Source: Oscillospiraceae bacterium (lineage in GTDB: Bacteria; Bacillota; Clostridia; Oscillospirales; Ruminococcaceae). Taken from it: a DNA stretch of 53,485 bases. A model generated the notes under the pieces. It was not told the origin of the DNA, searched no databases, and worked only from the letters and a program-made list of their open reading frames with translations. The DNA is taken from NCBI GenBank assembly GCA_009783205.1, contig WRHO01000011.1:1-53485 (forward strand). The letters are read 5' to 3'. Numbering within the stretch: the first letter of the stretch is position 1; each line of letters begins with the position of its first letter. The position numbers and the translations under genes were made by a program. Positions 1 to 53,485 of the stretch are shown in pieces.

Positions 1-848
1 ATTGACGGGGTATATCCTCGCGCAATCGGCGGCTCGCCTATGGAAAGCCCCACCTCACGTTGCGCCATGGCGAAACGTGTAAGATTGTCCATCATCAATA
101 AGACATCTTTACCTTGTTGCATGAAATATTCGGCAATAGCCGTAGCGGTCAATGGACATTTATTCCGAAGCATTGCCGGTTGGTCGCCCGTAGCGACTAC
201 AACCACCGAACGCGCCATACCTTCCTCACCAAGGTCGTTTTCAATAAATTCGCGAACCTCTCTCCCGCGCTCCCCAACTAATGCTATTACGTTTAGGTCG
301 GCTTTTACCTTTTTGGCAATCATGCCCATAAGCGTAGATTTACCAACGCCCGAGCCGGCGAAAATGCCTATTCTTTGCCCTTTACCCAAGGTAAGAATAC
401 CGTCTATTGCCTTAACGCCCATTTCGAGCGGTTCGGATATCTTCGGTCGCGTCAAAGGGTTTACGGTTATACCGGTAATGGGCATTGTCCCCGTATAATC
501 AACCTCGTCGCCGCCGTCAAGCGGGCGACCGATTGCGTCTATAATCCTCCCGACCAAATCGGGCGAGGTGTTCACCATGAGCTTATCGCCGGTATTATCA
601 ACAATGCTCCCCGGGCCTATTCCCTCAATATCGGTGTAAGGCATAAGCAAAACCTTGCTCGAATTAAACCCGACAACTTCTGCAAAAACGTGGGTTTTCA
701 TATCCTTGCTGTAAATCCTGCATACATCGCCTATGTTACAGGATGGGCCGCTCGCCTCAATGGTCATGCCTATAATCTTCTCTATTTTGCCCATATTGCG
801 ATAAGAGTCAAAGTTATTCAGTTCTTCACGAAACCCGCTCAAATCCAT
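1..848 (-). CDS. fliI: Flagellar export ATPase FliI (3' end outside window)
   Basis: FliI is the hexameric ATPase that powers the flagellar type III export gate at the cytoplasmic face of the basal body. The 282 visible residues start at the ATG at 848 and show Walker A (AGSGVGKS, residues 164-171), the VGERGREV motif (191-198) and a Walker B strand ending in LLMMDNLTRFA (about 250-260), all typical of FliI and its F1-beta-like relatives. It is the last visible gene of an operon running flgB, flgC, fliE, fliF, fliG, fliH, fliI, and follows fliH by about 40 bases that carry a heptamer repeat array. The C-terminal third lies beyond the window edge. The identification rests on motifs plus the canonical gene order. 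Confidence 0.95.
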   Translation of the reverse strand, partial: MDLSGFREELNNFDSYRNMGKIEKIIGMTIEASGPSCNIGDVCRIYSKDMKTHVFAEVVGFNSSKVLLMPYTDIEGIGPGSIVDNTGDKLMVNTSPDLVGRIIDAIGRPLDGGDEVDYTGTMPITGITVNPLTRPKISEPLEMGVKAIDGILTLGKGQRIGIFAGSGVGKSTLMGMIAKKVKADLNVIALVGERGREVREFIENDLGEEGMARSVVVVATGDQPAMLRNKCPLTATAIAEYFMQQGKDVLLMMDNLTRFAMAQREVGLSIGEPPIARGYTPS

Positions 849-877
849 CTAATTATTAACTCCCGCACATTATACTA

Positions 878-932
878 TCAACTGTCAACTGTCAACTGTC
901 AACTGTCTCGTCAGTCTCGTCAGTCTCGTCAG
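878..932. repeat. Compound tandem repeat at the fliH-fliI junction
   Basis: Four perfect copies of a 7-bp unit (tcaactg on the plus strand, so TTGACAG-type on the coding strand) at 878-905 abut three perfect copies of a 9-bp unit (tctcgtcag) at 906-932. The 9-bp block encodes the FliH DET repeats and the 7-bp block supplies the FliH stop codon and part of the fliI leader. A TATAAT-like hexamer follows on the minus strand at about 869-874. Confidence 0.9.
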
Positions 933-1821
933 GTTTATTTTTGAACTTACCCTTACCGAGATTCTCTATCATTCTAAGCTGGGTTTGGATACCCGCGTCG
1001 GTGATTTCGCTACCGTTGTCGAGGATTAGCGTTCCTTTTGGAACGTCCTTTAAAACCTCAAACTCAATATGCTGGCGTTCACCCGAATTGCCGAAAATGC
1101 GAGACAAATCCTCTAAATCGACATTTGCCGATTCTTCTATATCGAGCTTAGAAAGCGATACCTTAACATAGGACGAGCCTCTGAAGTTCTTTGCCGCTTC
1201 TTTAAGCATTTTGGAAATAACCGCTTTATCCTTTTGATTAAGACTCCCGACGGTGATTTTATTTGAAATGGTAAAAATCAAATCGAAAAGCTTACTTTCA
1301 TACTCGCGAAAAAGCTGTTCCTTTTCATCGGGTAGGCGGCTTATAATCGAGTTTAACTCCTTGAGCGTTTCTCTACATTCCTCTTGCCCCTTCGTGTATC
1401 CCGCTTCATGCCCCTCATCTTCACCCTTTGAAAAGCCGGCGGCATACCCCTCCGCCTCTGCTTTTTTGCGAATATTGTTACAATCGTCTTCAACGCTTTC
1501 GCGAAGCGTTTTTATCATTGTGTCGGTGTCGTCAAGTATTCTTTGCGCGTCCTTCTCCGCTTTTTCGCGAAGCTCGTTACATTCTCGTTCACACTCGGTC
1601 TTTTGGCTCAATCGTTCCGCTTCAAGTTCTTCGCGGATTCGCCGCGCGTCAATTTCGGCTTTGGATAAGGCGGGCGGAGCTTCAGCCTTCTCGGGAACGG
1701 GCGGCTTTTCGCCGTTATCTATGGAACGGGTGGGCGTTGTCATGCCGCCTTCAATCGGCGCGACGCCCGTAATGCTGACCAACCCCCCCTGTTTTATTAC
1801 ACCTCTCGTAACTTTATCCAT
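892..1821 (-). CDS. fliH: Flagellar export stator protein FliH
   Basis: FliH binds FliI and holds the export ATPase near the C ring. The 309-residue product has a variable N-terminus, a long charged coiled coil (about residues 45-175) rich in Glu, Lys and Arg, with Gly-spaced GxxxG-type steps (AGFSKGEDEG, AGYTKGQEE) typical of FliH, and a C-terminal HrpE/YscL-like domain. The last residues (DETDETDET then VDS) are encoded by three 9-bp repeats, and the stop codon lies in an adjacent 7-bp repeat array, so the C-terminal tail is set by repeat DNA. Sequence similarity in this family is low; position between fliG and fliI supports the call. Confidence 0.88.
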   Translation of the reverse strand: MDKVTRGVIKQGGLVSITGVAPIEGGMTTPTRSIDNGEKPPVPEKAEAPPALSKAEIDARRIREELEAERLSQKTECERECNELREKAEKDAQRILDDTDTMIKTLRESVEDDCNNIRKKAEAEGYAAGFSKGEDEGHEAGYTKGQEECRETLKELNSIISRLPDEKEQLFREYESKLFDLIFTISNKITVGSLNQKDKAVISKMLKEAAKNFRGSSYVKVSLSKLDIEESANVDLEDLSRIFGNSGERQHIEFEVLKDVPKGTLILDNGSEITDAGIQTQLRMIENLGKGKFKNKPDETDETDETVDS

Positions 1822-1879
1822 TTAAACTGTTCCCTATTCCCTATTAATTAACTTGCCATTTCTCTTTATAAATGTTCCC

Positions 1880-2911
1880 TCAGGCAATTATATCGTCGCC
1901 GCCGCCCTTGTTGATTTCGAGAAGATTCTCGTCCTCGAGACGTCGAATAATATTGACGATTCTTTGTTGGGCTTCTTCTACGTCCCTCATTCTCACGTTA
2001 GACAGGTATTCTACGTCGGTTTGGGTGGATTCGCGCATACGACTCGACATATTTGCGTAAATAACCTCCGCAACCTCCGCGCTCGACCCCTTTATTGATA
2101 TCGACAAATCCTTCGGCTCGACTTCTTTTAAGAAGGTTTGTATAGCCATAGAATCGAGAAGAATAATATCCTCGAAAACGAACATCTTCTGTCGAATATT
2201 CTCGGCAAGCTTCGGGTCTCTTTGAATCAACTCGTCGAAAATGAACTTTTCGGTAGCCCTGTCTACATTATTGAGTACATCGGCTATATAATTGATACCG
2301 CCGACCTCCATTGAGTCCATGGTGACGAGGTTGGCATACTTGCGCTCAAGCGTCTCTTCAATAGACTTAACGACATCGGGCGACGCGGCGTCCATACGCG
2401 CAATTCTCTCAACGACGTCAATCCTGACCTCCTTAGGAAGCTCCGACAAAATTGCAGAGGCTTGGTCGCTTCTTGAATAAGACAAAATAAGCGCAATCGT
2501 CTGCGGGTGTTCGTTTTGAACTATCGCAAGAAGATTTTTATAATCGGCTTTACGCACAAACGAAAACGCCTTTGTTTTAAGCTGTTTTGTTATTTTTTCA
2601 AAAAGCGCGTTAGCCTGTTGCGGGCCGAATGCCTTTTCGAGTACCTCGCGTGCGTAATCGACGCCGCCCTCGGAAATGACCTTTTGGGTAAGACAAAGCT
2701 CATAAAACTCATTAAGCACCGATTCAACCTGTTCAGCGGGCCAATAGTCCAACTTTGCCACCTCGAGGGTCAGCCGTTCTATCTCATCGTCGGAAAAATG
2801 CTTGAATACGTGTGACGCGTTCTCCGAACCGATAGAGGACAGAACCAAAGCGGCTCTCTGTAAAGGATTCATTTCGACCTTTTCTTTTTTTTCAGCCATA
2901 TTTATAAACAT
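1880..2911 (-). CDS. fliG: Flagellar motor switch protein FliG
   Basis: FliG is the C-ring protein that couples the stator to rotor rotation. The 343-residue product has the family's usual length and three-domain form: an N-terminal FliF-binding domain (opening with NPLQRAALVLSSIG), a middle domain containing the EHPQTIALILSY motif near residue 133, and a C-terminal charged torque helix region (about 210-325). The middle-domain EHPQT motif is diagnostic. An alternative ATG four codons in (at 2899) is equally plausible, because the upstream GGAAAGG lies unusually close to the first ATG. It sits between fliF and fliH, as in most Firmicutes. Confidence 0.96.
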   Translation of the reverse strand: MFINMAEKKEKVEMNPLQRAALVLSSIGSENASHVFKHFSDDEIERLTLEVAKLDYWPAEQVESVLNEFYELCLTQKVISEGGVDYAREVLEKAFGPQQANALFEKITKQLKTKAFSFVRKADYKNLLAIVQNEHPQTIALILSYSRSDQASAILSELPKEVRIDVVERIARMDAASPDVVKSIEETLERKYANLVTMDSMEVGGINYIADVLNNVDRATEKFIFDELIQRDPKLAENIRQKMFVFEDIILLDSMAIQTFLKEVEPKDLSISIKGSSAEVAEVIYANMSSRMRESTQTDVEYLSNVRMRDVEEAQQRIVNIIRRLEDENLLEINKGGGDDIIA

Positions 2912-2960
2912 ACCTTTCCGGTGGATTCTTTTTGGTGGATTGATTAAGGACTATTTGCGT

Positions 2961-4604
2961 TTAAGCTTCATCATCGCGGAGCCAGGTGCGAATCAATTGA
3001 GCGATAATTTCGGGGTTAGACTTAGAGAACTCTTTTATCTCGCGCTTAAGCACAACGTCCTTTGTATCGTTCTCTTCGAGCAGGCTCTGTAGCTCAAAGC
3101 CTTCCTCCTGCGGCGGAAGCGGCTGGAACGCGTCGTCGGTGAGATATCCGCCCGCGCCGTCTATTATAACGGGAACTCCGCGGTTTCTGATAAGACGCTT
3201 TTTCTTAGAGCCGGACGTTGTAATAGCGAGTATAAACAGTATTACCAAAAGAACGCCGAGCGCAATTATTATCCATATAAGGATGCTACGTGTCATATCG
3301 GCAAAGCCTCGCGGTCCCGGGTCAATGGGATTAGGGTCAAGCGGGAACACCTTTGCGACCACCTGTACCTGTGTCGCGCCGGTAGCATTAGCAACAATCC
3401 CCTCCCAAACCTCAATCTCTGCGGGAGTCATAGGCTCGGAATTGACGACCAACGATGCCGTCCTGTTCTTTATTCTCAGACCGGTGTCCAAATATGTGTC
3501 AACCCGCCTGTTTATTTCATAATCAATATCCCGACCCCATTCGAGATAAAATTCACCGCCCGCTTCAACCTCGGGAATGGTGGGGTAATCGGGCCCGATA
3601 TTAGAGTTTACAAAGGTGCCGATTGGCCCGCCCTCTAAAGCAACGCCTCCCGCCGCGGCTTTTTCCTGAATCTTGCGAATAATACCGCCGTCGAGTCCTT
3701 CTATCGGGGTAAATTCCTCAATAAGCGTTTCGTGATTATCGCTGAAATCGACATCGACATTGACCGATAAATAGTGTCCTTTTTCACCAAACGCGGCGGT
3801 CAAAAGGGGATTAAGCCGTTCTTCATAAGCGTCCGCCATCATGTTGATTATCCCCGCCTCCATGGTGAGTCTCTGTTGGCGCAACGCCTGTGCCTCACCC
3901 TCCATACCCGCCGTATCGTTGGGAATAAGCTCGATTGAGTTGCCGTCGGTAACGGTTATATTATATTCCTCAAGACCGGGGACAGAATTTCTGACAAAGC
4001 CGTAAATACCCTTAATTTGAGCATTAGTCAAGGTTTTTCCGCTTTTTAACGTAACGCCGACGGATGCTCGCGCCTCTTCCTTGTCCTTATTTTCTACCAT
4101 TACATAGTTCGAGGTCTTCGGAATATGTAATATTACAACCGACCTCTCAACCTCGGGAATGTTGTCTAAATACGCTTTTATCCAGTCGATATACTGATGC
4201 TTTATTATTTCGTTCATTTCTGTATCAGTGGTGAACATTCCTATGTTGTTATTAAAAGTATCGTTGTTGAAGCCGGGGCGCGGCAAGCCCGCCTCGCTCA
4301 AAGCGCGGCGCGCATCGCCGACCGCCTTATCCGAAACGTAAACATTATCGTTTGAATCGACCCGCACATCTGTAATACCCGCCGTGGCTAAGGTTAATAC
4401 AATTTCCTGTGCCTCGTCCGCGCCGGAGGTTTTGGTCAACATCATATCCTTAGATGCGTTAAGAATCGCGGTAAGAACTATTGCCGAAACAATTATAACG
4501 CCGGCAACGGCAAGAATCAAAACTCTTGTTTTTGCGGCTAAACCTGTCCATTTGTCTTTAGTGGAAGTGAATGTTTTAGAACCCCATTCTTTTACTTTAT
4601 CCAT
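2961..4604 (-). CDS. fliF: Flagellar MS-ring protein FliF
   Basis: FliF builds the membrane ring that seeds flagellar assembly and houses the export gate. The 547-residue product is of normal length, with an N-terminal membrane segment (about residues 28-50), a large extracytoplasmic region containing YscJ/FliF ring-building motifs, a second membrane segment (about 440-467), and an acidic cytoplasmic C-terminus that in this family binds FliG. The segment LPRPGFNNDTF corresponds to the conserved region after the first ring-building domain. It lies between fliE and fliG in the canonical order. Confidence 0.96.
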   Translation of the reverse strand: MDKVKEWGSKTFTSTKDKWTGLAAKTRVLILAVAGVIIVSAIVLTAILNASKDMMLTKTSGADEAQEIVLTLATAGITDVRVDSNDNVYVSDKAVGDARRALSEAGLPRPGFNNDTFNNNIGMFTTDTEMNEIIKHQYIDWIKAYLDNIPEVERSVVILHIPKTSNYVMVENKDKEEARASVGVTLKSGKTLTNAQIKGIYGFVRNSVPGLEEYNITVTDGNSIELIPNDTAGMEGEAQALRQQRLTMEAGIINMMADAYEERLNPLLTAAFGEKGHYLSVNVDVDFSDNHETLIEEFTPIEGLDGGIIRKIQEKAAAGGVALEGGPIGTFVNSNIGPDYPTIPEVEAGGEFYLEWGRDIDYEINRRVDTYLDTGLRIKNRTASLVVNSEPMTPAEIEVWEGIVANATGATQVQVVAKVFPLDPNPIDPGPRGFADMTRSILIWIIIALGVLLVILFILAITTSGSKKKRLIRNRGVPVIIDGAGGYLTDDAFQPLPPQEEGFELQSLLEENDTKDVVLKREIKEFSKSNPEIIAQLIRTWLRDDEA

Positions 4605-4659
4605 TTATAATTAACCTCTTAATAATTTTATTGAACAGGCTCTTTTAAGGAGCCGTTTC

Positions 4660-4983
4660 TTAAATCTGCATTCTGATTATTTCGTTGTAGGAGTCTACTA
4701 CCGCGTTTCTCACGTTTACAAATAATTCCAAAGCGAGCGTCGCCTTTTCCTTATTAAGCATAATTGTTTCAAGGTCGTCGACGTCGCCGAGTACCATGCG
4801 AACGCTGTCTGCGTTTTTCACGGCGTCGGTATTGACCGCTTCGTTGAAGATTTGTGAAAAAACGTCCATAAAAGTGGGCTGTCCCGGTGCTCTTTCAACA
4901 ACCTTCGGGGCGGTAAGCGTTGTAACGGTGGGGGTGGTGGGAACGCCAATCGGCGGCATAGCGGTAATATCGGAAATGTACAT
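4660..4983 (-). CDS. fliE: Flagellar hook-basal body protein FliE
   Basis: FliE joins the MS ring to the proximal rod. The 107-residue product ends in the family's conserved C-terminal helix (ALELFVNVRNAVVDSYNEI, then an RMQI end). The start ATG at 4983 is preceded by AGGAGG with seven bases of spacing. The N-terminus is Pro/Thr-rich and poorly conserved, as usual for FliE. It is placed between flgC and fliF, matching the Firmicutes fla/che operon. Confidence 0.93.
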   Translation of the reverse strand: MYISDITAMPPIGVPTTPTVTTLTAPKVVERAPGQPTFMDVFSQIFNEAVNTDAVKNADSVRMVLGDVDDLETIMLNKEKATLALELFVNVRNAVVDSYNEIIRMQI

Positions 4984-5052
4984 TTATAATCCTCCTTCGA
5001 ATAAAGAAATCAATTAAATATCTGCCGGTTGTAAAGCTTCAGAGTCTATTTT

Positions 5053-5535
5053 TTATCCTCCGCGTCCCATGGAGAGCGTTCTCTGCGCCATTTGGACGAG
5101 GGTATCGTATACCGCCACATTATTTTGGAACGAGTGGGTGGCGAGCATAAGGTCAAATTGTTCCTCGGCGGTGTCAACATTGGGGAGGTAGTAATATCCG
5201 TCCTCATCGGCGTGGGGGTGGGTGGGGTCGTAAACGGGCAAGAACGGCGAATCCTCATTTTCCAATTTGCGAACCTCGGCGACCATGACGCCGCCAAAGC
5301 TTTTCTGTCTTCGTTCGGCGAGCGTTAATTCTAAAACTTCGCCGAAACGTCGATTATTTTTATTTATGTTCTTATATCCTTTAACCTCGCTGAAAAGGGT
5401 AATTTGCCGTCTGTACGGCCCCCCCTCCTCCGTTTCGGTTGTAAGTGCGTTGGTGATATTTTGGTTAATAACGTCCATACGCAGCCGTTGTGCAGAAATG
5501 CCCGAGACCGCCGCGTCGAGATGACTAAGAAACAT
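5053..5535 (-). CDS. flgC: Flagellar basal-body rod protein FlgC
   Basis: FlgC is one of the proximal rod proteins, exported by the flagellar type III system. The product is 160 residues from the ATG at 5535, which is preceded by GGGGGAGGAG at good spacing; an upstream in-frame start would only add a Shine-Dalgarno-derived extension. The N-terminal rod motif (SAQRLRMDVINQNITNA) and C-terminal helix (MLATHSFQNNVAVYDT) are both present; in the rod/hook family these pair as coiled coils. It sits directly downstream of flgB, separated by a short repeat-bearing gap. Confidence 0.95.
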   Translation of the reverse strand: MFLSHLDAAVSGISAQRLRMDVINQNITNALTTETEEGGPYRRQITLFSEVKGYKNINKNNRRFGEVLELTLAERRQKSFGGVMVAEVRKLENEDSPFLPVYDPTHPHADEDGYYYLPNVDTAEEQFDLMLATHSFQNNVAVYDTLVQMAQRTLSMGRGG

Positions 5536-5565
5536 TATAACTCCTCCCCCTCTATAACAAATAAT

Positions 5566-5586
5566 AACTGTCAACTGTCAATTGTC
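5566..5586. repeat. Heptamer repeat copy between flgB and flgC
   Basis: About three imperfect copies of the same 7-bp unit as at 878-905 (aactgtc/aattgtc). On the minus strand they continue into TTATTATTTG and TTATAG, closely matching the promoter-like element at 37322-37367. The array fills the flgB-flgC gap immediately upstream of the flgC ribosome binding site. Confidence 0.8.
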
Positions 5587-5588
5587 CG

Positions 5589-5957
5589 TCAGTTTTTACG
5601 CATTGCAATGCGTATTGCGTTAAGCTCGCTTTCTAAATGCCCGATAATTGCCTCTTGATGCAAAGCGTTACTTTTAAGCATTCCCGCCTGCATCTCATAA
5701 TCGACATTATTCCCGTCGGGCTGTCCTTTTGTAATTTCATCGACGAAAACATCGTTGATTCTAAGATTGAGTTCTTTTTTATATTTGTGGCTTTCGTTCA
5801 TTTTATCGCGCAAAACACCCGAAAAATGCAAATACTTAGATTTGTAATCAGGTGTGTCAATGTTATTAATATTATGAGCGATAATCTTCTTATTCTCGCT
5901 TGTGTACTGTAATCCCTGCTCTAATAATCTGAAGGAAGTTGTGTTAAATAAACCCAT
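5589..5957 (-). CDS. flgB: Flagellar basal-body rod protein FlgB
   Basis: FlgB is a proximal rod protein and the first gene of this flagellar operon. The 122-residue product has the conserved N-terminal block (residues about 12-45, including SENKKIIAHNINNIDTPDYK) and the usual C-terminal helix. The start ATG at 5957 follows AAGGAG with good spacing, and a sigma-A promoter lies about 35 bases upstream. The length matches the family. Confidence 0.95.
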   Translation of the reverse strand: MGLFNTTSFRLLEQGLQYTSENKKIIAHNINNIDTPDYKSKYLHFSGVLRDKMNESHKYKKELNLRINDVFVDEITKGQPDGNNVDYEMQAGMLKSNALHQEAIIGHLESELNAIRIAMRKN

Positions 5958-5990
5958 ACCGAACTCCTTATTAATTTAATAGTAAAAATC

Positions 5991-6019
5991 ATTATACTAC
6001 ATTTTTTTATAAATTTCAA
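5991..6019 (-). promoter_or_regulatory. Sigma-A promoter of the flagellar operon
   Basis: On the minus strand TTGAAA (6014-6019) and TATAAT (5991-5996) are separated by exactly 17 bases in a very AT-rich stretch, giving a leader of roughly 27 bases to flgB. It looks like a housekeeping promoter, not a sigma-D one. Confidence 0.8.
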
Positions 6020-6057
6020 CATTTTTTTAAAAAATTTTTGTAACCGTTTTGTAACTT

Positions 6058-6774
6058 TTATAAATAATCCTTCATTTTCCTTGTTCTTTCCCGCATTTTT
6101 TTAAGTTTTACATGGGGCATTTCTTTAAAAACATAAGGCTTTGGCGGCGGCAAATCGCCAAAGCGTTCCTTTGCGGCGATAATCGAATCGGCAATTTCCT
6201 CTGCGTCCCCGAATCTGTGCGGTACAACCGCTTGTTGCGAAAGGCTGAAGCCGCTTTCTTCAAAAAAGAATTCTTTAAAGGTAAGAACGCCGTCCTTAAA
6301 ATAATAGCCGAGCCTGTCTGAATTGCCGATATATTCCCGAACACAAGGTTCATCGGTTTTTATAATGAGTCGTTCTCCTTTGCATATTTCCGCAAATTCG
6401 ATTTTATTGAGCGGTATGACAAATAATCTGCGAAGAACCGTCTTTTCCCCAAAATGAGTGAATCCGCCCGCATAAAGACTTACCACAACGTCCTTTAATC
6501 CTATTTCCAAGTATGTATACTTAGAATGGGCATAGATTTTGCGCTCCGCCACCTCAATCATAATGCGCGAAATTAACGCAAATACGAATATAACACCACA
6601 GATGATTTCACCGGCGGGGATTAAAAGCCGACTGTGCATAAGATTTCTAAGGCTCAGAAGAAGACACACGGTAAGAAATATCGCGATAAGCACAACGGGC
6701 GCGACAATATATTCGAGAAATGTACGAACTCTCTTTCTATACATATTCGCGTCACAGTGGAAATAGCATTTCAT
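6058..6774 (-). CDS. Two-TM membrane protein of unknown function
   Basis: No family recognised. The product (about 238 residues from the ATG at 6774) has two hydrophobic segments near residues 22-42 and 52-72, followed by a cytoplasmic-looking domain of about 160 residues rich in Phe, Glu and Lys, with a basic C-terminus. The arrangement of two helices then a beta-rich soluble domain resembles small PH-like/YcxB-type membrane proteins, but this is only a resemblance. A promoter-like pair at 6814-6842 places the transcription start inside any longer reading frame, so the ATG at 6774 was chosen over the TTG at 6813. It is transcribed separately from the flagellar operon and divergently from the PilZ gene. 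Confidence 0.6.
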   Translation of the reverse strand: MKCYFHCDANMYRKRVRTFLEYIVAPVVLIAIFLTVCLLLSLRNLMHSRLLIPAGEIICGVIFVFALISRIMIEVAERKIYAHSKYTYLEIGLKDVVVSLYAGGFTHFGEKTVLRRLFVIPLNKIEFAEICKGERLIIKTDEPCVREYIGNSDRLGYYFKDGVLTFKEFFFEESGFSLSQQAVVPHRFGDAEEIADSIIAAKERFGDLPPPKPYVFKEMPHVKLKKMRERTRKMKDYL

Positions 6775-6813
6775 AGCCGTATAAATTTCTCCCTCTCCGT
6801 CATCGTACAACAA

Positions 6814-6842
6814 AGTATAACATAAACTTTTTAATTTGTACA
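6814..6842 (-). promoter_or_regulatory. Promoter of the two-TM protein gene
   Basis: Minus-strand TGTACA (6837-6842) and TATACT (6814-6819) with 17-base spacing. The -10 is good and the -35 matches only four of six positions. Confidence 0.5.
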
Positions 6843-6848
6843 GCGTTA

Positions 6849-6877
6849 AAAATATGTATTTTAAAAAAACATATTTT
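6849..6877. other. AT-rich inverted repeat between divergent genes
   Basis: AAAATATGT (6849-6857) and ACATATTTT (6869-6877) form a perfect 9-bp inverted repeat with an 11-base loop, located between two divergent promoters. It could be an operator for either promoter, or a weak hairpin. Confidence 0.5.
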
Positions 6878-6907
6878 ATATTTTTTGTTTTTCTTTGGTA
6901 TAAACAC

Positions 6908-6936
6908 TTGATTTATTATAAGGGTTGATGTATAAT
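6908..6936 (+). promoter_or_regulatory. Sigma-A promoter of the PilZ-Cache-ParA operon
   Basis: TTGATT (6908-6913), 17 bases, TATAAT (6931-6936), leaving a leader of about 35 bases before the TTG start at 6978. Confidence 0.75.
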
Positions 6937-6977
6937 AAACTATTATATTTAAAATCATTTAAGGGCGGTGGGTTTAA

Positions 6978-7667
6978 TTGAGCGAAAAAATCAAATCAAT
7001 TCAGGTATATAATCAAAGCGGCGAGCTTGTTTATGAGTGTTCGAAGGGTTTTTCTGTTCACGCAAGAGGAGTACACAGAAATCCGGTCGACGACATTTTA
7101 GTTTTAAAGGGGAAGAATATGCCCGCGTTCGATATGGGAACCCCCGTAGATATTGTAATTACCGCAAGAAACGGCGAAAGACAAAAATATTTTTGTAAGG
7201 TTGCTTTTTATAACGGGAATCAGCTTAGGCTGATTATCGACACAGAAAAAGCAAGAAGCCTCGAAAATCACAGACGGTATTACAGAATTAAAACGGCGAT
7301 TAACTGTCGTATAGTCGATATTACGAGGGGCGAGGACGTTACCGCATATAACCCTAACCTTTACGGAAAAATATACGACATTAACATAGGCGGGGTGTTC
7401 ATGGCCGTCGAAACGCCTGAAAAATACCGTGTGGACGACCTTATATCCTTAACGGCAATTCTAAACTCAAACAAATTAGAGGTAACGGCGAGGGTGCTGA
7501 GGATTCAAGAATCGGATAATGGCGAGGTTTTAGGCTACAGATGCTCCTTCGTTTCTATATCTCCGCATAAAGAGGATTTGATTTCCTCTTATATAAATTA
7601 CCTTCAGCTTGAGGAACGAAGGGTTGAAATAGAATTGGAGAAATTAGAAAAGGGCATAAGCGAATGA
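6978..7667 (+). CDS. PilZ-domain c-di-GMP effector, YcgR-like
   Basis: This 229-residue protein has an N-terminal beta domain (about residues 1-95, YcgR-N/PilZN-like) and a C-terminal PilZ domain. The c-di-GMP-binding arginine motif RRYYR lies near residue 98 and the second motif appears as DINIGG near residue 135, where the family normally has (D/N)xSxxG, so the Ser is Ile here. YcgR-type proteins act as flagellar brakes or swim regulators, and the gene sits beside the flagellar operon. The TTG start follows AAGGGCGG. The gene overlaps the next by four bases (ATGA), implying translational coupling. Confidence 0.85.
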   Translation: MSEKIKSIQVYNQSGELVYECSKGFSVHARGVHRNPVDDILVLKGKNMPAFDMGTPVDIVITARNGERQKYFCKVAFYNGNQLRLIIDTEKARSLENHRRYYRIKTAINCRIVDITRGEDVTAYNPNLYGKIYDINIGGVFMAVETPEKYRVDDLISLTAILNSNKLEVTARVLRIQESDNGEVLGYRCSFVSISPHKEDLISSYINYLQLEERRVEIELEKLEKGISE

Positions 7668-8566
7668 GAAAGCTCTTACTTGCGTTTATACTTGTCCCCG
7701 TAGCGGTTACATCTGTCATAGGCTTATTCGCGCTTTCTGCTTTTTCCGCAAAGCTTACGAGCGTCGCAAATGCTGAATCGGCGTACGCAAACGCAACGGG
7801 GATTACCGCCTTGGTGGGTGAATACACCGCATTTTTAACCGCCGCCGCCGAGCTTGATGCCGTAAAAGAGGCTTCGAGCAAGTCGGAGGCGGGGCGGTTT
7901 GTCGAGCCTTTTCTAACCAAATATGTTAAAAACGGCGACGGAATTTACGATATATTGATTACAAACGGCGACGGATTTGTTTTCGCGAGCCACATGGGAG
8001 AGTATAACAGCTCAGAGACATTCCGCGATGTTTCCGAATTAATCGGTCTTGCGCCTACCCCTTCGCCCGTTTCGGGGTTTTATGACGAGGGGCGGTTTTA
8101 CTGTGCAAAGCCGGTAAAAGACGATGAAACCGGGGATATAACGGGGTATATAGTGCTTATAACCGAAAACGACTTAATTCCCGACTATGTTAGCTCAAAG
8201 TCGGATACTCTTTATAAAGGGGGAAAAGGTGTTTTTGCGGTGTTTGATGATTACGGTTATATTATAAGTACCGACGGTGGGGTCGGCTCGGTTTTAAAAA
8301 ACGGCGTCGAAACACACAGAGACAGGATTTTACCGGTCGACGCCTACTATGAGCTTTTTGAACAAGGCGGGCGATTCGGCGCGGCGGGGAATATCGAAGG
8401 AACAAAATGGAGATGGATTTCCCTCTACCCGATTACGGGTGCGTCGCCGTCGGCGTTCGACATTTTTATAATCGCATTTGACATATCGGCGGCAATTTGC
8501 TTGGTCAATATTGTCATTATGGTAATAATAACAAAAAAGAGAAAAAAGAACACGGGGAACACTTAA
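7664..8566 (+). CDS. Membrane sensor-like protein with extracytoplasmic Cache-like domain
   Basis: The 300-residue product has an N-terminal membrane anchor (about residues 4-28), an extracytoplasmic domain of about 220 residues, a second membrane segment (about 266-289) and a short Lys-rich tail. The middle region (INGDGFVFASHMGEY, then later VFAVFDDYGYIISTDGG) has the look of a double Cache ligand-binding domain as in chemoreceptors. Unlike a chemoreceptor there is no cytoplasmic output domain, so any signal must pass to a partner. Neighbours are the overlapping PilZ gene and the downstream ParA gene. The Cache call is by pattern only. Confidence 0.6.
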   Translation: MRKLLLAFILVPVAVTSVIGLFALSAFSAKLTSVANAESAYANATGITALVGEYTAFLTAAAELDAVKEASSKSEAGRFVEPFLTKYVKNGDGIYDILITNGDGFVFASHMGEYNSSETFRDVSELIGLAPTPSPVSGFYDEGRFYCAKPVKDDETGDITGYIVLITENDLIPDYVSSKSDTLYKGGKGVFAVFDDYGYIISTDGGVGSVLKNGVETHRDRILPVDAYYELFEQGGRFGAAGNIEGTKWRWISLYPITGASPSAFDIFIIAFDISAAICLVNIVIMVIITKKRKKNTGNT

Positions 8567-8587
8567 AGGAAAGGCGTGGTCACAATT

Positions 8588-9409
8588 ATGGCGAGAATTA
8601 TCACAATAACCAACCAAAAAGGGGGGGTGGGGAAGACGACAACCTGCGCCTCAATATGCGGCTGTCTTTCCGAAATGGGCAAATCTGTTTTGGCAATAGA
8701 CCTCGACCCACAGGGGAACCTTTCGTTCAGCTTGGGGGCGGAGGTGTCGGGGGGGAGCTATACCGTCTATAACGCCTTAAAACAAGAGGTTGAGCTTTAT
8801 GATATTATTCAGCATACCGAAATATGCGATATTGCCCCCGCAAATATAACCCTCTCCGCTTGTGAACTCGAGCTTACTGCGGTTGGGCGGGAGCATATAC
8901 TTAAGGAACAAATCGACACAATTGCCGCCGATTATGACTTCATATTAATTGACACTCCTCCCGCGTTGTCGGTATTAACAATTAACGCTTATGTCGCGTC
9001 CGACTGGCTCATTATTCCTATGATTCCCGAAATCCTCTCGTTACAGGGGTTTTCACAGCTAAAGGAAACCATATTCGCAATTAAAAAGTATTACAATAAA
9101 ATGCTCGAGGTTAGGGGGATTCTCTTAAATCAATATAACCCGCGATTGATTTTAACAAAAGAGGTTGAGGAATTGGCAAATATCATAGCCGAACAGCTCG
9201 ATACAGACGTTTTTCATCAAAAAATCACATCGAGCGTATCAATTGCCGAAGCCCCCGCACACGGGAAAACGGTCAACAAATATGCCCCCCGCTCAAAATC
9301 CGCCGTAGAGTTCTCCGACCTTACATATGAAATATTAGGGTTAGAGAAGCCAAAACGCAAAACGGTCAAGAGAGGACGCGGAAGACCAAAAAAAGAAGAA
9401 ACTGTTTAA
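8588..9409 (+). CDS. ParA/Soj-family ATPase with AT-hook-like tail
   Basis: A 273-residue ParA-type deviant Walker ATPase. The Walker A' motif KGGVGKTTT is at about residues 10-18, Walker A'' includes LDPQGN (about 40-45), and Walker B is FILIDTPPAL (about 120-129). ParA proteins bind DNA non-specifically and position plasmids, chromosomes or protein complexes. There is no parB beside it, so a role in positioning a flagellar or receptor complex (as for ParC or FlhG-type paralogues) is possible. The C-terminal end is very basic and contains RGRGRPKK, an AT-hook core. I chose the ATG at 8588, since MARIITITNQ is the usual N-terminus; a GTG at 8576 is possible. Confidence 0.85.
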   Translation: MARIITITNQKGGVGKTTTCASICGCLSEMGKSVLAIDLDPQGNLSFSLGAEVSGGSYTVYNALKQEVELYDIIQHTEICDIAPANITLSACELELTAVGREHILKEQIDTIAADYDFILIDTPPALSVLTINAYVASDWLIIPMIPEILSLQGFSQLKETIFAIKKYYNKMLEVRGILLNQYNPRLILTKEVEELANIIAEQLDTDVFHQKITSSVSIAEAPAHGKTVNKYAPRSKSAVEFSDLTYEILGLEKPKRKTVKRGRGRPKKEETV

Positions 9410-9445
9410 AGGCAGTCTCCTAAAGACAACCTCCGAAAATTTACA

Positions 9446-9484
9446 AAAAGCCGCTTGTCATGCTTTTGAGACGGGCGGCTTTTT
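9446..9484 (+). terminator. Terminator after the ParA gene
   Basis: AAAAGCCGC (9446-9454) pairs with GCGGCTTTT (9475-9483), with a T-rich end. Confidence 0.75.
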
Positions 9485-9556
9485 AGGCTTTATTGCCAAA
9501 AACTCGCTTATATTTTTGTAAGAGTTCACAAACTTTTTTTTACGCGCCTTTTACAA

Positions 9557-9585
9557 TTGACTTTTTTCACAACATATAATACAAT
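9557..9585 (+). promoter_or_regulatory. Sigma-A promoter of the large surface protein gene
   Basis: TTGACT (9557-9562), 17 bases, TACAAT (9580-9585). The leader to the ATG at 9640 is about 48 bases and carries AGGAGGGG. Confidence 0.7.
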
Positions 9586-9639
9586 AAAAGTGATTCGATT
9601 TTTTATTAAACAGGAGCTGTAAATAGGAGGGGTTTGATT

Positions 9640-12600
9640 ATGAAAAAGCGCATATTATCTTTATTTATCGTGTTTTCAATGGTTACTTCGTTCTTCCCGC
9701 AAAAACCGACGGCGGTTTCGCCCGATTCGACGGTATCGAGCGCGCCTTCAACGGCGTCGGACAAATATACCGTAAAAACCATTCTTGAACCCTCTATGAG
9801 GTTCGACGACGTATATTTTTCGTACAATTCTATTCCGGTTGTATTGGCGTGGAGCGGCGACGGTTGGGATTTATCGCTTCATAATGCAAAAAACGGAGAA
9901 TTATTGTTTGATTTCTCCGAGCTTGACAACTATTGGTATTTCGATGACGCGCGTAATAACGAAGAGGGCTTCTTAGGTTGTATCGAAAAAAATGACGGGG
10001 GGCAATACTGGCTTTTCACAAACGGCGACGAATCGTGGGTTGTATCGGTAGATTTACAAATGATTTACGACGATAACAGAGATTATCCGCTCGGCTTCAG
10101 AAACGGCTTAACCCCCGTCCGCAAGGGGAATACATGGGTTGAATTTGAAGAATATTACGAAGACGGCTATTGGTTAGATTACAAATACGGCGTCGCAAAT
10201 TCGACGGGCGAGCTTGTTGTTCCGTTCATATATGACTATGTAGGTGAATACGGGTACAATGACGGCTTACTACAAGTACAGATAGGCGAGAATTGGATTA
10301 CGGACATTTATAATGGTCATGATTACGGTTATTATGACTCCTATAAATACGGGGTTATTGATACGAGCGGCGAAATTGTCGTCCCGATTATCTATGATTA
10401 TATGTTTGAGTTTCAAGACGGGATAGCGGCGGTCGCCATAGGTAATGATTGGAGCGATTATAAGTGGGGGTTTGTCGACACAAGCGGCAAAATTATTATC
10501 CCTATTGAATATGACAATATATACTTTGGTGCTTATTCGGCGGTCATCAATAATGACGTACTCGCGGTGGAAAAAGACGGCAAATACGGGGTTATTGACC
10601 TCAACAATCAAGTTATAATTCCATTTGAATACGAACGGCTGACATGGGACTATATAAAAGAATACGACGATGAACATTTTATATCCTTCCAAAACGGTAA
10701 GCTTAACGGGGTACTCAACAAGAATAATGAAATTGTTTTTTCGATTGAGGTTGACTCGGGAGTAAGCTTTTACAACGACGATTACGCAATAGTGAGAAAA
10801 GACGGCAAATACGGCGTTATTAACAGGAGTTATGAACTAATCGTCCCCTTCGAATACGACTCAATTTACTCTTTTAGCGGAGACCTCGCTATGGTTCGAA
10901 AAGGCGACAAATACGGCTTTATCAATAAAAGCGGCGAGGTCGTTGTCCCCCTTATATACGATTCCGCCTCACCATACTTTTACGGCGGACATACCTCCGT
11001 TCGTTTAAACGGCAAATACGGCTTTATTAACAATAAAGGCGACCTCGTAGTTCCTACAATATATACCGAAACCAGAAGCTTTAACGAGGGCTTAGCCGCG
11101 GTAAGCATTAACGGCTTATGGGGGTTCGTTGACGAAGACGGCGAAATAGCTATTCCTGTCACCTATTACTCTGTAAACTCCTTTAGCGGCGGCGTGGCAC
11201 AGGTGTACGTAAAAAGCGGCACTAATATCAGCTCGCATTATATAGACAAAAACGGAAACACAACGACCCGAAATTATGATTATAAAGATTCGCTTTCCTA
11301 TTATGATGATTGTGATTTATACTATAGCGCGATATTTAACTCGAGCGGCTATGATTGCGGGATTATTGACGTTAATGATAATGTAATCGTCCCCGCCGTT
11401 TATAAGAACATTATGTACGCGGGGAGAGAAGACGAAACATACTATATATGGGTTTGCGAAAACGACCTTTGGGGGATTATATCCGTTACCGCAAACCCGC
11501 CCACACAAACAAAGGTTTTACCCAACTTTATCGCCCCAATTGAAATTATAGACCCGACCGCCCCCCAATATGCCGATTGGATTCCCGTTTCGGACAGAGC
11601 GGGACTCAAAGCAATTGCGGACAATCTCGACGGCAATTTTTACTTGACAAATGATATTGATTTGGACGGGGAAGAATGGGTTCCGATTAATAACGGCGAA
11701 GACGAACACAACCCTTTCACCGGCATATTAGACGGACAGGGTTATATAATCCGCAACATGGCGATTACAAAACCTTATGTTTATGCCGGGTTGTTTGGGT
11801 ATACCGATAACGCGACAATCAAGAATGTCGGGTTAGAAGGAACAAATATCAAAATCAACAATAACAGATATGTTAACGCAGGCGGAATTGTCGGTTATAC
11901 TCACAATAGCATAACAATCAGCAATTGCTATAACACCGGAGATATAGAGGTTGATTCCGGTTATGATGTTGGTGCGGGCGGAATTGTCGGCGAAATATGG
12001 GGGAACGTAAATATCACCGATTGCTATAACACCGGTAATATAACCGGCAGCTCAAGCGATAATACCGACGCGTGGACCATCGTGGGCGGGATTGTCGGTG
12101 ACGGCTATTATAGCTGCGGAACTATCAGCAATTGCTTTAATACAGGCAATATAACCGCTTTAGAAAAAGATGCCCGCGCCGGAGGAATTGCCGGATTAGC
12201 TATGGATATCAACAAATGCTATAATACAGGTAATATAAACTCCGACTGCTGTGCCGGCGGAATTTGCAATGATGGTGAAATTTCCGATTGCTATAACGCG
12301 GGCAACGTGACGAGCCTATTCGTTTCGGGCGGAATTATATCTTATAACGAGAATACCCGCAATTGCTACAATACAGGCGATTTGGAGGTTATTGAAAACG
12401 AGAACGACTCATTTATAGGCGGAATTAGCGGTTATTCACATAACGGCATAATAAATAACTGTTATTGGAACAGCGACAGTAAACAAGTATTAGGAGGGGT
12501 TCATCAGAATCCTAAAATGGGTATCGGCAGTCAACCCGATTATAGCGGCGATGTTGACACAACAACCCCGCTCACCACCGCACAAATGCAACAACAGTCT

Positions 12601-14181
12601 TCATTCGTCGGCTTCGACTTCGACAATGTATGGACTTATATTGACGGAGTGAATAACAATATGCCGGTACTGCAAGCGTTCGAGAAGATGTATAAGCCCA
12701 CACAAACTCAACAATACCCCACCCCCGACGGCTACAGCGATAACGACTATCAAAAGCTTGTGAAGTTTTTGATACAAGGTGATAACCCCATGAAATTGAA
12801 TTTTGACTTATCTGACCCCGATTCTTGGGAGGGATATAGTGACATGACGTATTTTGTTTGGAATGACGATTCACCGAGGTCAATAAAGCATATTAAAATA
12901 AAAGACATGGTAGGCGGCAAGCTTGACCTTTCCGATTTTGTTGCACTTGAGTCTATATACATTGATGTAACTTTTATTAACGATGTTGATGTTACAAACA
13001 CACCCTCGTTCAGAAGCTTTGATTTATGCTACAGCGAATTAACGGATTTATCAACGCTTGAAAGTTCAGAAAGCATTAAAAATGTATATGTACAAAATAA
13101 CTACCTTGATTTGTCCGACCCTGTAATAATCGCTTCAATTGCAAAAATACAGGCGATTGTTGATAAAAATGGAGGCGAGTTTATCTACACACCGCAACGC
13201 ACTCCACAACTATACCCCACCCCCGACGGCTACAGCGATAACGACTATCAAAAGCTTGTAGCGTTCGCGTTACAGGGGGATAATTTGGCAAAATTAGGCT
13301 GGGATTTGACAGACCCGGAGTCGTGGGGCGGCGTCATTTGGTGGGAATATGAACTACCTAAAAAAGCGTATCACGTATCGTTAGCAAGCGGATTAAGCGG
13401 AAATGCCGACTTTTCGGAATTTACGAGGCTTGGATATTTGTACATTGAAGACAGCAGCCTTACAAATATTGATGTTTCGGGGTGTGAATTACTTGTACGG
13501 GTTGATTTAGGCAACAATAATCTGACCGATATATCATCGTTTGAGAACGTAAACAGTCTCTTGTATTTAAACGTGAAATATAATCTCCTCGATTTGGATT
13601 CCCCCGATATTCAAGCGTCAATTGCTAAGATACAGGCGATAATTGATGAAAACGACCATGATGAAGGCGGCTTTTACTACACACCGCAAAACACACCGCC
13701 GCCTGTAACAACTACGCCGTCCACTTCTGACACTACGCCGCTCACAACCGATACCACGCCACCCACGACTGACACTACGCCGCTCACAACCGACACCACG
13801 TCACCCACGACCGACACCACGCCGCTCACAACCGACACTACACCGCTCACAACCGACACTACACCGCTCACAACCGACACCACGCCACCTAAGACTGACA
13901 CTACACCGCTCACATCCGACACTACGCCGCTCGAAACCACAACAGCAGTCCCGGGGCATAGAAAAGGCATTATCTCCACAGAAGGCATTGCCGCCGGAGA
14001 GCCGACCATATTCTGTTTTATTGAGATACTTCTTTACCTTGTGGGGTTAGAAAGCATGGCAACAGATAACCCCGACGCTGTATTAAGCGCGGAGGGTAAG
14101 AGAGAAGACGAACCCACAATTTTCTGCGGCATTGAGATTTTACAGTATCTCGTAGGAATAACCGACGGGAGCGAGTGGTGA
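9640..14181 (+). CDS. Secreted mosaic protein: WG repeats, GLUG repeats, LRR modules, Thr stalk, dockerin-like pair
   Basis: A 1513-residue exported protein with an N-terminal signal sequence (KKRILSLFIVFSMVTSFF). Domains in order: about ten WG beta-propeller-type repeats (about 180-590; recurring KYGVIDxxGE then VPxxYD); seven GLUG repeats (about 748-945; GGIVG, then NCYNTGDI); two duplicated modules (from 1026 and 1191), each opening with YPTPDGYSDNDYQKLV and ending in leucine-rich repeats; ten exact 7-residue DTTPxTT repeats (1364-1433) as a stalk; and two dockerin-like segments (about 1445-1512) each with EPTIFC then IEIL and YLVG. It has no LPXTG- or NPQTN-type sorting signal. WG and GLUG repeats are known from gut Firmicutes surface proteins; ligand unknown. 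The ATG at 9640 follows AGGAGGGG. Confidence 0.85.
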   Translation: MKKRILSLFIVFSMVTSFFPQKPTAVSPDSTVSSAPSTASDKYTVKTILEPSMRFDDVYFSYNSIPVVLAWSGDGWDLSLHNAKNGELLFDFSELDNYWYFDDARNNEEGFLGCIEKNDGGQYWLFTNGDESWVVSVDLQMIYDDNRDYPLGFRNGLTPVRKGNTWVEFEEYYEDGYWLDYKYGVANSTGELVVPFIYDYVGEYGYNDGLLQVQIGENWITDIYNGHDYGYYDSYKYGVIDTSGEIVVPIIYDYMFEFQDGIAAVAIGNDWSDYKWGFVDTSGKIIIPIEYDNIYFGAYSAVINNDVLAVEKDGKYGVIDLNNQVIIPFEYERLTWDYIKEYDDEHFISFQNGKLNGVLNKNNEIVFSIEVDSGVSFYNDDYAIVRKDGKYGVINRSYELIVPFEYDSIYSFSGDLAMVRKGDKYGFINKSGEVVVPLIYDSASPYFYGGHTSVRLNGKYGFINNKGDLVVPTIYTETRSFNEGLAAVSINGLWGFVDEDGEIAIPVTYYSVNSFSGGVAQVYVKSGTNISSHYIDKNGNTTTRNYDYKDSLSYYDDCDLYYSAIFNSSGYDCGIIDVNDNVIVPAVYKNIMYAGREDETYYIWVCENDLWGIISVTANPPTQTKVLPNFIAPIEIIDPTAPQYADWIPVSDRAGLKAIADNLDGNFYLTNDIDLDGEEWVPINNGEDEHNPFTGILDGQGYIIRNMAITKPYVYAGLFGYTDNATIKNVGLEGTNIKINNNRYVNAGGIVGYTHNSITISNCYNTGDIEVDSGYDVGAGGIVGEIWGNVNITDCYNTGNITGSSSDNTDAWTIVGGIVGDGYYSCGTISNCFNTGNITALEKDARAGGIAGLAMDINKCYNTGNINSDCCAGGICNDGEISDCYNAGNVTSLFVSGGIISYNENTRNCYNTGDLEVIENENDSFIGGISGYSHNGIINNCYWNSDSKQVLGGVHQNPKMGIGSQPDYSGDVDTTTPLTTAQMQQQSSFVGFDFDNVWTYIDGVNNNMPVLQAFEKMYKPTQTQQYPTPDGYSDNDYQKLVKFLIQGDNPMKLNFDLSDPDSWEGYSDMTYFVWNDDSPRSIKHIKIKDMVGGKLDLSDFVALESIYIDVTFINDVDVTNTPSFRSFDLCYSELTDLSTLESSESIKNVYVQNNYLDLSDPVIIASIAKIQAIVDKNGGEFIYTPQRTPQLYPTPDGYSDNDYQKLVAFALQGDNLAKLGWDLTDPESWGGVIWWEYELPKKAYHVSLASGLSGNADFSEFTRLGYLYIEDSSLTNIDVSGCELLVRVDLGNNNLTDISSFENVNSLLYLNVKYNLLDLDSPDIQASIAKIQAIIDENDHDEGGFYYTPQNTPPPVTTTPSTSDTTPLTTDTTPPTTDTTPLTTDTTSPTTDTTPLTTDTTPLTTDTTPLTTDTTPPKTDTTPLTSDTTPLETTTAVPGHRKGIISTEGIAAGEPTIFCFIEILLYLVGLESMATDNPDAVLSAEGKREDEPTIFCGIEILQYLVGITDGSEW
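12714..13259. repeat. 48-bp identical DNA repeat within the surface protein gene
   Basis: The 48 bases at 12714-12761 recur without a mismatch at 13212-13259, 498 bp apart in the same frame. They mark the start of each LRR module. The rest of the two modules has diverged at DNA level. Confidence 0.9.
13729..13938. repeat. 21-bp coding minisatellite (ten copies)
   Basis: Ten contiguous 21-bp units encode the DTTPxTT stalk of the surface protein. Third-base and Leu/Pro differences between copies show the array is older than a single expansion. Copy changes keep the frame. Confidence 0.9.
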
Positions 14182-14209
14182 CCATAGACGGTATATGACC
14201 AATATCACT

Positions 14210-14235
14210 AAAGGGAGGGCAAAAGCCCTCCCTTT
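14210..14235. terminator. Bidirectional terminator between convergent genes
   Basis: AAAGGGAGGGC, an AAAA loop, then GCCCTCCCTTT: a perfect 11-bp stem between the surface protein gene and dnaJ. Confidence 0.9.
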
Positions 14236-14239
14236 ATGT

Positions 14240-15412
14240 TCATCTCTTGTTTAGTTTTTTAAGCTTTTCAAAAAAGCTCTCTCTTTTAGCGAAGTTCTTG
14301 TCGGTGAAGGATTCGTCAAGCTGACGCAAAAGGTCTTTTTGCTGTTTGGTAAGATTTTTGGGAATTTCGATTACCACTTTAACAAGCTCGTCACCTCTGC
14401 CCTCTCGTCTCAGCTTTTGAATACCTTTTCCTTTTAATCGGAACACCTTCCCGGGTTGAGTTCCCTCGGGTATGGTCAGTTTAACCGAGCCGTCTATTGT
14501 CGGAATCTCCATATCGGTTACGCCTAAAGCGGCTTGAGAATAAGTAAGGGGTATATCACAATGAACGTCAAACCCCTCACGTCGGAAAATTTGGTCGCGT
14601 CTTATTGAAATACGCGCATTTAAATCACCTCTGCCGCCGCCGTTAGTTCCAATATGCCCTTCACCGCGAACGCAGAGAATCTGCCCGCTGTCAATTCCGG
14701 CGGGGACGCCGACCTTCACCTTTTCCCGCCTGTTAATTCTTCCTTGTCCCGCACACGCCGAACAGGGGGTTTCCACAATCTTCCCCTTGCCGGAACAACG
14801 GTTACAAGGGCGCAGGCTTTCGGAAATGCCGAAAATTGTCCTCTGTTGATAGCGAACCCGCCCCGCCCCGTTACATTCGGTACAGGTTTTTAAGTCCGTT
14901 CCCGGTTTTGCACCCGAGCCTTTACAGGTGTCACAGGGTTCTTGGCGATTAACCTCTATCTCGTGCGTAACGCCTTTACAGGCTTCCATAAAGCTTATAT
15001 CGAGATTTATTGAGATATCCGCACCTTGTCGCGGCGCGGAAGGGTTAGATGTCCGCGAACCGCCTCCGCCGCCGAAAAGGTTGTCGAATATATCGCCCAA
15101 ATCAATGTTAATACCGCCGCTCTCGAACCCGCCGAACCCGCTGAACCCGCCAAAGCCTCCGCCGCCCCCGCCGCCGTAAGAAGGGTCAACCCCGGCGTGA
15201 CCGAACGAGTCATACCTTTGCTTTTTCTCGGGATTAGACAAGACTTCGTTCGCCTCATTAACCTCTTTGAATTTTACCTCCGCATCGGGGTTGTCGGGGT
15301 TTAAATCCGGGTGGAATTGTTTTGCTTTTTCGCGGAACGCTTTCTTTATCGCGTCGTCGGTTGCCCCCTTTTTTAAACCCAAAACTTCATAATAATCACG
15401 TTTATCAGACAT
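14240..15412 (-). CDS. dnaJ: Chaperone protein DnaJ
   Basis: DnaJ (Hsp40) delivers substrates to DnaK and stimulates its ATPase. The 390-residue product has a J domain with the HPD motif (QFHPDLNPDNP, about residues 31-41), a Gly/Phe-rich linker, a zinc domain with four CxxCxGxG-type motifs (CDTCKGSG, CTECNGAG, CNRCSGKG, CSACAGQG), and C-terminal peptide-binding domains: a complete type I DnaJ. The ATG at 15412 gives the usual MSDKRDYYEVLG start. It is the last gene of the hrcA operon. Confidence 0.98.
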   Translation of the reverse strand: MSDKRDYYEVLGLKKGATDDAIKKAFREKAKQFHPDLNPDNPDAEVKFKEVNEANEVLSNPEKKQRYDSFGHAGVDPSYGGGGGGGFGGFSGFGGFESGGINIDLGDIFDNLFGGGGGSRTSNPSAPRQGADISINLDISFMEACKGVTHEIEVNRQEPCDTCKGSGAKPGTDLKTCTECNGAGRVRYQQRTIFGISESLRPCNRCSGKGKIVETPCSACAGQGRINRREKVKVGVPAGIDSGQILCVRGEGHIGTNGGGRGDLNARISIRRDQIFRREGFDVHCDIPLTYSQAALGVTDMEIPTIDGSVKLTIPEGTQPGKVFRLKGKGIQKLRREGRGDELVKVVIEIPKNLTKQQKDLLRQLDESFTDKNFAKRESFFEKLKKLNKR

Positions 15413-15473
15413 CTGTATAGACCCCAATCTCTCAATTTTGCTCCGCGCTTGTTTCAGTTAAGCGGTGTATAAC

Positions 15474-17312
15474 TCACTCGGTAAATTCGGCGTCAACAAC
15501 ATTATCGTCGTCGTTTTTTCCCGAATCGTCGCCGCCCGCTTCTGCGGCGGTGGGTGCCTCCTCGGCATATTGTTGCCCCTGTTCCTGATAAATTCTGCCG
15601 AAGACGGTTTGCGCTTCCTTCATAAGCTCTTCCTTTGCCGCCTTGATTTTCTCGATATCCTCTCCCTTGAGTGCTTCTTTTAAAGCGTCCAAAAGCGGGT
15701 TGATTTTTGCTTTGTCATCGTCGGTCACCTTATCGCCGAAATCGGTAATAGATTTCTCAATTTGGAAAACGGCTTGGTCGGCGTCATTGCGCGCTTCAAC
15801 CTCTTCCTTGCGCTTTTTGTCTTCTTCGGCAAAAGCTTCTGCATTCTTAATTGCATTGTCTATATCGTCCTTGCTCATATTGGTTGAGGCGGTGATTGAG
15901 ATATTCTGTGACTTACCGGTACCCAAATCCTTTGCCGATACATTAACTATACCGTTAGCGTCAATATCAAAGCTTACCTCAATCTGTGGTATTCCGCGAG
16001 GAGCGGGTGCTATTCCGTCGAGACGGAAGTTGCCTATTAGCTTGTTATCCTTTGCAAATTCGCGCTCACCCTGTAAAACTACTATATCAACGCTCGGTTG
16101 ATTATCGGCGGCGGTCGAATACACCTGTGACTTTTTACAGGGGATTGTGGTGTTGCGTTCAATCATTTTTGTGCAAACGCCGCCGAGCGTCTCTATTCCG
16201 AGAGAAAGCGGAGTTACATCGAGCAAAAGCAAATCGCCGCCCAATTCTTGATTGAGTATACCCCCTTGAATCGCCGCACCCATAGCCACACATTCGTCCG
16301 GGTTAATTCCTTTAAACGGCTCCTTGCCGAGAAATTCTTTAACGGCGTCTTGAACGGCGGGGATTCTTGTTGAACCGCCGACTAAAAGTACCTTGTGGAT
16401 TTCGTCCTTTGAAAGCCCCGAATCGGCAAGAGCCTGTTTCAACGGCGACATTGATTTTTCTACCAAATCGGAAGTCAATTCGTTAAACTTTGCGCGAGTA
16501 ATATCAACGCTCAAGTGCTTAGGCCCGCTCGCGTCGGCGGTAATATACGGAATGTTCACGTTTACGGTGGCAGACGAAGAAAGCGTAATTTTTGCCTTTT
16601 CCGCCTCGTCCTTAAGCCGTTGTAACGCCATATTGTCTTTGGTTAAATCAATCCCGCTGGATTTCAGAAATTCGCTCGCCAAAAACTCAATAACCCTTTG
16701 GTCAAAATCGTCGCCGCCTAAGTGGTTGTTTCCCGCCGTGGCTAAGACCTTTTGAATACCGTCGCCCATCTCTATAACCGAAACGTCAAACGTACCGCCG
16801 CCTAAATCATACACCACAATATTCTGCTCCTGGTCTTTATCCAAACCGTAGGAAAGAGCCGCGGCGGTCGGTTCGTTAATAATACGCTTTACATTAAGTC
16901 CGGTAATCTGACCCGCGTCCTTTGTCGCCTGTCTCTGTGCGTCGGTGAAATATGCCGGTACGGTTATCACCGCGTCGGTAACGGTCGTTCCGAGATACGC
17001 CTCCGCATCGGTTTTCAGCTTTTGGAGTATCATAGCCGATATTTCCTGTGGCGTGTATTTTTTCCCGTCAATGTCAACCTTATGGTCTGTACCCATTTCT
17101 CTTTTAATTGACATAATTGTTTTATCGGGGTTTGTCACCGCCTGATTCTTAGCGAGCTGTCCCACTAATCTCTCGTTGTCCTTGGTGAACGCAACTATCG
17201 ACGGGGTGGTTCTCGACCCCTCCGCATTAGTTATTACAATTGCTTCACCGCCCTCAATCACGCTTACGCATGAATTTGTTGTGCCTAAGTCTATACCTAT
17301 TATTTTTGCCAT
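15474..17312 (-). CDS. dnaK: Chaperone protein DnaK
   Basis: Hsp70 chaperone, 612 residues. The N-terminal ATPase domain starts [11 protein letters not shown], with the second phosphate motif [13 protein letters not shown] and the adenosine motif LVGGSTRIP. The substrate-binding domain and a C-terminal acidic tail rich in Asp follow. The gene start is preceded by AAAGGAGAC. Full length for a Firmicutes DnaK. It is separated from grpE by a two-gene insertion (17339-17879). Confidence 0.99.
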
Positions 17313-17338
17313 TGTTGTAGTCTCCTTTCTTGACTATA

Positions 17339-17617
17339 TTAACAATAAAATTTTATTTCTTCCGTACTAAAGAAATCTTTCCATTCATCACAAATATCTG
17401 TGTGTTTATCACAAATAATATCTAAAAGTTTGTTAAGCTCTTTTTGCGGTATTCTGCTGTTATTATTTGATACAATACAACCGCCGCTTTCGGTAAGCCA
17501 TATTTTAGTGGCGTTAGGTGATATTTTTTTTACGGAAATATGAACATGAATCGGTTCATCGTTTTCGCACGACCAAAAAAATATAATATACTGACCGACA
17601 CTAATTAATTTTGGCAA
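17339..17617 (-). CDS. DUF4160-family protein
   Basis: A 92-residue protein of the DUF4160 family, recognised by the early sequence GQYIIFFWSCENDEPIHVHI (the family signature is a Y-F..E...HIHV pattern) and by its size. Function unknown; DUF4160 genes often occur in two-gene pairs suspected to be toxin-antitoxin-like. The start is a TTG at 17617 with GGGAGG eight bases upstream, and it overlaps the preceding gene by 17 bases, so the two are translated together. Its position inside the heat-shock operon, between grpE and dnaK, is unusual. Confidence 0.8.
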   Translation of the reverse strand: MPKLISVGQYIIFFWSCENDEPIHVHISVKKISPNATKIWLTESGGCIVSNNNSRIPQKELNKLLDIICDKHTDICDEWKDFFSTEEIKFYC

Positions 17618-17879
17618 TATCGAGTCCTCCCGTTTCGGCGTATTTGAAAAAAGAGTGTGCGGCTCTTTTTAAAAAGCGTTCAAATTTTGCTATCTCTTGG
17701 TCGCTATATCCGATTCTTTCGATTTGCTTATAAGACGGTAGAATATATGTTACAGAATCAAATCCACCGTTTGTAGGGCGTTCAAAGTGAACTTTTACAG
17801 ATTTACCGTCCCCCTCGCCCAATAAATGCGAATGAGTGATAAGCGTTTCATCTGCAAGTGTAATATAAGGATACATCAT
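17601..17879 (-). CDS. Small partner protein of the DUF4160 gene
   Basis: A 92-residue protein of no named family I can assign. It begins with a beta-rich half (MMYPYITLADETLITHS, then a stretch with VKVHFERP) and ends in a helical segment. Similar short proteins accompany DUF4160 genes in Clostridia, in the place where other genomes have DUF2442. Start ATG at 17879 with GGAGG eight bases upstream. It overlaps the DUF4160 gene by 17 bases. Whether the pair acts as an antitoxin-toxin module is unproven. Confidence 0.7.
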   Translation of the reverse strand: MMYPYITLADETLITHSHLLGEGDGKSVKVHFERPTNGGFDSVTYILPSYKQIERIGYSDQEIAKFERFLKRAAHSFFKYAETGGLDIAKIN

Positions 17880-17887
17880 AAAAATAA

Positions 17888-17967
17888 CCTCCGCTCTTTT
17901 TTACCCTCTCCTTCGTCAAGCGGACTGCCGTCAGGCAGAGCCTGCCGCGCCTCCGCTCTTTTTTACC
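17888..17967. repeat. 18-bp direct repeat between grpE and the DUF4160 pair
   Basis: The 18-bp sequence starting cctccgctc and ending tttacc occurs at 17888-17905 and 17950-17967. Between the copies is an imperfect inverted repeat (GCGG-CTGCC ... GGCAG-CCGC). The left copy holds the ribosome binding site of the small partner gene; the right one lies just past the grpE stop. It looks like a duplication left by insertion or recombination. Confidence 0.85.
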
Positions 17968-17968
17968 T

Positions 17969-18484
17969 TTACCTAACTATCGAAACCATAGCGAAGCGTA
18001 TAACCCTACTGCCTATTTTATATCCCTTTTGGAATACCTCGGCGACCTTCCCGCTTTCGAGCGTATCGTGTTCGATTTGTTGAATCGCCTGATGAAATGC
18101 CGGGTTAAAATCCTCTTCGTCAATTTCTTCAACACCGAGTTTTTTCAAAGCCTGTATCAAACTCTCATATATCATCTCGATGCCCTTTTTATAATTATCG
18201 TCGGAACACTCCGCCTGTAACGCTCGCTCTATGTTATCCGCTACGGGAAGCAGCTCGGCAATATTTGACGCGGTAATCTCGGGAACGAGCTCTAACCGCT
18301 CTTTTGCCGTGCGCTTACGGTAATTGTCATATTCTGCCGCCTGTCGCAGGAGTTGGTCTTTTAGAATATCGACCTCGCTCAATTCCTGTTCAGGCTCCGA
18401 TACAGCCTCGTCGACAACCTCCGCCTCTTTAACATCTGTTTCGACGACCTCAACTTCCTGTGTTTCTTTTTTCTTTTTATTCAA
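17969..18484 (-). CDS. grpE: Nucleotide exchange factor GrpE
   Basis: GrpE releases ADP from DnaK. The 171-residue product has an acidic, low-complexity N-terminus, a long coiled coil (including RQAAEYDNYRKRTAKE, about residues 48-63) and the C-terminal beta domain with the conserved VAEVFQKGYKIGSRVIR. The start is a TTG at 18484 that lies just after the hrcA stop, with GGAGG in the hrcA end, so the genes are coupled. Second gene of the heat-shock operon. Confidence 0.96.
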   Translation of the reverse strand: MNKKKKETQEVEVVETDVKEAEVVDEAVSEPEQELSEVDILKDQLLRQAAEYDNYRKRTAKERLELVPEITASNIAELLPVADNIERALQAECSDDNYKKGIEMIYESLIQALKKLGVEEIDEEDFNPAFHQAIQQIEHDTLESGKVAEVFQKGYKIGSRVIRFAMVSIVR

Positions 18485-18486
18485 AT

Positions 18487-19569
18487 CTAATTGTCCTCCT
18501 GTTCTTCGAATTCATTGGATTCGTCCGCAGATAATAAACGCGTGACCTCTACCGCAAAATATTCTATATAGGGAATAAGCTTTTTGTAATCCAACCGCAT
18601 CGGGCCTATTACACCAAAATTCCCCGCCGTTTGCCCGTGTTTTCTGAAGCTCCCCGCAATTAACCCCGAATTTGAAACGGTAAAAGTGTTTTCCTTTTCG
18701 GTTTCTTCTCCGAAAATCACGTTTATTTCGGAAAAAGCATTATCCAATAATTCGGTAAAAGCGTTTCTGTTCTCCAAAATAGAAAGAATTTCTTTCTTTT
18801 GGAGGTCTTCGGAAGCGATTAGGTTTGTTTCCCCCTCGAGCTTTACCCTCCCCGCAGTTGTTTTCATTTCCCCGGAAATGTCGGATACCGCTTTTAACAA
18901 CGGCGAAAGCGATACCATATAGCTTCCTAAGGCGATGCCGATTTTTTCAATATACTCTTCCGAAAGGTTCTCGAGATTTACCCCCGAGAGATTTTCATTG
19001 GCAAATTTTGTGAAAAATTCAAGCTGTTCATTATCCAAATCGAATGATAAGCGACAAGCTTTGTTTTTAACCCCGCCGTCTGAGGTTACGAGCAAAAGCA
19101 CATATACTCTTTTACCCGCGGGAATAACCTCAACCTTTGTGATAACGGAAAATCGGCTTATGTTACTTGTAGACACCACCGCGCATTTTGTAAGCTCCGC
19201 CAAAGCGTGCGACGCGCTCTCGATTATCATTTCGTCCGAATCGCCGCAAATATTCCGCACGGCAGAGTCAATTACATATCTGTCCTCATTAGACAGATTT
19301 AAACGACTTTCGGGGATTAGCCGTTCAATATATAGACGATATCCTTTAACGGTAGGGATTCTTCCGGCGGATGTATGCGGGTGGTCGAGAAAACCCTGCA
19401 TTTCGAGTAACGCCATCTCGTTACGGACGGTTGCGGGGGAAACGGGAAAATCCAACCGTTGAGTAAGCAGCTTTGAGCCAATCGGTTCGCCGCTTTTAAT
19501 ATATTCGTCGATAATCGCCTCTAATATCTTAAAGCTGCGTTCGCTCATTTTATAACCGCTATCGCTCAT
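18487..19569 (-). CDS. hrcA: Heat-inducible transcription repressor HrcA
   Basis: HrcA binds the CIRCE operator and represses the dnaK and groE operons; its folding depends on GroE, which gives heat induction. The 360-residue product has the N-terminal winged-helix domain (RSFKILEAIIDEYIKSGEPIG, GxPxSPATVRNEMA-like segment) and the inserted dimerisation and GAF-like domains. The ATG at 19569 was chosen because AAAAGGTG lies seven bases upstream. CIRCE and a perfect promoter lie directly upstream, so the operon is autoregulated. Confidence 0.97.
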   Translation of the reverse strand: MSDSGYKMSERSFKILEAIIDEYIKSGEPIGSKLLTQRLDFPVSPATVRNEMALLEMQGFLDHPHTSAGRIPTVKGYRLYIERLIPESRLNLSNEDRYVIDSAVRNICGDSDEMIIESASHALAELTKCAVVSTSNISRFSVITKVEVIPAGKRVYVLLLVTSDGGVKNKACRLSFDLDNEQLEFFTKFANENLSGVNLENLSEEYIEKIGIALGSYMVSLSPLLKAVSDISGEMKTTAGRVKLEGETNLIASEDLQKKEILSILENRNAFTELLDNAFSEINVIFGEETEKENTFTVSNSGLIAGSFRKHGQTAGNFGVIGPMRLDYKKLIPYIEYFAVEVTRLLSADESNEFEEQEDN

Positions 19570-19590
19570 TATCACTCACCTTTTCACAGT

Positions 19591-19619
19591 GTTAGCACTC
19601 CTTTGCCTCGAGTGCTAAC
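19591..19619 (-). promoter_or_regulatory. CIRCE operator (HrcA binding site)
   Basis: GTTAGCACTC and GAGTGCTAAC separated by nine bases: a perfect CIRCE inverted repeat, placed just downstream of the -10 box, where bound HrcA would block transcription initiation. Confidence 0.98.
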
Positions 19620-19622
19620 AGC

Positions 19623-19651
19623 AGTTTAACACGTTTTTTAGGGAATGTCAA
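19623..19651 (-). promoter_or_regulatory. Sigma-A promoter of the hrcA operon
   Basis: Minus-strand TTGACA (19646-19651) and TAAACT (19623-19628) with 17-base spacing, immediately upstream of CIRCE. Confidence 0.9.
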
Positions 19652-19690
19652 TACTTTTTTCAAAAAAATTTAATAAATTTTTTAAAACAT

Positions 19691-19719
19691 TTGCAAAAAC
19701 GAATATTCTGTGTTATACT
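19691..19719 (+). promoter_or_regulatory. Promoter of the RNase P RNA gene
   Basis: TTGCAA (19691-19696), 17 bases, TATACT (19714-19719). The predicted transcription start (about 19726) falls on the first base of helix P1. Confidence 0.8.
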
Positions 19720-19726
19720 GTACCTT

Positions 19727-20075
19727 ACAACTTTTTTGTGTAATCGCGCGTTTGCTTATCTTATAAGGTAAGACGAGCGTGAGGAAAGTCCGAGCATCAC
19801 AGAGCGGGATAGCTGCTAACGGCAGCCGTAGGCGACTATAGGGCGAGTGCAACAGAAATAAACAACTCCTTCGCGGAGTTCAGGTGGAAAGGCGAGGTAA
19901 AAGCTCACCGGGGTAACGGAGACGTTACCGCCATGTAAACCCTATCCGATGCAACGCAGCAGGTTAATACCCTTGCTCGGGGTACTGCGACAAGGCGGCA
20001 TGATTGTATTGGCGACAATACAACAAGATAAATGATTACACTCGACAAAACTCGGCTTATAGAAAGAGTTGTCGG
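19727..20075 (+). ncRNA. rnpB: RNase P RNA (bacterial class A-like)
   Basis: Catalytic RNA that trims the 5' ends of tRNA precursors. The universal core is plain to see: GAGGAAAGTCCGAGCA near 19781, GGGCGAGTGCAACAGAAA near 19840, AGGTGGAAAGGCGAGGTAAA near 19881, AAACCCTATCCGATGCAACG near 19938, and the 3' core GATAAATGATTACACTCGAC then ACTCGGCTTATAG at about 20028-20062. The ends were set by helix P1: ACAACTTTTT at 19727 pairs with AAAGAGTTGT ending near 20072. It is divergent from hrcA. Confidence 0.96.
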
Positions 20076-20137
20076 GAACAATAAGTTTATTTACTGTTCC
20101 TGTTCAGAGGATTATATGGAGCGTGATGTTGCATCAC
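20076..20137 (+). other. Stem-loops between rnpB and the S41 gene
   Basis: Two hairpins lie between the RNase P RNA and the next gene: one with GGAACA and TGTTCC arms (about 20075-20100) and a tight one, GTGATG-TTG-CATCAC, near 20123-20137. Neither has a strong T-run, so they may be processing signals or weak terminators. Confidence 0.4.
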
Positions 20138-20163
20138 AACGAAAAGAGGATAATTAACATAGC

Positions 20164-21342
20164 ATGAATAAAAGAATATCAATCGGTGTATGTATAAGCT
20201 TAATCGCAATTGCCTGTACCGTTACTTTTGTCATAACCTGGACGGTTTCTCTTAATATGTATAACGACATGATACCGGAGCTCAGGAGGGACGAAATAAG
20301 CGCGAAGCTTCGCGAAATTGATTCATATGTACGCAATAATTGTCTTCACAATTTAAACGAAGACGAACTCGCTTACGGAATATTCTCGGGGTATATTTCG
20401 GGTGTAGGCGATAAGAATACAATGTATATGACCGTAAGCGAGTATTCGGAATACGCCGCACATGAGCGCGGACAGCTTGTATCGAGCGGGATTAGGGTTG
20501 AAAAAGAGGACTCGGGATATATTACAATCGTTGAGGTATATCCCGGCTCTGACGCCGAGTTGCAGGGGGTTCAAAAAGGCGATTTAATCACCTCGATAGA
20601 CGGAACGGACGTTTTGAGCGTCGGCGCGGAGGCGGCGTTGACTCTGCTTTTCGGGGAAGAGAATACGCGATTTAGGCTGAATATAATGAGAGAAGGGCAA
20701 ATCATCGACTATTCTTTAATAAGACAGTCGATTGATATTATTTCGGTCGATTCGGAAATAACCGAAAAAGGCATTGGGATTGCTCGTATATCTACCTTTA
20801 ACAACCTTACCGCGGCACAGTTTAAATCGGCTTTGGAGGAATTTATCGAGGCAGAGGTAAAAGCAATTTTAATTGATTTAAGAAACAACGCAGATGGATT
20901 TTATACGCCGTCCGTACAAAACATGGTGAACGACTTGGTTTCGGCGGACGTAATTGCGTTCAGCGAGCATAAAGGCGGTATACGCAAAGAGTTGATAGTT
21001 ACCGACGACAATAAAGCTTTACCCGATGAAATGCAGGATATACCGATTATTGTCCTTATAAACTCCGAAACCTCGGGCGCGGGGGAGCTTTTTGCGGCAG
21101 TTTTGAAGAGTCATGCCTCGGCACAGCTTATCGGCGAAAATACGGCGGGAAATCCTTTTATACAGAATACACAGGTTTTAAACGACGGAAGCGCGATTCG
21201 TGTAACCGCAGCACAGGTTATTTTGTCCTCGGGTCTCTCATATGCGGGGACGGGTTTATCGCCCGATTATGAGGTCAAAGCCGGCGATATTGATGACGCA
21301 CAGCTTCAAAAGGCTTTTGAAGTTCTTGAAACAATTATATAA
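20164..21342 (+). CDS. S41-family (C-terminal processing) peptidase homologue, catalytic Ser apparently lost
   Basis: The 392-residue product has an N-terminal membrane anchor (about residues 5-30), a PDZ domain (about 115-190; GSDAELQGVQKGDLITSIDG) and an S41 catalytic-fold domain. Aligning by eye to CtpA/Prc, the block NEGSASASEI is NSETSGAGEL here, so the nucleophile position is Gly, with a Ser one residue before. The TFGKG lysine position reads TAGNP, so the general-base Lys is Asn. In the S41B branch Lys is not used, but Ser is still expected. It is most likely an inactive PDZ scaffold or a much altered protease. It is exported and faces outside the membrane. Confidence 0.8.
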   Translation: MNKRISIGVCISLIAIACTVTFVITWTVSLNMYNDMIPELRRDEISAKLREIDSYVRNNCLHNLNEDELAYGIFSGYISGVGDKNTMYMTVSEYSEYAAHERGQLVSSGIRVEKEDSGYITIVEVYPGSDAELQGVQKGDLITSIDGTDVLSVGAEAALTLLFGEENTRFRLNIMREGQIIDYSLIRQSIDIISVDSEITEKGIGIARISTFNNLTAAQFKSALEEFIEAEVKAILIDLRNNADGFYTPSVQNMVNDLVSADVIAFSEHKGGIRKELIVTDDNKALPDEMQDIPIIVLINSETSGAGELFAAVLKSHASAQLIGENTAGNPFIQNTQVLNDGSAIRVTAAQVILSSGLSYAGTGLSPDYEVKAGDIDDAQLQKAFEVLETII

Positions 21343-21367
21343 TTATATAACTTAGAAGGAGACTAAT

Positions 21368-21838
21368 ATGGCAAAAACAATTTTAACAAAAGAAGGATTG
21401 AGCAAATTACAACAGGAGCTTGAAACACTCAAGACGGTAAAACGAAGAGAGGTTGCCGAAAAAATAAAAACGGCTATGTCGTTCGGCGACCTTTCCGAAA
21501 ACTCGGAATATGATGAGGCAAAAAATGAACAGGGGCTTATAGAAGCGCGAATTTCTCAAATAGAAGCGACGCTTATGAATGTTGAAATTCTCGATTCGGA
21601 AAGTCTTACGACCGACCAAATCCAAATAGGCAATAAAATAAAAATAAAGAATACAGAAAACGGGAAAATACTCGACTTATCTATGGTAGGGTCAAGAGAA
21701 GTCGATATGAAAGCCAATAAAATCAGCAATGAGTCGCCCGTCGGCGCGGCTTGTATGGGGCGAACGGTCGGAGATATTGTCGAAGCCGAAACGCCGTCGG
21801 GAATTATAAAGTATGAAATTTTGGAGATTTCTAAGTAA
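21368..21838 (+). CDS. greA: Transcription elongation factor GreA
   Basis: GreA enters the RNA polymerase secondary channel and stimulates cleavage of backtracked RNA. The 156-residue product has the N-terminal coiled coil, including the acidic tip segment DLSENSEYDEAKNEQ (about 41-55), and a C-terminal FKBP-like domain ending GIIKYEILEI. AAGGAG precedes the start. The stop codon overlaps the lysS start by one base (TAATG), a common greA-lysS arrangement in Firmicutes. Confidence 0.98.
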   Translation: MAKTILTKEGLSKLQQELETLKTVKRREVAEKIKTAMSFGDLSENSEYDEAKNEQGLIEARISQIEATLMNVEILDSESLTTDQIQIGNKIKIKNTENGKILDLSMVGSREVDMKANKISNESPVGAACMGRTVGDIVEAETPSGIIKYEILEISK

Positions 21839-23277
21839 TGAATAACGATGTGAAAAAAGAAACGGAAATGTCGGAACAGGAGATACTCGCGGGGCTTAAG
21901 GAACAAAACCGACTTCGAACCGAAAAGCTTAACGCGCTTAAAGCAAAAGGAAAAAGCCCATATCTGCAAACAAAATACCCCGTCACCATAACGGCGGACG
22001 AAATTCATGCAAGCTTTGACGAATACGAAAATAAAGATGTTGTCATAGCGGGAAGAATAACAAGCTGGCGCGATATGGGAAAGGCGAATTTTATCGACCT
22101 CAGAGACGGTAGCGGAAGGATTCAGGTATACGTAAAAAGAGACGATATCGGCGAAGATGAATTTGACGAATTTAAAACGTGGGATTTGGGGGATATAGTA
22201 GGTTTAACGGGATTTGTTTTTCGAACAAGAAGGGGTGAAATATCGGTACACGCTAAGGAACTCAGCTTATTGGCAAAGTCGTTACACCCCCTCCCCGAAA
22301 AGCATAAGGGCTTGCGCGATAAGGAAGAACGCTATCGTAAGCGTTACCTCGATTTAATCGCCAACCCGGAGGTGAAAAATGTATTTATTGCGCGTTCGGC
22401 AATATTGAAGGAGCTTCGGGCTTTTTTGGATTCGCGCGGATTTTTAGAGGTCGACACCCCCGTTTTGCATACGCTCGAAATTGGCGCGGCGGCGCGCCCG
22501 TTTATCACGCGGCACAACGCCCTCGATATACCTATGTTCCTCAGAATTGAAACCGAACTGTATCTTAAAAGGTTGATTGCCGGCGGGTTTGATAAGGTGT
22601 ATGAGGTCGGGCGTATATTCCGCAACGAAGGAATGGATTCAACGCATAATCCCGAGTTTACATCAATCGAATTGTATCAGGCGTATACGGATTATTTCGG
22701 CATGATGGATTTAATAGAGGAAATGTATCGTCACCTTTGTAATAAAATAATAGGCTCGGACACCCTAACCTATAAGGGGGTTGAAATTGCTTTAGGTAAA
22801 CCTTGGGCGCGCATGACTATGCGTGAGGCGGTTGAGAAATATACCGGCAAGACCGGGCTTAAAGGCATGGAGCTTATTGAGCTTTTTGAGGAATGTGTTG
22901 AACCTAATTTGATTCAGCCGACAATTATATATGATTACCCCGTTGATAATTCACCCTTGGCAAAACGAAAAAAAGACGACCCGGATTTCACCGAGCGATT
23001 TGAATTTTTTATTAACACCTGGGAATTTGGTAACGCTTTTTCCGAATTAAACGACCCGCAAGACCAACGCGAACGATTCACCAAACAGGTTGCCGAAAAA
23101 ATAGCGCAGGGTGCTAACGCAGAGGTTGATGAAGACTATATTTTGGCGTTAGAATACGGACTTCCGCCAACGGGGGGATTGGGGTTAGGCTTAGACCGAC
23201 TCGTTATGCTCTTAACCGACAGCCCGTCTATAAGAGATGTGTTATTGTTCCCCACCATGCGTCCTCACGGCAGTTGA
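21838..23277 (+). CDS. lysS: Lysyl-tRNA synthetase (class II)
   Basis: Charges tRNA-Lys. The 479-residue protein has an N-terminal OB-fold anticodon domain (about 55-165), class II motif 1 (RGFLEVDTPVL), motif 2 (FRNEGMDSTHNPEFTSIELY) and motif 3 (GLGLGLDRLVMLL), ending at FPTMRP, as usual. It is translationally coupled to greA through a one-base overlap. No T-box is visible upstream. Confidence 0.98.
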   Translation: MNNDVKKETEMSEQEILAGLKEQNRLRTEKLNALKAKGKSPYLQTKYPVTITADEIHASFDEYENKDVVIAGRITSWRDMGKANFIDLRDGSGRIQVYVKRDDIGEDEFDEFKTWDLGDIVGLTGFVFRTRRGEISVHAKELSLLAKSLHPLPEKHKGLRDKEERYRKRYLDLIANPEVKNVFIARSAILKELRAFLDSRGFLEVDTPVLHTLEIGAAARPFITRHNALDIPMFLRIETELYLKRLIAGGFDKVYEVGRIFRNEGMDSTHNPEFTSIELYQAYTDYFGMMDLIEEMYRHLCNKIIGSDTLTYKGVEIALGKPWARMTMREAVEKYTGKTGLKGMELIELFEECVEPNLIQPTIIYDYPVDNSPLAKRKKDDPDFTERFEFFINTWEFGNAFSELNDPQDQRERFTKQVAEKIAQGANAEVDEDYILALEYGLPPTGGLGLGLDRLVMLLTDSPSIRDVLLFPTMRPHGS

Positions 23278-23317
23278 GAGTATTTATACCGCTTAACACT
23301 AAAATGCGGAGGAAAAA

Positions 23318-24001
23318 ATGTCAAAACTTGATGATAAACGGGAGCTTTTAAAGCTTAAACAAGGGTTGATTTCATCTGAAGAAAGCTCATTTTCTTCAGA
23401 TGAAAGACCCGACGCCCCCATACTAACCGGAAAAGCCGCTTTGTCTAATTTTGTTTATCATTACAGCCTGCATTTGAAAATAGCGTCATTTTTTTTGATA
23501 ATCGGCGGAATCTTCGCTTTTTTTATATTAACTGCGGAGAAGTATGATTTAACCGTTATGTTAATAGCGGACAATTCGGAAGCCTCGGCATATTTTGCGC
23601 TAAACTCCGATAAGTTAAAAACCGCGCTTGAACAATACACGCCCGATTTTGACGGCAACGGGAGGGTTAATGTTGAATGTCGCTTTATAGACTTAACCAC
23701 AGATGTTGCGGGGGTTCAACGAAGCCCCGACTCGGTTCAAGGGAACATGATTAAGTTATTCGGCGAAATTAATATGGGTAATTCATTGATTTTTATAGGG
23801 AATAAAGAAGTCCTCGAAAATATTCCCGGTGAGGAAATGAAATTCGAGGACTTTTACTGTGCCTTTTACCCTTTTGATTCAACGTCGCTAAATTTAGACG
23901 CACCGGACGATTTGTACATCGCGGTTCGCAATTCGAGCGACGAAGAAGCCTTATTAAAAGCTATGACCGTGTTCGGTAGTATTATGGGAACAGGTTTTTA
24001 G
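23318..24001 (+). CDS. Single-TM protein of unknown function
   Basis: No family recognised. The 227-residue product has a charged N-terminal cytoplasmic segment (about 1-48), one membrane helix (about 52-72) and an extracytoplasmic domain of about 150 residues starting VMLIADNSEASAYF. The gene follows lysS with GCGGAGG as the ribosome binding site. Similar lysS-neighbouring membrane proteins are common in Clostridia, but I cannot assign a role. Confidence 0.7.
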   Translation: MSKLDDKRELLKLKQGLISSEESSFSSDERPDAPILTGKAALSNFVYHYSLHLKIASFFLIIGGIFAFFILTAEKYDLTVMLIADNSEASAYFALNSDKLKTALEQYTPDFDGNGRVNVECRFIDLTTDVAGVQRSPDSVQGNMIKLFGEINMGNSLIFIGNKEVLENIPGEEMKFEDFYCAFYPFDSTSLNLDAPDDLYIAVRNSSDEEALLKAMTVFGSIMGTGF

Positions 24002-24022
24002 AAGTCCCCATTATTGCTTTGA

Positions 24023-24232
24023 CTAAGACAACGGGTTAGAATCGACCTCTTGTATTCCCGCCTCTTCGTCGAAATCCAGCCGATTATAGGCGCGAGAAAA
24101 AGCATTTGTACCGTACACGCCGACGCCCCTGTACCCGTTTGTTTCCGACATTTCGAATAGAGGAGCAACCTTCTTTTTAGGGTCAATCCTTGCCGCGTTT
24201 CCGTGAAGTGTTTTATTCTTTTTGTTATCCAT
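24023..24232 (-). CDS. Small hypothetical protein
   Basis: A 69-residue reading frame on the minus strand with a good ribosome binding site (AAAAGGGG, seven bases before the ATG at 24232). The product is polar, with a basic first third and an acidic end. It lies between two plus-strand genes and has no recognisable domain. The ribosome binding site is the main reason to accept it. Confidence 0.45.
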   Translation of the reverse strand: MDNKKNKTLHGNAARIDPKKKVAPLFEMSETNGYRGVGVYGTNAFSRAYNRLDFDEEAGIQEVDSNPLS

Positions 24233-24277
24233 AATATTTTCCCCTTTTAGATTATTTTTCCGAGAAAGGCGTCAAAT

Positions 24278-24847
24278 ATGCAAAAACCGTTTGTAAAATT
24301 ACTGTTGTCCGGATTAGGATATATGCTTATGGGGAATCTTCTCTCTGTAATAATGAGCGTTTCTCTTGCATTTTTCAGGGGCGAAACATTAATAATGATA
24401 TTATCGGTATTGTTCGGAATCGCTATATATTTGTTATTGGTCGCCGTCCCCGCTTACAAAGACGGCTTAGACGAAAACGCCAAGCAAAAAAAGCGAAAAG
24501 ACAATACCGAAAGCGTTCCGAAATGGCGGTGGGCATTAGTCGGGACAATTTTGTGGGGGGTTATGCTTATACCGTCGGTTGTGTATTTGTTCACAGAATA
24601 TAACGAAGGGGTATACCGTATGCTTAACGGTGCGGTTTTCCCGTTATCGGCGTTTATGTTGGTTTCGACTATGACAACCGAATACCCTTTTTCGAGTGCG
24701 TTTGTTGAGGTGTTGCGACTCGCCCCCTTCGCGCCTTATGTATTCATGGGGGTTTACGCGCTGACAATCCCCGCCTGTCACATTGGGTTTATATTAGGGT
24801 TGAATAACGGTCTTGATAAGGATAAGATTATGTATGAAAAACAGTAA
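24278..24847 (+). CDS. Four-TM membrane protein of unknown function
   Basis: The 189-residue product has about four hydrophobic helices (near residues 8-30, 36-60, 88-110 and 152-178), with a Lys-rich loop after the second. No signature recognised. Start ATG after GAAAGGCG. It overlaps yraN by 14 bases. Confidence 0.7.
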   Translation: MQKPFVKLLLSGLGYMLMGNLLSVIMSVSLAFFRGETLIMILSVLFGIAIYLLLVAVPAYKDGLDENAKQKKRKDNTESVPKWRWALVGTILWGVMLIPSVVYLFTEYNEGVYRMLNGAVFPLSAFMLVSTMTTEYPFSSAFVEVLRLAPFAPYVFMGVYALTIPACHIGFILGLNNGLDKDKIMYEKQ

Positions 24848-25229
24848 CAATATCAAAAAAATACGCGGCGATTTCGGTGAAATCGCCGTTACCGATTATT
24901 TGCTCAAGCGAGGATATAAAATAGTCGAGTCTAACTACCGAAAGCGACAGGGTGAGATTGATATAATCGCCGTCCAAAATAAGGAGATAGTTTTTATTGA
25001 GGTAAAAACGCGCAAGTTCGGAAGCATGACGGACGCGCTCGAAGCGGTGACCTACGAAAAACGCCGCAAAATAATCAGAACCGCATACGCTTTTATCAAG
25101 GAGAATCCTCGTTTTACAAATATGAACGCCCGCTTTGATGTGGCGGGCGTTGTTATTACAACCGATAGTGTCCCTCAATTACTTGAGCTTAATTATTATG
25201 CGGACGCTTTTAATCCCGCACTGATGTGA
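24834..25229 (+). CDS. YraN/UPF0102 family endonuclease-like protein
   Basis: A 131-residue member of the UPF0102 family, a restriction-endonuclease-like fold found in most bacteria, often near rnhB or processing genes. Visible family features: GDFGEIAVTDYLLKRGYKI near residue 10, then GEIDIIA and FIEVKTR, which carry the D, E and K of the PD-(D/E)XK site. The ATG at 24834 was chosen over an upstream in-frame start because it matches the family's N-terminus. Biological role not settled. Confidence 0.9.
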   Translation: MKNSNNIKKIRGDFGEIAVTDYLLKRGYKIVESNYRKRQGEIDIIAVQNKEIVFIEVKTRKFGSMTDALEAVTYEKRRKIIRTAYAFIKENPRFTNMNARFDVAGVVITTDSVPQLLELNYYADAFNPALM

Positions 25230-25252
25230 CTATACTCACACACCCTCCGAAG

Positions 25253-26494
25253 CTATCTTACCTCAACACCTACATAGTAATACTTTAAAATATCAATGTA
25301 GTCATACCCCTCATGAGTTGCGAGAATATTCGCGCCGTTTTGTGATAATCCCGCACCGTGACCGTATCCGTTTGTTTTAAACGTAAACGAATCTTTGTTT
25401 TTATCGTACTCAAAGGTGAACGAGGCGGAGCGGAGTCCGAAGCCCATTATTCTTTCACGGAAAACCCGCCCCGTGATTTTTGTTTCGTTACCGTTATTCA
25501 TAAATGTCGTTTTACCGCCGATTGACATATCGTCTACATAAACCGTATCGGCGTGGTTGATAATCTTCAACCACGAGGACGGGTCGCCGGAGAGCTGTAT
25601 CCCCGTTTGGCGAAGCACATTGGTCATAATTTCGTTCGACGTAAATGTTACCGTTTGTCCCCAGTTCGGGTCGTGTTTTTCGTCAAAATCGCGTCTGCCC
25701 GCTTTAAGGTAGGGCATACTCGACCCCCAGACGGTTTGCGATGACGCCGACCAGCCCGCCGACGAAGCACAATATACCGCTTGAATCAGCTCGTTGTTAT
25801 AATAAACCGATTTTTCCCATACGTCCTTTGTACACTCCTTCACCCGTTCCGACGCATTTGCGGCAATCGGAAGAACGGGTGCGTTCCCCGCATTATTCTG
25901 ACGTTTTATATAAGTGTAAATAGCGACGGCTTGTGCTTTAATTGCTTCCTTGTGAAACGCACTCCCTATTTCGGCTTGTATAACCCGCGTAACTATATCA
26001 AAAGCGTCACCCTCAACCGTGCTTCCCCCCGAGGATATTTTAAATGTGCCGGTTGTGAGCGGGTCATTATCTAAAAGCGTTTCCAAATCGTTCTCCCCCG
26101 TAACGAGCGCGTTTTCACTCGGCACGGTTGCGGTAGGCGACGTTGCCGCAAAAGCTGTTGTCGGCGCGGCTATTGCATTACCGCTGTATTCGGTTACGGC
26201 GGCATCCGTTTGTGTAACAACGGCAGTTGTCTCGGGCAATTGTGACAAATCCGCGGGCAACACAACCGGGGCGTCATAGTTCTCAAAGCCGGGCATTTCC
26301 CCGTTTGCCACATTTAATTCCGACGGTTTATTTTCACCCGCCGCCGATTCGTCAACGGTCGAAGACGGTTCACTAATCGGGAGCCGACCGACGTCCGCCG
26401 TCAACTGTACATTGTCCATAATCGCAAATATATAGGTGTAAAGCGATATAATTGCTAAGGCAAAGGATATTTTTAAAAGTGATGTTTTTTTCAA
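25253..26494 (-). CDS. SpoIID/LytB-domain protein, membrane anchored
   Basis: A 413-residue protein with an N-terminal membrane anchor (about 7-26), a Thr/Ala/Pro-rich linker of about 140 residues, and a SpoIID domain. The family's catalytic Glu region is seen as VIQAEIGSAFHKEAIKAQAV and the C-terminal signature as GYGHGAGLSQNGANILA. SpoIID is a lytic transglycosylase that removes stemless glycan strands during engulfment, but the long linker and position suggest a dedicated paralogue. The ATG overlaps the end of the last sortase gene by four bases, so it is the final gene of the sortase operon. Confidence 0.9.
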   Translation of the reverse strand: MKKTSLLKISFALAIISLYTYIFAIMDNVQLTADVGRLPISEPSSTVDESAAGENKPSELNVANGEMPGFENYDAPVVLPADLSQLPETTAVVTQTDAAVTEYSGNAIAAPTTAFAATSPTATVPSENALVTGENDLETLLDNDPLTTGTFKISSGGSTVEGDAFDIVTRVIQAEIGSAFHKEAIKAQAVAIYTYIKRQNNAGNAPVLPIAANASERVKECTKDVWEKSVYYNNELIQAVYCASSAGWSASSQTVWGSSMPYLKAGRRDFDEKHDPNWGQTVTFTSNEIMTNVLRQTGIQLSGDPSSWLKIINHADTVYVDDMSIGGKTTFMNNGNETKITGRVFRERIMGFGLRSASFTFEYDKNKDSFTFKTNGYGHGAGLSQNGANILATHEGYDYIDILKYYYVGVEVR

Positions 26495-27654
26495 CTGAAC
26501 CCCGCCCTTTCGTCATACTCGCCGAGCCAAGCGCGGTCGAGTCCTTCAACCATAGAAATGTCCCATTGTCTTCCGCCCCACCCCATGTTTTTATTGTGCA
26601 TTTTGTAAAAAGCGTCGGACATTTTGTATTTCATAAACCCCGTTTCTGTTTTGCCGCCGTTTTCCCTATTGCTTATAAAGGCGTCGGTATCCATATCGGT
26701 GCTTTCCCCGGGGCGAATCCGTCGCGCAACTATTATTAGCCGCATTTTATCCAAAATAGTAAAGTCACAGGTAGAAAGGGTTAATATTTCATCTCCGTAT
26801 TTTAAATCTACGCCGGTATAATAATGGCTTCGGTCGAGCGATTCAACTACATATTCGTAAAAATCATCTTTTGTGGGGAAATATACCCTTCGCCAATAAT
26901 CGAAGAATTTTCCGTATATATCCGTTACGTGGGTTTGATAAACCGCGAAAATTTTATAGACGCCCGGTTCATAAAGTGTATCGAAATTAATTAAGGGGTG
27001 TTCCTTTAAAAAGGGAAACCCTTCCGTGGTCATACTGTCGCGATAATTCACCAACGGTTGAAACTTATTCTTACTCATCAAGTTATGACCGTGAATAATT
27101 GTGTTATGCGGGCGCGAGGTGGGTGTAAATTCGCCGAATTTGTCGGCGAAAATTGTACCGTTTTTTGTTTCCTCGCCGTTAAAATCGTGATTTAAATACC
27201 AGTCGTTCGATTTATCCCCCTGGCTTTGTACAACGGGATAATCAATAACCGAGTCAATTGATAAATACCCGACAAATTCGGAATTATCGTCGTAAAACTT
27301 TTTATACTTTTCGAGAATTTTAATCTCCTGTGAATTATTAGAAATATTTGAGCCGGTAATCGCAGTGCCGGGAATAGAAATTGTTATCATGTTGTCACAA
27401 TCGTTATCTACATCAAAATAACCCGAATTTAAATCCGCGTCATGATTCCCAAAATAAAAGTTTATAATCAAAACGACAGAAACGGTCAACGCCAATACCG
27501 ATACCAAAAAAACAACCTTCCGTATTTTATCCGACAAAGAGTCCCCGCTCCACGGGAAAAGCCCCGACGCTACAAATACAAGTATATTTTCTTTTTGCTT
27601 TTTTCTTCTTTTTTGCCCGTAAGTGTATTTTCTGCGGATATCTAATTCAGGCAT
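26491..27654 (-). CDS. Class B sortase 1
   Basis: A 387-residue class B sortase, fourth in transcription order. It has a basic cytoplasmic N-terminus (residues 1-45), one membrane helix (about 48-70) and the sortase fold. The catalytic His is in NTIIHGHNL, the Cys in LSTCDF and the Arg in LIIVARRIR. Class B sortases join an NPxTx-type substrate to peptidoglycan or polymerise pilins. It lacks the usual acidic insertion found in its sisters after LSTC. Couples to the SpoIID gene by a four-base overlap. Confidence 0.9.
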   Translation of the reverse strand: MPELDIRRKYTYGQKRRKKQKENILVFVASGLFPWSGDSLSDKIRKVVFLVSVLALTVSVVLIINFYFGNHDADLNSGYFDVDNDCDNMITISIPGTAITGSNISNNSQEIKILEKYKKFYDDNSEFVGYLSIDSVIDYPVVQSQGDKSNDWYLNHDFNGEETKNGTIFADKFGEFTPTSRPHNTIIHGHNLMSKNKFQPLVNYRDSMTTEGFPFLKEHPLINFDTLYEPGVYKIFAVYQTHVTDIYGKFFDYWRRVYFPTKDDFYEYVVESLDRSHYYTGVDLKYGDEILTLSTCDFTILDKMRLIIVARRIRPGESTDMDTDAFISNRENGGKTETGFMKYKMSDAFYKMHNKNMGWGGRQWDISMVEGLDRAWLGEYDERAGFS

Positions 27655-27667
27655 GGCGATTCACCTC

Positions 27668-28651
27668 CTATCGGTTTGTGTTCGCGCTTGTTTCTTTGTA
27701 TCCCTTTAAGTATTTTTTTGTGTTCCAAACCCGCCCGTTCCATGAATCCCCTATAACCTGTGATTCATATTTGAAACGAAGAACTCCGGTATTATGCTTT
27801 GCCTTTTCTAAGTCAACCTCTGCGCTCTCGCCCTCGCGAACCTTTCGCGCAAACACAACGCAGCGAGAATCTACATCTTCTCCGTAAGGATAAAGACAGG
27901 TTGAAAGCGTTGCGATTTTATCGCCGTATTCAATATCGACGTCTGTGAAAAGAACGCTTCTGTCCATTATTTTGAGAATATAATCGTAAAACTTATCCTC
28001 GTTTTTAAAGCCTATATAATCCCAATAACGGAAAACCTCTCCGTATTTTTCTTTAGTGTTCATTAAAACACAGGCGAATATTTTCCATTCTGCTTTTTCA
28101 TACATAGTATCAATATTAACAACGGGATACTTTTTATAATAACTCAAGGTTCCGTCTACGGTCGACCTGTAATAATTGCTCAATGCGGCAAAATAGGTGT
28201 TTTTTGCCGAGTTATGACCGTATATAAGGATATTGTCCGAGGTTTCGAGTCGATTGAATTTAACCCTATAATCTGCGGTTATACACGATTCGTATAAATC
28301 AACATTTCCGTCAAAATCGTGTAACATATAATAATCGTTGTCGTTACCTTGCATTATTGGGTAATTAATCCTTGTGTCGCCCAATCGAATCCAACCTACA
28401 ACATCGTTGTTCTTCTCCCACCACTCCAAATAATCCGGAAGCATTTTTGGCGGCTCGGTTACCGGCGGCTCCGTTTCGGGCGCGTCGGTTTCGAGTTCAA
28501 AGCGCGTTGCTTCGGGAGGCGGCGCGGGTTCCGGTTCGCTTTTTTTACAAGCCGTTAATGATATGCAAAATGCCGCGGCTAAAGTAAAAGCCGTTATTTT
28601 GCGTATATTCGCCAATATTCTGTCAAATTTAAAAATTATAAAATTCATCAA
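27668..28651 (-). CDS. Class B sortase 2 with lipobox
   Basis: A 327-residue class B sortase. The N-terminus has a hydrophobic helix ending in SLTACKK, a good lipobox, so the mature protein would start at a lipidated Cys (residue 34) followed by a Pro-rich spacer. The sortase triad is intact: NILIYGHNS, LSTCLYPYG, CVVFARKVR. Lipoprotein sortases are unusual; most are transmembrane. It overlaps the preceding gene by 23 bases. Confidence 0.88.
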   Translation of the reverse strand: MMNFIIFKFDRILANIRKITAFTLAAAFCISLTACKKSEPEPAPPPEATRFELETDAPETEPPVTEPPKMLPDYLEWWEKNNDVVGWIRLGDTRINYPIMQGNDNDYYMLHDFDGNVDLYESCITADYRVKFNRLETSDNILIYGHNSAKNTYFAALSNYYRSTVDGTLSYYKKYPVVNIDTMYEKAEWKIFACVLMNTKEKYGEVFRYWDYIGFKNEDKFYDYILKIMDRSVLFTDVDIEYGDKIATLSTCLYPYGEDVDSRCVVFARKVREGESAEVDLEKAKHNTGVLRFKYESQVIGDSWNGRVWNTKKYLKGYKETSANTNR

Positions 28652-29735
28652 ATCCCTTTACCTTTGAGGTGTCCCAGCTTCTTCCGCCCCATTCGCCCCC
28701 CTGTCTCGAATAATAAAGGTCAAAATATCGCGGCGACGGATTGACATATGCGGAGGATGTGTCAACCGAGGGGTCTTCGCCCTCTCTGACTCGTCGGGCA
28801 ATAACCACAACCCTGCTCTCTATATCTCTGCCGAACGGAAAAAAACAAGTTGAAAGGGTAAGAAGCTCGTCGCCGTATTCGATGTCTACGTCGGTATAAA
28901 AAACGCTCCTGTCCATTACGTCGCCTATATAATCATAAAACTCGCCCTTTGTATCGAAATATCGTCTTTGATAATAATTAAAAACCTCACCGTGTTCTTC
29001 GTTAATGTTCAAATACATAGTTGCGAATATTTTATATGTGCTTCTCTCTTTTTCATAGACGGTTGTAAAATCAATAGTGGGGTTATTATAATACGCCGCC
29101 GACAAATCCTTTCCGCCGGGTTCCGTGAAATAATTGACTAAATAAGCAAAGCCCGCGCCCGAACTCATATTGTGTCCGTATATAACGGCATTATCGGGGC
29201 GTTTTTTATTAACAATCGGTGTGTGCCAGTCGACGAAAAGCGAACCCAAATCGCTGTAGTTTCTGTCAAAGTCGCGTTTAAGGTAATAAGAATTTCCGGT
29301 ATACCCTAATGTATCCATATGGTCAAATTCATCCTCGAGGAATTGCATAACGGGATAGTCAACAACTGTATCGCCGATTTTTAACCACCCGACAAAATGA
29401 TTATTTCGCGCGTGCATTTCTTCCCAGTCGATGAGAACGGTTGCGTCTTCGTCCTCGTCCGACTCCATGTCGGGGAGCTCGGACGGCGCGGAAAGCTTTA
29501 CTATTGTATTAGGGAGCCATTCGCGTCCGGGGTCGGGAATGGGTTTATTCGCATTCGATATCAACACCGCGATAATTATAATCAAACAAATCGCAAGTAC
29601 GGAAACCGAAACCCAAAATATAATTTTGTTTATTTTGCCTATTTTTTTTATGTATACAGAAGAAGCGTTTTCCTCTGTATTCAACTCGTTATTTGCTTTT
29701 TTTGCATCAGGTCTGTTTTTAATATTATTACTCAT
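28629..29735 (-). CDS. Class B sortase 3
   Basis: A 368-residue class B sortase with a cytoplasmic stretch, one membrane helix (about residues 34-58), an acidic spacer (ESDEDED-type) and an intact catalytic triad (NAVIYGHNM, LSTCFFPFG, VVVIARRVR). The C-terminus (YYSRQGGEWGGRSWD) shares a W-G-G-R-x-W-D end motif with the sister sortases. Second in transcription order. Confidence 0.9.
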   Translation of the reverse strand: MSNNIKNRPDAKKANNELNTEENASSVYIKKIGKINKIIFWVSVSVLAICLIIIIAVLISNANKPIPDPGREWLPNTIVKLSAPSELPDMESDEDEDATVLIDWEEMHARNNHFVGWLKIGDTVVDYPVMQFLEDEFDHMDTLGYTGNSYYLKRDFDRNYSDLGSLFVDWHTPIVNKKRPDNAVIYGHNMSSGAGFAYLVNYFTEPGGKDLSAAYYNNPTIDFTTVYEKERSTYKIFATMYLNINEEHGEVFNYYQRRYFDTKGEFYDYIGDVMDRSVFYTDVDIEYGDELLTLSTCFFPFGRDIESRVVVIARRVREGEDPSVDTSSAYVNPSPRYFDLYYSRQGGEWGGRSWDTSKVKGFDEFYNF

Positions 29736-29758
29736 AAAAACACCTCGCCAAATATATT

Positions 29759-31378
29759 TCAGCCTTTATAACCTTTTAAATATTTCTCGGCGTCCCATAC
29801 CCGCCCGTTCCATACGTCGCCGTATATTTGCTTTTCCTTGTCGAACCTTAATACACCGGTGTTGTATTTCGCTTTGTCGAAGTCTACGTCTTTGCTTTCG
29901 CCGGGGCGAACCTTTCGCGCAAAGGTAACAACCCTTGTGTCAACGCCGGTCATAGGCCAGTAACAGGTAGACATGGTTAAAAGCTTATCGCCGTATTCCA
30001 AATCAACATCGGTGAAAAGAACGCTCCTGTCCATTACTTCGAGTATATAATCGTTAAATTCGTCCTCGTCCTCAAACTCGGTGACGTTCCAATATTGGAA
30101 AACGTCGCCAAATTCCTCCTGCGTATTGAACAAAACGCTCGCAAAAACCTTCCACTCGGCTTTTTCATAACGCGTATCAAAATTTATAATTGGGTGTTCC
30201 TTATAAAAGCTCAACGTGCTGTCTACCGTTTTCCTGTAATAATTACTGAGCGCGGCAAAATAATATCCCGTAGTTATGTTATGACCATACAGTATTGTGT
30301 TATCGGAAATGTCGAATCCGTCTAACTTATTTCTGAAGTCGGCGAATATCCACCCCCCCTTGCTCGGATTATGGTCAAAGTCGTAATCAAGATAATAATC
30401 GTTGTTATCGGTCTGAAGCACCGCATAATCAATTTTCGTATCCTTAATCTCTATATAACCCACAACGTCGTTGTTCTTTTCCCATAAAGCGTTGAAAAAA
30501 CGCGGCTCTCTGTTGAAGGGGTCTTCGCCTATATCTATTGTCATATCCTTATCCTTCTTAAGGTCGCTGTTAATCCTGTTAGCGCGCCATTCGTTGAACA
30601 TATCTACGCCTAAGGTTGACGCAAAGTATATAAAGCTTATCAGAGCGGCTGTAAAAATTAATTTGCGCGTGCTTTCTAACGCACCGTCCCCTTTAACCGG
30701 AACAAATGACGTTACCGCTCGTGTGAACGGGGAATTGCGTTTTCCGCGCGCATCGCCTATAGCCGGGTAGCTGATACAATAAACCATCGCCAAAAGCCCC
30801 GCCAATAAAGCCAAATACGTAAAAAGCGTCAATTCCAAAACGGTTACGCCCGCTTTTGCATTAATTGTGCTAATCGCATAAAAAAACACAATCGGGGTTG
30901 CCGCTCCCAAACCGAAGCCTAAAAACGCAAATGGGGCGCGGGCTTTACTTTTGCCGAAAACTATTGACAAAATTAACGCCGCTAAAGCGAGTATAAGCAT
31001 TATCAAAACTAAAATAAAGATTCCCTTAAACCCCGTAAACCACGCCTCAAACTCGGCTAATGACTCAAGCTGAAGCTCTGTCGGGGTTGACGTCATGGGC
31101 TGTACAATTTGGAATAACAGTTTGCTTAGCTCGTCTATTGATGTAACGAGGCTTAATTTATTAAAACTCAACGTCTCCTCAATACCGAGATTATCCGCTC
31201 CGATTTTTACCCAGTCCAACAACGATAAAACGGCAAGCGGTATCATACCCGCTAAAATAAGAAGGATTCTTGCACCGTTGTTCTTAGGTGTAATCCATTC
31301 AATATAAGCTATCGGGTTCTTATTGGATTCGCGGACTTTTCCTCTTGCGCGCGGGCGTTTATTGTAAGTTGATGTCAT
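29759..31378 (-). CDS. Class B sortase 4 with five-TM N-terminal module
   Basis: A 539-residue protein, first in the sortase operon. Five hydrophobic helices occupy about residues 35-265 (including ILLILAGMIPLAVLSLLDW and ILVLIMLILALAALILS), after which comes a class B sortase domain with intact triad (NTILYGHNI, LSTCxWP-type MSTCYWPM, VVTFARKVR). An odd number of helices from a cytoplasmic N-terminus places the sortase outside. Such multi-TM fusion is unusual; the membrane part could hold or feed the substrate. Confidence 0.88.
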   Translation of the reverse strand: MTSTYNKRPRARGKVRESNKNPIAYIEWITPKNNGARILLILAGMIPLAVLSLLDWVKIGADNLGIEETLSFNKLSLVTSIDELSKLLFQIVQPMTSTPTELQLESLAEFEAWFTGFKGIFILVLIMLILALAALILSIVFGKSKARAPFAFLGFGLGAATPIVFFYAISTINAKAGVTVLELTLFTYLALLAGLLAMVYCISYPAIGDARGKRNSPFTRAVTSFVPVKGDGALESTRKLIFTAALISFIYFASTLGVDMFNEWRANRINSDLKKDKDMTIDIGEDPFNREPRFFNALWEKNNDVVGYIEIKDTKIDYAVLQTDNNDYYLDYDFDHNPSKGGWIFADFRNKLDGFDISDNTILYGHNITTGYYFAALSNYYRKTVDSTLSFYKEHPIINFDTRYEKAEWKVFASVLFNTQEEFGDVFQYWNVTEFEDEDEFNDYILEVMDRSVLFTDVDLEYGDKLLTMSTCYWPMTGVDTRVVTFARKVRPGESKDVDFDKAKYNTGVLRFDKEKQIYGDVWNGRVWDAEKYLKGYKG

Positions 31379-31415
31379 AGCCGTTACTCCTCTCTTTCAA
31401 TTCAATCCTCTTAAT

Positions 31416-31904
31416 TCAATCTTCCAACAATTTTAACAACATAATTAACGCATTTTGCACCGCTTTAAGCCTAACCTCGTCTCTTTTTCCCGAAAATGCA
31501 AAACGCTCGACCTTAAAAACTTTTCCGCTAAGGTCAATAGCTATATACACCGTTCCGACCGGCTTTTCGAGGGTTCCGCCGCTCGGCCCGGCTATCCCGG
31601 TAATTCCGACGCCTATATCCGCGCCCGCGCGTTTACGTATCCCCGCCGCCATAAGCGACGCCGTTTGCTCCGATACCGCGCCGTAAGCCGTCAATACCTC
31701 GTCGGTCACATCTGTGTATTCGATTTTTGCCCAATTTGCATAGGTGACGACGCTCATATCTATGATGCCCGACGCGCCGTTTATTTCGGTAATTGCCGCC
31801 GCCGCCATTCCTCCGGTGCAACTTTCCGCGAAGGAAATTTTGAGTTTTCGCTCTTTTAACAAATCCACTACATCTTGTGCAAAAGAATAATTTTTATCGG
31901 TCAT
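31416..31904 (-). CDS. pncC: Nicotinamide-nucleotide amidohydrolase (CinA C-terminal type)
   Basis: A 162-residue protein of the CinA C-terminal (PncC) family, which deamidates NMN to nicotinate mononucleotide. Family signature: SFAESCTGGMAAAAITEINGAS near residue 24, here quoted in part as AESCTGG, and GITGIAGPSGG near residue 103. The start at 31904 was chosen because AGGGGG lies nine bases upstream. It lies upstream of the sortase operon and downstream of thiI. Confidence 0.93.
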   Translation of the reverse strand: MTDKNYSFAQDVVDLLKERKLKISFAESCTGGMAAAAITEINGASGIIDMSVVTYANWAKIEYTDVTDEVLTAYGAVSEQTASLMAAGIRKRAGADIGVGITGIAGPSGGTLEKPVGTVYIAIDLSGKVFKVERFAFSGKRDEVRLKAVQNALIMLLKLLED

Positions 31905-31936
31905 ATAAGAAGTCCCCCTGTGTTTCGGAAAAAGTT

Positions 31937-33121
31937 TCAAAAATCTTTAATTTGTGCTTTATTCACGGCATTTGTAACCAATTTGTAATAATCAAAACGC
32001 GATTCAATATTCTCCACGTCCTTGAGCTTCGGATTTGTTTTCGGGTGTTTTGGCGTAAACACCGTGCAACAGTCTTCGTAAGGCAGAACAGATATATCAA
32101 ATGTGCCGATTTTACGCGCAATTGCTATTATTTCGGTTTTGTCCATTCCGATAAGCGGACGAAGCACGGGAAGTTCCGCCGCTGCGTCTGTACAGGCGAT
32201 TGCCGATAAGGTTTGACTCGCAACCTGTCCCAAACATTCTCCCGTTATTAACCCGCCATAGACATTGTTCCCGCGCTCCAGCTTTTGTCTGTAAAGCAAA
32301 TTCGCCGCCTTTATCATCATTCGCCTTAATACAACCGTTGAATACTCCTCGGGACAGTTATCGCGAATCGCCTCTTGTACCTCGGTAAATTCTACACAGT
32401 GTAGGCGGGTATTAATCAAATAGCTTTTTAAAGCCGCACACAACGACTCCACCTTCATTAATGCGCGTTCGGAGGTGTACGGCGGACTTTGAAAATGAAG
32501 CGCGTCGATACGCAAGCCGCGTTTTGCAATCATATACGCGGCAACGGGACTGTCGAGACCTCCGGACAACATTAAAAGCGACGCGCCGGAGCTTCCCACC
32601 GGAATACCGCCCGCACCCGTAATTCTCTCCGGGTTGAGGTATGCCGCCTTATCCCGAATTTCAAGTAATATCACGACCTCGGGATTGTGAACGTCGACCT
32701 TTAAATGCGGGAAGGCGTTTAAAATTTCCCCGCCTAACTCTTTTTGTATTTGGGGGGTATTCATAGGGAAGGTTTTATCCGACCGCTTTGCTTCGACTTT
32801 AAAGCTTTTGGCGTGATTAAGCGATTTTTCCAAATACGGCATACCGTCTTTTATAATTGCGTTAAAATCCTTAGGCAAAACTTTACATTTTTGAATAGCC
32901 GCCAACCCAAACACCTTTGACAATCGCGCAACCGTTTCATCTAAATCGACATTTCCTTTGCCTTTAGGTTCAATATATAGTGTTGACTGAATTCTGTCAT
33001 AATTAAACTCCCCCAAATCTGCGAGCGTCTTTTTTATATTTTTGATGAGAATATTTTCGAAAGTTCGTTTATTAAGTCCTTTTAAGGCGATTTCTCCATA
33101 TTTTGCCATTATTATTTCCAT
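31937..33121 (-). CDS. thiI: tRNA 4-thiouridine synthetase ThiI
   Basis: ThiI adenylates U8 of tRNA and transfers sulfur from a cysteine desulfurase. The 394-residue protein has an N-terminal ferredoxin-like/THUMP region and a PP-loop ATPase domain with SGGLDSPVAAY (about residue 185). There is no rhodanese domain after it, as in most Firmicutes. The start at 33121 overlaps the cysteine desulfurase stop by ten bases, with GGGGG seven bases upstream. Confidence 0.97.
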   Translation of the reverse strand: MEIIMAKYGEIALKGLNKRTFENILIKNIKKTLADLGEFNYDRIQSTLYIEPKGKGNVDLDETVARLSKVFGLAAIQKCKVLPKDFNAIIKDGMPYLEKSLNHAKSFKVEAKRSDKTFPMNTPQIQKELGGEILNAFPHLKVDVHNPEVVILLEIRDKAAYLNPERITGAGGIPVGSSGASLLMLSGGLDSPVAAYMIAKRGLRIDALHFQSPPYTSERALMKVESLCAALKSYLINTRLHCVEFTEVQEAIRDNCPEEYSTVVLRRMMIKAANLLYRQKLERGNNVYGGLITGECLGQVASQTLSAIACTDAAAELPVLRPLIGMDKTEIIAIARKIGTFDISVLPYEDCCTVFTPKHPKTNPKLKDVENIESRFDYYKLVTNAVNKAQIKDF

Positions 33122-34164
33122 CTTTTTACCCCCTTTTCCAATACATTTAGAAATGTATCAACCTCGTCGAGTGTATTCTGCCGCCCAAAGCTTATGCGTA
33201 TCGCCGTATCTATATCTTTATCGGGTATTCCGTAAGCGGGGAGGATTTTGCTTTTCTTCCCCTTTGAACAAGCCGAACCGCTCGAAACATATATATTGTG
33301 TTCCGCTAAAAAATGCAGCATTATTTCGCTCTTAACCCCGCACGAAAAATTTACTATATCGGGAACACATTCGGAAATACGGCCGTTAATCTTTAGATTC
33401 AAAATATTTAATCCGGAAATTAAACGGTCGCACAGAGGTTTTATATCGGGTTTTTCCGCAACGGTTGCATCTACCGCCGCCCCAAAAGCCGCTATTAAAG
33501 CGGTTGGCTCGGTTCCGGGACGAAGCCCCTTTTGCTGTCCCCCCCCGCGCAACATAGGGTTAAGCCTTATTCCGTCACCGACAAACAACCCGCCGACGCC
33601 CGTCAACCCGCCGATTTTGTGTGCCGAAACGCTGATTAAATCGGCATCGAGCGGCACATTCTTTAAAAAACCCTGTACCCCGTCAACATGAATTATACAG
33701 GCGGGGAACCTTTTCTTTATTTCGGCAAAAATTTGCTTTGTGTCAACTATAAACCCCGTTTCTCCGCAAACCGACGTAACGCTTACTAATGCGGTACTGT
33801 CATCAACCGCCTCGATTATTTGTGAAGGGAAAACGCGTACCGTATTATCTCCCGTCCCTATGACATTATCCACGCTCGGGTGTTCAATTGTTGTGGTTAC
33901 CGTTTTTGTTTTCCCGCGTTGTTTTACGGAATTGATAATCGCCATGTTGTTGCTCTCTGTCGCGCCCGATGTAAATATAAAGCTTCCGTTTTTCGGAAGT
34001 TCCTTGAGTATTGTTCCGCGAGCGGCGGTGATAACCTTCTCCGCTTCAATCCCGCCCTTATGAAGCGCGGCGGGATTTGAAAAATGTTCCTTTGCAATTT
34101 TATTGAAGGCTTCGAGCGTTTTTTTCAGCGGCATTGCCGAAGCCGCGTTATCAAAATAAATCAT
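33112..34164 (-). CDS. Cysteine desulfurase partner of ThiI (NifZ/NifS-type)
   Basis: A PLP-dependent desulfurase of about 350 residues that supplies persulfide sulfur. Visible motifs: MIYFDNAASA at the N-terminus, SGATESNN (PLP-phosphate loop), SVSAHKIGGLTGVGGLF (PLP Lys) and the active-site Cys in SSGSACSKGKK. The coupling to thiI by overlap matches the B. subtilis nifZ-thiI pair. An alternative ATG nine bases up is possible. A TATAAT lies just before the start, so the mRNA may be nearly leaderless. Confidence 0.95.
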   Translation of the reverse strand: MIYFDNAASAMPLKKTLEAFNKIAKEHFSNPAALHKGGIEAEKVITAARGTILKELPKNGSFIFTSGATESNNMAIINSVKQRGKTKTVTTTIEHPSVDNVIGTGDNTVRVFPSQIIEAVDDSTALVSVTSVCGETGFIVDTKQIFAEIKKRFPACIIHVDGVQGFLKNVPLDADLISVSAHKIGGLTGVGGLFVGDGIRLNPMLRGGGQQKGLRPGTEPTALIAAFGAAVDATVAEKPDIKPLCDRLISGLNILNLKINGRISECVPDIVNFSCGVKSEIMLHFLAEHNIYVSSGSACSKGKKSKILPAYGIPDKDIDTAIRISFGRQNTLDEVDTFLNVLEKGVKRWK

Positions 34165-34287
34165 AAATCCCATTATAACACTATAAAACAAAAAAATAAA
34201 GTATATTTGACAAAAAACGCGAAAAAATAAATATATAGAATTAGGGGAATGACTATATAGCCCCCTTAAAGAAAGGCAATTTTAAAT

Positions 34288-35646
34288 ATGTATAAATTTA
34301 TAAAAATGACAAAAAGGGGATTTATCCGCTTAATTTCCTTTTTATTAGTGACCGCCGTCGCTTTTGCGGTTATGTCGTGGGTCAATCATTCGCGCATAGT
34401 TCAGGCAAAAAGACACATCGAATACGGATATCTTCGTTCGCTCGAAAACCTGTCTCTAAGCATTGACAAAATAAAGAACAGCCTTAATAAGGGCATTTAT
34501 TCAAATTCACCACACACCCTTTATGACCTTTCGGGAAAAATGGCGAGCGATGCATCGAGCGCGAAAATGTCGCTTTCACAGCTTCCCGTTACCGAGCTTA
34601 ATCTCGATAAAACCAACCGTTTTCTGTCACAGGTCGGAAACTATTCAAACAGCCTTGCGCGTAAGTTTGCAAACGGTGAAGACCTCTCGACCGGCGATAG
34701 GGATAGTCTTTCTACGCTCTTAGAACACGCCGAATCGTTGTCTGACGAGTTGTACGGAATTGAAAATATGGTTGCGGGGGGACATCTTACCTTTGACGAG
34801 GTTGTAAAAAATTCAAATCTTGTCGGCGAAACGGGAGAAAGCTACCCCGGACACGTTTCGAGCGGGTTTGAAAACATGGAGAATCTATTTGAAGAATATC
34901 CTTCATTAGTCTATGACGGCCCGTTTTCCGACCATATAATGCAACAGGAGCCGCTTCTCATAAAAGGGAAAGAGGCGGTAAGCAAGGAGAAATCTCTCGA
35001 AACCGCAAAAACCGTATCCGGCTCTGATTCTCTTGAATATGCGAGCGACCAGGCGGGAAAAATACCGTCATACACCTATGCCGACGGTGATACAACCGTT
35101 TCGATTACGCAAGACGGCGGATTTTTTGTCTATATGCTTAAGTATCGGGAAATTGGCGAAAAGGCAATCAGCACAGACAGAGCCGTACAAATTGCCGAGG
35201 AATATCTTAAAAGCATAGGGTATACCGATATGACGCAAACCTATTACGCATTAAACGGAGGTGTTTGTACCGTTAATTTTGCGGGATTGTACGGGGACGT
35301 AACGGTTTATACAGACCTCATTAAAATAGAAATTGCATTAGACGACGGTGAGGTTATGGCGTTCGATGCGCGCGGCTTCATCACGGCGCACTATGACCGA
35401 CCGCTCGGAGACCCCGCCATTACCGAGGAACAGGCTATGGGCTTTTTAAGCGAGTCGCTCGATGTTCAAAACGCTAAATTGGCGGTTATCCCGTCGTCCG
35501 GTGAATATGAAATACTTTGCTATGAGTTTTCTTGTACGTCAAAAAATAGCGGTAATCAAGTTCTCGTTTATATAAACGCAGAATCGGGTTATGAAGAAAA
35601 AATCATGCTTATGCGAGTCGGCGACAACGGTACCGTGGTCGTATAA
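34288..35646 (+). CDS. ypeB: Germination protein YpeB
   Basis: YpeB is made in the forespore and is needed for correct deposition and activity of the germination lytic enzyme SleB. The 452-residue product has an N-terminal membrane anchor (about residues 13-30), a coiled helical region, and C-terminal PepSY-like repeats (AVQIAEEYLKSIGYTDM, then TEEQAMGFLSESL). No sleB lies beside it, unlike in Bacillus. Confidence 0.93.
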   Translation: MYKFIKMTKRGFIRLISFLLVTAVAFAVMSWVNHSRIVQAKRHIEYGYLRSLENLSLSIDKIKNSLNKGIYSNSPHTLYDLSGKMASDASSAKMSLSQLPVTELNLDKTNRFLSQVGNYSNSLARKFANGEDLSTGDRDSLSTLLEHAESLSDELYGIENMVAGGHLTFDEVVKNSNLVGETGESYPGHVSSGFENMENLFEEYPSLVYDGPFSDHIMQQEPLLIKGKEAVSKEKSLETAKTVSGSDSLEYASDQAGKIPSYTYADGDTTVSITQDGGFFVYMLKYREIGEKAISTDRAVQIAEEYLKSIGYTDMTQTYYALNGGVCTVNFAGLYGDVTVYTDLIKIEIALDDGEVMAFDARGFITAHYDRPLGDPAITEEQAMGFLSESLDVQNAKLAVIPSSGEYEILCYEFSCTSKNSGNQVLVYINAESGYEEKIMLMRVGDNGTVVV

Positions 35647-35654
35647 CAAATTAT

Positions 35655-35699
35655 AAAACTCCCTGAATAATGTAAGAAATACGTTATTCAGGGAGTTTT
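35655..35699. terminator. Strong bidirectional terminator after ypeB
   Basis: AAAACTCCCTGAATAA (35655-35670) and TTATTCAGGGAGTTTT (35684-35699): a perfect 16-bp stem with a 13-base loop, between convergent genes. Confidence 0.95.
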
Positions 35700-35720
35700 A
35701 CTTAGAAGTTGTGTCTATAC

Positions 35721-36725
35721 TTAATCATACAACCCTTGGTAATAATCGAGAACCACCAAATCGGGAAGATTTTCGCGAAGCTCGTTCAGTTGTTCCGGAG
35801 GTACAATATTATAACCTAACGACAAGGTTGCTAAATTGGGAAGGGTGTTTAAAGGTGTTATATCGGTTATTGTCAAATTATCGGGCAGATACAAAACCGA
35901 AAGATTAGCCAAGTCCTCTAACGGGGTGAGGTCGCTTATGGGGTTACCTTGAAGATTTAACGCCTCAACCGTATCGGGAATCTCTCCGCTTTCGACCATC
36001 TCCGATAACTGTCTGTCGTCTATATCCATATAACTTAAATTCACCAAATTGGGGTTAGCCGGCGGTTCAGCGGTAGCCTTCGGCTCCTCGTCAATAATCT
36101 CGGGTTCATCTGTAGCCTCGGGTTCTTCATCAATAATGTCGGGTTCAAAAGGGAGAGCGGGTTGCGGCGGGTCGGTTATTTTCGGCGGTTGCGTAACGTC
36201 AACGGGAGGTAGAACGGCGGGTATTGTATATTTTTCGGCAACAGTTCCGTCGTAGGCGGGAGAAAAAGCCGCAACGGGTACAGACGGGATTCCGTTTATC
36301 GCGGGTGTCGTTTCTGTATTAACGGAGCCGCCGACAATTACATCGGGATTCGCGGGTTGTCCTTCCGCCTTACCCGATGTTACGGAAAATGTATCGCGCG
36401 AAAAATCGTCCGCCGCAAAATGCGCGTCGGCCGACATTTTATCACCGGTTGAGTTTATAATTTGTTCAGATGCGGAATATTCCTTCGGCATATTGTCAAT
36501 ATTGATATTATTACGATTCGGGTTGATTAAAAAGACCGCGCCTAAAAATAACAGAAACATCGCCGCCGCCATAACGCCCGACCTAATGAATCTGCCGTTT
36601 TTATCCTTTATTGTAATTGCGGGGTTATTTTGCTCCGCTTCCTTTACCTGAGCGATTAACCGCTCTTTCATATCATCGGTTAAGGTCACGCCTTCTAAAT
36701 AACCGAAAAGCTTATTATTTTTCAT
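35721..36725 (-). CDS. Membrane LRR protein, likely sensor/anti-sigma partner of the ECF sigma factor
   Basis: A 334-residue protein: a short cytoplasmic N-terminus (about 1-48, with the LIAQVKEAE helix), one membrane helix (about 50-68), a long Pro/Thr/Glu-rich stretch with repeated EPEIIDEEPKATxEP-type units (about 185-225), and a C-terminal leucine-rich repeat (about 230-325; VEALNLQGNPISDLTPLEDL, then LPNLATLSLGYN). It lies directly downstream of an ECF sigma gene, the usual place of a membrane anti-sigma factor. The extracellular LRR could bind a ligand. Confidence 0.75.
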   Translation of the reverse strand: MKNNKLFGYLEGVTLTDDMKERLIAQVKEAEQNNPAITIKDKNGRFIRSGVMAAAMFLLFLGAVFLINPNRNNINIDNMPKEYSASEQIINSTGDKMSADAHFAADDFSRDTFSVTSGKAEGQPANPDVIVGGSVNTETTPAINGIPSVPVAAFSPAYDGTVAEKYTIPAVLPPVDVTQPPKITDPPQPALPFEPDIIDEEPEATDEPEIIDEEPKATAEPPANPNLVNLSYMDIDDRQLSEMVESGEIPDTVEALNLQGNPISDLTPLEDLANLSVLYLPDNLTITDITPLNTLPNLATLSLGYNIVPPEQLNELRENLPDLVVLDYYQGLYD

Positions 36726-36768
36726 ATGCTTCAGACCATGCCTTTCTTTATGGAGATTGCTAAGGAAT

Positions 36769-37299
36769 TTACGGCAACAAATGCGTTTTTAACATCTCTC
36801 GCCCTTTTACAAGGCGTTTTTTTATTCCGCTTTCGCCTACCTTTAATATTTTCGCAATTTCCTTTATTTGATACCCCTCATAATAATAAAGATAAAGGGT
36901 TATTCTGTATTTTTCGGGGAGGTTCGCCATAGCCTCTTGTAGCTCATAATCTTTATTTTCGGTCGAAATCCCGTAAACCTCTTCTATATTGACCGTGTTG
37001 ATGTTGGCAAACCGCTTGTTATAATCGCGACACTTGTTTATTACGACGCGAATTAACCACGCCTTAACGTGTTCGGAATTTTTCCATTCGGGCGTTTTTT
37101 CGAGTATTTTCAACAGAACATCCTGTACAACGTCATAGGCGTCGGAGCAATTGTTTAGCTGTGCGGCGGCTAATTTGTACATCATATCGCCAAATTTTTC
37201 CACTATGTAAGCGGCGTCGATTTCCGCAACGCAATCGCTTTTTTCCGTGGTTACGAAATTTTCATATTTTATTATTTGTGACCCGGCAATAGATAACAC
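36769..37299 (-). CDS. ECF-type RNA polymerase sigma factor
   Basis: A 176-residue sigma-70 family (ECF) factor with region 2 (DMMYKLAAAQLNNCSDAYDVVQDVLL, quoted in part: DAYDVVQDVLLKIL) and region 4 HTH (QIKEIAKILKVGESGIKKRL). The GTG start at 37299 was chosen because a promoter with TATAAT at 37322-37327 lies just upstream, and GGGGGTGGTGAC immediately precedes it. Translation from the upstream in-frame TTG codons would start inside the promoter. Cotranscribed with the LRR protein. Confidence 0.9.
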   Translation of the reverse strand: MLSIAGSQIIKYENFVTTEKSDCVAEIDAAYIVEKFGDMMYKLAAAQLNNCSDAYDVVQDVLLKILEKTPEWKNSEHVKAWLIRVVINKCRDYNKRFANINTVNIEEVYGISTENKDYELQEAMANLPEKYRITLYLYYYEGYQIKEIAKILKVGESGIKKRLVKGREMLKTHLLP

Positions 37300-37321
37300 G
37301 TCACCACCCCCAACTGTCTTT

Positions 37322-37350
37322 ATTATACTATACAAATAATCAACTGTCAA
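37322..37350 (-). promoter_or_regulatory. Sigma-A promoter of the ECF sigma/LRR operon
   Basis: Minus-strand TTGACA (37345-37350) and TATAAT (37322-37327) with exactly 17 bases between. It is built out of the dispersed heptamer-type repeat. Confidence 0.92.
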
Positions 37351-37367
37351 CAAATAATCAACTGTCA
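37333..37367. repeat. 18-bp tandem repeat carrying the -35 box
   Basis: A 17-bp unit (caaataatc then aactgtca) occurs at 37333-37349 and 37351-37367. The promoter-proximal copy carries TTGACA on the minus strand; the distal copy has ATGACA. Related to the arrays at 878-905 and 5566-5586. Confidence 0.9.
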
Positions 37368-37373
37368 TTTTAA

Positions 37374-37441
37374 TATTCGCAAGCGGACTGTTCGAGAATA
37401 TTCATAAGAGGACTTCCCCGCCTGCCTGTCACACAGGCGGG
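37374..37441. terminator. Hairpins at the 3' end of the dockerin-like gene
   Basis: CCCCGCCTG pairs with CAGGCGGGG around the stop codon of the secreted protein gene (about 37417-37443 on the plus strand), without a clear T-run. A second inverted repeat, AATATTC ... GAATATT, lies between it and the ECF promoter (about 37374-37404). Confidence 0.55.
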
Positions 37442-38664
37442 GATATGGTAATTTCGGAGTTGTCTGTTTGAATTGGTATTCCCACCAAATATTTTAACAC
37501 TTCTACAAAGTCGAATATTGTTAAGTCGCCGTTTGCTTTTGATTGTGCGGTAAGAAATGCGGCTTCGCGTATACGCTGTCTTTCTGTTGTGTTATTGCGC
37601 CAAAGGTCATAGTCTCCTTGATTAAAATTTCCGAATACGGAATCTATTTTTACTAAGTATTTAAGAATCTCTAATGCGTCATAAATTGTATAACGAATGT
37701 CGCTTTTATACCCACTTTCTTCATCTGTCCCCCATACCGTTTCCGATATCGAAAACCCCAAAAAGCCGAATACGGAGGTTGTGGTTATATCAACCGGGTG
37801 TTCCATAACTAAGGTTCCGACCGGCATAACCTCGCGTACAGATATAAACCCGGTGGGTAAGGGATAGCTGTCATCAATACGAGAACGAGTATCCCAAATC
37901 GCGGAAAAAGTTTTCCCGTCGTCGTCATTAACACAAATACAGTGTTCACCAAAGGAATCAAAATTTAATAAATATCTTGTGTCGGGTTTAAGCTCAATAT
38001 TGTTATAATATCGAACGCGATAATCGTCTATGTTTATTTCTATTTTTAATAAATCGGGTTCAATTACAATTTCGGGCATAGGTTCCCCCGTAAGTGTGTT
38101 GGGCAATTGGTGCATATTCATCATTAGTTCGTTAAAATCCGCCGCCGTCGGTTCATCGCCGCCGACGACTAAAGCCGCGTTATACCCGCACGGATTATCT
38201 AATTGTGACGGATATTCTACGAAATATACCATAAGACTTACCATATCAAAAATATCCGTTTTCCCGTCTGCGTTAATATCTCCCACAATACGCGGAAAAG
38301 CACATTCCGGGTCGCCCTCCTCGTGGCACATAATATGCTCGACGGTACAGCTGGTAATTCCGCACCCTACACAATGCGGACGCTCGCAATTTGAAACCTT
38401 CTTGCTCTTTGTACTGCACCAAAAACAATGTCCGCACTCAAGCGACGAAACACAATCCCCGGGGTCGCGCCATTCGTTGTATTCCTTGCTGCAATACTTA
38501 CAGTATCTGTATACATTGTCGTTCATTGTAGCTTCGGAGTTTACGTCACTAAGCATCATTTTTAAAATATCGACGTCTTCATTACACGAGACGACGGGTT
38601 CAAATACCGATAACATCATCAAAATTATCAATATAATTGACAACATTTTCTTTTTTATAAACAT
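37429..38664 (-). CDS. Secreted Cys-rich protein with dockerin-like repeats
   Basis: A 411-residue exported protein: signal sequence (residues 1-27), a Cys-rich region (about 54-120) with CxxC pairs, a dockerin-like segment (GDINADGKTDIFDMVSLMVY, about 127-146), a central domain of about 170 residues, and two further repeats (TIYDALEILKYLVKI, about 322-336, and DLTIFDFVEVLKYLVGI, near the C-terminus). These repeats resemble those in the 1513-residue protein. The start ATG has AAGGAG upstream. Function unknown; dockerin-like ends suggest docking to a cohesin-like partner. Confidence 0.75.
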   Translation of the reverse strand: MFIKKKMLSIILIILMMLSVFEPVVSCNEDVDILKMMLSDVNSEATMNDNVYRYCKYCSKEYNEWRDPGDCVSSLECGHCFWCSTKSKKVSNCERPHCVGCGITSCTVEHIMCHEEGDPECAFPRIVGDINADGKTDIFDMVSLMVYFVEYPSQLDNPCGYNAALVVGGDEPTAADFNELMMNMHQLPNTLTGEPMPEIVIEPDLLKIEINIDDYRVRYYNNIELKPDTRYLLNFDSFGEHCICVNDDDGKTFSAIWDTRSRIDDSYPLPTGFISVREVMPVGTLVMEHPVDITTTSVFGFLGFSISETVWGTDEESGYKSDIRYTIYDALEILKYLVKIDSVFGNFNQGDYDLWRNNTTERQRIREAAFLTAQSKANGDLTIFDFVEVLKYLVGIPIQTDNSEITISPPV

Positions 38665-38799
38665 AATACTTAATCTCCTTAGGGACGGTGAATAACTTTC
38701 TTGTTTTTGCTTTCGGATGTTGTCTCTATATATAAAACGATTTAACGGGTGAAAAAGTCTCCTTTTTTTTAAATATTTTTTTACGGTTCTGAGTTTTTC

Positions 38800-38827
38800 A
38801 CAAAAACAGAGGCACCTTCATACTATA
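38800..38827 (+). promoter_or_regulatory. Sigma-K-type promoter of dpaA
   Basis: AC at 38800-38801 (-35 core), 17 bases, then CATACTATA (38819-38827), matching the sigma-K -10 consensus CATAnnnTA. dpaA belongs to the mother-cell sigma-K regulon in Bacillus, so the match is biologically expected. Confidence 0.6.
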
Positions 38828-38907
38828 ATAAGGAACGGTGAAACTATTCCTAAGGTAAGGAATTGTAAATAAATAACTTTCAACAATTTTTAAGAAAGGA
38901 TTTTTTT

Positions 38908-39975
38908 ATGAAGGATTTTATTTTTCTCGGCGGCGACCTCCGCTTTATATATGCCGCCGCCAAATTGAATAAAAAATATGAGTGTTTAATATACGGCTTC
39001 GACACGCTCGAGGACGATGTAAAGAAACAGACGGGGGTAGTTTTCCCCGCCGAGATAAAACGGTGTAAAAACGTCGTTTTGCCGCTTCCGATGAGCCAAA
39101 GCTGTGATTACATAACCGCGCCGTATAATTCCGAAAGGCTCCCTCTTTCTGCCGCAATCGACGCTTGTGACACGGGGGGAACCGTGTATTGCGGAAGAGC
39201 CTGTGCCGAATTACGGGATATGTGTCGCGAAAAATCAATTACTTTAATTGATTATTTTGAAAGGGAAGAGCTTATTGTTATGAACGCCGCAATTACGGCG
39301 GAGGGCGCGCTTGAAATCATAATGCGTGAAAACGCCCGTTCAATAATGAATATGCGGGTATTGGTAGCGGGTTACGGAAGAATAGCAAAGGTTTTATCGG
39401 GGTATTTACGCGCTCTCGGGGCAAATGTTACGGTTTGTGCGCGAAAATTCTCGGATTTAGCGTGGGCGAGAATTATGGGGTGTTCCGCGGTGCATATAAA
39501 CGACGTTGATAATTTTTTATGTGATTTTGATACGGTGGTAAACACCATTCCGTCACAAATTTTTAACAGAAGTAAATTGTTTAAATTAAACGAGGACTGT
39601 TTATTCTTAGACTTAGCGTCAAAAACGGGAGTTGAGGATTTAGAGCTTGCAAAAGAGGTAGGGGTGAAGGTGATATGGGCGTTATCCATTCCGTGCAATG
39701 TAAAAAACAGCAAATCGCGACTTTATACAAAGCCGCGATTGTTACTTTTCAACTATTTTCCTAACTATTCCTCGTTGTCGGCGGTGGTTGTCTCGTCGTT
39801 ATCGTCTCCTTCGTTGCCCGCGTCATCATCGTCCGCATCTTCCTCATCGTCTTCATTTTCGTCTTTATCGTCGGAATCATCGGCATCATCGTCATCATTA
39901 TCATTTCCGAGATATACCGCATTTTCAACAATCAAGTTTAATACCATATCTTGCATAACGAGTTGCTTTAAATAA
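38908..39975 (+). pseudogene. dpaA: Dipicolinate synthase subunit A, 3' end apparently lost
   Basis: DpaA with DpaB makes dipicolinic acid in the sporulating mother cell. The N-terminal and Rossmann parts are well preserved (RVLVAGYGRIAKVLSGYLRA, near residue 150). Homology ends at ALSIPCNV (about residue 265); the normal GKVAPxTAGxII segment is missing. The frame then runs through a terminator hairpin and antisense to the trigger-factor gene, giving a Ser-rich tail that is unlikely to be real. No dpaB follows. The reading frame is intact over 262 residues, so partial function cannot be excluded. Confidence 0.7.
39713..39740. terminator. Terminator between dpaA and the trigger-factor-like gene
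   Basis: AATCGCG (39713-39719) and CGCGATT (39734-39740), with inner CTTT/AAAG pairs. On the minus strand the stem is followed by a T-rich run. Confidence 0.75.
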
Positions 39976-40982
39976 CGCATATTGTACAGCTCTATGACAT
40001 ATTCAACATCTGTTTCGAGGTTGATTAGAAAATCCCTGACGTCGTCTTCCGAAACCTTAAGATTTATGTCCTCGGCAATTGCTTGTATAATAAACTGTGT
40101 GCGCGCGTTTTTCAAGAGGGCGTCGTTTTCCTCCGCCAACAACGCTTCAATACTCTCTATTTCTAACTGCTGTGTAACATAATCGTTTACGCTTAACCCC
40201 ATTTCTTTTGCGTTTTGTGCATAATAATTAAGCGAGTTTTGCTTGAGAAGCTCTACAAAGCTTTCGGGGATTTCTACATTATAGCTCTCGATAAAATCCA
40301 TAATATACTTCTTAACGGAATCAATGCCCATTTCATCGCGAACTTCTTTTTTCATCTTATCGACATCTATGATATAATTGATGTCTACGATAAAAAGAGC
40401 GTCCTGTCCCGCTAACATTTCGTTGTTATAATCGTCGGGGAAGGTTACATTGACCTCGAGGGTGTCGCCGGGTAAGCTTCCTATTATTTGCGTCAAAAAA
40501 TCATCAACGAACTCGTTACCGCCCGCGGTGACATTAGACCCGTTATCGTCAAATACCCTTGTGTTTCCGCCGCTGAACTCTTCGCCGTCGACGCTTCCCA
40601 AATAATCAATGTTGACTAAATCGCCTTTTTCTATTGCGCGGTCGAGAATACGGTCTTCTTCCTTCGGATACTTATTAGATTTAACGTATTCATATCTTTC
40701 GTTTACCTCATCGCTCGTTACCTTACGAACCCCTTCCGGTATTTCGAACCCCTTATAATCGAACAATGTAAGATAATCGAGTACGGCTATTCCCTCAATA
40801 AAGCCGTCATCATTAAGCCCCGGTCCATATTCAAATTCGCCGTATTCGCTATAATCAATTTCGTTTTCCGTTTCGTTTTCCCCATCCTTTTTGTCATCGG
40901 GGTTTTTGTTGCACGCAGTAGCTACCGATAAGATTAACGACGCCGCTAACGCGATGGATAATGCTTTTTTTAAGATTTTCAA
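39765..40982 (-). CDS. Exported trigger-factor-like lipoprotein (FKBP-type PPIase) with acidic tail
   Basis: A 405-residue protein with a lipobox (SVATACNK, lipidated Cys at about 24), an acidic spacer, an FKBP-type peptidyl-prolyl isomerase domain (about 115-215; VNIDYLGSVDGEEFSGG), a trigger-factor C-terminal helical region (about 215-350), and a 50-residue Asp/Glu-rich tail. The domain order matches trigger factor without the ribosome-binding domain, so this is an extracytoplasmic foldase. The start is TTG at 40982 with GGAGG nine bases upstream. A promoter lies at 41043-41071. Confidence 0.88.
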   Translation of the reverse strand: MKILKKALSIALAASLILSVATACNKNPDDKKDGENETENEIDYSEYGEFEYGPGLNDDGFIEGIAVLDYLTLFDYKGFEIPEGVRKVTSDEVNERYEYVKSNKYPKEEDRILDRAIEKGDLVNIDYLGSVDGEEFSGGNTRVFDDNGSNVTAGGNEFVDDFLTQIIGSLPGDTLEVNVTFPDDYNNEMLAGQDALFIVDINYIIDVDKMKKEVRDEMGIDSVKKYIMDFIESYNVEIPESFVELLKQNSLNYYAQNAKEMGLSVNDYVTQQLEIESIEALLAEENDALLKNARTQFIIQAIAEDINLKVSEDDVRDFLINLETDVEYVIELYNMRYLKQLVMQDMVLNLIVENAVYLGNDNDDDDADDSDDKDENEDDEEDADDDDAGNEGDDNDETTTADNEE

Positions 40983-41042
40983 GATTTTTTTCCTCCGTAT
41001 AATTCTATTTGACTATATCTGTAAATAATCAATGATTTGCTA

Positions 41043-41071
41043 ATTCTAACACATTTTTTTAATTATGTCAA
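41043..41071 (-). promoter_or_regulatory. Sigma-A promoter of the foldase lipoprotein gene
   Basis: Minus-strand TTGACA (41066-41071) and TAGAAT (41043-41048) with 17-base spacing. Confidence 0.85.
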
Positions 41072-41243
41072 CAGTTTATTTGTTATTTCAGTTAATATTC
41101 ATTATTCATAAGAAAACCCTCTCGGAGAGCAATTAATTTGCCAAAAATAACCTCCCCTCCGGGGAAAGTCGCCCCTATAACAGCGGGGGAGGTATATATA
41201 TGACGAAACTATTGCTTTCTTTCATGGGGTTGCCTTTAGCGAG

Positions 41244-42599
41244 TCAAGGCGGGTTCCCCGCCGCAGACGAGGGGGTTTGGGGCAGAGCCCCATTTGAAAG
41301 CTTCCCGATAAATTTCCAATGTATGTCGACTCGTTGAGTTTTTCCTTTCCCCCTTCCCACCGCTTGATGAATCACAATCTTTTCGATTAACTCGTGGAGC
41401 ATAGAATCGGTCAATTCTGTTATGTCGGTATACCTCTCAATCGCTCCGAAAAAGCATTCTGTCCCTTTAAGAGTGCTTTTTTTGTCATCCGCCGCCTCTT
41501 GCAGGGTTTCGATTTTGCCGCACAAGTCCCGACGTTCTGCCGAGTATTCCTTTGTAATGGCGGTGAATTGCTCATCGGTAATATAACCCAACGCATTCTT
41601 CTCGACGACTTTCTTGATAATACTATCCAATTCGCCAACCCGCTGACGGTGATTTGCGAGAATTTGTTCCCTCGTGAGACTATTCTCTTCTGCTCCCCGA
41701 CTTAAATGCTCTTCGTAAAAAGCCGCCAAGTCGTTCTGTTGCTCTTTTATCGTAGCAGATAGCCTTTGAATATTCGTCAACACGAGGTCGTACAACTCTC
41801 TGTACGTGATATAATGGCTTGTGCAGGGTTTCGCAGGATTGTGTTTTTTGTAGCGTGTGCAAGTATACGCTCCCGACTTTTTACCGCATTGAGGGCTGTT
41901 GTAGCACATACCACTACCGCAATCTGTGCATCGCAAAAGCCCTGCAAATACATTTTCCTCAAAGCGTGGCTCGCTTGAAAGATATTCACGCTTTTTAATT
42001 TTAATAAGGGGTTGTACCTTATTGAACGTCTGCTCGTCAACCAAAGCCTTGTGCGTGTCACGAACGATTATCCACTCGGATTCGGGACGATATACCCTCT
42101 TCTTACTTTTGAAGGATTTCGTGGTGAATCTCTGCGAAATAAGATGTCCGCAATATTGTTGATTTTTCAGAATGTTTCTGACCGTTGTTGCGTGCCAATA
42201 GGCGAGTTGTGCTTTTTGTTCTTGGCTTAAACCGTCATTCTTGCCACTGCCGTTGACGGAATTGCGATAGGCGGTCGGGATTAATACTTTCTTTTTTGTG
42301 AAGTGCGTAGCGATTGTATAAACACTAACGCACTCCGCCGCCATTGCAAACATCTCTTTGACGTTCGGTGCGGTTTCGGGGTCTACCGCAAACTGATGCT
42401 TGTCGAGCGGGTCACGCATATAACCGTAGGGCGGGAACGCACCTCGGTACTGCCCTTTCAACGCCATTGTGCGAACACTTGAGCGGATTTTTTTGGAAAT
42501 ATCTCGTGCGTAGAACTCGTTGATTACGGACTTAAATCCCATGATTTCGTTTTCACCGACCGCACTGTCGATATTGTCAGTGACGGCTCTATTGGGAAC
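41244..42599 (-). pseudogene. Large serine recombinase, N-terminal catalytic domain missing
   Basis: The frame holds the recombinase domain, zinc-ribbon motif (CTDCGSGMCYN, then CTRYKKHNPAKPC) and coiled-coil C-terminus of a large serine recombinase. The ATG at 42542 begins inside the conserved ENEIMGFKSVINEFYARDIS region, and homology with the neighbouring intact gene extends in frame to about 42599, where a TAG ends it. The catalytic domain with the nucleophile Ser (about 110 residues) is absent. Its C-terminus also has an atypical Pro-rich end. Confidence 0.85.
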
Positions 42600-42623
42600 C
42601 TACCTAACGTGGTTATAGAGAAC

Positions 42624-44237
42624 CTACAAAGTCGGCAGTTTCCCTATGAACCGATAGTGAATTTGAATATCCTGTTGCCGATTTCCTTTTCGGCGGTCTC
42701 CCGTTGCCTCGAAAACAACGATTTTGTCGATTAAGTCAAGAATTTTCTCACGAGTCAACTCTTCCGAAACCGTATGCTTTTCCAACTGTTCCAAGAACAA
42801 TCGAGCATTTTCTTTGTCGTTGTTTTCGGCGGCGAGTTTCGTTTCAAGCTCCTGCATTTTGTCCGCTACTTCATTCTGCTCGGTAATGTAGCCGCTATAA
42901 AGTTTCGTGAAAGTTTCTGCTGTGATTTCGCCGAGTGCGTTCTGCTCCACGATTTTACGAATAATGTGGTCAAGTTCATCGTTCCGCTTTTTCAGCTTTG
43001 CTAAAGCCTTTTGTGCGATTTTCAAGGGTTCACGGTCAGACGATACTTGCCGTATAATTTCCTCTTGCGTTATGTTCGCAGACAAAACCGCATTCAGTCG
43101 AGCAAGAGTAGTTTCGTAAACATTGATGTAGGGAGTGTAGTGAGCGGTGCAGGTTTTCCGTTCAATTTCTGATGTACTGCAATGGCGATATTTGTTGCAT
43201 AAATATTGCCCGCTCTTGTGTCCAGAATTGCCGTTGTAGGCTCTGAAGGTCATGTTGCTTTGACAGTCCGCACATTTCAAAACGCCTGCAAAAATATTTG
43301 TGATGCCTTTGGAGTTCGCTTTTTTCTTGAGCTTAATCAGTTTTTGCACTCTGTCGAAAACATCACGTTCCACAAGAGCCTCGTGTGTCCCCTCAACCGT
43401 TATCCATTCTGACTCGGGGTGGCTTATTAGCTTTTGGTTTTTGAACGACTTGTTGCCGCACTTGTGACTAACCATATCGCCGATATACACACGATTTTCA
43501 AGGATTCTGCGAACCGTTGAGGTTCGCCAGTCGTAGGGATAATTTTCGTCAAACTGGTTCGATTTGTACCCCAACATATTGTATTTGTACATTGTCGGAA
43601 TTAAAATTCTGTCATCAGAAACAATACGAGCAATCTGCTGTGTTCCGTGACCGTTATCCGCTAACCCGAACATTCTGCGAACAACTGCGGCTGACTCAGG
43701 GTCGGGGATTAGTTTGTGTTTATCATCGGGACTTTTCACGTATCCGTAAGGAGCGTGAGCCCCGCCGAATTCCCCCTTTAATGCTTGGTTTTGCTTGACT
43801 GCACGTATCTTTCTTGAAATGTCGCGTGCGTAATATTCGTTGATTAAGGACTTAAAAGCCATGATTTCATTGTCACCTTGACCAGTGTCGATACTGTCTC
43901 CCAAAGCGATGAGCCGCACGTCATGGTCGGGCAGAAAAATCTCTGTGTAAAACGCAATTAAAGCGTTATTACGCCCGAGTCGAGAAAGGTCTTTTATAAG
44001 CAAAACTCCGATGCTACCTGCCTCAATATCCTCAACCATTTTCTTTAGCGAAGGTCTCTCAAAATTTGTACCCGAATACCCATCGTCGACGTACTCGTTT
44101 TTGACTATAAAGCCCTTTTCAACAGCGTATCTGTTCAAGATTTCCCGTTGATTACTTATACTGTTAGATTCGGCATCACCTCCATCGTCTTTCGACAATC
44201 TAAGGTATAATGCCACCGTAATATCCCGCTGTTTCAC
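42624..44237 (-). CDS. Large serine recombinase (Tn4451 TnpX-like)
   Basis: A 537-residue large serine recombinase with an intact N-terminal resolvase domain: VALYLRLSKDDGG (nucleophile Ser at about residue 14), DGYSGTNFERPSLKKM and the KDLSRLGRNN segment. A recombinase domain, zinc ribbon (CADCQSNMTF, then CNKYRHCSTSE) and coiled coil follow. Such enzymes excise and insert integrative elements. It is followed by the truncated paralogue and preceded by a TnpW-like gene. Confidence 0.93.
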   Translation of the reverse strand: MKQRDITVALYLRLSKDDGGDAESNSISNQREILNRYAVEKGFIVKNEYVDDGYSGTNFERPSLKKMVEDIEAGSIGVLLIKDLSRLGRNNALIAFYTEIFLPDHDVRLIALGDSIDTGQGDNEIMAFKSLINEYYARDISRKIRAVKQNQALKGEFGGAHAPYGYVKSPDDKHKLIPDPESAAVVRRMFGLADNGHGTQQIARIVSDDRILIPTMYKYNMLGYKSNQFDENYPYDWRTSTVRRILENRVYIGDMVSHKCGNKSFKNQKLISHPESEWITVEGTHEALVERDVFDRVQKLIKLKKKANSKGITNIFAGVLKCADCQSNMTFRAYNGNSGHKSGQYLCNKYRHCSTSEIERKTCTAHYTPYINVYETTLARLNAVLSANITQEEIIRQVSSDREPLKIAQKALAKLKKRNDELDHIIRKIVEQNALGEITAETFTKLYSGYITEQNEVADKMQELETKLAAENNDKENARLFLEQLEKHTVSEELTREKILDLIDKIVVFEATGDRRKGNRQQDIQIHYRFIGKLPTL

Positions 44238-44299
44238 AATTTTCCTTCCTTTCTTTGCCCAGACAGGGGAAAGCGGTCAATACGGTTATTCGCATGACC

Positions 44300-44328
44300 A
44301 TTATACCTTATTTTCGCCGAAATTGCAA
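44300..44328 (-). promoter_or_regulatory. Sigma-A promoter of the recombinase gene
   Basis: Minus-strand TTGCAA (44323-44328) and TATAAT (44300-44305) with 17-base spacing. Confidence 0.8.
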
Positions 44329-44352
44329 GCGATTTCGCCTTATTTCTGCGAA

Positions 44353-44535
44353 TTATGCCGTGGGAATTGACGGGTCTAAATCCCTTTTTATCCGCCGTGC
44401 AATTATATCGTTGACAGTATCTTTTCCTTCGCTTAAAAATTCGTGTATTATGTACTTCGTGCCGTTGACTTCCATTGCGACAATATTGTCGGCTTGGCGA
44501 ACGACTTGGTTGGTATTATTGTCAGAATTATTCAT
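44353..44535 (-). CDS. TnpW-like transposon-encoded small protein
   Basis: A 60-residue protein with the TnpW family pattern: a short hydrophobic-charged core (MEVNGTKYIIHEFLSEGKDT) and a basic C-terminal helix (IIARRIKRDL). TnpW genes accompany TnpX-type recombinases in Tn4451-like elements. The ATG at 44535 is favoured; its ribosome binding site is weak. A longer in-frame start upstream would add an unrelated leader. Confidence 0.65.
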   Translation of the reverse strand: MNNSDNNTNQVVRQADNIVAMEVNGTKYIIHEFLSEGKDTVNDIIARRIKRDLDPSIPTA

Positions 44536-44590
44536 ATTAAAGTCTATGCTTGTACTGCGTGTAAATATGCGGCGAAAACACAATATTTTG

Positions 44591-44854
44591 CTAAAATAAT
44601 GTACCTTGAATATACTTAATATCGGGCTTTGTTTCAATCGGCTGTAGCAACTCTTTCAACACAGGAATTATGTTTTCATAATACCGAAAAGTCGAGACGT
44701 ATTTTTCAGGCTCATACTGAATCCACGCATGAACCCATCTGCCATATTTTCGTGTTTTAAGATTATGCTCATTCGTGAGCATTCCGACTCTCTTTGCGGA
44801 AATACCTAAAAGACTACCGATTTGGGCGGCACTGTATGTGCGAACTTCATTCAC
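44591..44854 (-). CDS. Small antirepressor/HTH-like protein
   Basis: An 87-residue protein with an HTH near the N-terminus (SAAQIGSLLGISAKRVGMLT) and the YxxTFRYYENIIPVLKEL-type end found in phage KilAC/antirepressor domains. Probably a regulator of the mobile element. GGAGGG precedes the ATG at 44854 by ten bases. Confidence 0.65.
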   Translation of the reverse strand: MNEVRTYSAAQIGSLLGISAKRVGMLTNEHNLKTRKYGRWVHAWIQYEPEKYVSTFRYYENIIPVLKELLQPIETKPDIKYIQGTLF

Positions 44855-44981
44855 GCTGAACCCTCCAATACGCCTGTATCACTCACATATTAAAGGGTAT
44901 GCTTGTTAGTTTGTCCGATATTCACTATTTTTCGACAGAAACTATTGTATTATAAAAATGAATATGTTATACTTTATAAAT

Positions 44982-45009
44982 AAAAACGAGCCGCATTACA
45001 GCGACTCGC
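44982..45009 (-). terminator. Minus-strand terminator hairpin
   Basis: On the minus strand GCGAGTCGC pairs with GCGGCTCGT (G-T wobble) around a six-base loop, followed by a T-run. No minus-strand gene lies immediately to its right, so it may be a remnant of a lost gene. Confidence 0.6.
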
Positions 45010-45069
45010 ATTTACCTCAAAACCTCCATGTCACATCAAGCATTAAAAGCGAATCAATCGCACTTCTAA

Positions 45070-45765
45070 CTTGAGCAGATGCTCGAAACCTATCAGAACG
45101 ACGGGGATATCCACGCACTCACGACTGCGGTCATCTACAAAATATCACTCGAAGAGGCTATGGAAGAATCGCACCCATTGTACAAAGAGCGGCGTTCCAT
45201 TGCCAAGAATTGTAATTTCGGAGTTTTCTTCGGATTGTTTCCTCGTGGATTGCAGAAAACTCTGCGATTCAAAGCGGGTTTGAAAGTCGAACTTGACGAG
45301 TGTGAAAAAATCATTAACAACATCAAAATGGGATACCCCCGACTGTCTCGTTGGCAAGACGAGGTCAAGAAACGTGCGGGATTCCGTGCGTACACCGAAA
45401 CGTGGCTCGGTCGCAGACGGGCGATTCCCGAAATCCGCTCTGCCACATGGAACGTGAAGGCTTTCGCCGAGCGGGTTGCGATGAACACGCCGATTCAAGG
45501 GACTGCCGCCGATATACTCAAACTCGCCCTCGGCAGAATAATAAATGGACTTCCCGAACGACCGTGGTTGAAACCCTTACTTCAAATACATGATGAATTA
45601 GTCTTTGAAATACCCGAAAATAAGGTGCAAAACGCCTTGATTTTCGTTAAAAATTGCATGGAAACACAGCCTTTTGAGGCATTTTCTGTTCCAATTATCG
45701 CCCAAGCCGAAGTCGGGAGACGTTTCGGCGAGTTGAAAGGGGTGAGAGCAGAAAATGTCGAATAA
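45070..45765 (+). pseudogene. Family A DNA polymerase fragment
   Basis: The last third of a phage-type DNA polymerase I. Motif B is present (RRSIAKNCNFGVFFG) as is motif C (LLQIHDELVFEIP), but the frame is closed by a TAA at 45067-45069 just before EQMLETYQNDGDIHA, so motif A (the DYSQIELR block) and everything before are missing. The fragment has 228 residues from the ATG at 45079. It overlaps the downstream primase by 11 bases, the relic of a polymerase-primase operon. Confidence 0.85.
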
Positions 45766-48292
45766 TAACAATAATTCGTATTCCTTGCAGAGTCTGAATA
45801 TATCAGGAAGCGAATTTATCAACGTATTTTACTCACCCGATGACACGAAAATCTGTCTGCGGGTGATTGCCGACAAAAAAGGCTCGGCGTTTAGTGGGAC
45901 TAATATCAACACCACGCTGAAGGAACTCCCGAATATACTTGCTCTTTTGGAACAGCACAACGCCGACAATCGTGGGATTTTCCTCATCATAAATGCGGGT
46001 GGTCACACCGATAAGGAAATAATCCGCATTAACGCTCAGTTTGTGGAAATGGATAATGTTTCATTAGAAGAGCAGTTGGCGAAAATAAAAGCGTTTCCAC
46101 TCGAGCCATCTCTGATTGTGAAAACTCGAAAATCACTCCACTGCTATTGGTTAATGAAAAAAGCCGCAGTCGGGGAATTTCGGCATATTCAAAAGCAGTT
46201 GGTGAAACATTTTGACGGCGATTCCGCTTGCGTGAATCCGTCACGAGTGATGCGGATTCCCTCATTTTACCACTGCAAGGAAGAACCTGTTTTAGTCGAA
46301 TGCATCAAGTACAATCCCGAAATCCGCTACACACAGGAGCAGTTGTCGGAGCATCTTCCCGAAATCCCCCGTGAGGCAAATCCCCCCGAAGTCTCTGCCG
46401 CAAATACACCATTATCACTTGCGGGAACGCAAAAAGGCATGATTCGAGTGCGGTGTGATTGTTGTTTTCTACAACATTGCAAGCGAAACGCAAAGACTCT
46501 TCCCGAGCCGCTTTGGTACGCCAAAATCACAAATTTGGCAGTTTTCGAGGGCGGCGATGAGGCGATTCATTTATTCTCGAAACCGCACCCGAATTACTCT
46601 TTTGAGCAGACTCAAAATAAAATAAATCGTTTTCGCAAATCGGGTACTAAACCGATGACTTGTCAAAAGATTTCATCACTCGGTTTCCAATGTCCCAATA
46701 TGGGAAAGTGTAAAGTAAAATCTCCTGCGGGGTTGGCGTTCATTCCGATGGATATGAAAGTCGTTCGTAAGTTATTGCAAGATTGCAAAAATGCGACTAC
46801 CGCCTACGATAATATCGAAATCGCTCGACGGTTCATCAACGATTATTTGTATAATAATGAATTAGCCGAGTCATTTATAAGCTCCGAAATCAAGGCGAAA
46901 TTTGCGTTCAAAGCGACTGAAATTAAACAGCTTGTTGCATATCACAATGACTTGTACAAAGCCTTTTCTGCGACTGCCAACAAAAAACGTGATAGCCAAG
47001 GAAATGAACTGCCGCCGTGGTATGAATACAAGAAAAACGGCTCATTGAAATTCATGGGTTCTGTGCTTGCGGACGTTCTTGCGACAGAAGAAAAAGTGAT
47101 TTTTTGTGGCGATAAATTCCACTTTTACGAGGACGGTGTTTACCTTCCGAAGGAAGATTTGGAGGCAGAGAATTTCGTGCGTTCGTTTATGTCAGCCGAC
47201 AACGACAAGACTTATTCGCAGATTTCCGACACGACAAAACAATGGAAAATGCAAATCTACACAAATTCGAGCAAAGTCAATGCCAATGCCTATTTAATCA
47301 ACCTCAAAAACGGAATTTACAATCTTCACACAAAGCAACTCTCGCCCCATAATCCCGATATTTTGTCGACCATACGAATCAACGCAAGCTATGACACCGA
47401 GGCGAAATGCCCGCATTTTTTGAAGTATCTCGCTGACGTTTTACCCGATTCGGAACACTTGTTAATACAAGAAATATTGGGGTACGTTTTAGTGCCGATT
47501 AACAAGGCGAAAAAAGCAATCATTTTTTCTGGCGAAAAAGACACTGGTAAGAGTACGATTTTATTTATTTTCGAGGACGTTCTGCTCGGCGAAGATAACG
47601 TCTCCAACGTGCCGTTGCAGAAGTTGGATGACCGTTTTTCCACCATTCATTTATTCGGAAAGTTGGCGAATATCGGCGGCGATTTGCCGAGCGGCAGTCT
47701 CAACGAAACTGGAACTTTCAAGAGCATCACTGGTGGTGATAAAGTTGTCGGCGAAAGCAAACACAAAGACGGTATAAAATTCAAGCCGTTTTGTACGCTT
47801 ATTTTTGCGTGTAATGCGATTCCGAAAAGCTACAAAGACCGTTCTACTGCTTTTTTTGACAGGCTGATTATTGTGCTTTTCGAGAACATAATCCCTAAAG
47901 AAAAGATGGACAGAGGTCTCGATTCAAAGCTGATGGCGGAGGCTGACGGCATATTTATGTGGGCTTTGGAAGGCTTACACCGACTCATGGAAAACGGTTG
48001 GGAATTTACCACCACTAACCGCACCGACAGTTCGCTCCACCAGTACAAAACCGAAGGTTCATATATCCTTCAATTCGCAGAGGAATGCCTAACCGCCGAC
48101 CCCGATGCCGAGACTCTGCGTATAGATATTTGGAATGCGTTTGTGGAGTATTGTTCTGATAACGGAATCAACCGTGACAAGATTTCAAAACAGATGGTAA
48201 ACAATGAATTAGAGGAACATTTTAGCCTAAAACGCTCCCGAATTGGCGTTGCACGGCAACATACATATGTCGGAATACGACTTGAAAAGTAG
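45755..48292 (+). CDS. Phage/plasmid primase-helicase (P4/D5 type)
   Basis: An 845-residue replication protein. The N-terminal part (about 1-210) is primase-like (RepB/AEP type by appearance), followed by a Cys-containing zinc region (CDCCFLQHC, then CQKISSLGFQC) and an SF3 helicase domain: Walker A in GEKDTGKST (about residue 593), Walker B near GGDLPSG and motif C in FACNAIPKS. Such proteins drive replication of phages and integrative elements. Stop at 48290-48292. Confidence 0.9.
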   Translation: MSNNNNNSYSLQSLNISGSEFINVFYSPDDTKICLRVIADKKGSAFSGTNINTTLKELPNILALLEQHNADNRGIFLIINAGGHTDKEIIRINAQFVEMDNVSLEEQLAKIKAFPLEPSLIVKTRKSLHCYWLMKKAAVGEFRHIQKQLVKHFDGDSACVNPSRVMRIPSFYHCKEEPVLVECIKYNPEIRYTQEQLSEHLPEIPREANPPEVSAANTPLSLAGTQKGMIRVRCDCCFLQHCKRNAKTLPEPLWYAKITNLAVFEGGDEAIHLFSKPHPNYSFEQTQNKINRFRKSGTKPMTCQKISSLGFQCPNMGKCKVKSPAGLAFIPMDMKVVRKLLQDCKNATTAYDNIEIARRFINDYLYNNELAESFISSEIKAKFAFKATEIKQLVAYHNDLYKAFSATANKKRDSQGNELPPWYEYKKNGSLKFMGSVLADVLATEEKVIFCGDKFHFYEDGVYLPKEDLEAENFVRSFMSADNDKTYSQISDTTKQWKMQIYTNSSKVNANAYLINLKNGIYNLHTKQLSPHNPDILSTIRINASYDTEAKCPHFLKYLADVLPDSEHLLIQEILGYVLVPINKAKKAIIFSGEKDTGKSTILFIFEDVLLGEDNVSNVPLQKLDDRFSTIHLFGKLANIGGDLPSGSLNETGTFKSITGGDKVVGESKHKDGIKFKPFCTLIFACNAIPKSYKDRSTAFFDRLIIVLFENIIPKEKMDRGLDSKLMAEADGIFMWALEGLHRLMENGWEFTTTNRTDSSLHQYKTEGSYILQFAEECLTADPDAETLRIDIWNAFVEYCSDNGINRDKISKQMVNNELEEHFSLKRSRIGVARQHTYVGIRLEK

Positions 48293-48339
48293 TGTTTCGA
48301 CGTTTATACTCATTTTTTTGCTCAAACATAGACAAGCAT

Positions 48340-48371
48340 GAACCGATTTCCGAACCGATTCTGAACCGATT
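48340..48371. repeat. Iteron-like direct repeats after the primase gene
   Basis: GAACCGATT occurs at 48340-48348, 48352-48360 and 48363-48371, at 12- and 11-base spacing, i.e. about one helical turn. Related GAACC elements follow at 48404-48418 and, inverted, near 48500-48527. Confidence 0.75.
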
Positions 48372-48429
48372 TCAAATGCTCCAAACACAGTTATAATCAA
48401 GGTTTGAACCAAAGAACCGAAAATTTCAA

Positions 48430-48495
48430 CTTATTATAGGATTTTTTTAATTTCAAAAAAAGTGTATAAAATAATAAAAGAAATAATATAAGGGA
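48430..48495. other. AT-rich tract next to iteron-like repeats
   Basis: A strongly A/T-rich stretch (about 48430-48495), next to the iteron-like repeats. It could be a DNA unwinding element of an origin or just the promoter region of the HNH gene. Confidence 0.4.
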
Positions 48496-48552
48496 AAGTG
48501 GTTCATTTCTGTTCTTCGGTTCATGCTCGTCCCGTTTTTTAGGAGGTTTTCT

Positions 48553-48882
48553 ATGCCCGATAAGTTCCTCAAACCCTGTAAATATCCCCACTGCTCCGCT
48601 CTTACCACCGAGCGTTTCTGCTCCAAGCATAAGCTCATCGCAGGTCGTGAGTATAACAAACTTCGTCATCCCGACCACAACAAGTTTTACGGTCGGCAGT
48701 GGAGACGGATTCGTAGCATTTACATCACCGCTCATCCGCTCTGCGATGAGTGTCTCAAGCACGGTCGTTATGTTCCCGCCGATGAGGTTCATCACATTAT
48801 CCCGCCTGAAGACGGCGGTACTCATTCCGACTCCAACTTGCGTTCACTCTGCAAGTCTTGTCATACCAAGACTCGGTACTGA
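48553..48882 (+). CDS. HNH endonuclease
   Basis: A 109-residue HNH nuclease of the phage type: N-terminal zinc site (CKYPHC, CSKHK), then CDECLKHGRY, the HNH core EVHHIIPPEDGG, and the second zinc pair in SLCKSCHTKT. These often sit upstream of terminase genes in phages. The ATG at 48553 has AGGAGG seven bases upstream. Confidence 0.92.
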   Translation: MPDKFLKPCKYPHCSALTTERFCSKHKLIAGREYNKLRHPDHNKFYGRQWRRIRSIYITAHPLCDECLKHGRYVPADEVHHIIPPEDGGTHSDSNLRSLCKSCHTKTRY

Positions 48883-49212
48883 CGGGGGGCTTGATTTATC
48901 GCTATTTTCCCCAAAGTCGGACATCGGCGTAGGGCAACACACGAAATTTTTTGCTATTCAAGATTTTTTGCAATCAACTTTACTTCTGCAAACCCGCTGT
49001 TTATGCGGGTTTCTCTTTTGCACTGGACACAAAAGTTGAATAAAGTGATAATTCACGCATTTTTTCAAGTGTTTTGTGCGGATTTATAGCTTATAAATAC
49101 TCGGAATTGGTTTCAAAAAGCTACGCAGAGCGAGTCGGACAAGAAAAAAATAATCTTCGGACAGGCAAGAAAAAAGTCGAGCGGACATATATATCAAAAA
49201 ACGCAAAAAATC
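48883..49212. other. 330-bp gap with terminator
   Basis: No credible gene. A terminator hairpin, AAACCCGC ... GCGGGTTT followed by a pyrimidine-rich run, lies at about 48990-49018. The stretch 49150-49212 may hold the start of the truncated DUF4406 gene. Confidence 0.5.
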
Positions 49213-49461
49213 ATGGGAGGTAGTCGTTATGCGAAAAGTGCGAGAGATAATGCGGGGAAAGTTCCGTTCGCACCGCATTTATACTTCACGCAGTTTCTTG
49301 ATGATGGTATTTCCGAAGAGCGGGAGCGTGGTATAAACTGCGGATTGGAAGTGTTGTCACACTGCTCCGAAATATGGGTATTCGGCGATAAAATCACCGA
49401 GGGAATGTTAGCCGAAATCGACTATGCCGAGCAACGTGGAATTGTAGTAAAATACCAGTAG
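49213..49461 (+). pseudogene. DUF4406-family fragment
   Basis: The last 70 or so residues of a DUF4406-like phage protein (GKVPFAPHLYFTQFLDDG, then CSEIWVFGDKITEGM). The N-terminal part, where intact members have KVYIxSPY, is missing. The residues before AKSARDNAGKV are not family-like, so the gene is 5'-truncated. A second ATG nearby (49229) with a good ribosome binding site is in another frame and yields only a short peptide. Confidence 0.7.
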
Positions 49462-49614
49462 TCCTCAAAGCGAGGTAGACTATTAAACACTGTGTTTATG
49501 CGGGTTTACATGGGTTAATGTCCATCAATTGTGGGTTGATTGTTGAGCGTTTTTGAGTTATACTTATAATCAATGAAGGGCAACAAAGCCCCTCGAAAAA
49601 GGAGTATAATGATT

Positions 49615-50616
49615 ATGAAAATCAACTTTAACGCCCAAGGAAAAGCGAGAGGAAAACTCGTAAAAATCATCGCAGAGGCACTCAACCAAGAATCGACGTA
49701 TCTCAAAGCACCGACATATAATTATGAAATCGGAGCGTTCACAATCACTCGTGAGGGCGAGTTGGAATTCGACATCGCCAATGTAACCCAAGACGAAATT
49801 CAAACCGCAGTCGATGCCGCAAAAGCCGCAGGGTTCGAGGTTGCTGAAATTGACGGCGAACCCGTTCCCGACACGGAAACCGCTCTTGAAGAGGACGGCG
49901 ATGATTCCACCGAAACCGCCGCAGAAATCGAAACCCAAGCCGAAGACGATGAATTACCCGAAGGCGAAGACAACGGCGAAATTAGCGAAGATTCTGAAGA
50001 TGGCATTTTTACCATCAGCTACCCGCAAGGCGGATTCACTCCCGCAACGCTCGACAACCTCCACAAAATGGTGAGCAGTAAAGCACTGCTCATTAAAAAG
50101 GCTCTCGGTGCGGATTCACTGCCCATTGAGATTGACGGCGAAGAGGTGAAATTCCCTTGGTTTGCGAAATGCAATCACTCTGACATGATGGCTTACGCAC
50201 AATTTATTGAACGGCTCTGTAAGACTGCCCAAGCGAAAACTCGGGTAACCGCTCAGCCAAAAGAGTCCTACGATTCGGAGCGTTTCAGTTTCAGAGTATT
50301 CATGATTTCGCTTGACATGAAAGGTTCTGAATTCGATTATGCTCGTAAATTATTGATGAGAAATCTTGAGGGTTCATCTGCATCGCCAAATGCGGACGGA
50401 GTTTCAAAGCCTCGTGGCGAGCGGGTTGAAAAACAAGTTTTATCGGTGAGATTCACTGAAGAAATGCTCGACAAAATCGCTGAACTCGCAAGCCAAAGCA
50501 ACATGAGCCGAAATCAGCTAATCGAGAGTGTGGTTTGCGAATATGTGCAGACGGAACTTCCCAAAAGTGAAGAGCAAGCCGCTCCCGAAACTCCCGATGA
50601 AGAATCAGCAGAATAA
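49615..50616 (+). CDS. Element-borne protein with C-terminal ribbon-helix-helix
   Basis: A 333-residue protein often seen in Firmicutes integrative elements. The N-terminal half (KINFNAQGKARGKLVKIIAE, then YEIGAFTITREGELEFD) matches a family annotated loosely as virulence-associated, without known activity. A very acidic linker follows (about 95-145), then a helical core, then a CopG/Arc-like segment (SVRFTEEMLDKIAELAS, with NMSRNQLIESVV) near residue 270-300. AAAGGAG precedes the alternative ATG at 49609; both starts are possible. Confidence 0.75.
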   Translation: MKINFNAQGKARGKLVKIIAEALNQESTYLKAPTYNYEIGAFTITREGELEFDIANVTQDEIQTAVDAAKAAGFEVAEIDGEPVPDTETALEEDGDDSTETAAEIETQAEDDELPEGEDNGEISEDSEDGIFTISYPQGGFTPATLDNLHKMVSSKALLIKKALGADSLPIEIDGEEVKFPWFAKCNHSDMMAYAQFIERLCKTAQAKTRVTAQPKESYDSERFSFRVFMISLDMKGSEFDYARKLLMRNLEGSSASPNADGVSKPRGERVEKQVLSVRFTEEMLDKIAELASQSNMSRNQLIESVVCEYVQTELPKSEEQAAPETPDEESAE

Positions 50617-50641
50617 TAATTCCGCAACAATCAAATATGCG

Positions 50642-50668
50642 GCAGTCCCGATGACGGGGCTGTTGCTT
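50642..50668 (+). terminator. Hairpin after the ribbon-helix-helix gene
   Basis: CAGTCCC, GATGAC loop, GGGGCTG (one G-T pair), with T-rich sequence following at a distance. Confidence 0.5.
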
Positions 50669-50725
50669 ATGAATAATTTATACATATTATTATAACATAC
50701 TTTTTTTAGAATTACAACATTTTTC

Positions 50726-50754
50726 TTGCAAATTTCCGAAAAATCTGCTATAAT
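50726..50754 (+). promoter_or_regulatory. Leaderless-type promoter of the SDR gene
   Basis: TTGCAA (50726-50731), 17 bases, TATAAT (50749-50754), then only six bases before ATG at 50761, so the transcript would start at or next to the A of the ATG. Confidence 0.8.
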
Positions 50755-50760
50755 ACCTCT

Positions 50761-51490
50761 ATGAACTTTAAAAACAAACACGCTGTCATAACTGGTGGTT
50801 CTAACGGAATCGGGCGGTGTATTGCCGAGTCTTTCTTGCGGGAAGGAGCGGCGGTTACCGTCATCGACATCGACAATCGGGAGCATAAGGGAGTGCGATT
50901 CTTTCACGGAGACATTGCCGATAAAACCGTACTTGAGACTTTCGTCGACACGCTCGAATGCCCTGTCGATTATCTCATAAACAACGCTTGTATCGGGCGG
51001 GGAGGATTGCTTACGAACTGCTCCTACGAGGACTTTGAGTATGTTCAGCGGGTGGGAGTTACTGCTCCATATTACTTGACGAGCCTGTTGTTGCAAAAGA
51101 ATCTATTCAACGAAAACGCCGCAATCGTGAACATATCCTCTACTCGTGCGAATCAATCGCAACCCGACACGGAGGCATATTCTGCCGTAAAAGGCGGGAT
51201 TAACGCTCTGACTCATGCAATGGCGGTCCGCTTGCCGACCACGGGTGCGGGTAAACGCAATCAGCCCTGCTTGGATAGAAACTTCTGCTAATGCGGAACA
51301 TTCGGAACAAGACCGCCGCCAACATCCGAGCGGACGGGTTGGAACTCCCACCGACATTGCCGAGTTAGTGTTATTTCTATGCAGTGACAAAGCGGGATTC
51401 ATAAACGGTGAAAATATCACCGTTGATGGCGGCATGAGCAAGCTGATGATTTACCACAATGATTGCGGGTGGAAATTGGGAGCTAATTGA
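50761..51490 (+). pseudogene. Short-chain dehydrogenase/reductase with frameshift
   Basis: A classical SDR split by a frameshift near 51225-51255. The first frame has the TGGSNGIG cofactor motif, NNAC, and the active-site YSAVK (quoted from TEAYSAVKGG). The second frame continues with RVRVNAISPAW and the C-terminal INGENITVDGG. Together they give a full-length enzyme of about 240 residues. The frameshift may be real or an assembly error. Confidence 0.85.
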
Positions 51491-51491
51491 C

Positions 51492-51568
51492 ATGATTCAA
51501 ATAAAAAATTTAAGAGCAGAACAGCCTCAAAATCCGTGGGACGTTCGTGTAGCACAAGCCGCGAACAT
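51492..51568 (+). pseudogene. DUF4326 N-terminal stub
   Basis: MIQIKNLRAEQPQNPWDVRV matches the N-terminus of DUF4326 phage-type proteins (KNLRxEKPxxPWDVRVDR). Similarity stops within about 25 codons and the sequence turns into the end of the convergent GNAT gene. Confidence 0.55.
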
Positions 51569-52369
51569 TTACTTCGCTCCCCACCGAAAACCACGCTCCT
51601 GCATAACCTCACGAACAACTTCAACCGCCTCTACAGTCATTCCCGACAGTGAGGCGATTTCACGCTCACTCCACGAATTGAGTATATCAAGTGTGAGAAA
51701 CTTCTTCTCTCGAATAGCCTCTGCTGATTCCGAATCCAATCGCTCCAATAAAACATTTATCGGAGTGGGAATGTGCGGGTCTTTCGGCGGGAACTTCTTG
51801 TCAAACTCCGCCGCCTCTGCTTGCGTTAATTCTTCATACACCGAGTCGATGTAATACTTCCCGCTAATTCCGTCTAATGCTCCGTTGTAAAGCGAGTAAA
51901 CCAACAACGCATCGAAAACACTGCCATCGGGTGTTGTTATGCCAAATTCAACTGCTCTGCGAAAACCGAATCGTGGGTAATAGTCGGGATTGCCATAGAT
52001 TATCACGGCTTTGTGTCCCAACCGCACAGCCTCATCGAAAGCGTGTCGCATTAACGCTTTACCAACTCCTTGACACTGAAACTTGGGTGAAACTGTCAGT
52101 GGACCAAATGTTAAAGTTTCATGAGTTTCACCGCCACTATCTTCTACTCGACTTTTGCTGAAAATTATATGTCCCGCAAGTTCTCCGTCAACTTCTGCGA
52201 CAAAGTTAAGTTCTGGCACGAATGACTGGCAAGTGCGGAGTTTTGAAACAAGCAAATGCTCATCACAGACTGTACGGTCACTTTCCCAAAACTGCCAAAA
52301 CGCCTCTCGAGTCATCGCCTCAACTGCGTAATGGTCGGCGGGTGTTTCTAAACGAAATGTTATGTTCAT
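51569..52369 (-). CDS. GNAT-family N-acetyltransferase
   Basis: A 266-residue GNAT enzyme. The acetyl-CoA site is visible as VSPKFQCQGVGKALMRHAFD (the Q-x-x-G-x-G/A pattern), followed by the GYPDYYPRFGF-type segment (YGNPDYYPRFGF), as in the predicted YhbS-type N-acetyltransferases. The C-terminal 50 residues form a separate small helical domain. Substrate unknown. The ATG at 52369 has AAAGGA upstream. Confidence 0.88.
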   Translation of the reverse strand: MNITFRLETPADHYAVEAMTREAFWQFWESDRTVCDEHLLVSKLRTCQSFVPELNFVAEVDGELAGHIIFSKSRVEDSGGETHETLTFGPLTVSPKFQCQGVGKALMRHAFDEAVRLGHKAVIIYGNPDYYPRFGFRRAVEFGITTPDGSVFDALLVYSLYNGALDGISGKYYIDSVYEELTQAEAAEFDKKFPPKDPHIPTPINVLLERLDSESAEAIREKKFLTLDILNSWSEREIASLSGMTVEAVEVVREVMQERGFRWGAK

Positions 52370-52389
52370 GTTTTTATTTTCCTTTATAT

Positions 52390-52686
52390 TTAATAAAAAA
52401 CACATATCCAAATACAAGACGGTTCACTCGAAGTATAAGTAACCCTGTGACGTTCGTGCGGCTGAATCACAAGCGTATCGCCGCCCGACATAGTGACAGT
52501 TTTATTCTCGAATTTGATTTTCGCCTTGCCCTGTAGCAATGCGACAAACTCGGTTTCGCTCTGGTCGTACCAGTCCGAAGTCTGACCTGTGCTGATGATG
52601 CGTTCGATTATTACATTCTCGCTTTGTGCCAAGATTGTGGTTAATTCTTCCGATAAAGGAAGTTGTGGTAAATCGTAAATGTTCAT
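52390..52686 (-). CDS. Small cupin-domain protein
   Basis: A 98-residue single-cupin protein. The first cupin motif is seen in ETEFVALLQGKAKIKFE and the second as GDTLVIQPHERHRVTY, with a His that could bind metal. Cupins of this size are often annotated as phosphoribosylaminoimidazole-type or mannose-6-phosphate-like, but no substrate can be assigned here. Confidence 0.8.
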   Translation of the reverse strand: MNIYDLPQLPLSEELTTILAQSENVIIERIISTGQTSDWYDQSETEFVALLQGKAKIKFENKTVTMSGGDTLVIQPHERHRVTYTSSEPSCIWICVFY

Positions 52687-52704
52687 AATTTAAAAATTGA
52701 CTCT

Positions 52705-52845
52705 CTATTTTTCAGAATAATTCGAGATTTTAACAAACTCAAAATCCGCACGGTCATTGACCATACGCTCAATCTGTACACAAAAATCAAGTTCTTCAAG
52801 GTCTTGCGGGACTTCAAGAACAATGGTTGCGGTTATTTCTTTCAC
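52705..52845 (-). CDS. Small protein after the DUF1905 gene
   Basis: A reading frame of 46 codons from a GTG at 52845. AGAAAGG, which spans the DUF1905 stop, lies upstream. A longer reading frame of 69 codons would overlap the DUF1905 end. No family recognised. Confidence 0.35.
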   Translation of the reverse strand: MKEITATIVLEVPQDLEELDFCVQIERMVNDRADFEFVKISNYSEK

Positions 52846-52855
52846 AATGATAATT

Positions 52856-53131
52856 TTACCTTTCTCTAATTGTAACTTGAACACTGTCCCCCGCTTGCTT
52901 ACCAATCTTCGCACGAATATCTTTTCGGATTCCGATAATGTAACACACCGAGCCGTCTGTGTTTTTCACGCCCATATTCACAATACTGCCGTCATAAGGC
53001 TCACCGTCAAATGTAGCGTGGACTTTCACTCTGCCTTTGCTAAATTCCGCTCGAATATCATACGGAAACGACACATAAGCACCGCCGCTGTCGCTGTCGG
53101 ATTGGATTATTGCGTTGTATTCATAAAGCAT
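52856..53131 (-). CDS. DUF1905-family protein
   Basis: A 91-residue protein of the DUF1905 family, a small beta-barrel domain: GGAYVSFPYDI near residue 17, then VKVHATFDGEPYDGSIVNMG. The end, IRAKIGKQAGDSVQVTI, is the family's conserved C-terminal part. Function unknown. No clear promoter seen. Confidence 0.88.
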   Translation of the reverse strand: MLYEYNAIIQSDSDSGGAYVSFPYDIRAEFSKGRVKVHATFDGEPYDGSIVNMGVKNTDGSVCYIIGIRKDIRAKIGKQAGDSVQVTIRER

Positions 53132-53151
53132 TAAAAATTCTCTTTTCTATT

Positions 53152-53370
53152 CTATGGCAAAAAGTCATACCACTTGTCTTCGCCTGTGTTTAAGTTATAC
53201 TCATACATTCCACCGTACATACCAATGTAAATACAATCATTCCCATACACCATTGAGTTAGGAGTAAGAGTGCCTAAATAATGAAAACTGCCATCAGAAA
53301 ATGAGAAATAAGGAGTCCAAAAAGCGTTTTTAATTAAAGTTTCCGATAAGACACCATCTTTTAGGAAGTG
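53152..53370 (-). pseudogene. C-terminal fragment of a propeller-like protein cut by an IS
   Basis: Seventy-two residues in frame to a TAG, with repeat-like segments (GNDCIYIGMYGGMYEYNLNT) that suggest a beta-propeller or Kelch-type end. The frame is closed upstream by a stop at 53371-53373, at the edge of an insertion element. Pattern is short, so the fold is a guess. Confidence 0.5.
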
Positions 53371-53391
53371 TTACTAAATAAAGTTGACAAG

Positions 53392-53485
53392 TTATGCTAA
53401 ATTCCGACAAATGGTGTAGTTCCATTCCGGATGAAAGACGTCCTCTTGTTTGTGTATGTTTTCAAAATCGGTATCTGATACAACA
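53392..53485 (-). mobile_element. ISAzo13-type transposase end (partial)
   Basis: Thirty residues to a TAA, including the conserved C-terminal HPEWNYTI motif of the ISAzo13/DDE_Tnp_ISAZ013 transposases (usually HGEWNYTI). The rest lies beyond the window. The 20 bases between its stop and the interrupted gene would be the IS end. Confidence 0.6.

Follow-up and report, generated by a model that had tools for sequence, protein, structure and literature searches.

Rows of several sortase genes are known from pilus islands, which carry several class C sortases. Class B sortases are described as single genes in the published accounts consulted (PMC3297441, PMC4591827). The SrtB enzymes of Staphylococcus aureus and Bacillus anthracis, with the signals NPQTN and NPKTG, respectively, lie in isd haem-uptake clusters, and the S. 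aureus enzyme has a single substrate (PMC3297441). The SrtB of Clostridioides difficile is a class B-type enzyme with a (S/P)PxTG motif and seven predicted substrates, for one of which T/G cleavage and a diaminopimelate linkage were shown; it is encoded by one conserved gene, and the accessible text of that study mentions neither a tandem array nor a SpoIID neighbour (PMC4591827).

The locus described here shares the family, the catalytic His, Cys and Arg and the N-P-x-T signals with the S. aureus and B. anthracis enzymes, and the combination of a class B-type sortase with a set of predicted substrates with C. difficile SrtB. Unlike the former two, it occurs as two to four copies in a row, its many candidate substrates are encoded in trans, its profile runs 54 positions beyond the solved enzymes, and the operon has no haem-uptake domain. 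The locus resembles the pilus islands in having several sortase genes in a row, but its sortases are of class B and no pilin genes were found in the row. A genus that, judged by its gene content, forms spores appears to anchor proteins via two to four diverged class B enzymes, and these lend themselves to asking how paralogous sortases share out their substrates.

Organization of the sortase locus

The window is a 53,485-nucleotide stretch from an Oscillospiraceae bacterium (assembly GCA_009783205.1, contig WRHO01000011.1, positions 1 to 53,485), whose genome is called the host below. Its minus strand carries, between positions 25253 and 31378, a head-to-tail row of four intact class B sortase genes followed by a gene for a SpoIID/LytB-domain protein; the row adjoins a conserved string of genes:

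25253..26494, minus strand: SpoIID/LytB-domain protein, 413 aa; begins at a TTG that overlaps the stop codon of Srt1; one N-terminal TM segment
26491..27654, minus strand: Srt1, class B sortase, 387 aa; one of the paralogues adjacent to SpoIID; one TM-like segment
27668..28651, minus strand: Srt2, class B sortase, 327 aa; lipobox LTAC; clusters with the paralogues next to CinA and with the lone SrtB of contig C5
28629..29735, minus strand: Srt3, class B sortase, 368 aa; single TM anchor; 'middle' paralogue group
29759..31378, minus strand: Srt4, class B sortase, 539 aa; five TM-like segments; adjoins CinA; H366, C472, R482
31416..31940, minus strand: protein with the C-terminal (PncC) domain of CinA; conserved neighbour on the upstream side, which some relatives carry as a fusion with SrtB
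31937..33121, minus strand: conserved upstream neighbour, putatively ThiI-like
33112..34191, minus strand: conserved upstream neighbour, presumably a NifS/IscS-like cysteine desulfurase
34288..35646, plus strand: YpeB (sporulation/germination family), divergent neighbour of the gene string

An earlier sequence-only reading had described four sortases of differing architecture, running in one direction with His, Cys and Arg intact, and the ORFs, the Pfam Sortase matches (E 9e-10 to 5e-8 for each of the four) and the alignment agree with it. The close spacing that it reported also holds, but the 23-base gap lies between Srt4 and Srt3, whereas Srt3 and Srt2, where it had been placed, overlap and share 23 bases (20 if translation begins at the second codon, ATG); similarly, the four bases at the Srt1/SpoIID junction are an overlap (TTGA), not a gap. 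Srt2 and Srt1 are separated by 13 bases, which contain GGAGG.

The best NCBIfam model for all four proteins is TIGR03064 (class B sortase), with scores of 94-145 bits, which are under the equivalog cut-off of 153.75. The best PDB matches are SrtB structures (E 5.7e-37), among them NPQTN-specific ones, with S. aureus SrtB as the best solved relative. All 95 aligned genus sortases (94 from arrays and one standing alone) keep the catalytic His, Cys and Arg; sortase ORFs below 300 aa or 100 bits, such as a partial one in L043 and a weak one in L048, were left out of this alignment and of the tree below. The AlphaFold model of Srt1, built from 8 alignment rows, was poor (mean pLDDT 55) and did not resolve the C-terminal tail.

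Conservation of the array and origin of the paralogues

Conservation of gene order, which the sequence-only reading had left to a comparison of related genomes, extends across the genus, and a lack of co-conservation, which would have refuted that reading, was not seen. At least two such sortases lie together in 37 of the 40 genus genomes, in rows of two to four, and SpoIID is directly downstream of the array in 33 of 40, including cases where a HAD-type or beta-lactamase-family gene sits inside the array. As for the other seven, the contig ends there in five and the segment, including CinA, is absent in two. Genes lying under antisense ORFs (SpoIID in L044 and L053, one sortase each in L066 and L067) were missed by the ORF picker and recovered by later scans. 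A class B sortase array beside SpoIID was not found in the literature, judged by titles and the beginnings of abstracts, and our search found no paper joining class B sortases with Ruminococcus.

Outside the genus, the sortase is beside or fused to ThiI/CinA in 17 of 20 loci, and 19 of the 20 have one sortase in the stretch. Since the same gene string thus generally holds a single enzyme, the row is best interpreted as an old in-place tandem expansion of one class B sortase into three position-specific paralogue groups. A midpoint-rooted tree of 92 sortases (three L053 rows were omitted as near-copies of L054) is consistent with this: 27 of 28 SpoIID-adjacent rows form one group and a 39-row group contains all 28 CinA-adjacent rows (support 100/99 in both cases), and the position labels need 9 changes on the tree, compared to 43.9 in shuffles. 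The lone SpoIID-adjacent exception, L066, was probably labelled wrongly, as an antisense ORF conceals its true last copy. In 91% of bootstrap trees, 46 genus rows (a subset) lie on one side of 21 outgroup rows (support 86/88). Tree and synteny together support a duplication in place.

Candidate substrates encoded in trans

The sequence-only reading had seen no protein with a sorting signal in the window, and a crude filter agreed: none of the window ORFs that were picked gave a convincing N-x-x-T-G protein. The genome-wide search that it had proposed located signal-bearing proteins elsewhere, five of them in the host, with NPRTG, NPKTG (three proteins) and NPRTN. A signal profile matched in 40 of 40 genus genomes, with 2-24 matches each (E<=0.5); this profile was built from 13 signals of the same genus and so is not independent, and it matched more than PF00746, which exceeded its cut-off in just 16 of the 40 genomes. 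TIGR03063 (srtB_target) gave nothing over its cut-off in the host genome. Among 51 distinct tails picked by an N..T[GN] filter, 42 read NP. In G014, eight of ten examined signal loci encode a C-terminus of N..TG, then a hydrophobic stretch, then a basic tail, but these are mostly NT or NV (3 NP, 4 NT, 1 NV), which counts against an NPxTG reading. A literature search found no paper pairing a sortase with NPDTG.

The signals sit on many unlike proteins, including a WG-repeat protein and, in the host, an NPRTN protein of 2999 residues with eight FctA stretches. In summary, the array substrates are likely encoded in trans and carry predicted C-terminal N-x-x-T-G signals, mostly NPxTG. This signal set also offers a route to listing the anchored surface proteins of these bacteria.

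The array as a probable general anchoring system

In five near-complete genomes (G014, which is one contig, G009, G018, G031 and G060), the array accounts for every PF04203 match (E<=0.01), so it probably does the general anchoring in this genus. In the host itself, a lone SrtB on contig C5 and a pilus-type sortase on contig C1 exist besides the array, which makes the pairing of enzymes and substrates ambiguous there. Against this role stands G030 (99% complete, 30 contigs), which has 24 signal matches, with real-looking xPxTG signals at 10 of 10 examined loci, but no sortase match and no long SpoIID; as CinA is missing too, the segment has been either lost or left unassembled.

We consider it fairly probable that the locus is an old within-genus tandem expansion of a class B sortase, whose paralogues serve as general anchors with a SpoIID-like partner that trims glycan. 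A single class B sortase, located in a NifS-ThiI-CinA-SrtB string that is conserved in this taxonomic order, would have been duplicated in one genus. Its paralogues would cleave the C-terminal N-x-x-T-G/N signals (mostly NPxTG) of surface proteins encoded throughout the genome and join these proteins to peptidoglycan stem peptides, the putative acceptor. They probably share out the work by substrate or place, since their membrane anchoring differs (five TM-like segments in Srt4, one each in Srt3 and Srt1, a lipobox in Srt2) and a C-terminal tail has been added. The SpoIID-like enzyme would probably cut or trim glycan strands near the membrane, such that the assembled wall accepts or exposes the anchored proteins. 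The array also bears on whether a SpoIID-type glycan enzyme readies the wall for attachment.

The SpoIID-like gene and alternative roles of the locus

The SpoIID gene scores above the cut-offs of both PF08486 and TIGR02669. Its product shares the domain and the conserved glutamate region with the SpoIID/LytB peptidoglycan enzymes (solved homologues 5i1t, 5txu and 4rwr), E175 aligning with the glutamate of the solved proteins and this residue being kept in 33 of 34 aligned rows, but it differs in having an N-terminal anchor followed by a long low-complexity linker. It also differs from sporulation SpoIID, as it scores 127 bits on the sporulation equivalog TIGR02870 (cut-off 234.75), while a second SpoIID in the same genome is nearer to that model with 211 bits, yet also under the cut-off. 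The tie between SpoIID and the sortases is a conserved synteny with a retained glutamate, which would be compatible with joint wall remodelling.

Sortases and SpoIID might instead be neighbours only through a rarely rearranged segment, with no functional tie. NifS, ThiI and CinA, which have no evident tie to the wall, are equally conserved and housekeeping-like, so synteny alone is no proof of sortase-SpoIID cooperation, and only 7 of the 20 loci outside the genus have SpoIID immediately after SrtB or one gene further on. However, the Srt1/SpoIID overlap in the window, the persistence of SpoIID directly after the array even where a HAD-type or beta-lactamase-family gene interrupts the row, and the SrtB-SpoIID order in L236, from another family, argue against mere hitchhiking, which we regard as somewhat unlikely.

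The sequence-only reading had linked the SpoIID domain to coordinated wall remodelling, perhaps in the spore or septal envelope. The first part stands as a setting: 38 of 40 genus genomes have Spo0A, 22 of 30 loci have YpeB as divergent neighbour, and two sister-genus loci (L223, L228) have a cell wall hydrolase gene of PF07486 (SleB/CwlJ family) between SrtB and SpoIID, which makes a wall-remodelling setting plausible; the joint action itself we infer. As for the second part, a spore or septal module, in which the sortases work on forespore or cortex peptidoglycan together with SpoIID, YpeB and a SleB-type hydrolase and anchor spore-stage proteins, would also fit a DpaA-type gene in the window and the Bacillus sporulation sortase that anchors LPNTA proteins (PMC3297441). 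Yet the better fit of the second host SpoIID to the sporulation model, the FctA-repeat giant and the WG-repeat protein among the candidate substrates, and a window YpeB that lies on the opposite strand and points away from the array all speak against it, as does the absence of a significant effect of srtB deletion on the sporulation rate of C. difficile (PMC4591827). We therefore hold such a module to be unlikely; a literature search found no paper that treats SleB, YpeB and a sortase together.

Unexpectedly, 5 of the 20 outgroup loci contain in-frame CinA-sortase fusions, which in these five genomes have the layout CinA, one TM-like segment and sortase in a single chain. Such a fusion was not found described in the literature, by titles and abstract starts, and it raises a question that our search did not find treated. 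One could speculate that the class B sortase, which in this taxonomic order is tied to the pyridine-nucleotide recycling enzyme CinA by adjacency at many loci and by fusion in five genomes, forms a membrane device in which the status of the NAD cycle controls the anchoring of surface proteins, and that one genus expanded the sortase half into a row of specialised copies alongside a glycan-cutter, but we think this quite improbable.

That the array, like multi-sortase pilus islands, polymerises a pilin such as the 2999-residue protein with its FctA repeats is very improbable. No pilin family was found in the five operon proteins by a Pfam scan, the signal filter gave no convincing signal protein beside the arrays (window and L040-L069; an LPETV ORF in L051 is doubtful), the signals are spread over unlike proteins, and the pilus-type sortase of contig C1 lies in a different locus, together with LPGTG proteins that have pilin domains. 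With no pilin genes in the row and this separate locus, a pilus island was rejected as the main reading. An isd-type haem locus was also rejected, since Pfam detected no substrate or haem-uptake domains in the five operon and 14 other window proteins.

A scan for transcription signals gave 36 promoter-like sites, on both strands, against 21.1 expected (sd 5.5) and 15 terminator-like sites against 13.5, and nothing was drawn from it. That the row is not due to chance follows from its recurrence across the genus.

Four class B sortases and a SpoIID-domain protein in a row

ORF calling on the minus strand of the window gave four consecutive sortase ORFs and one SpoIID-domain ORF, and Pfam and NCBIfam confirmed this part of the sequence-only reading, assigning Srt4, Srt3, Srt2 and Srt1 to the sortases, with class B as the best model, and the fifth ORF to SpoIID/LytB. 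Because the TIGR03064 scores of the four sortases (94-145) lie below the cut-off of 153.75, the class B call leans also on a profile match to SrtB structures. As to spacing, the four bases claimed between Srt1 and SpoIID hold, as an overlap, while the 23-base gap belongs between Srt4 and Srt3, not between Srt3 and Srt2, which overlap. The host genome has six sortases in total, of which the array supplies four.

Junctions and anchors of the array (window 25253-31378, minus strand; junctions on the coding strand)
CinA to Srt4: 37 bases; Srt4 with five TM-like segments
Srt4 to Srt3: 23 bases; Srt3 with one TM
Srt3/Srt2: overlap of 20-23 bases; Srt2 with a lipobox
Srt2 to Srt1: 13 bases; Srt1 with one TM
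Srt1/SpoIID: overlap of 4 bases

The array is conserved within the genus

A search with the window SpoIID protein matched 50 of 60 relatives, genus members usually holding a long and a shorter copy. Thirty loci were fetched around long copies (29 array loci, L040-L068, and L069), and nine more genus loci were added later. At least two such sortases stand together in 37 of 40 genus genomes, the sample also used for signal-profile matching, and SpoIID follows directly in 33, so the genes are co-conserved. The three genomes without at least two together are G017, whose contig begins within the array, and G003 and G030, in which CinA was likewise not found; these last two are without the segment where SpoIID would follow. 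In five of the 40 (G007, G012, G016, G024 and G061), SpoIID was not seen and the contig ends there. An additional genus genome, G152, has three consecutive sortase matches.

CinA lies upstream in every locus of L040-L068 except L043, whose stretch begins within the array, and L056 and L058 have no ThiI call. YpeB is the string's divergent neighbour in 22 of 30 loci (the window and L040-L068); five of the eight stretches in which it was not seen end short of its place. A HAD-type gene lies between sortases in three arrays (one confirmed by Pfam), and a lipoprotein-like gene of the beta-lactamase family (PF13354; L041:8519-9511) in one array of one species. A second long SpoIID copy in G019 (L069, contig C3) adjoins no intact sortase; a 148-aa ORF beside it, which scores very weakly (15) as a sortase, is perhaps the remnant of a duplicated array.

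Origin of the array

In a tree of 92 sortases, copies separate by position into a SpoIID-adjacent set (which unites 27 of the 28), a middle set and a CinA-adjacent set, with later local duplications, and the window Srt2 and the lone sortase of host contig C5 derive from the CinA-adjacent side. A second tree compared 46 genus rows (45 from arrays, plus the lone sortase) with 21 from the outgroup; in 91% of its bootstrap trees, a single branch sets the genus rows apart (support 86/88). The sortase profile matched 105 of 147 genomes of the order, five of the 105 being from the genus, and 20 high-scoring loci outside the genus were chosen by hand from this match list. The stretch holds a single sortase in 19 of these 20, the sortase adjoins or is fused to ThiI or CinA in 17, and SpoIID follows directly or one gene later in seven. 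The simplest reading is that the array arose by duplication in place.

CinA and SrtB are joined in frame as a single ORF at five of these 20 loci outside the genus, each from a different genome of the order.

CinA-sortase fusion ORFs
L222:6116-7924: PncC domain over its cut-off; TIGR03064 167, over cut-off
L225:6425-9544: full CinA, 533 against a cut-off of 379 bits; TIGR03064 over cut-off
L236:6202-8925: PncC domain over its cut-off; TIGR03064 118, under cut-off
L237:1618-3852: full CinA, 398 against a cut-off of 379 bits; TIGR03064 over cut-off
L219:6159-9602: CinA part weak

Among the matches listed for a 392-genome class sample, where none of the genomes listed was one of these five, there was no uninterrupted fusion; the two rows that cover both domains are broken by stops and are therefore neighbouring genes.

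A tryptophan lies near the C-terminus in all 95 genus sortase rows, and W-x-G-R-x-W occurs in 64 of the 95 compared with none of 21 outgroup rows. The match to solved SrtBs ends near position 315 of the 369-position profile, and the structure model does not resolve the tail.

Candidate substrates in trans

A crude signal filter agrees with the earlier remark that no substrate is visible in the window. Elsewhere in the host, five proteins carry candidate signals.

Proteins with candidate sorting signals
Contig C5: NPRTG, 162 aa
Contig C1: NPKTG, 453 aa
Contig C5: NPKTG, 472 aa
Contig C2, L129:2438-11437: NPRTN, 2999 aa, cysteine-pair (zinc-ribbon-like) N-terminus, eight FctA stretches
Contig C2: NPKTG, 618-aa WG-repeat protein, longer tail

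The signal profile matched in all 40 genus genomes, with 2-24 matches each (E<=0.5, some surely by chance), and an N..T[GN] filter retained 51 distinct tails, 42 of them with NP. In five genomes that are 96-99% complete, G014 (one contig), G009, G018, G031 and G060, the array accounts for every PF04203 match (E<=0.01), and signals are many; in G014, N..TG tails occur at eight of ten loci examined (three NP, four NT, one NV). It is mainly because these genomes, with sortases in the array only, carry many signals that we take the array to serve N-x-x-T-G signals. G030, however, is a counter-case, with 24 signal matches, xPxTG tails in 10 of 10 examined and no sortase match found. Given the absent CinA, the segment is likely missing from G030, although this falls short of proof. 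Our best reading is a genus-level expansion of class B sortases that anchors N-x-x-T-G proteins in trans, together with a SpoIID-like partner whose role we infer.

The proposed SpoIID partner and the question of a spore function

The array SpoIID protein is closest to solved SpoIID structures, keeps a glutamate (E175 of the window protein) in 33 of 34 rows and has an N-terminal TM-like segment. In the sister genus g26, a cell wall hydrolase gene of PF07486 (SleB/CwlJ family) separates SrtB from SpoIID at two of the three loci (L223:5127-6035 and L228:7994-9025). In PMC4591827, class B sortases are proposed to use assembled peptidoglycan, and C. difficile SrtB is shown to link one substrate to diaminopimelate; a glycan-cutting partner that opens the assembled wall would hence be a sensible candidate mechanism.

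That the sortase-SpoIID array has a spore function, as also suggested earlier, is a rival proposal and not a result. By gene content, the host is a spore former. The other host SpoIID (contig C25) scores 211 bits on the sporulation model against 127 for the array copy, both below 234.75, and the same paper reports no significant change in sporulation rate upon srtB deletion in C. difficile. YpeB (window 34288-35646) and a dipicolinate synthase A-type gene (38908-39975) lie near the array, and Spo0A is present in the genome.

Other loci in the host and the window

On host contig C1, a pilus-type locus (26000-42000) holds LPGTG/LPETG proteins, its own sortase and what we take to be a signal peptidase-like gene. 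A row of small secreted-looking proteins on the same contig (191500-197500) has sorting-signal-like C-termini with VPRGG or TPLNTG in place of NPxTG. The window itself encodes a WG-repeat protein of 1515 residues (9634-14181) that also gives a weak match to leucine-rich repeats, and a serine recombinase (42624-44237) and a D5-type primase/helicase-like protein (45755-48292), which possibly mark a mobile element.
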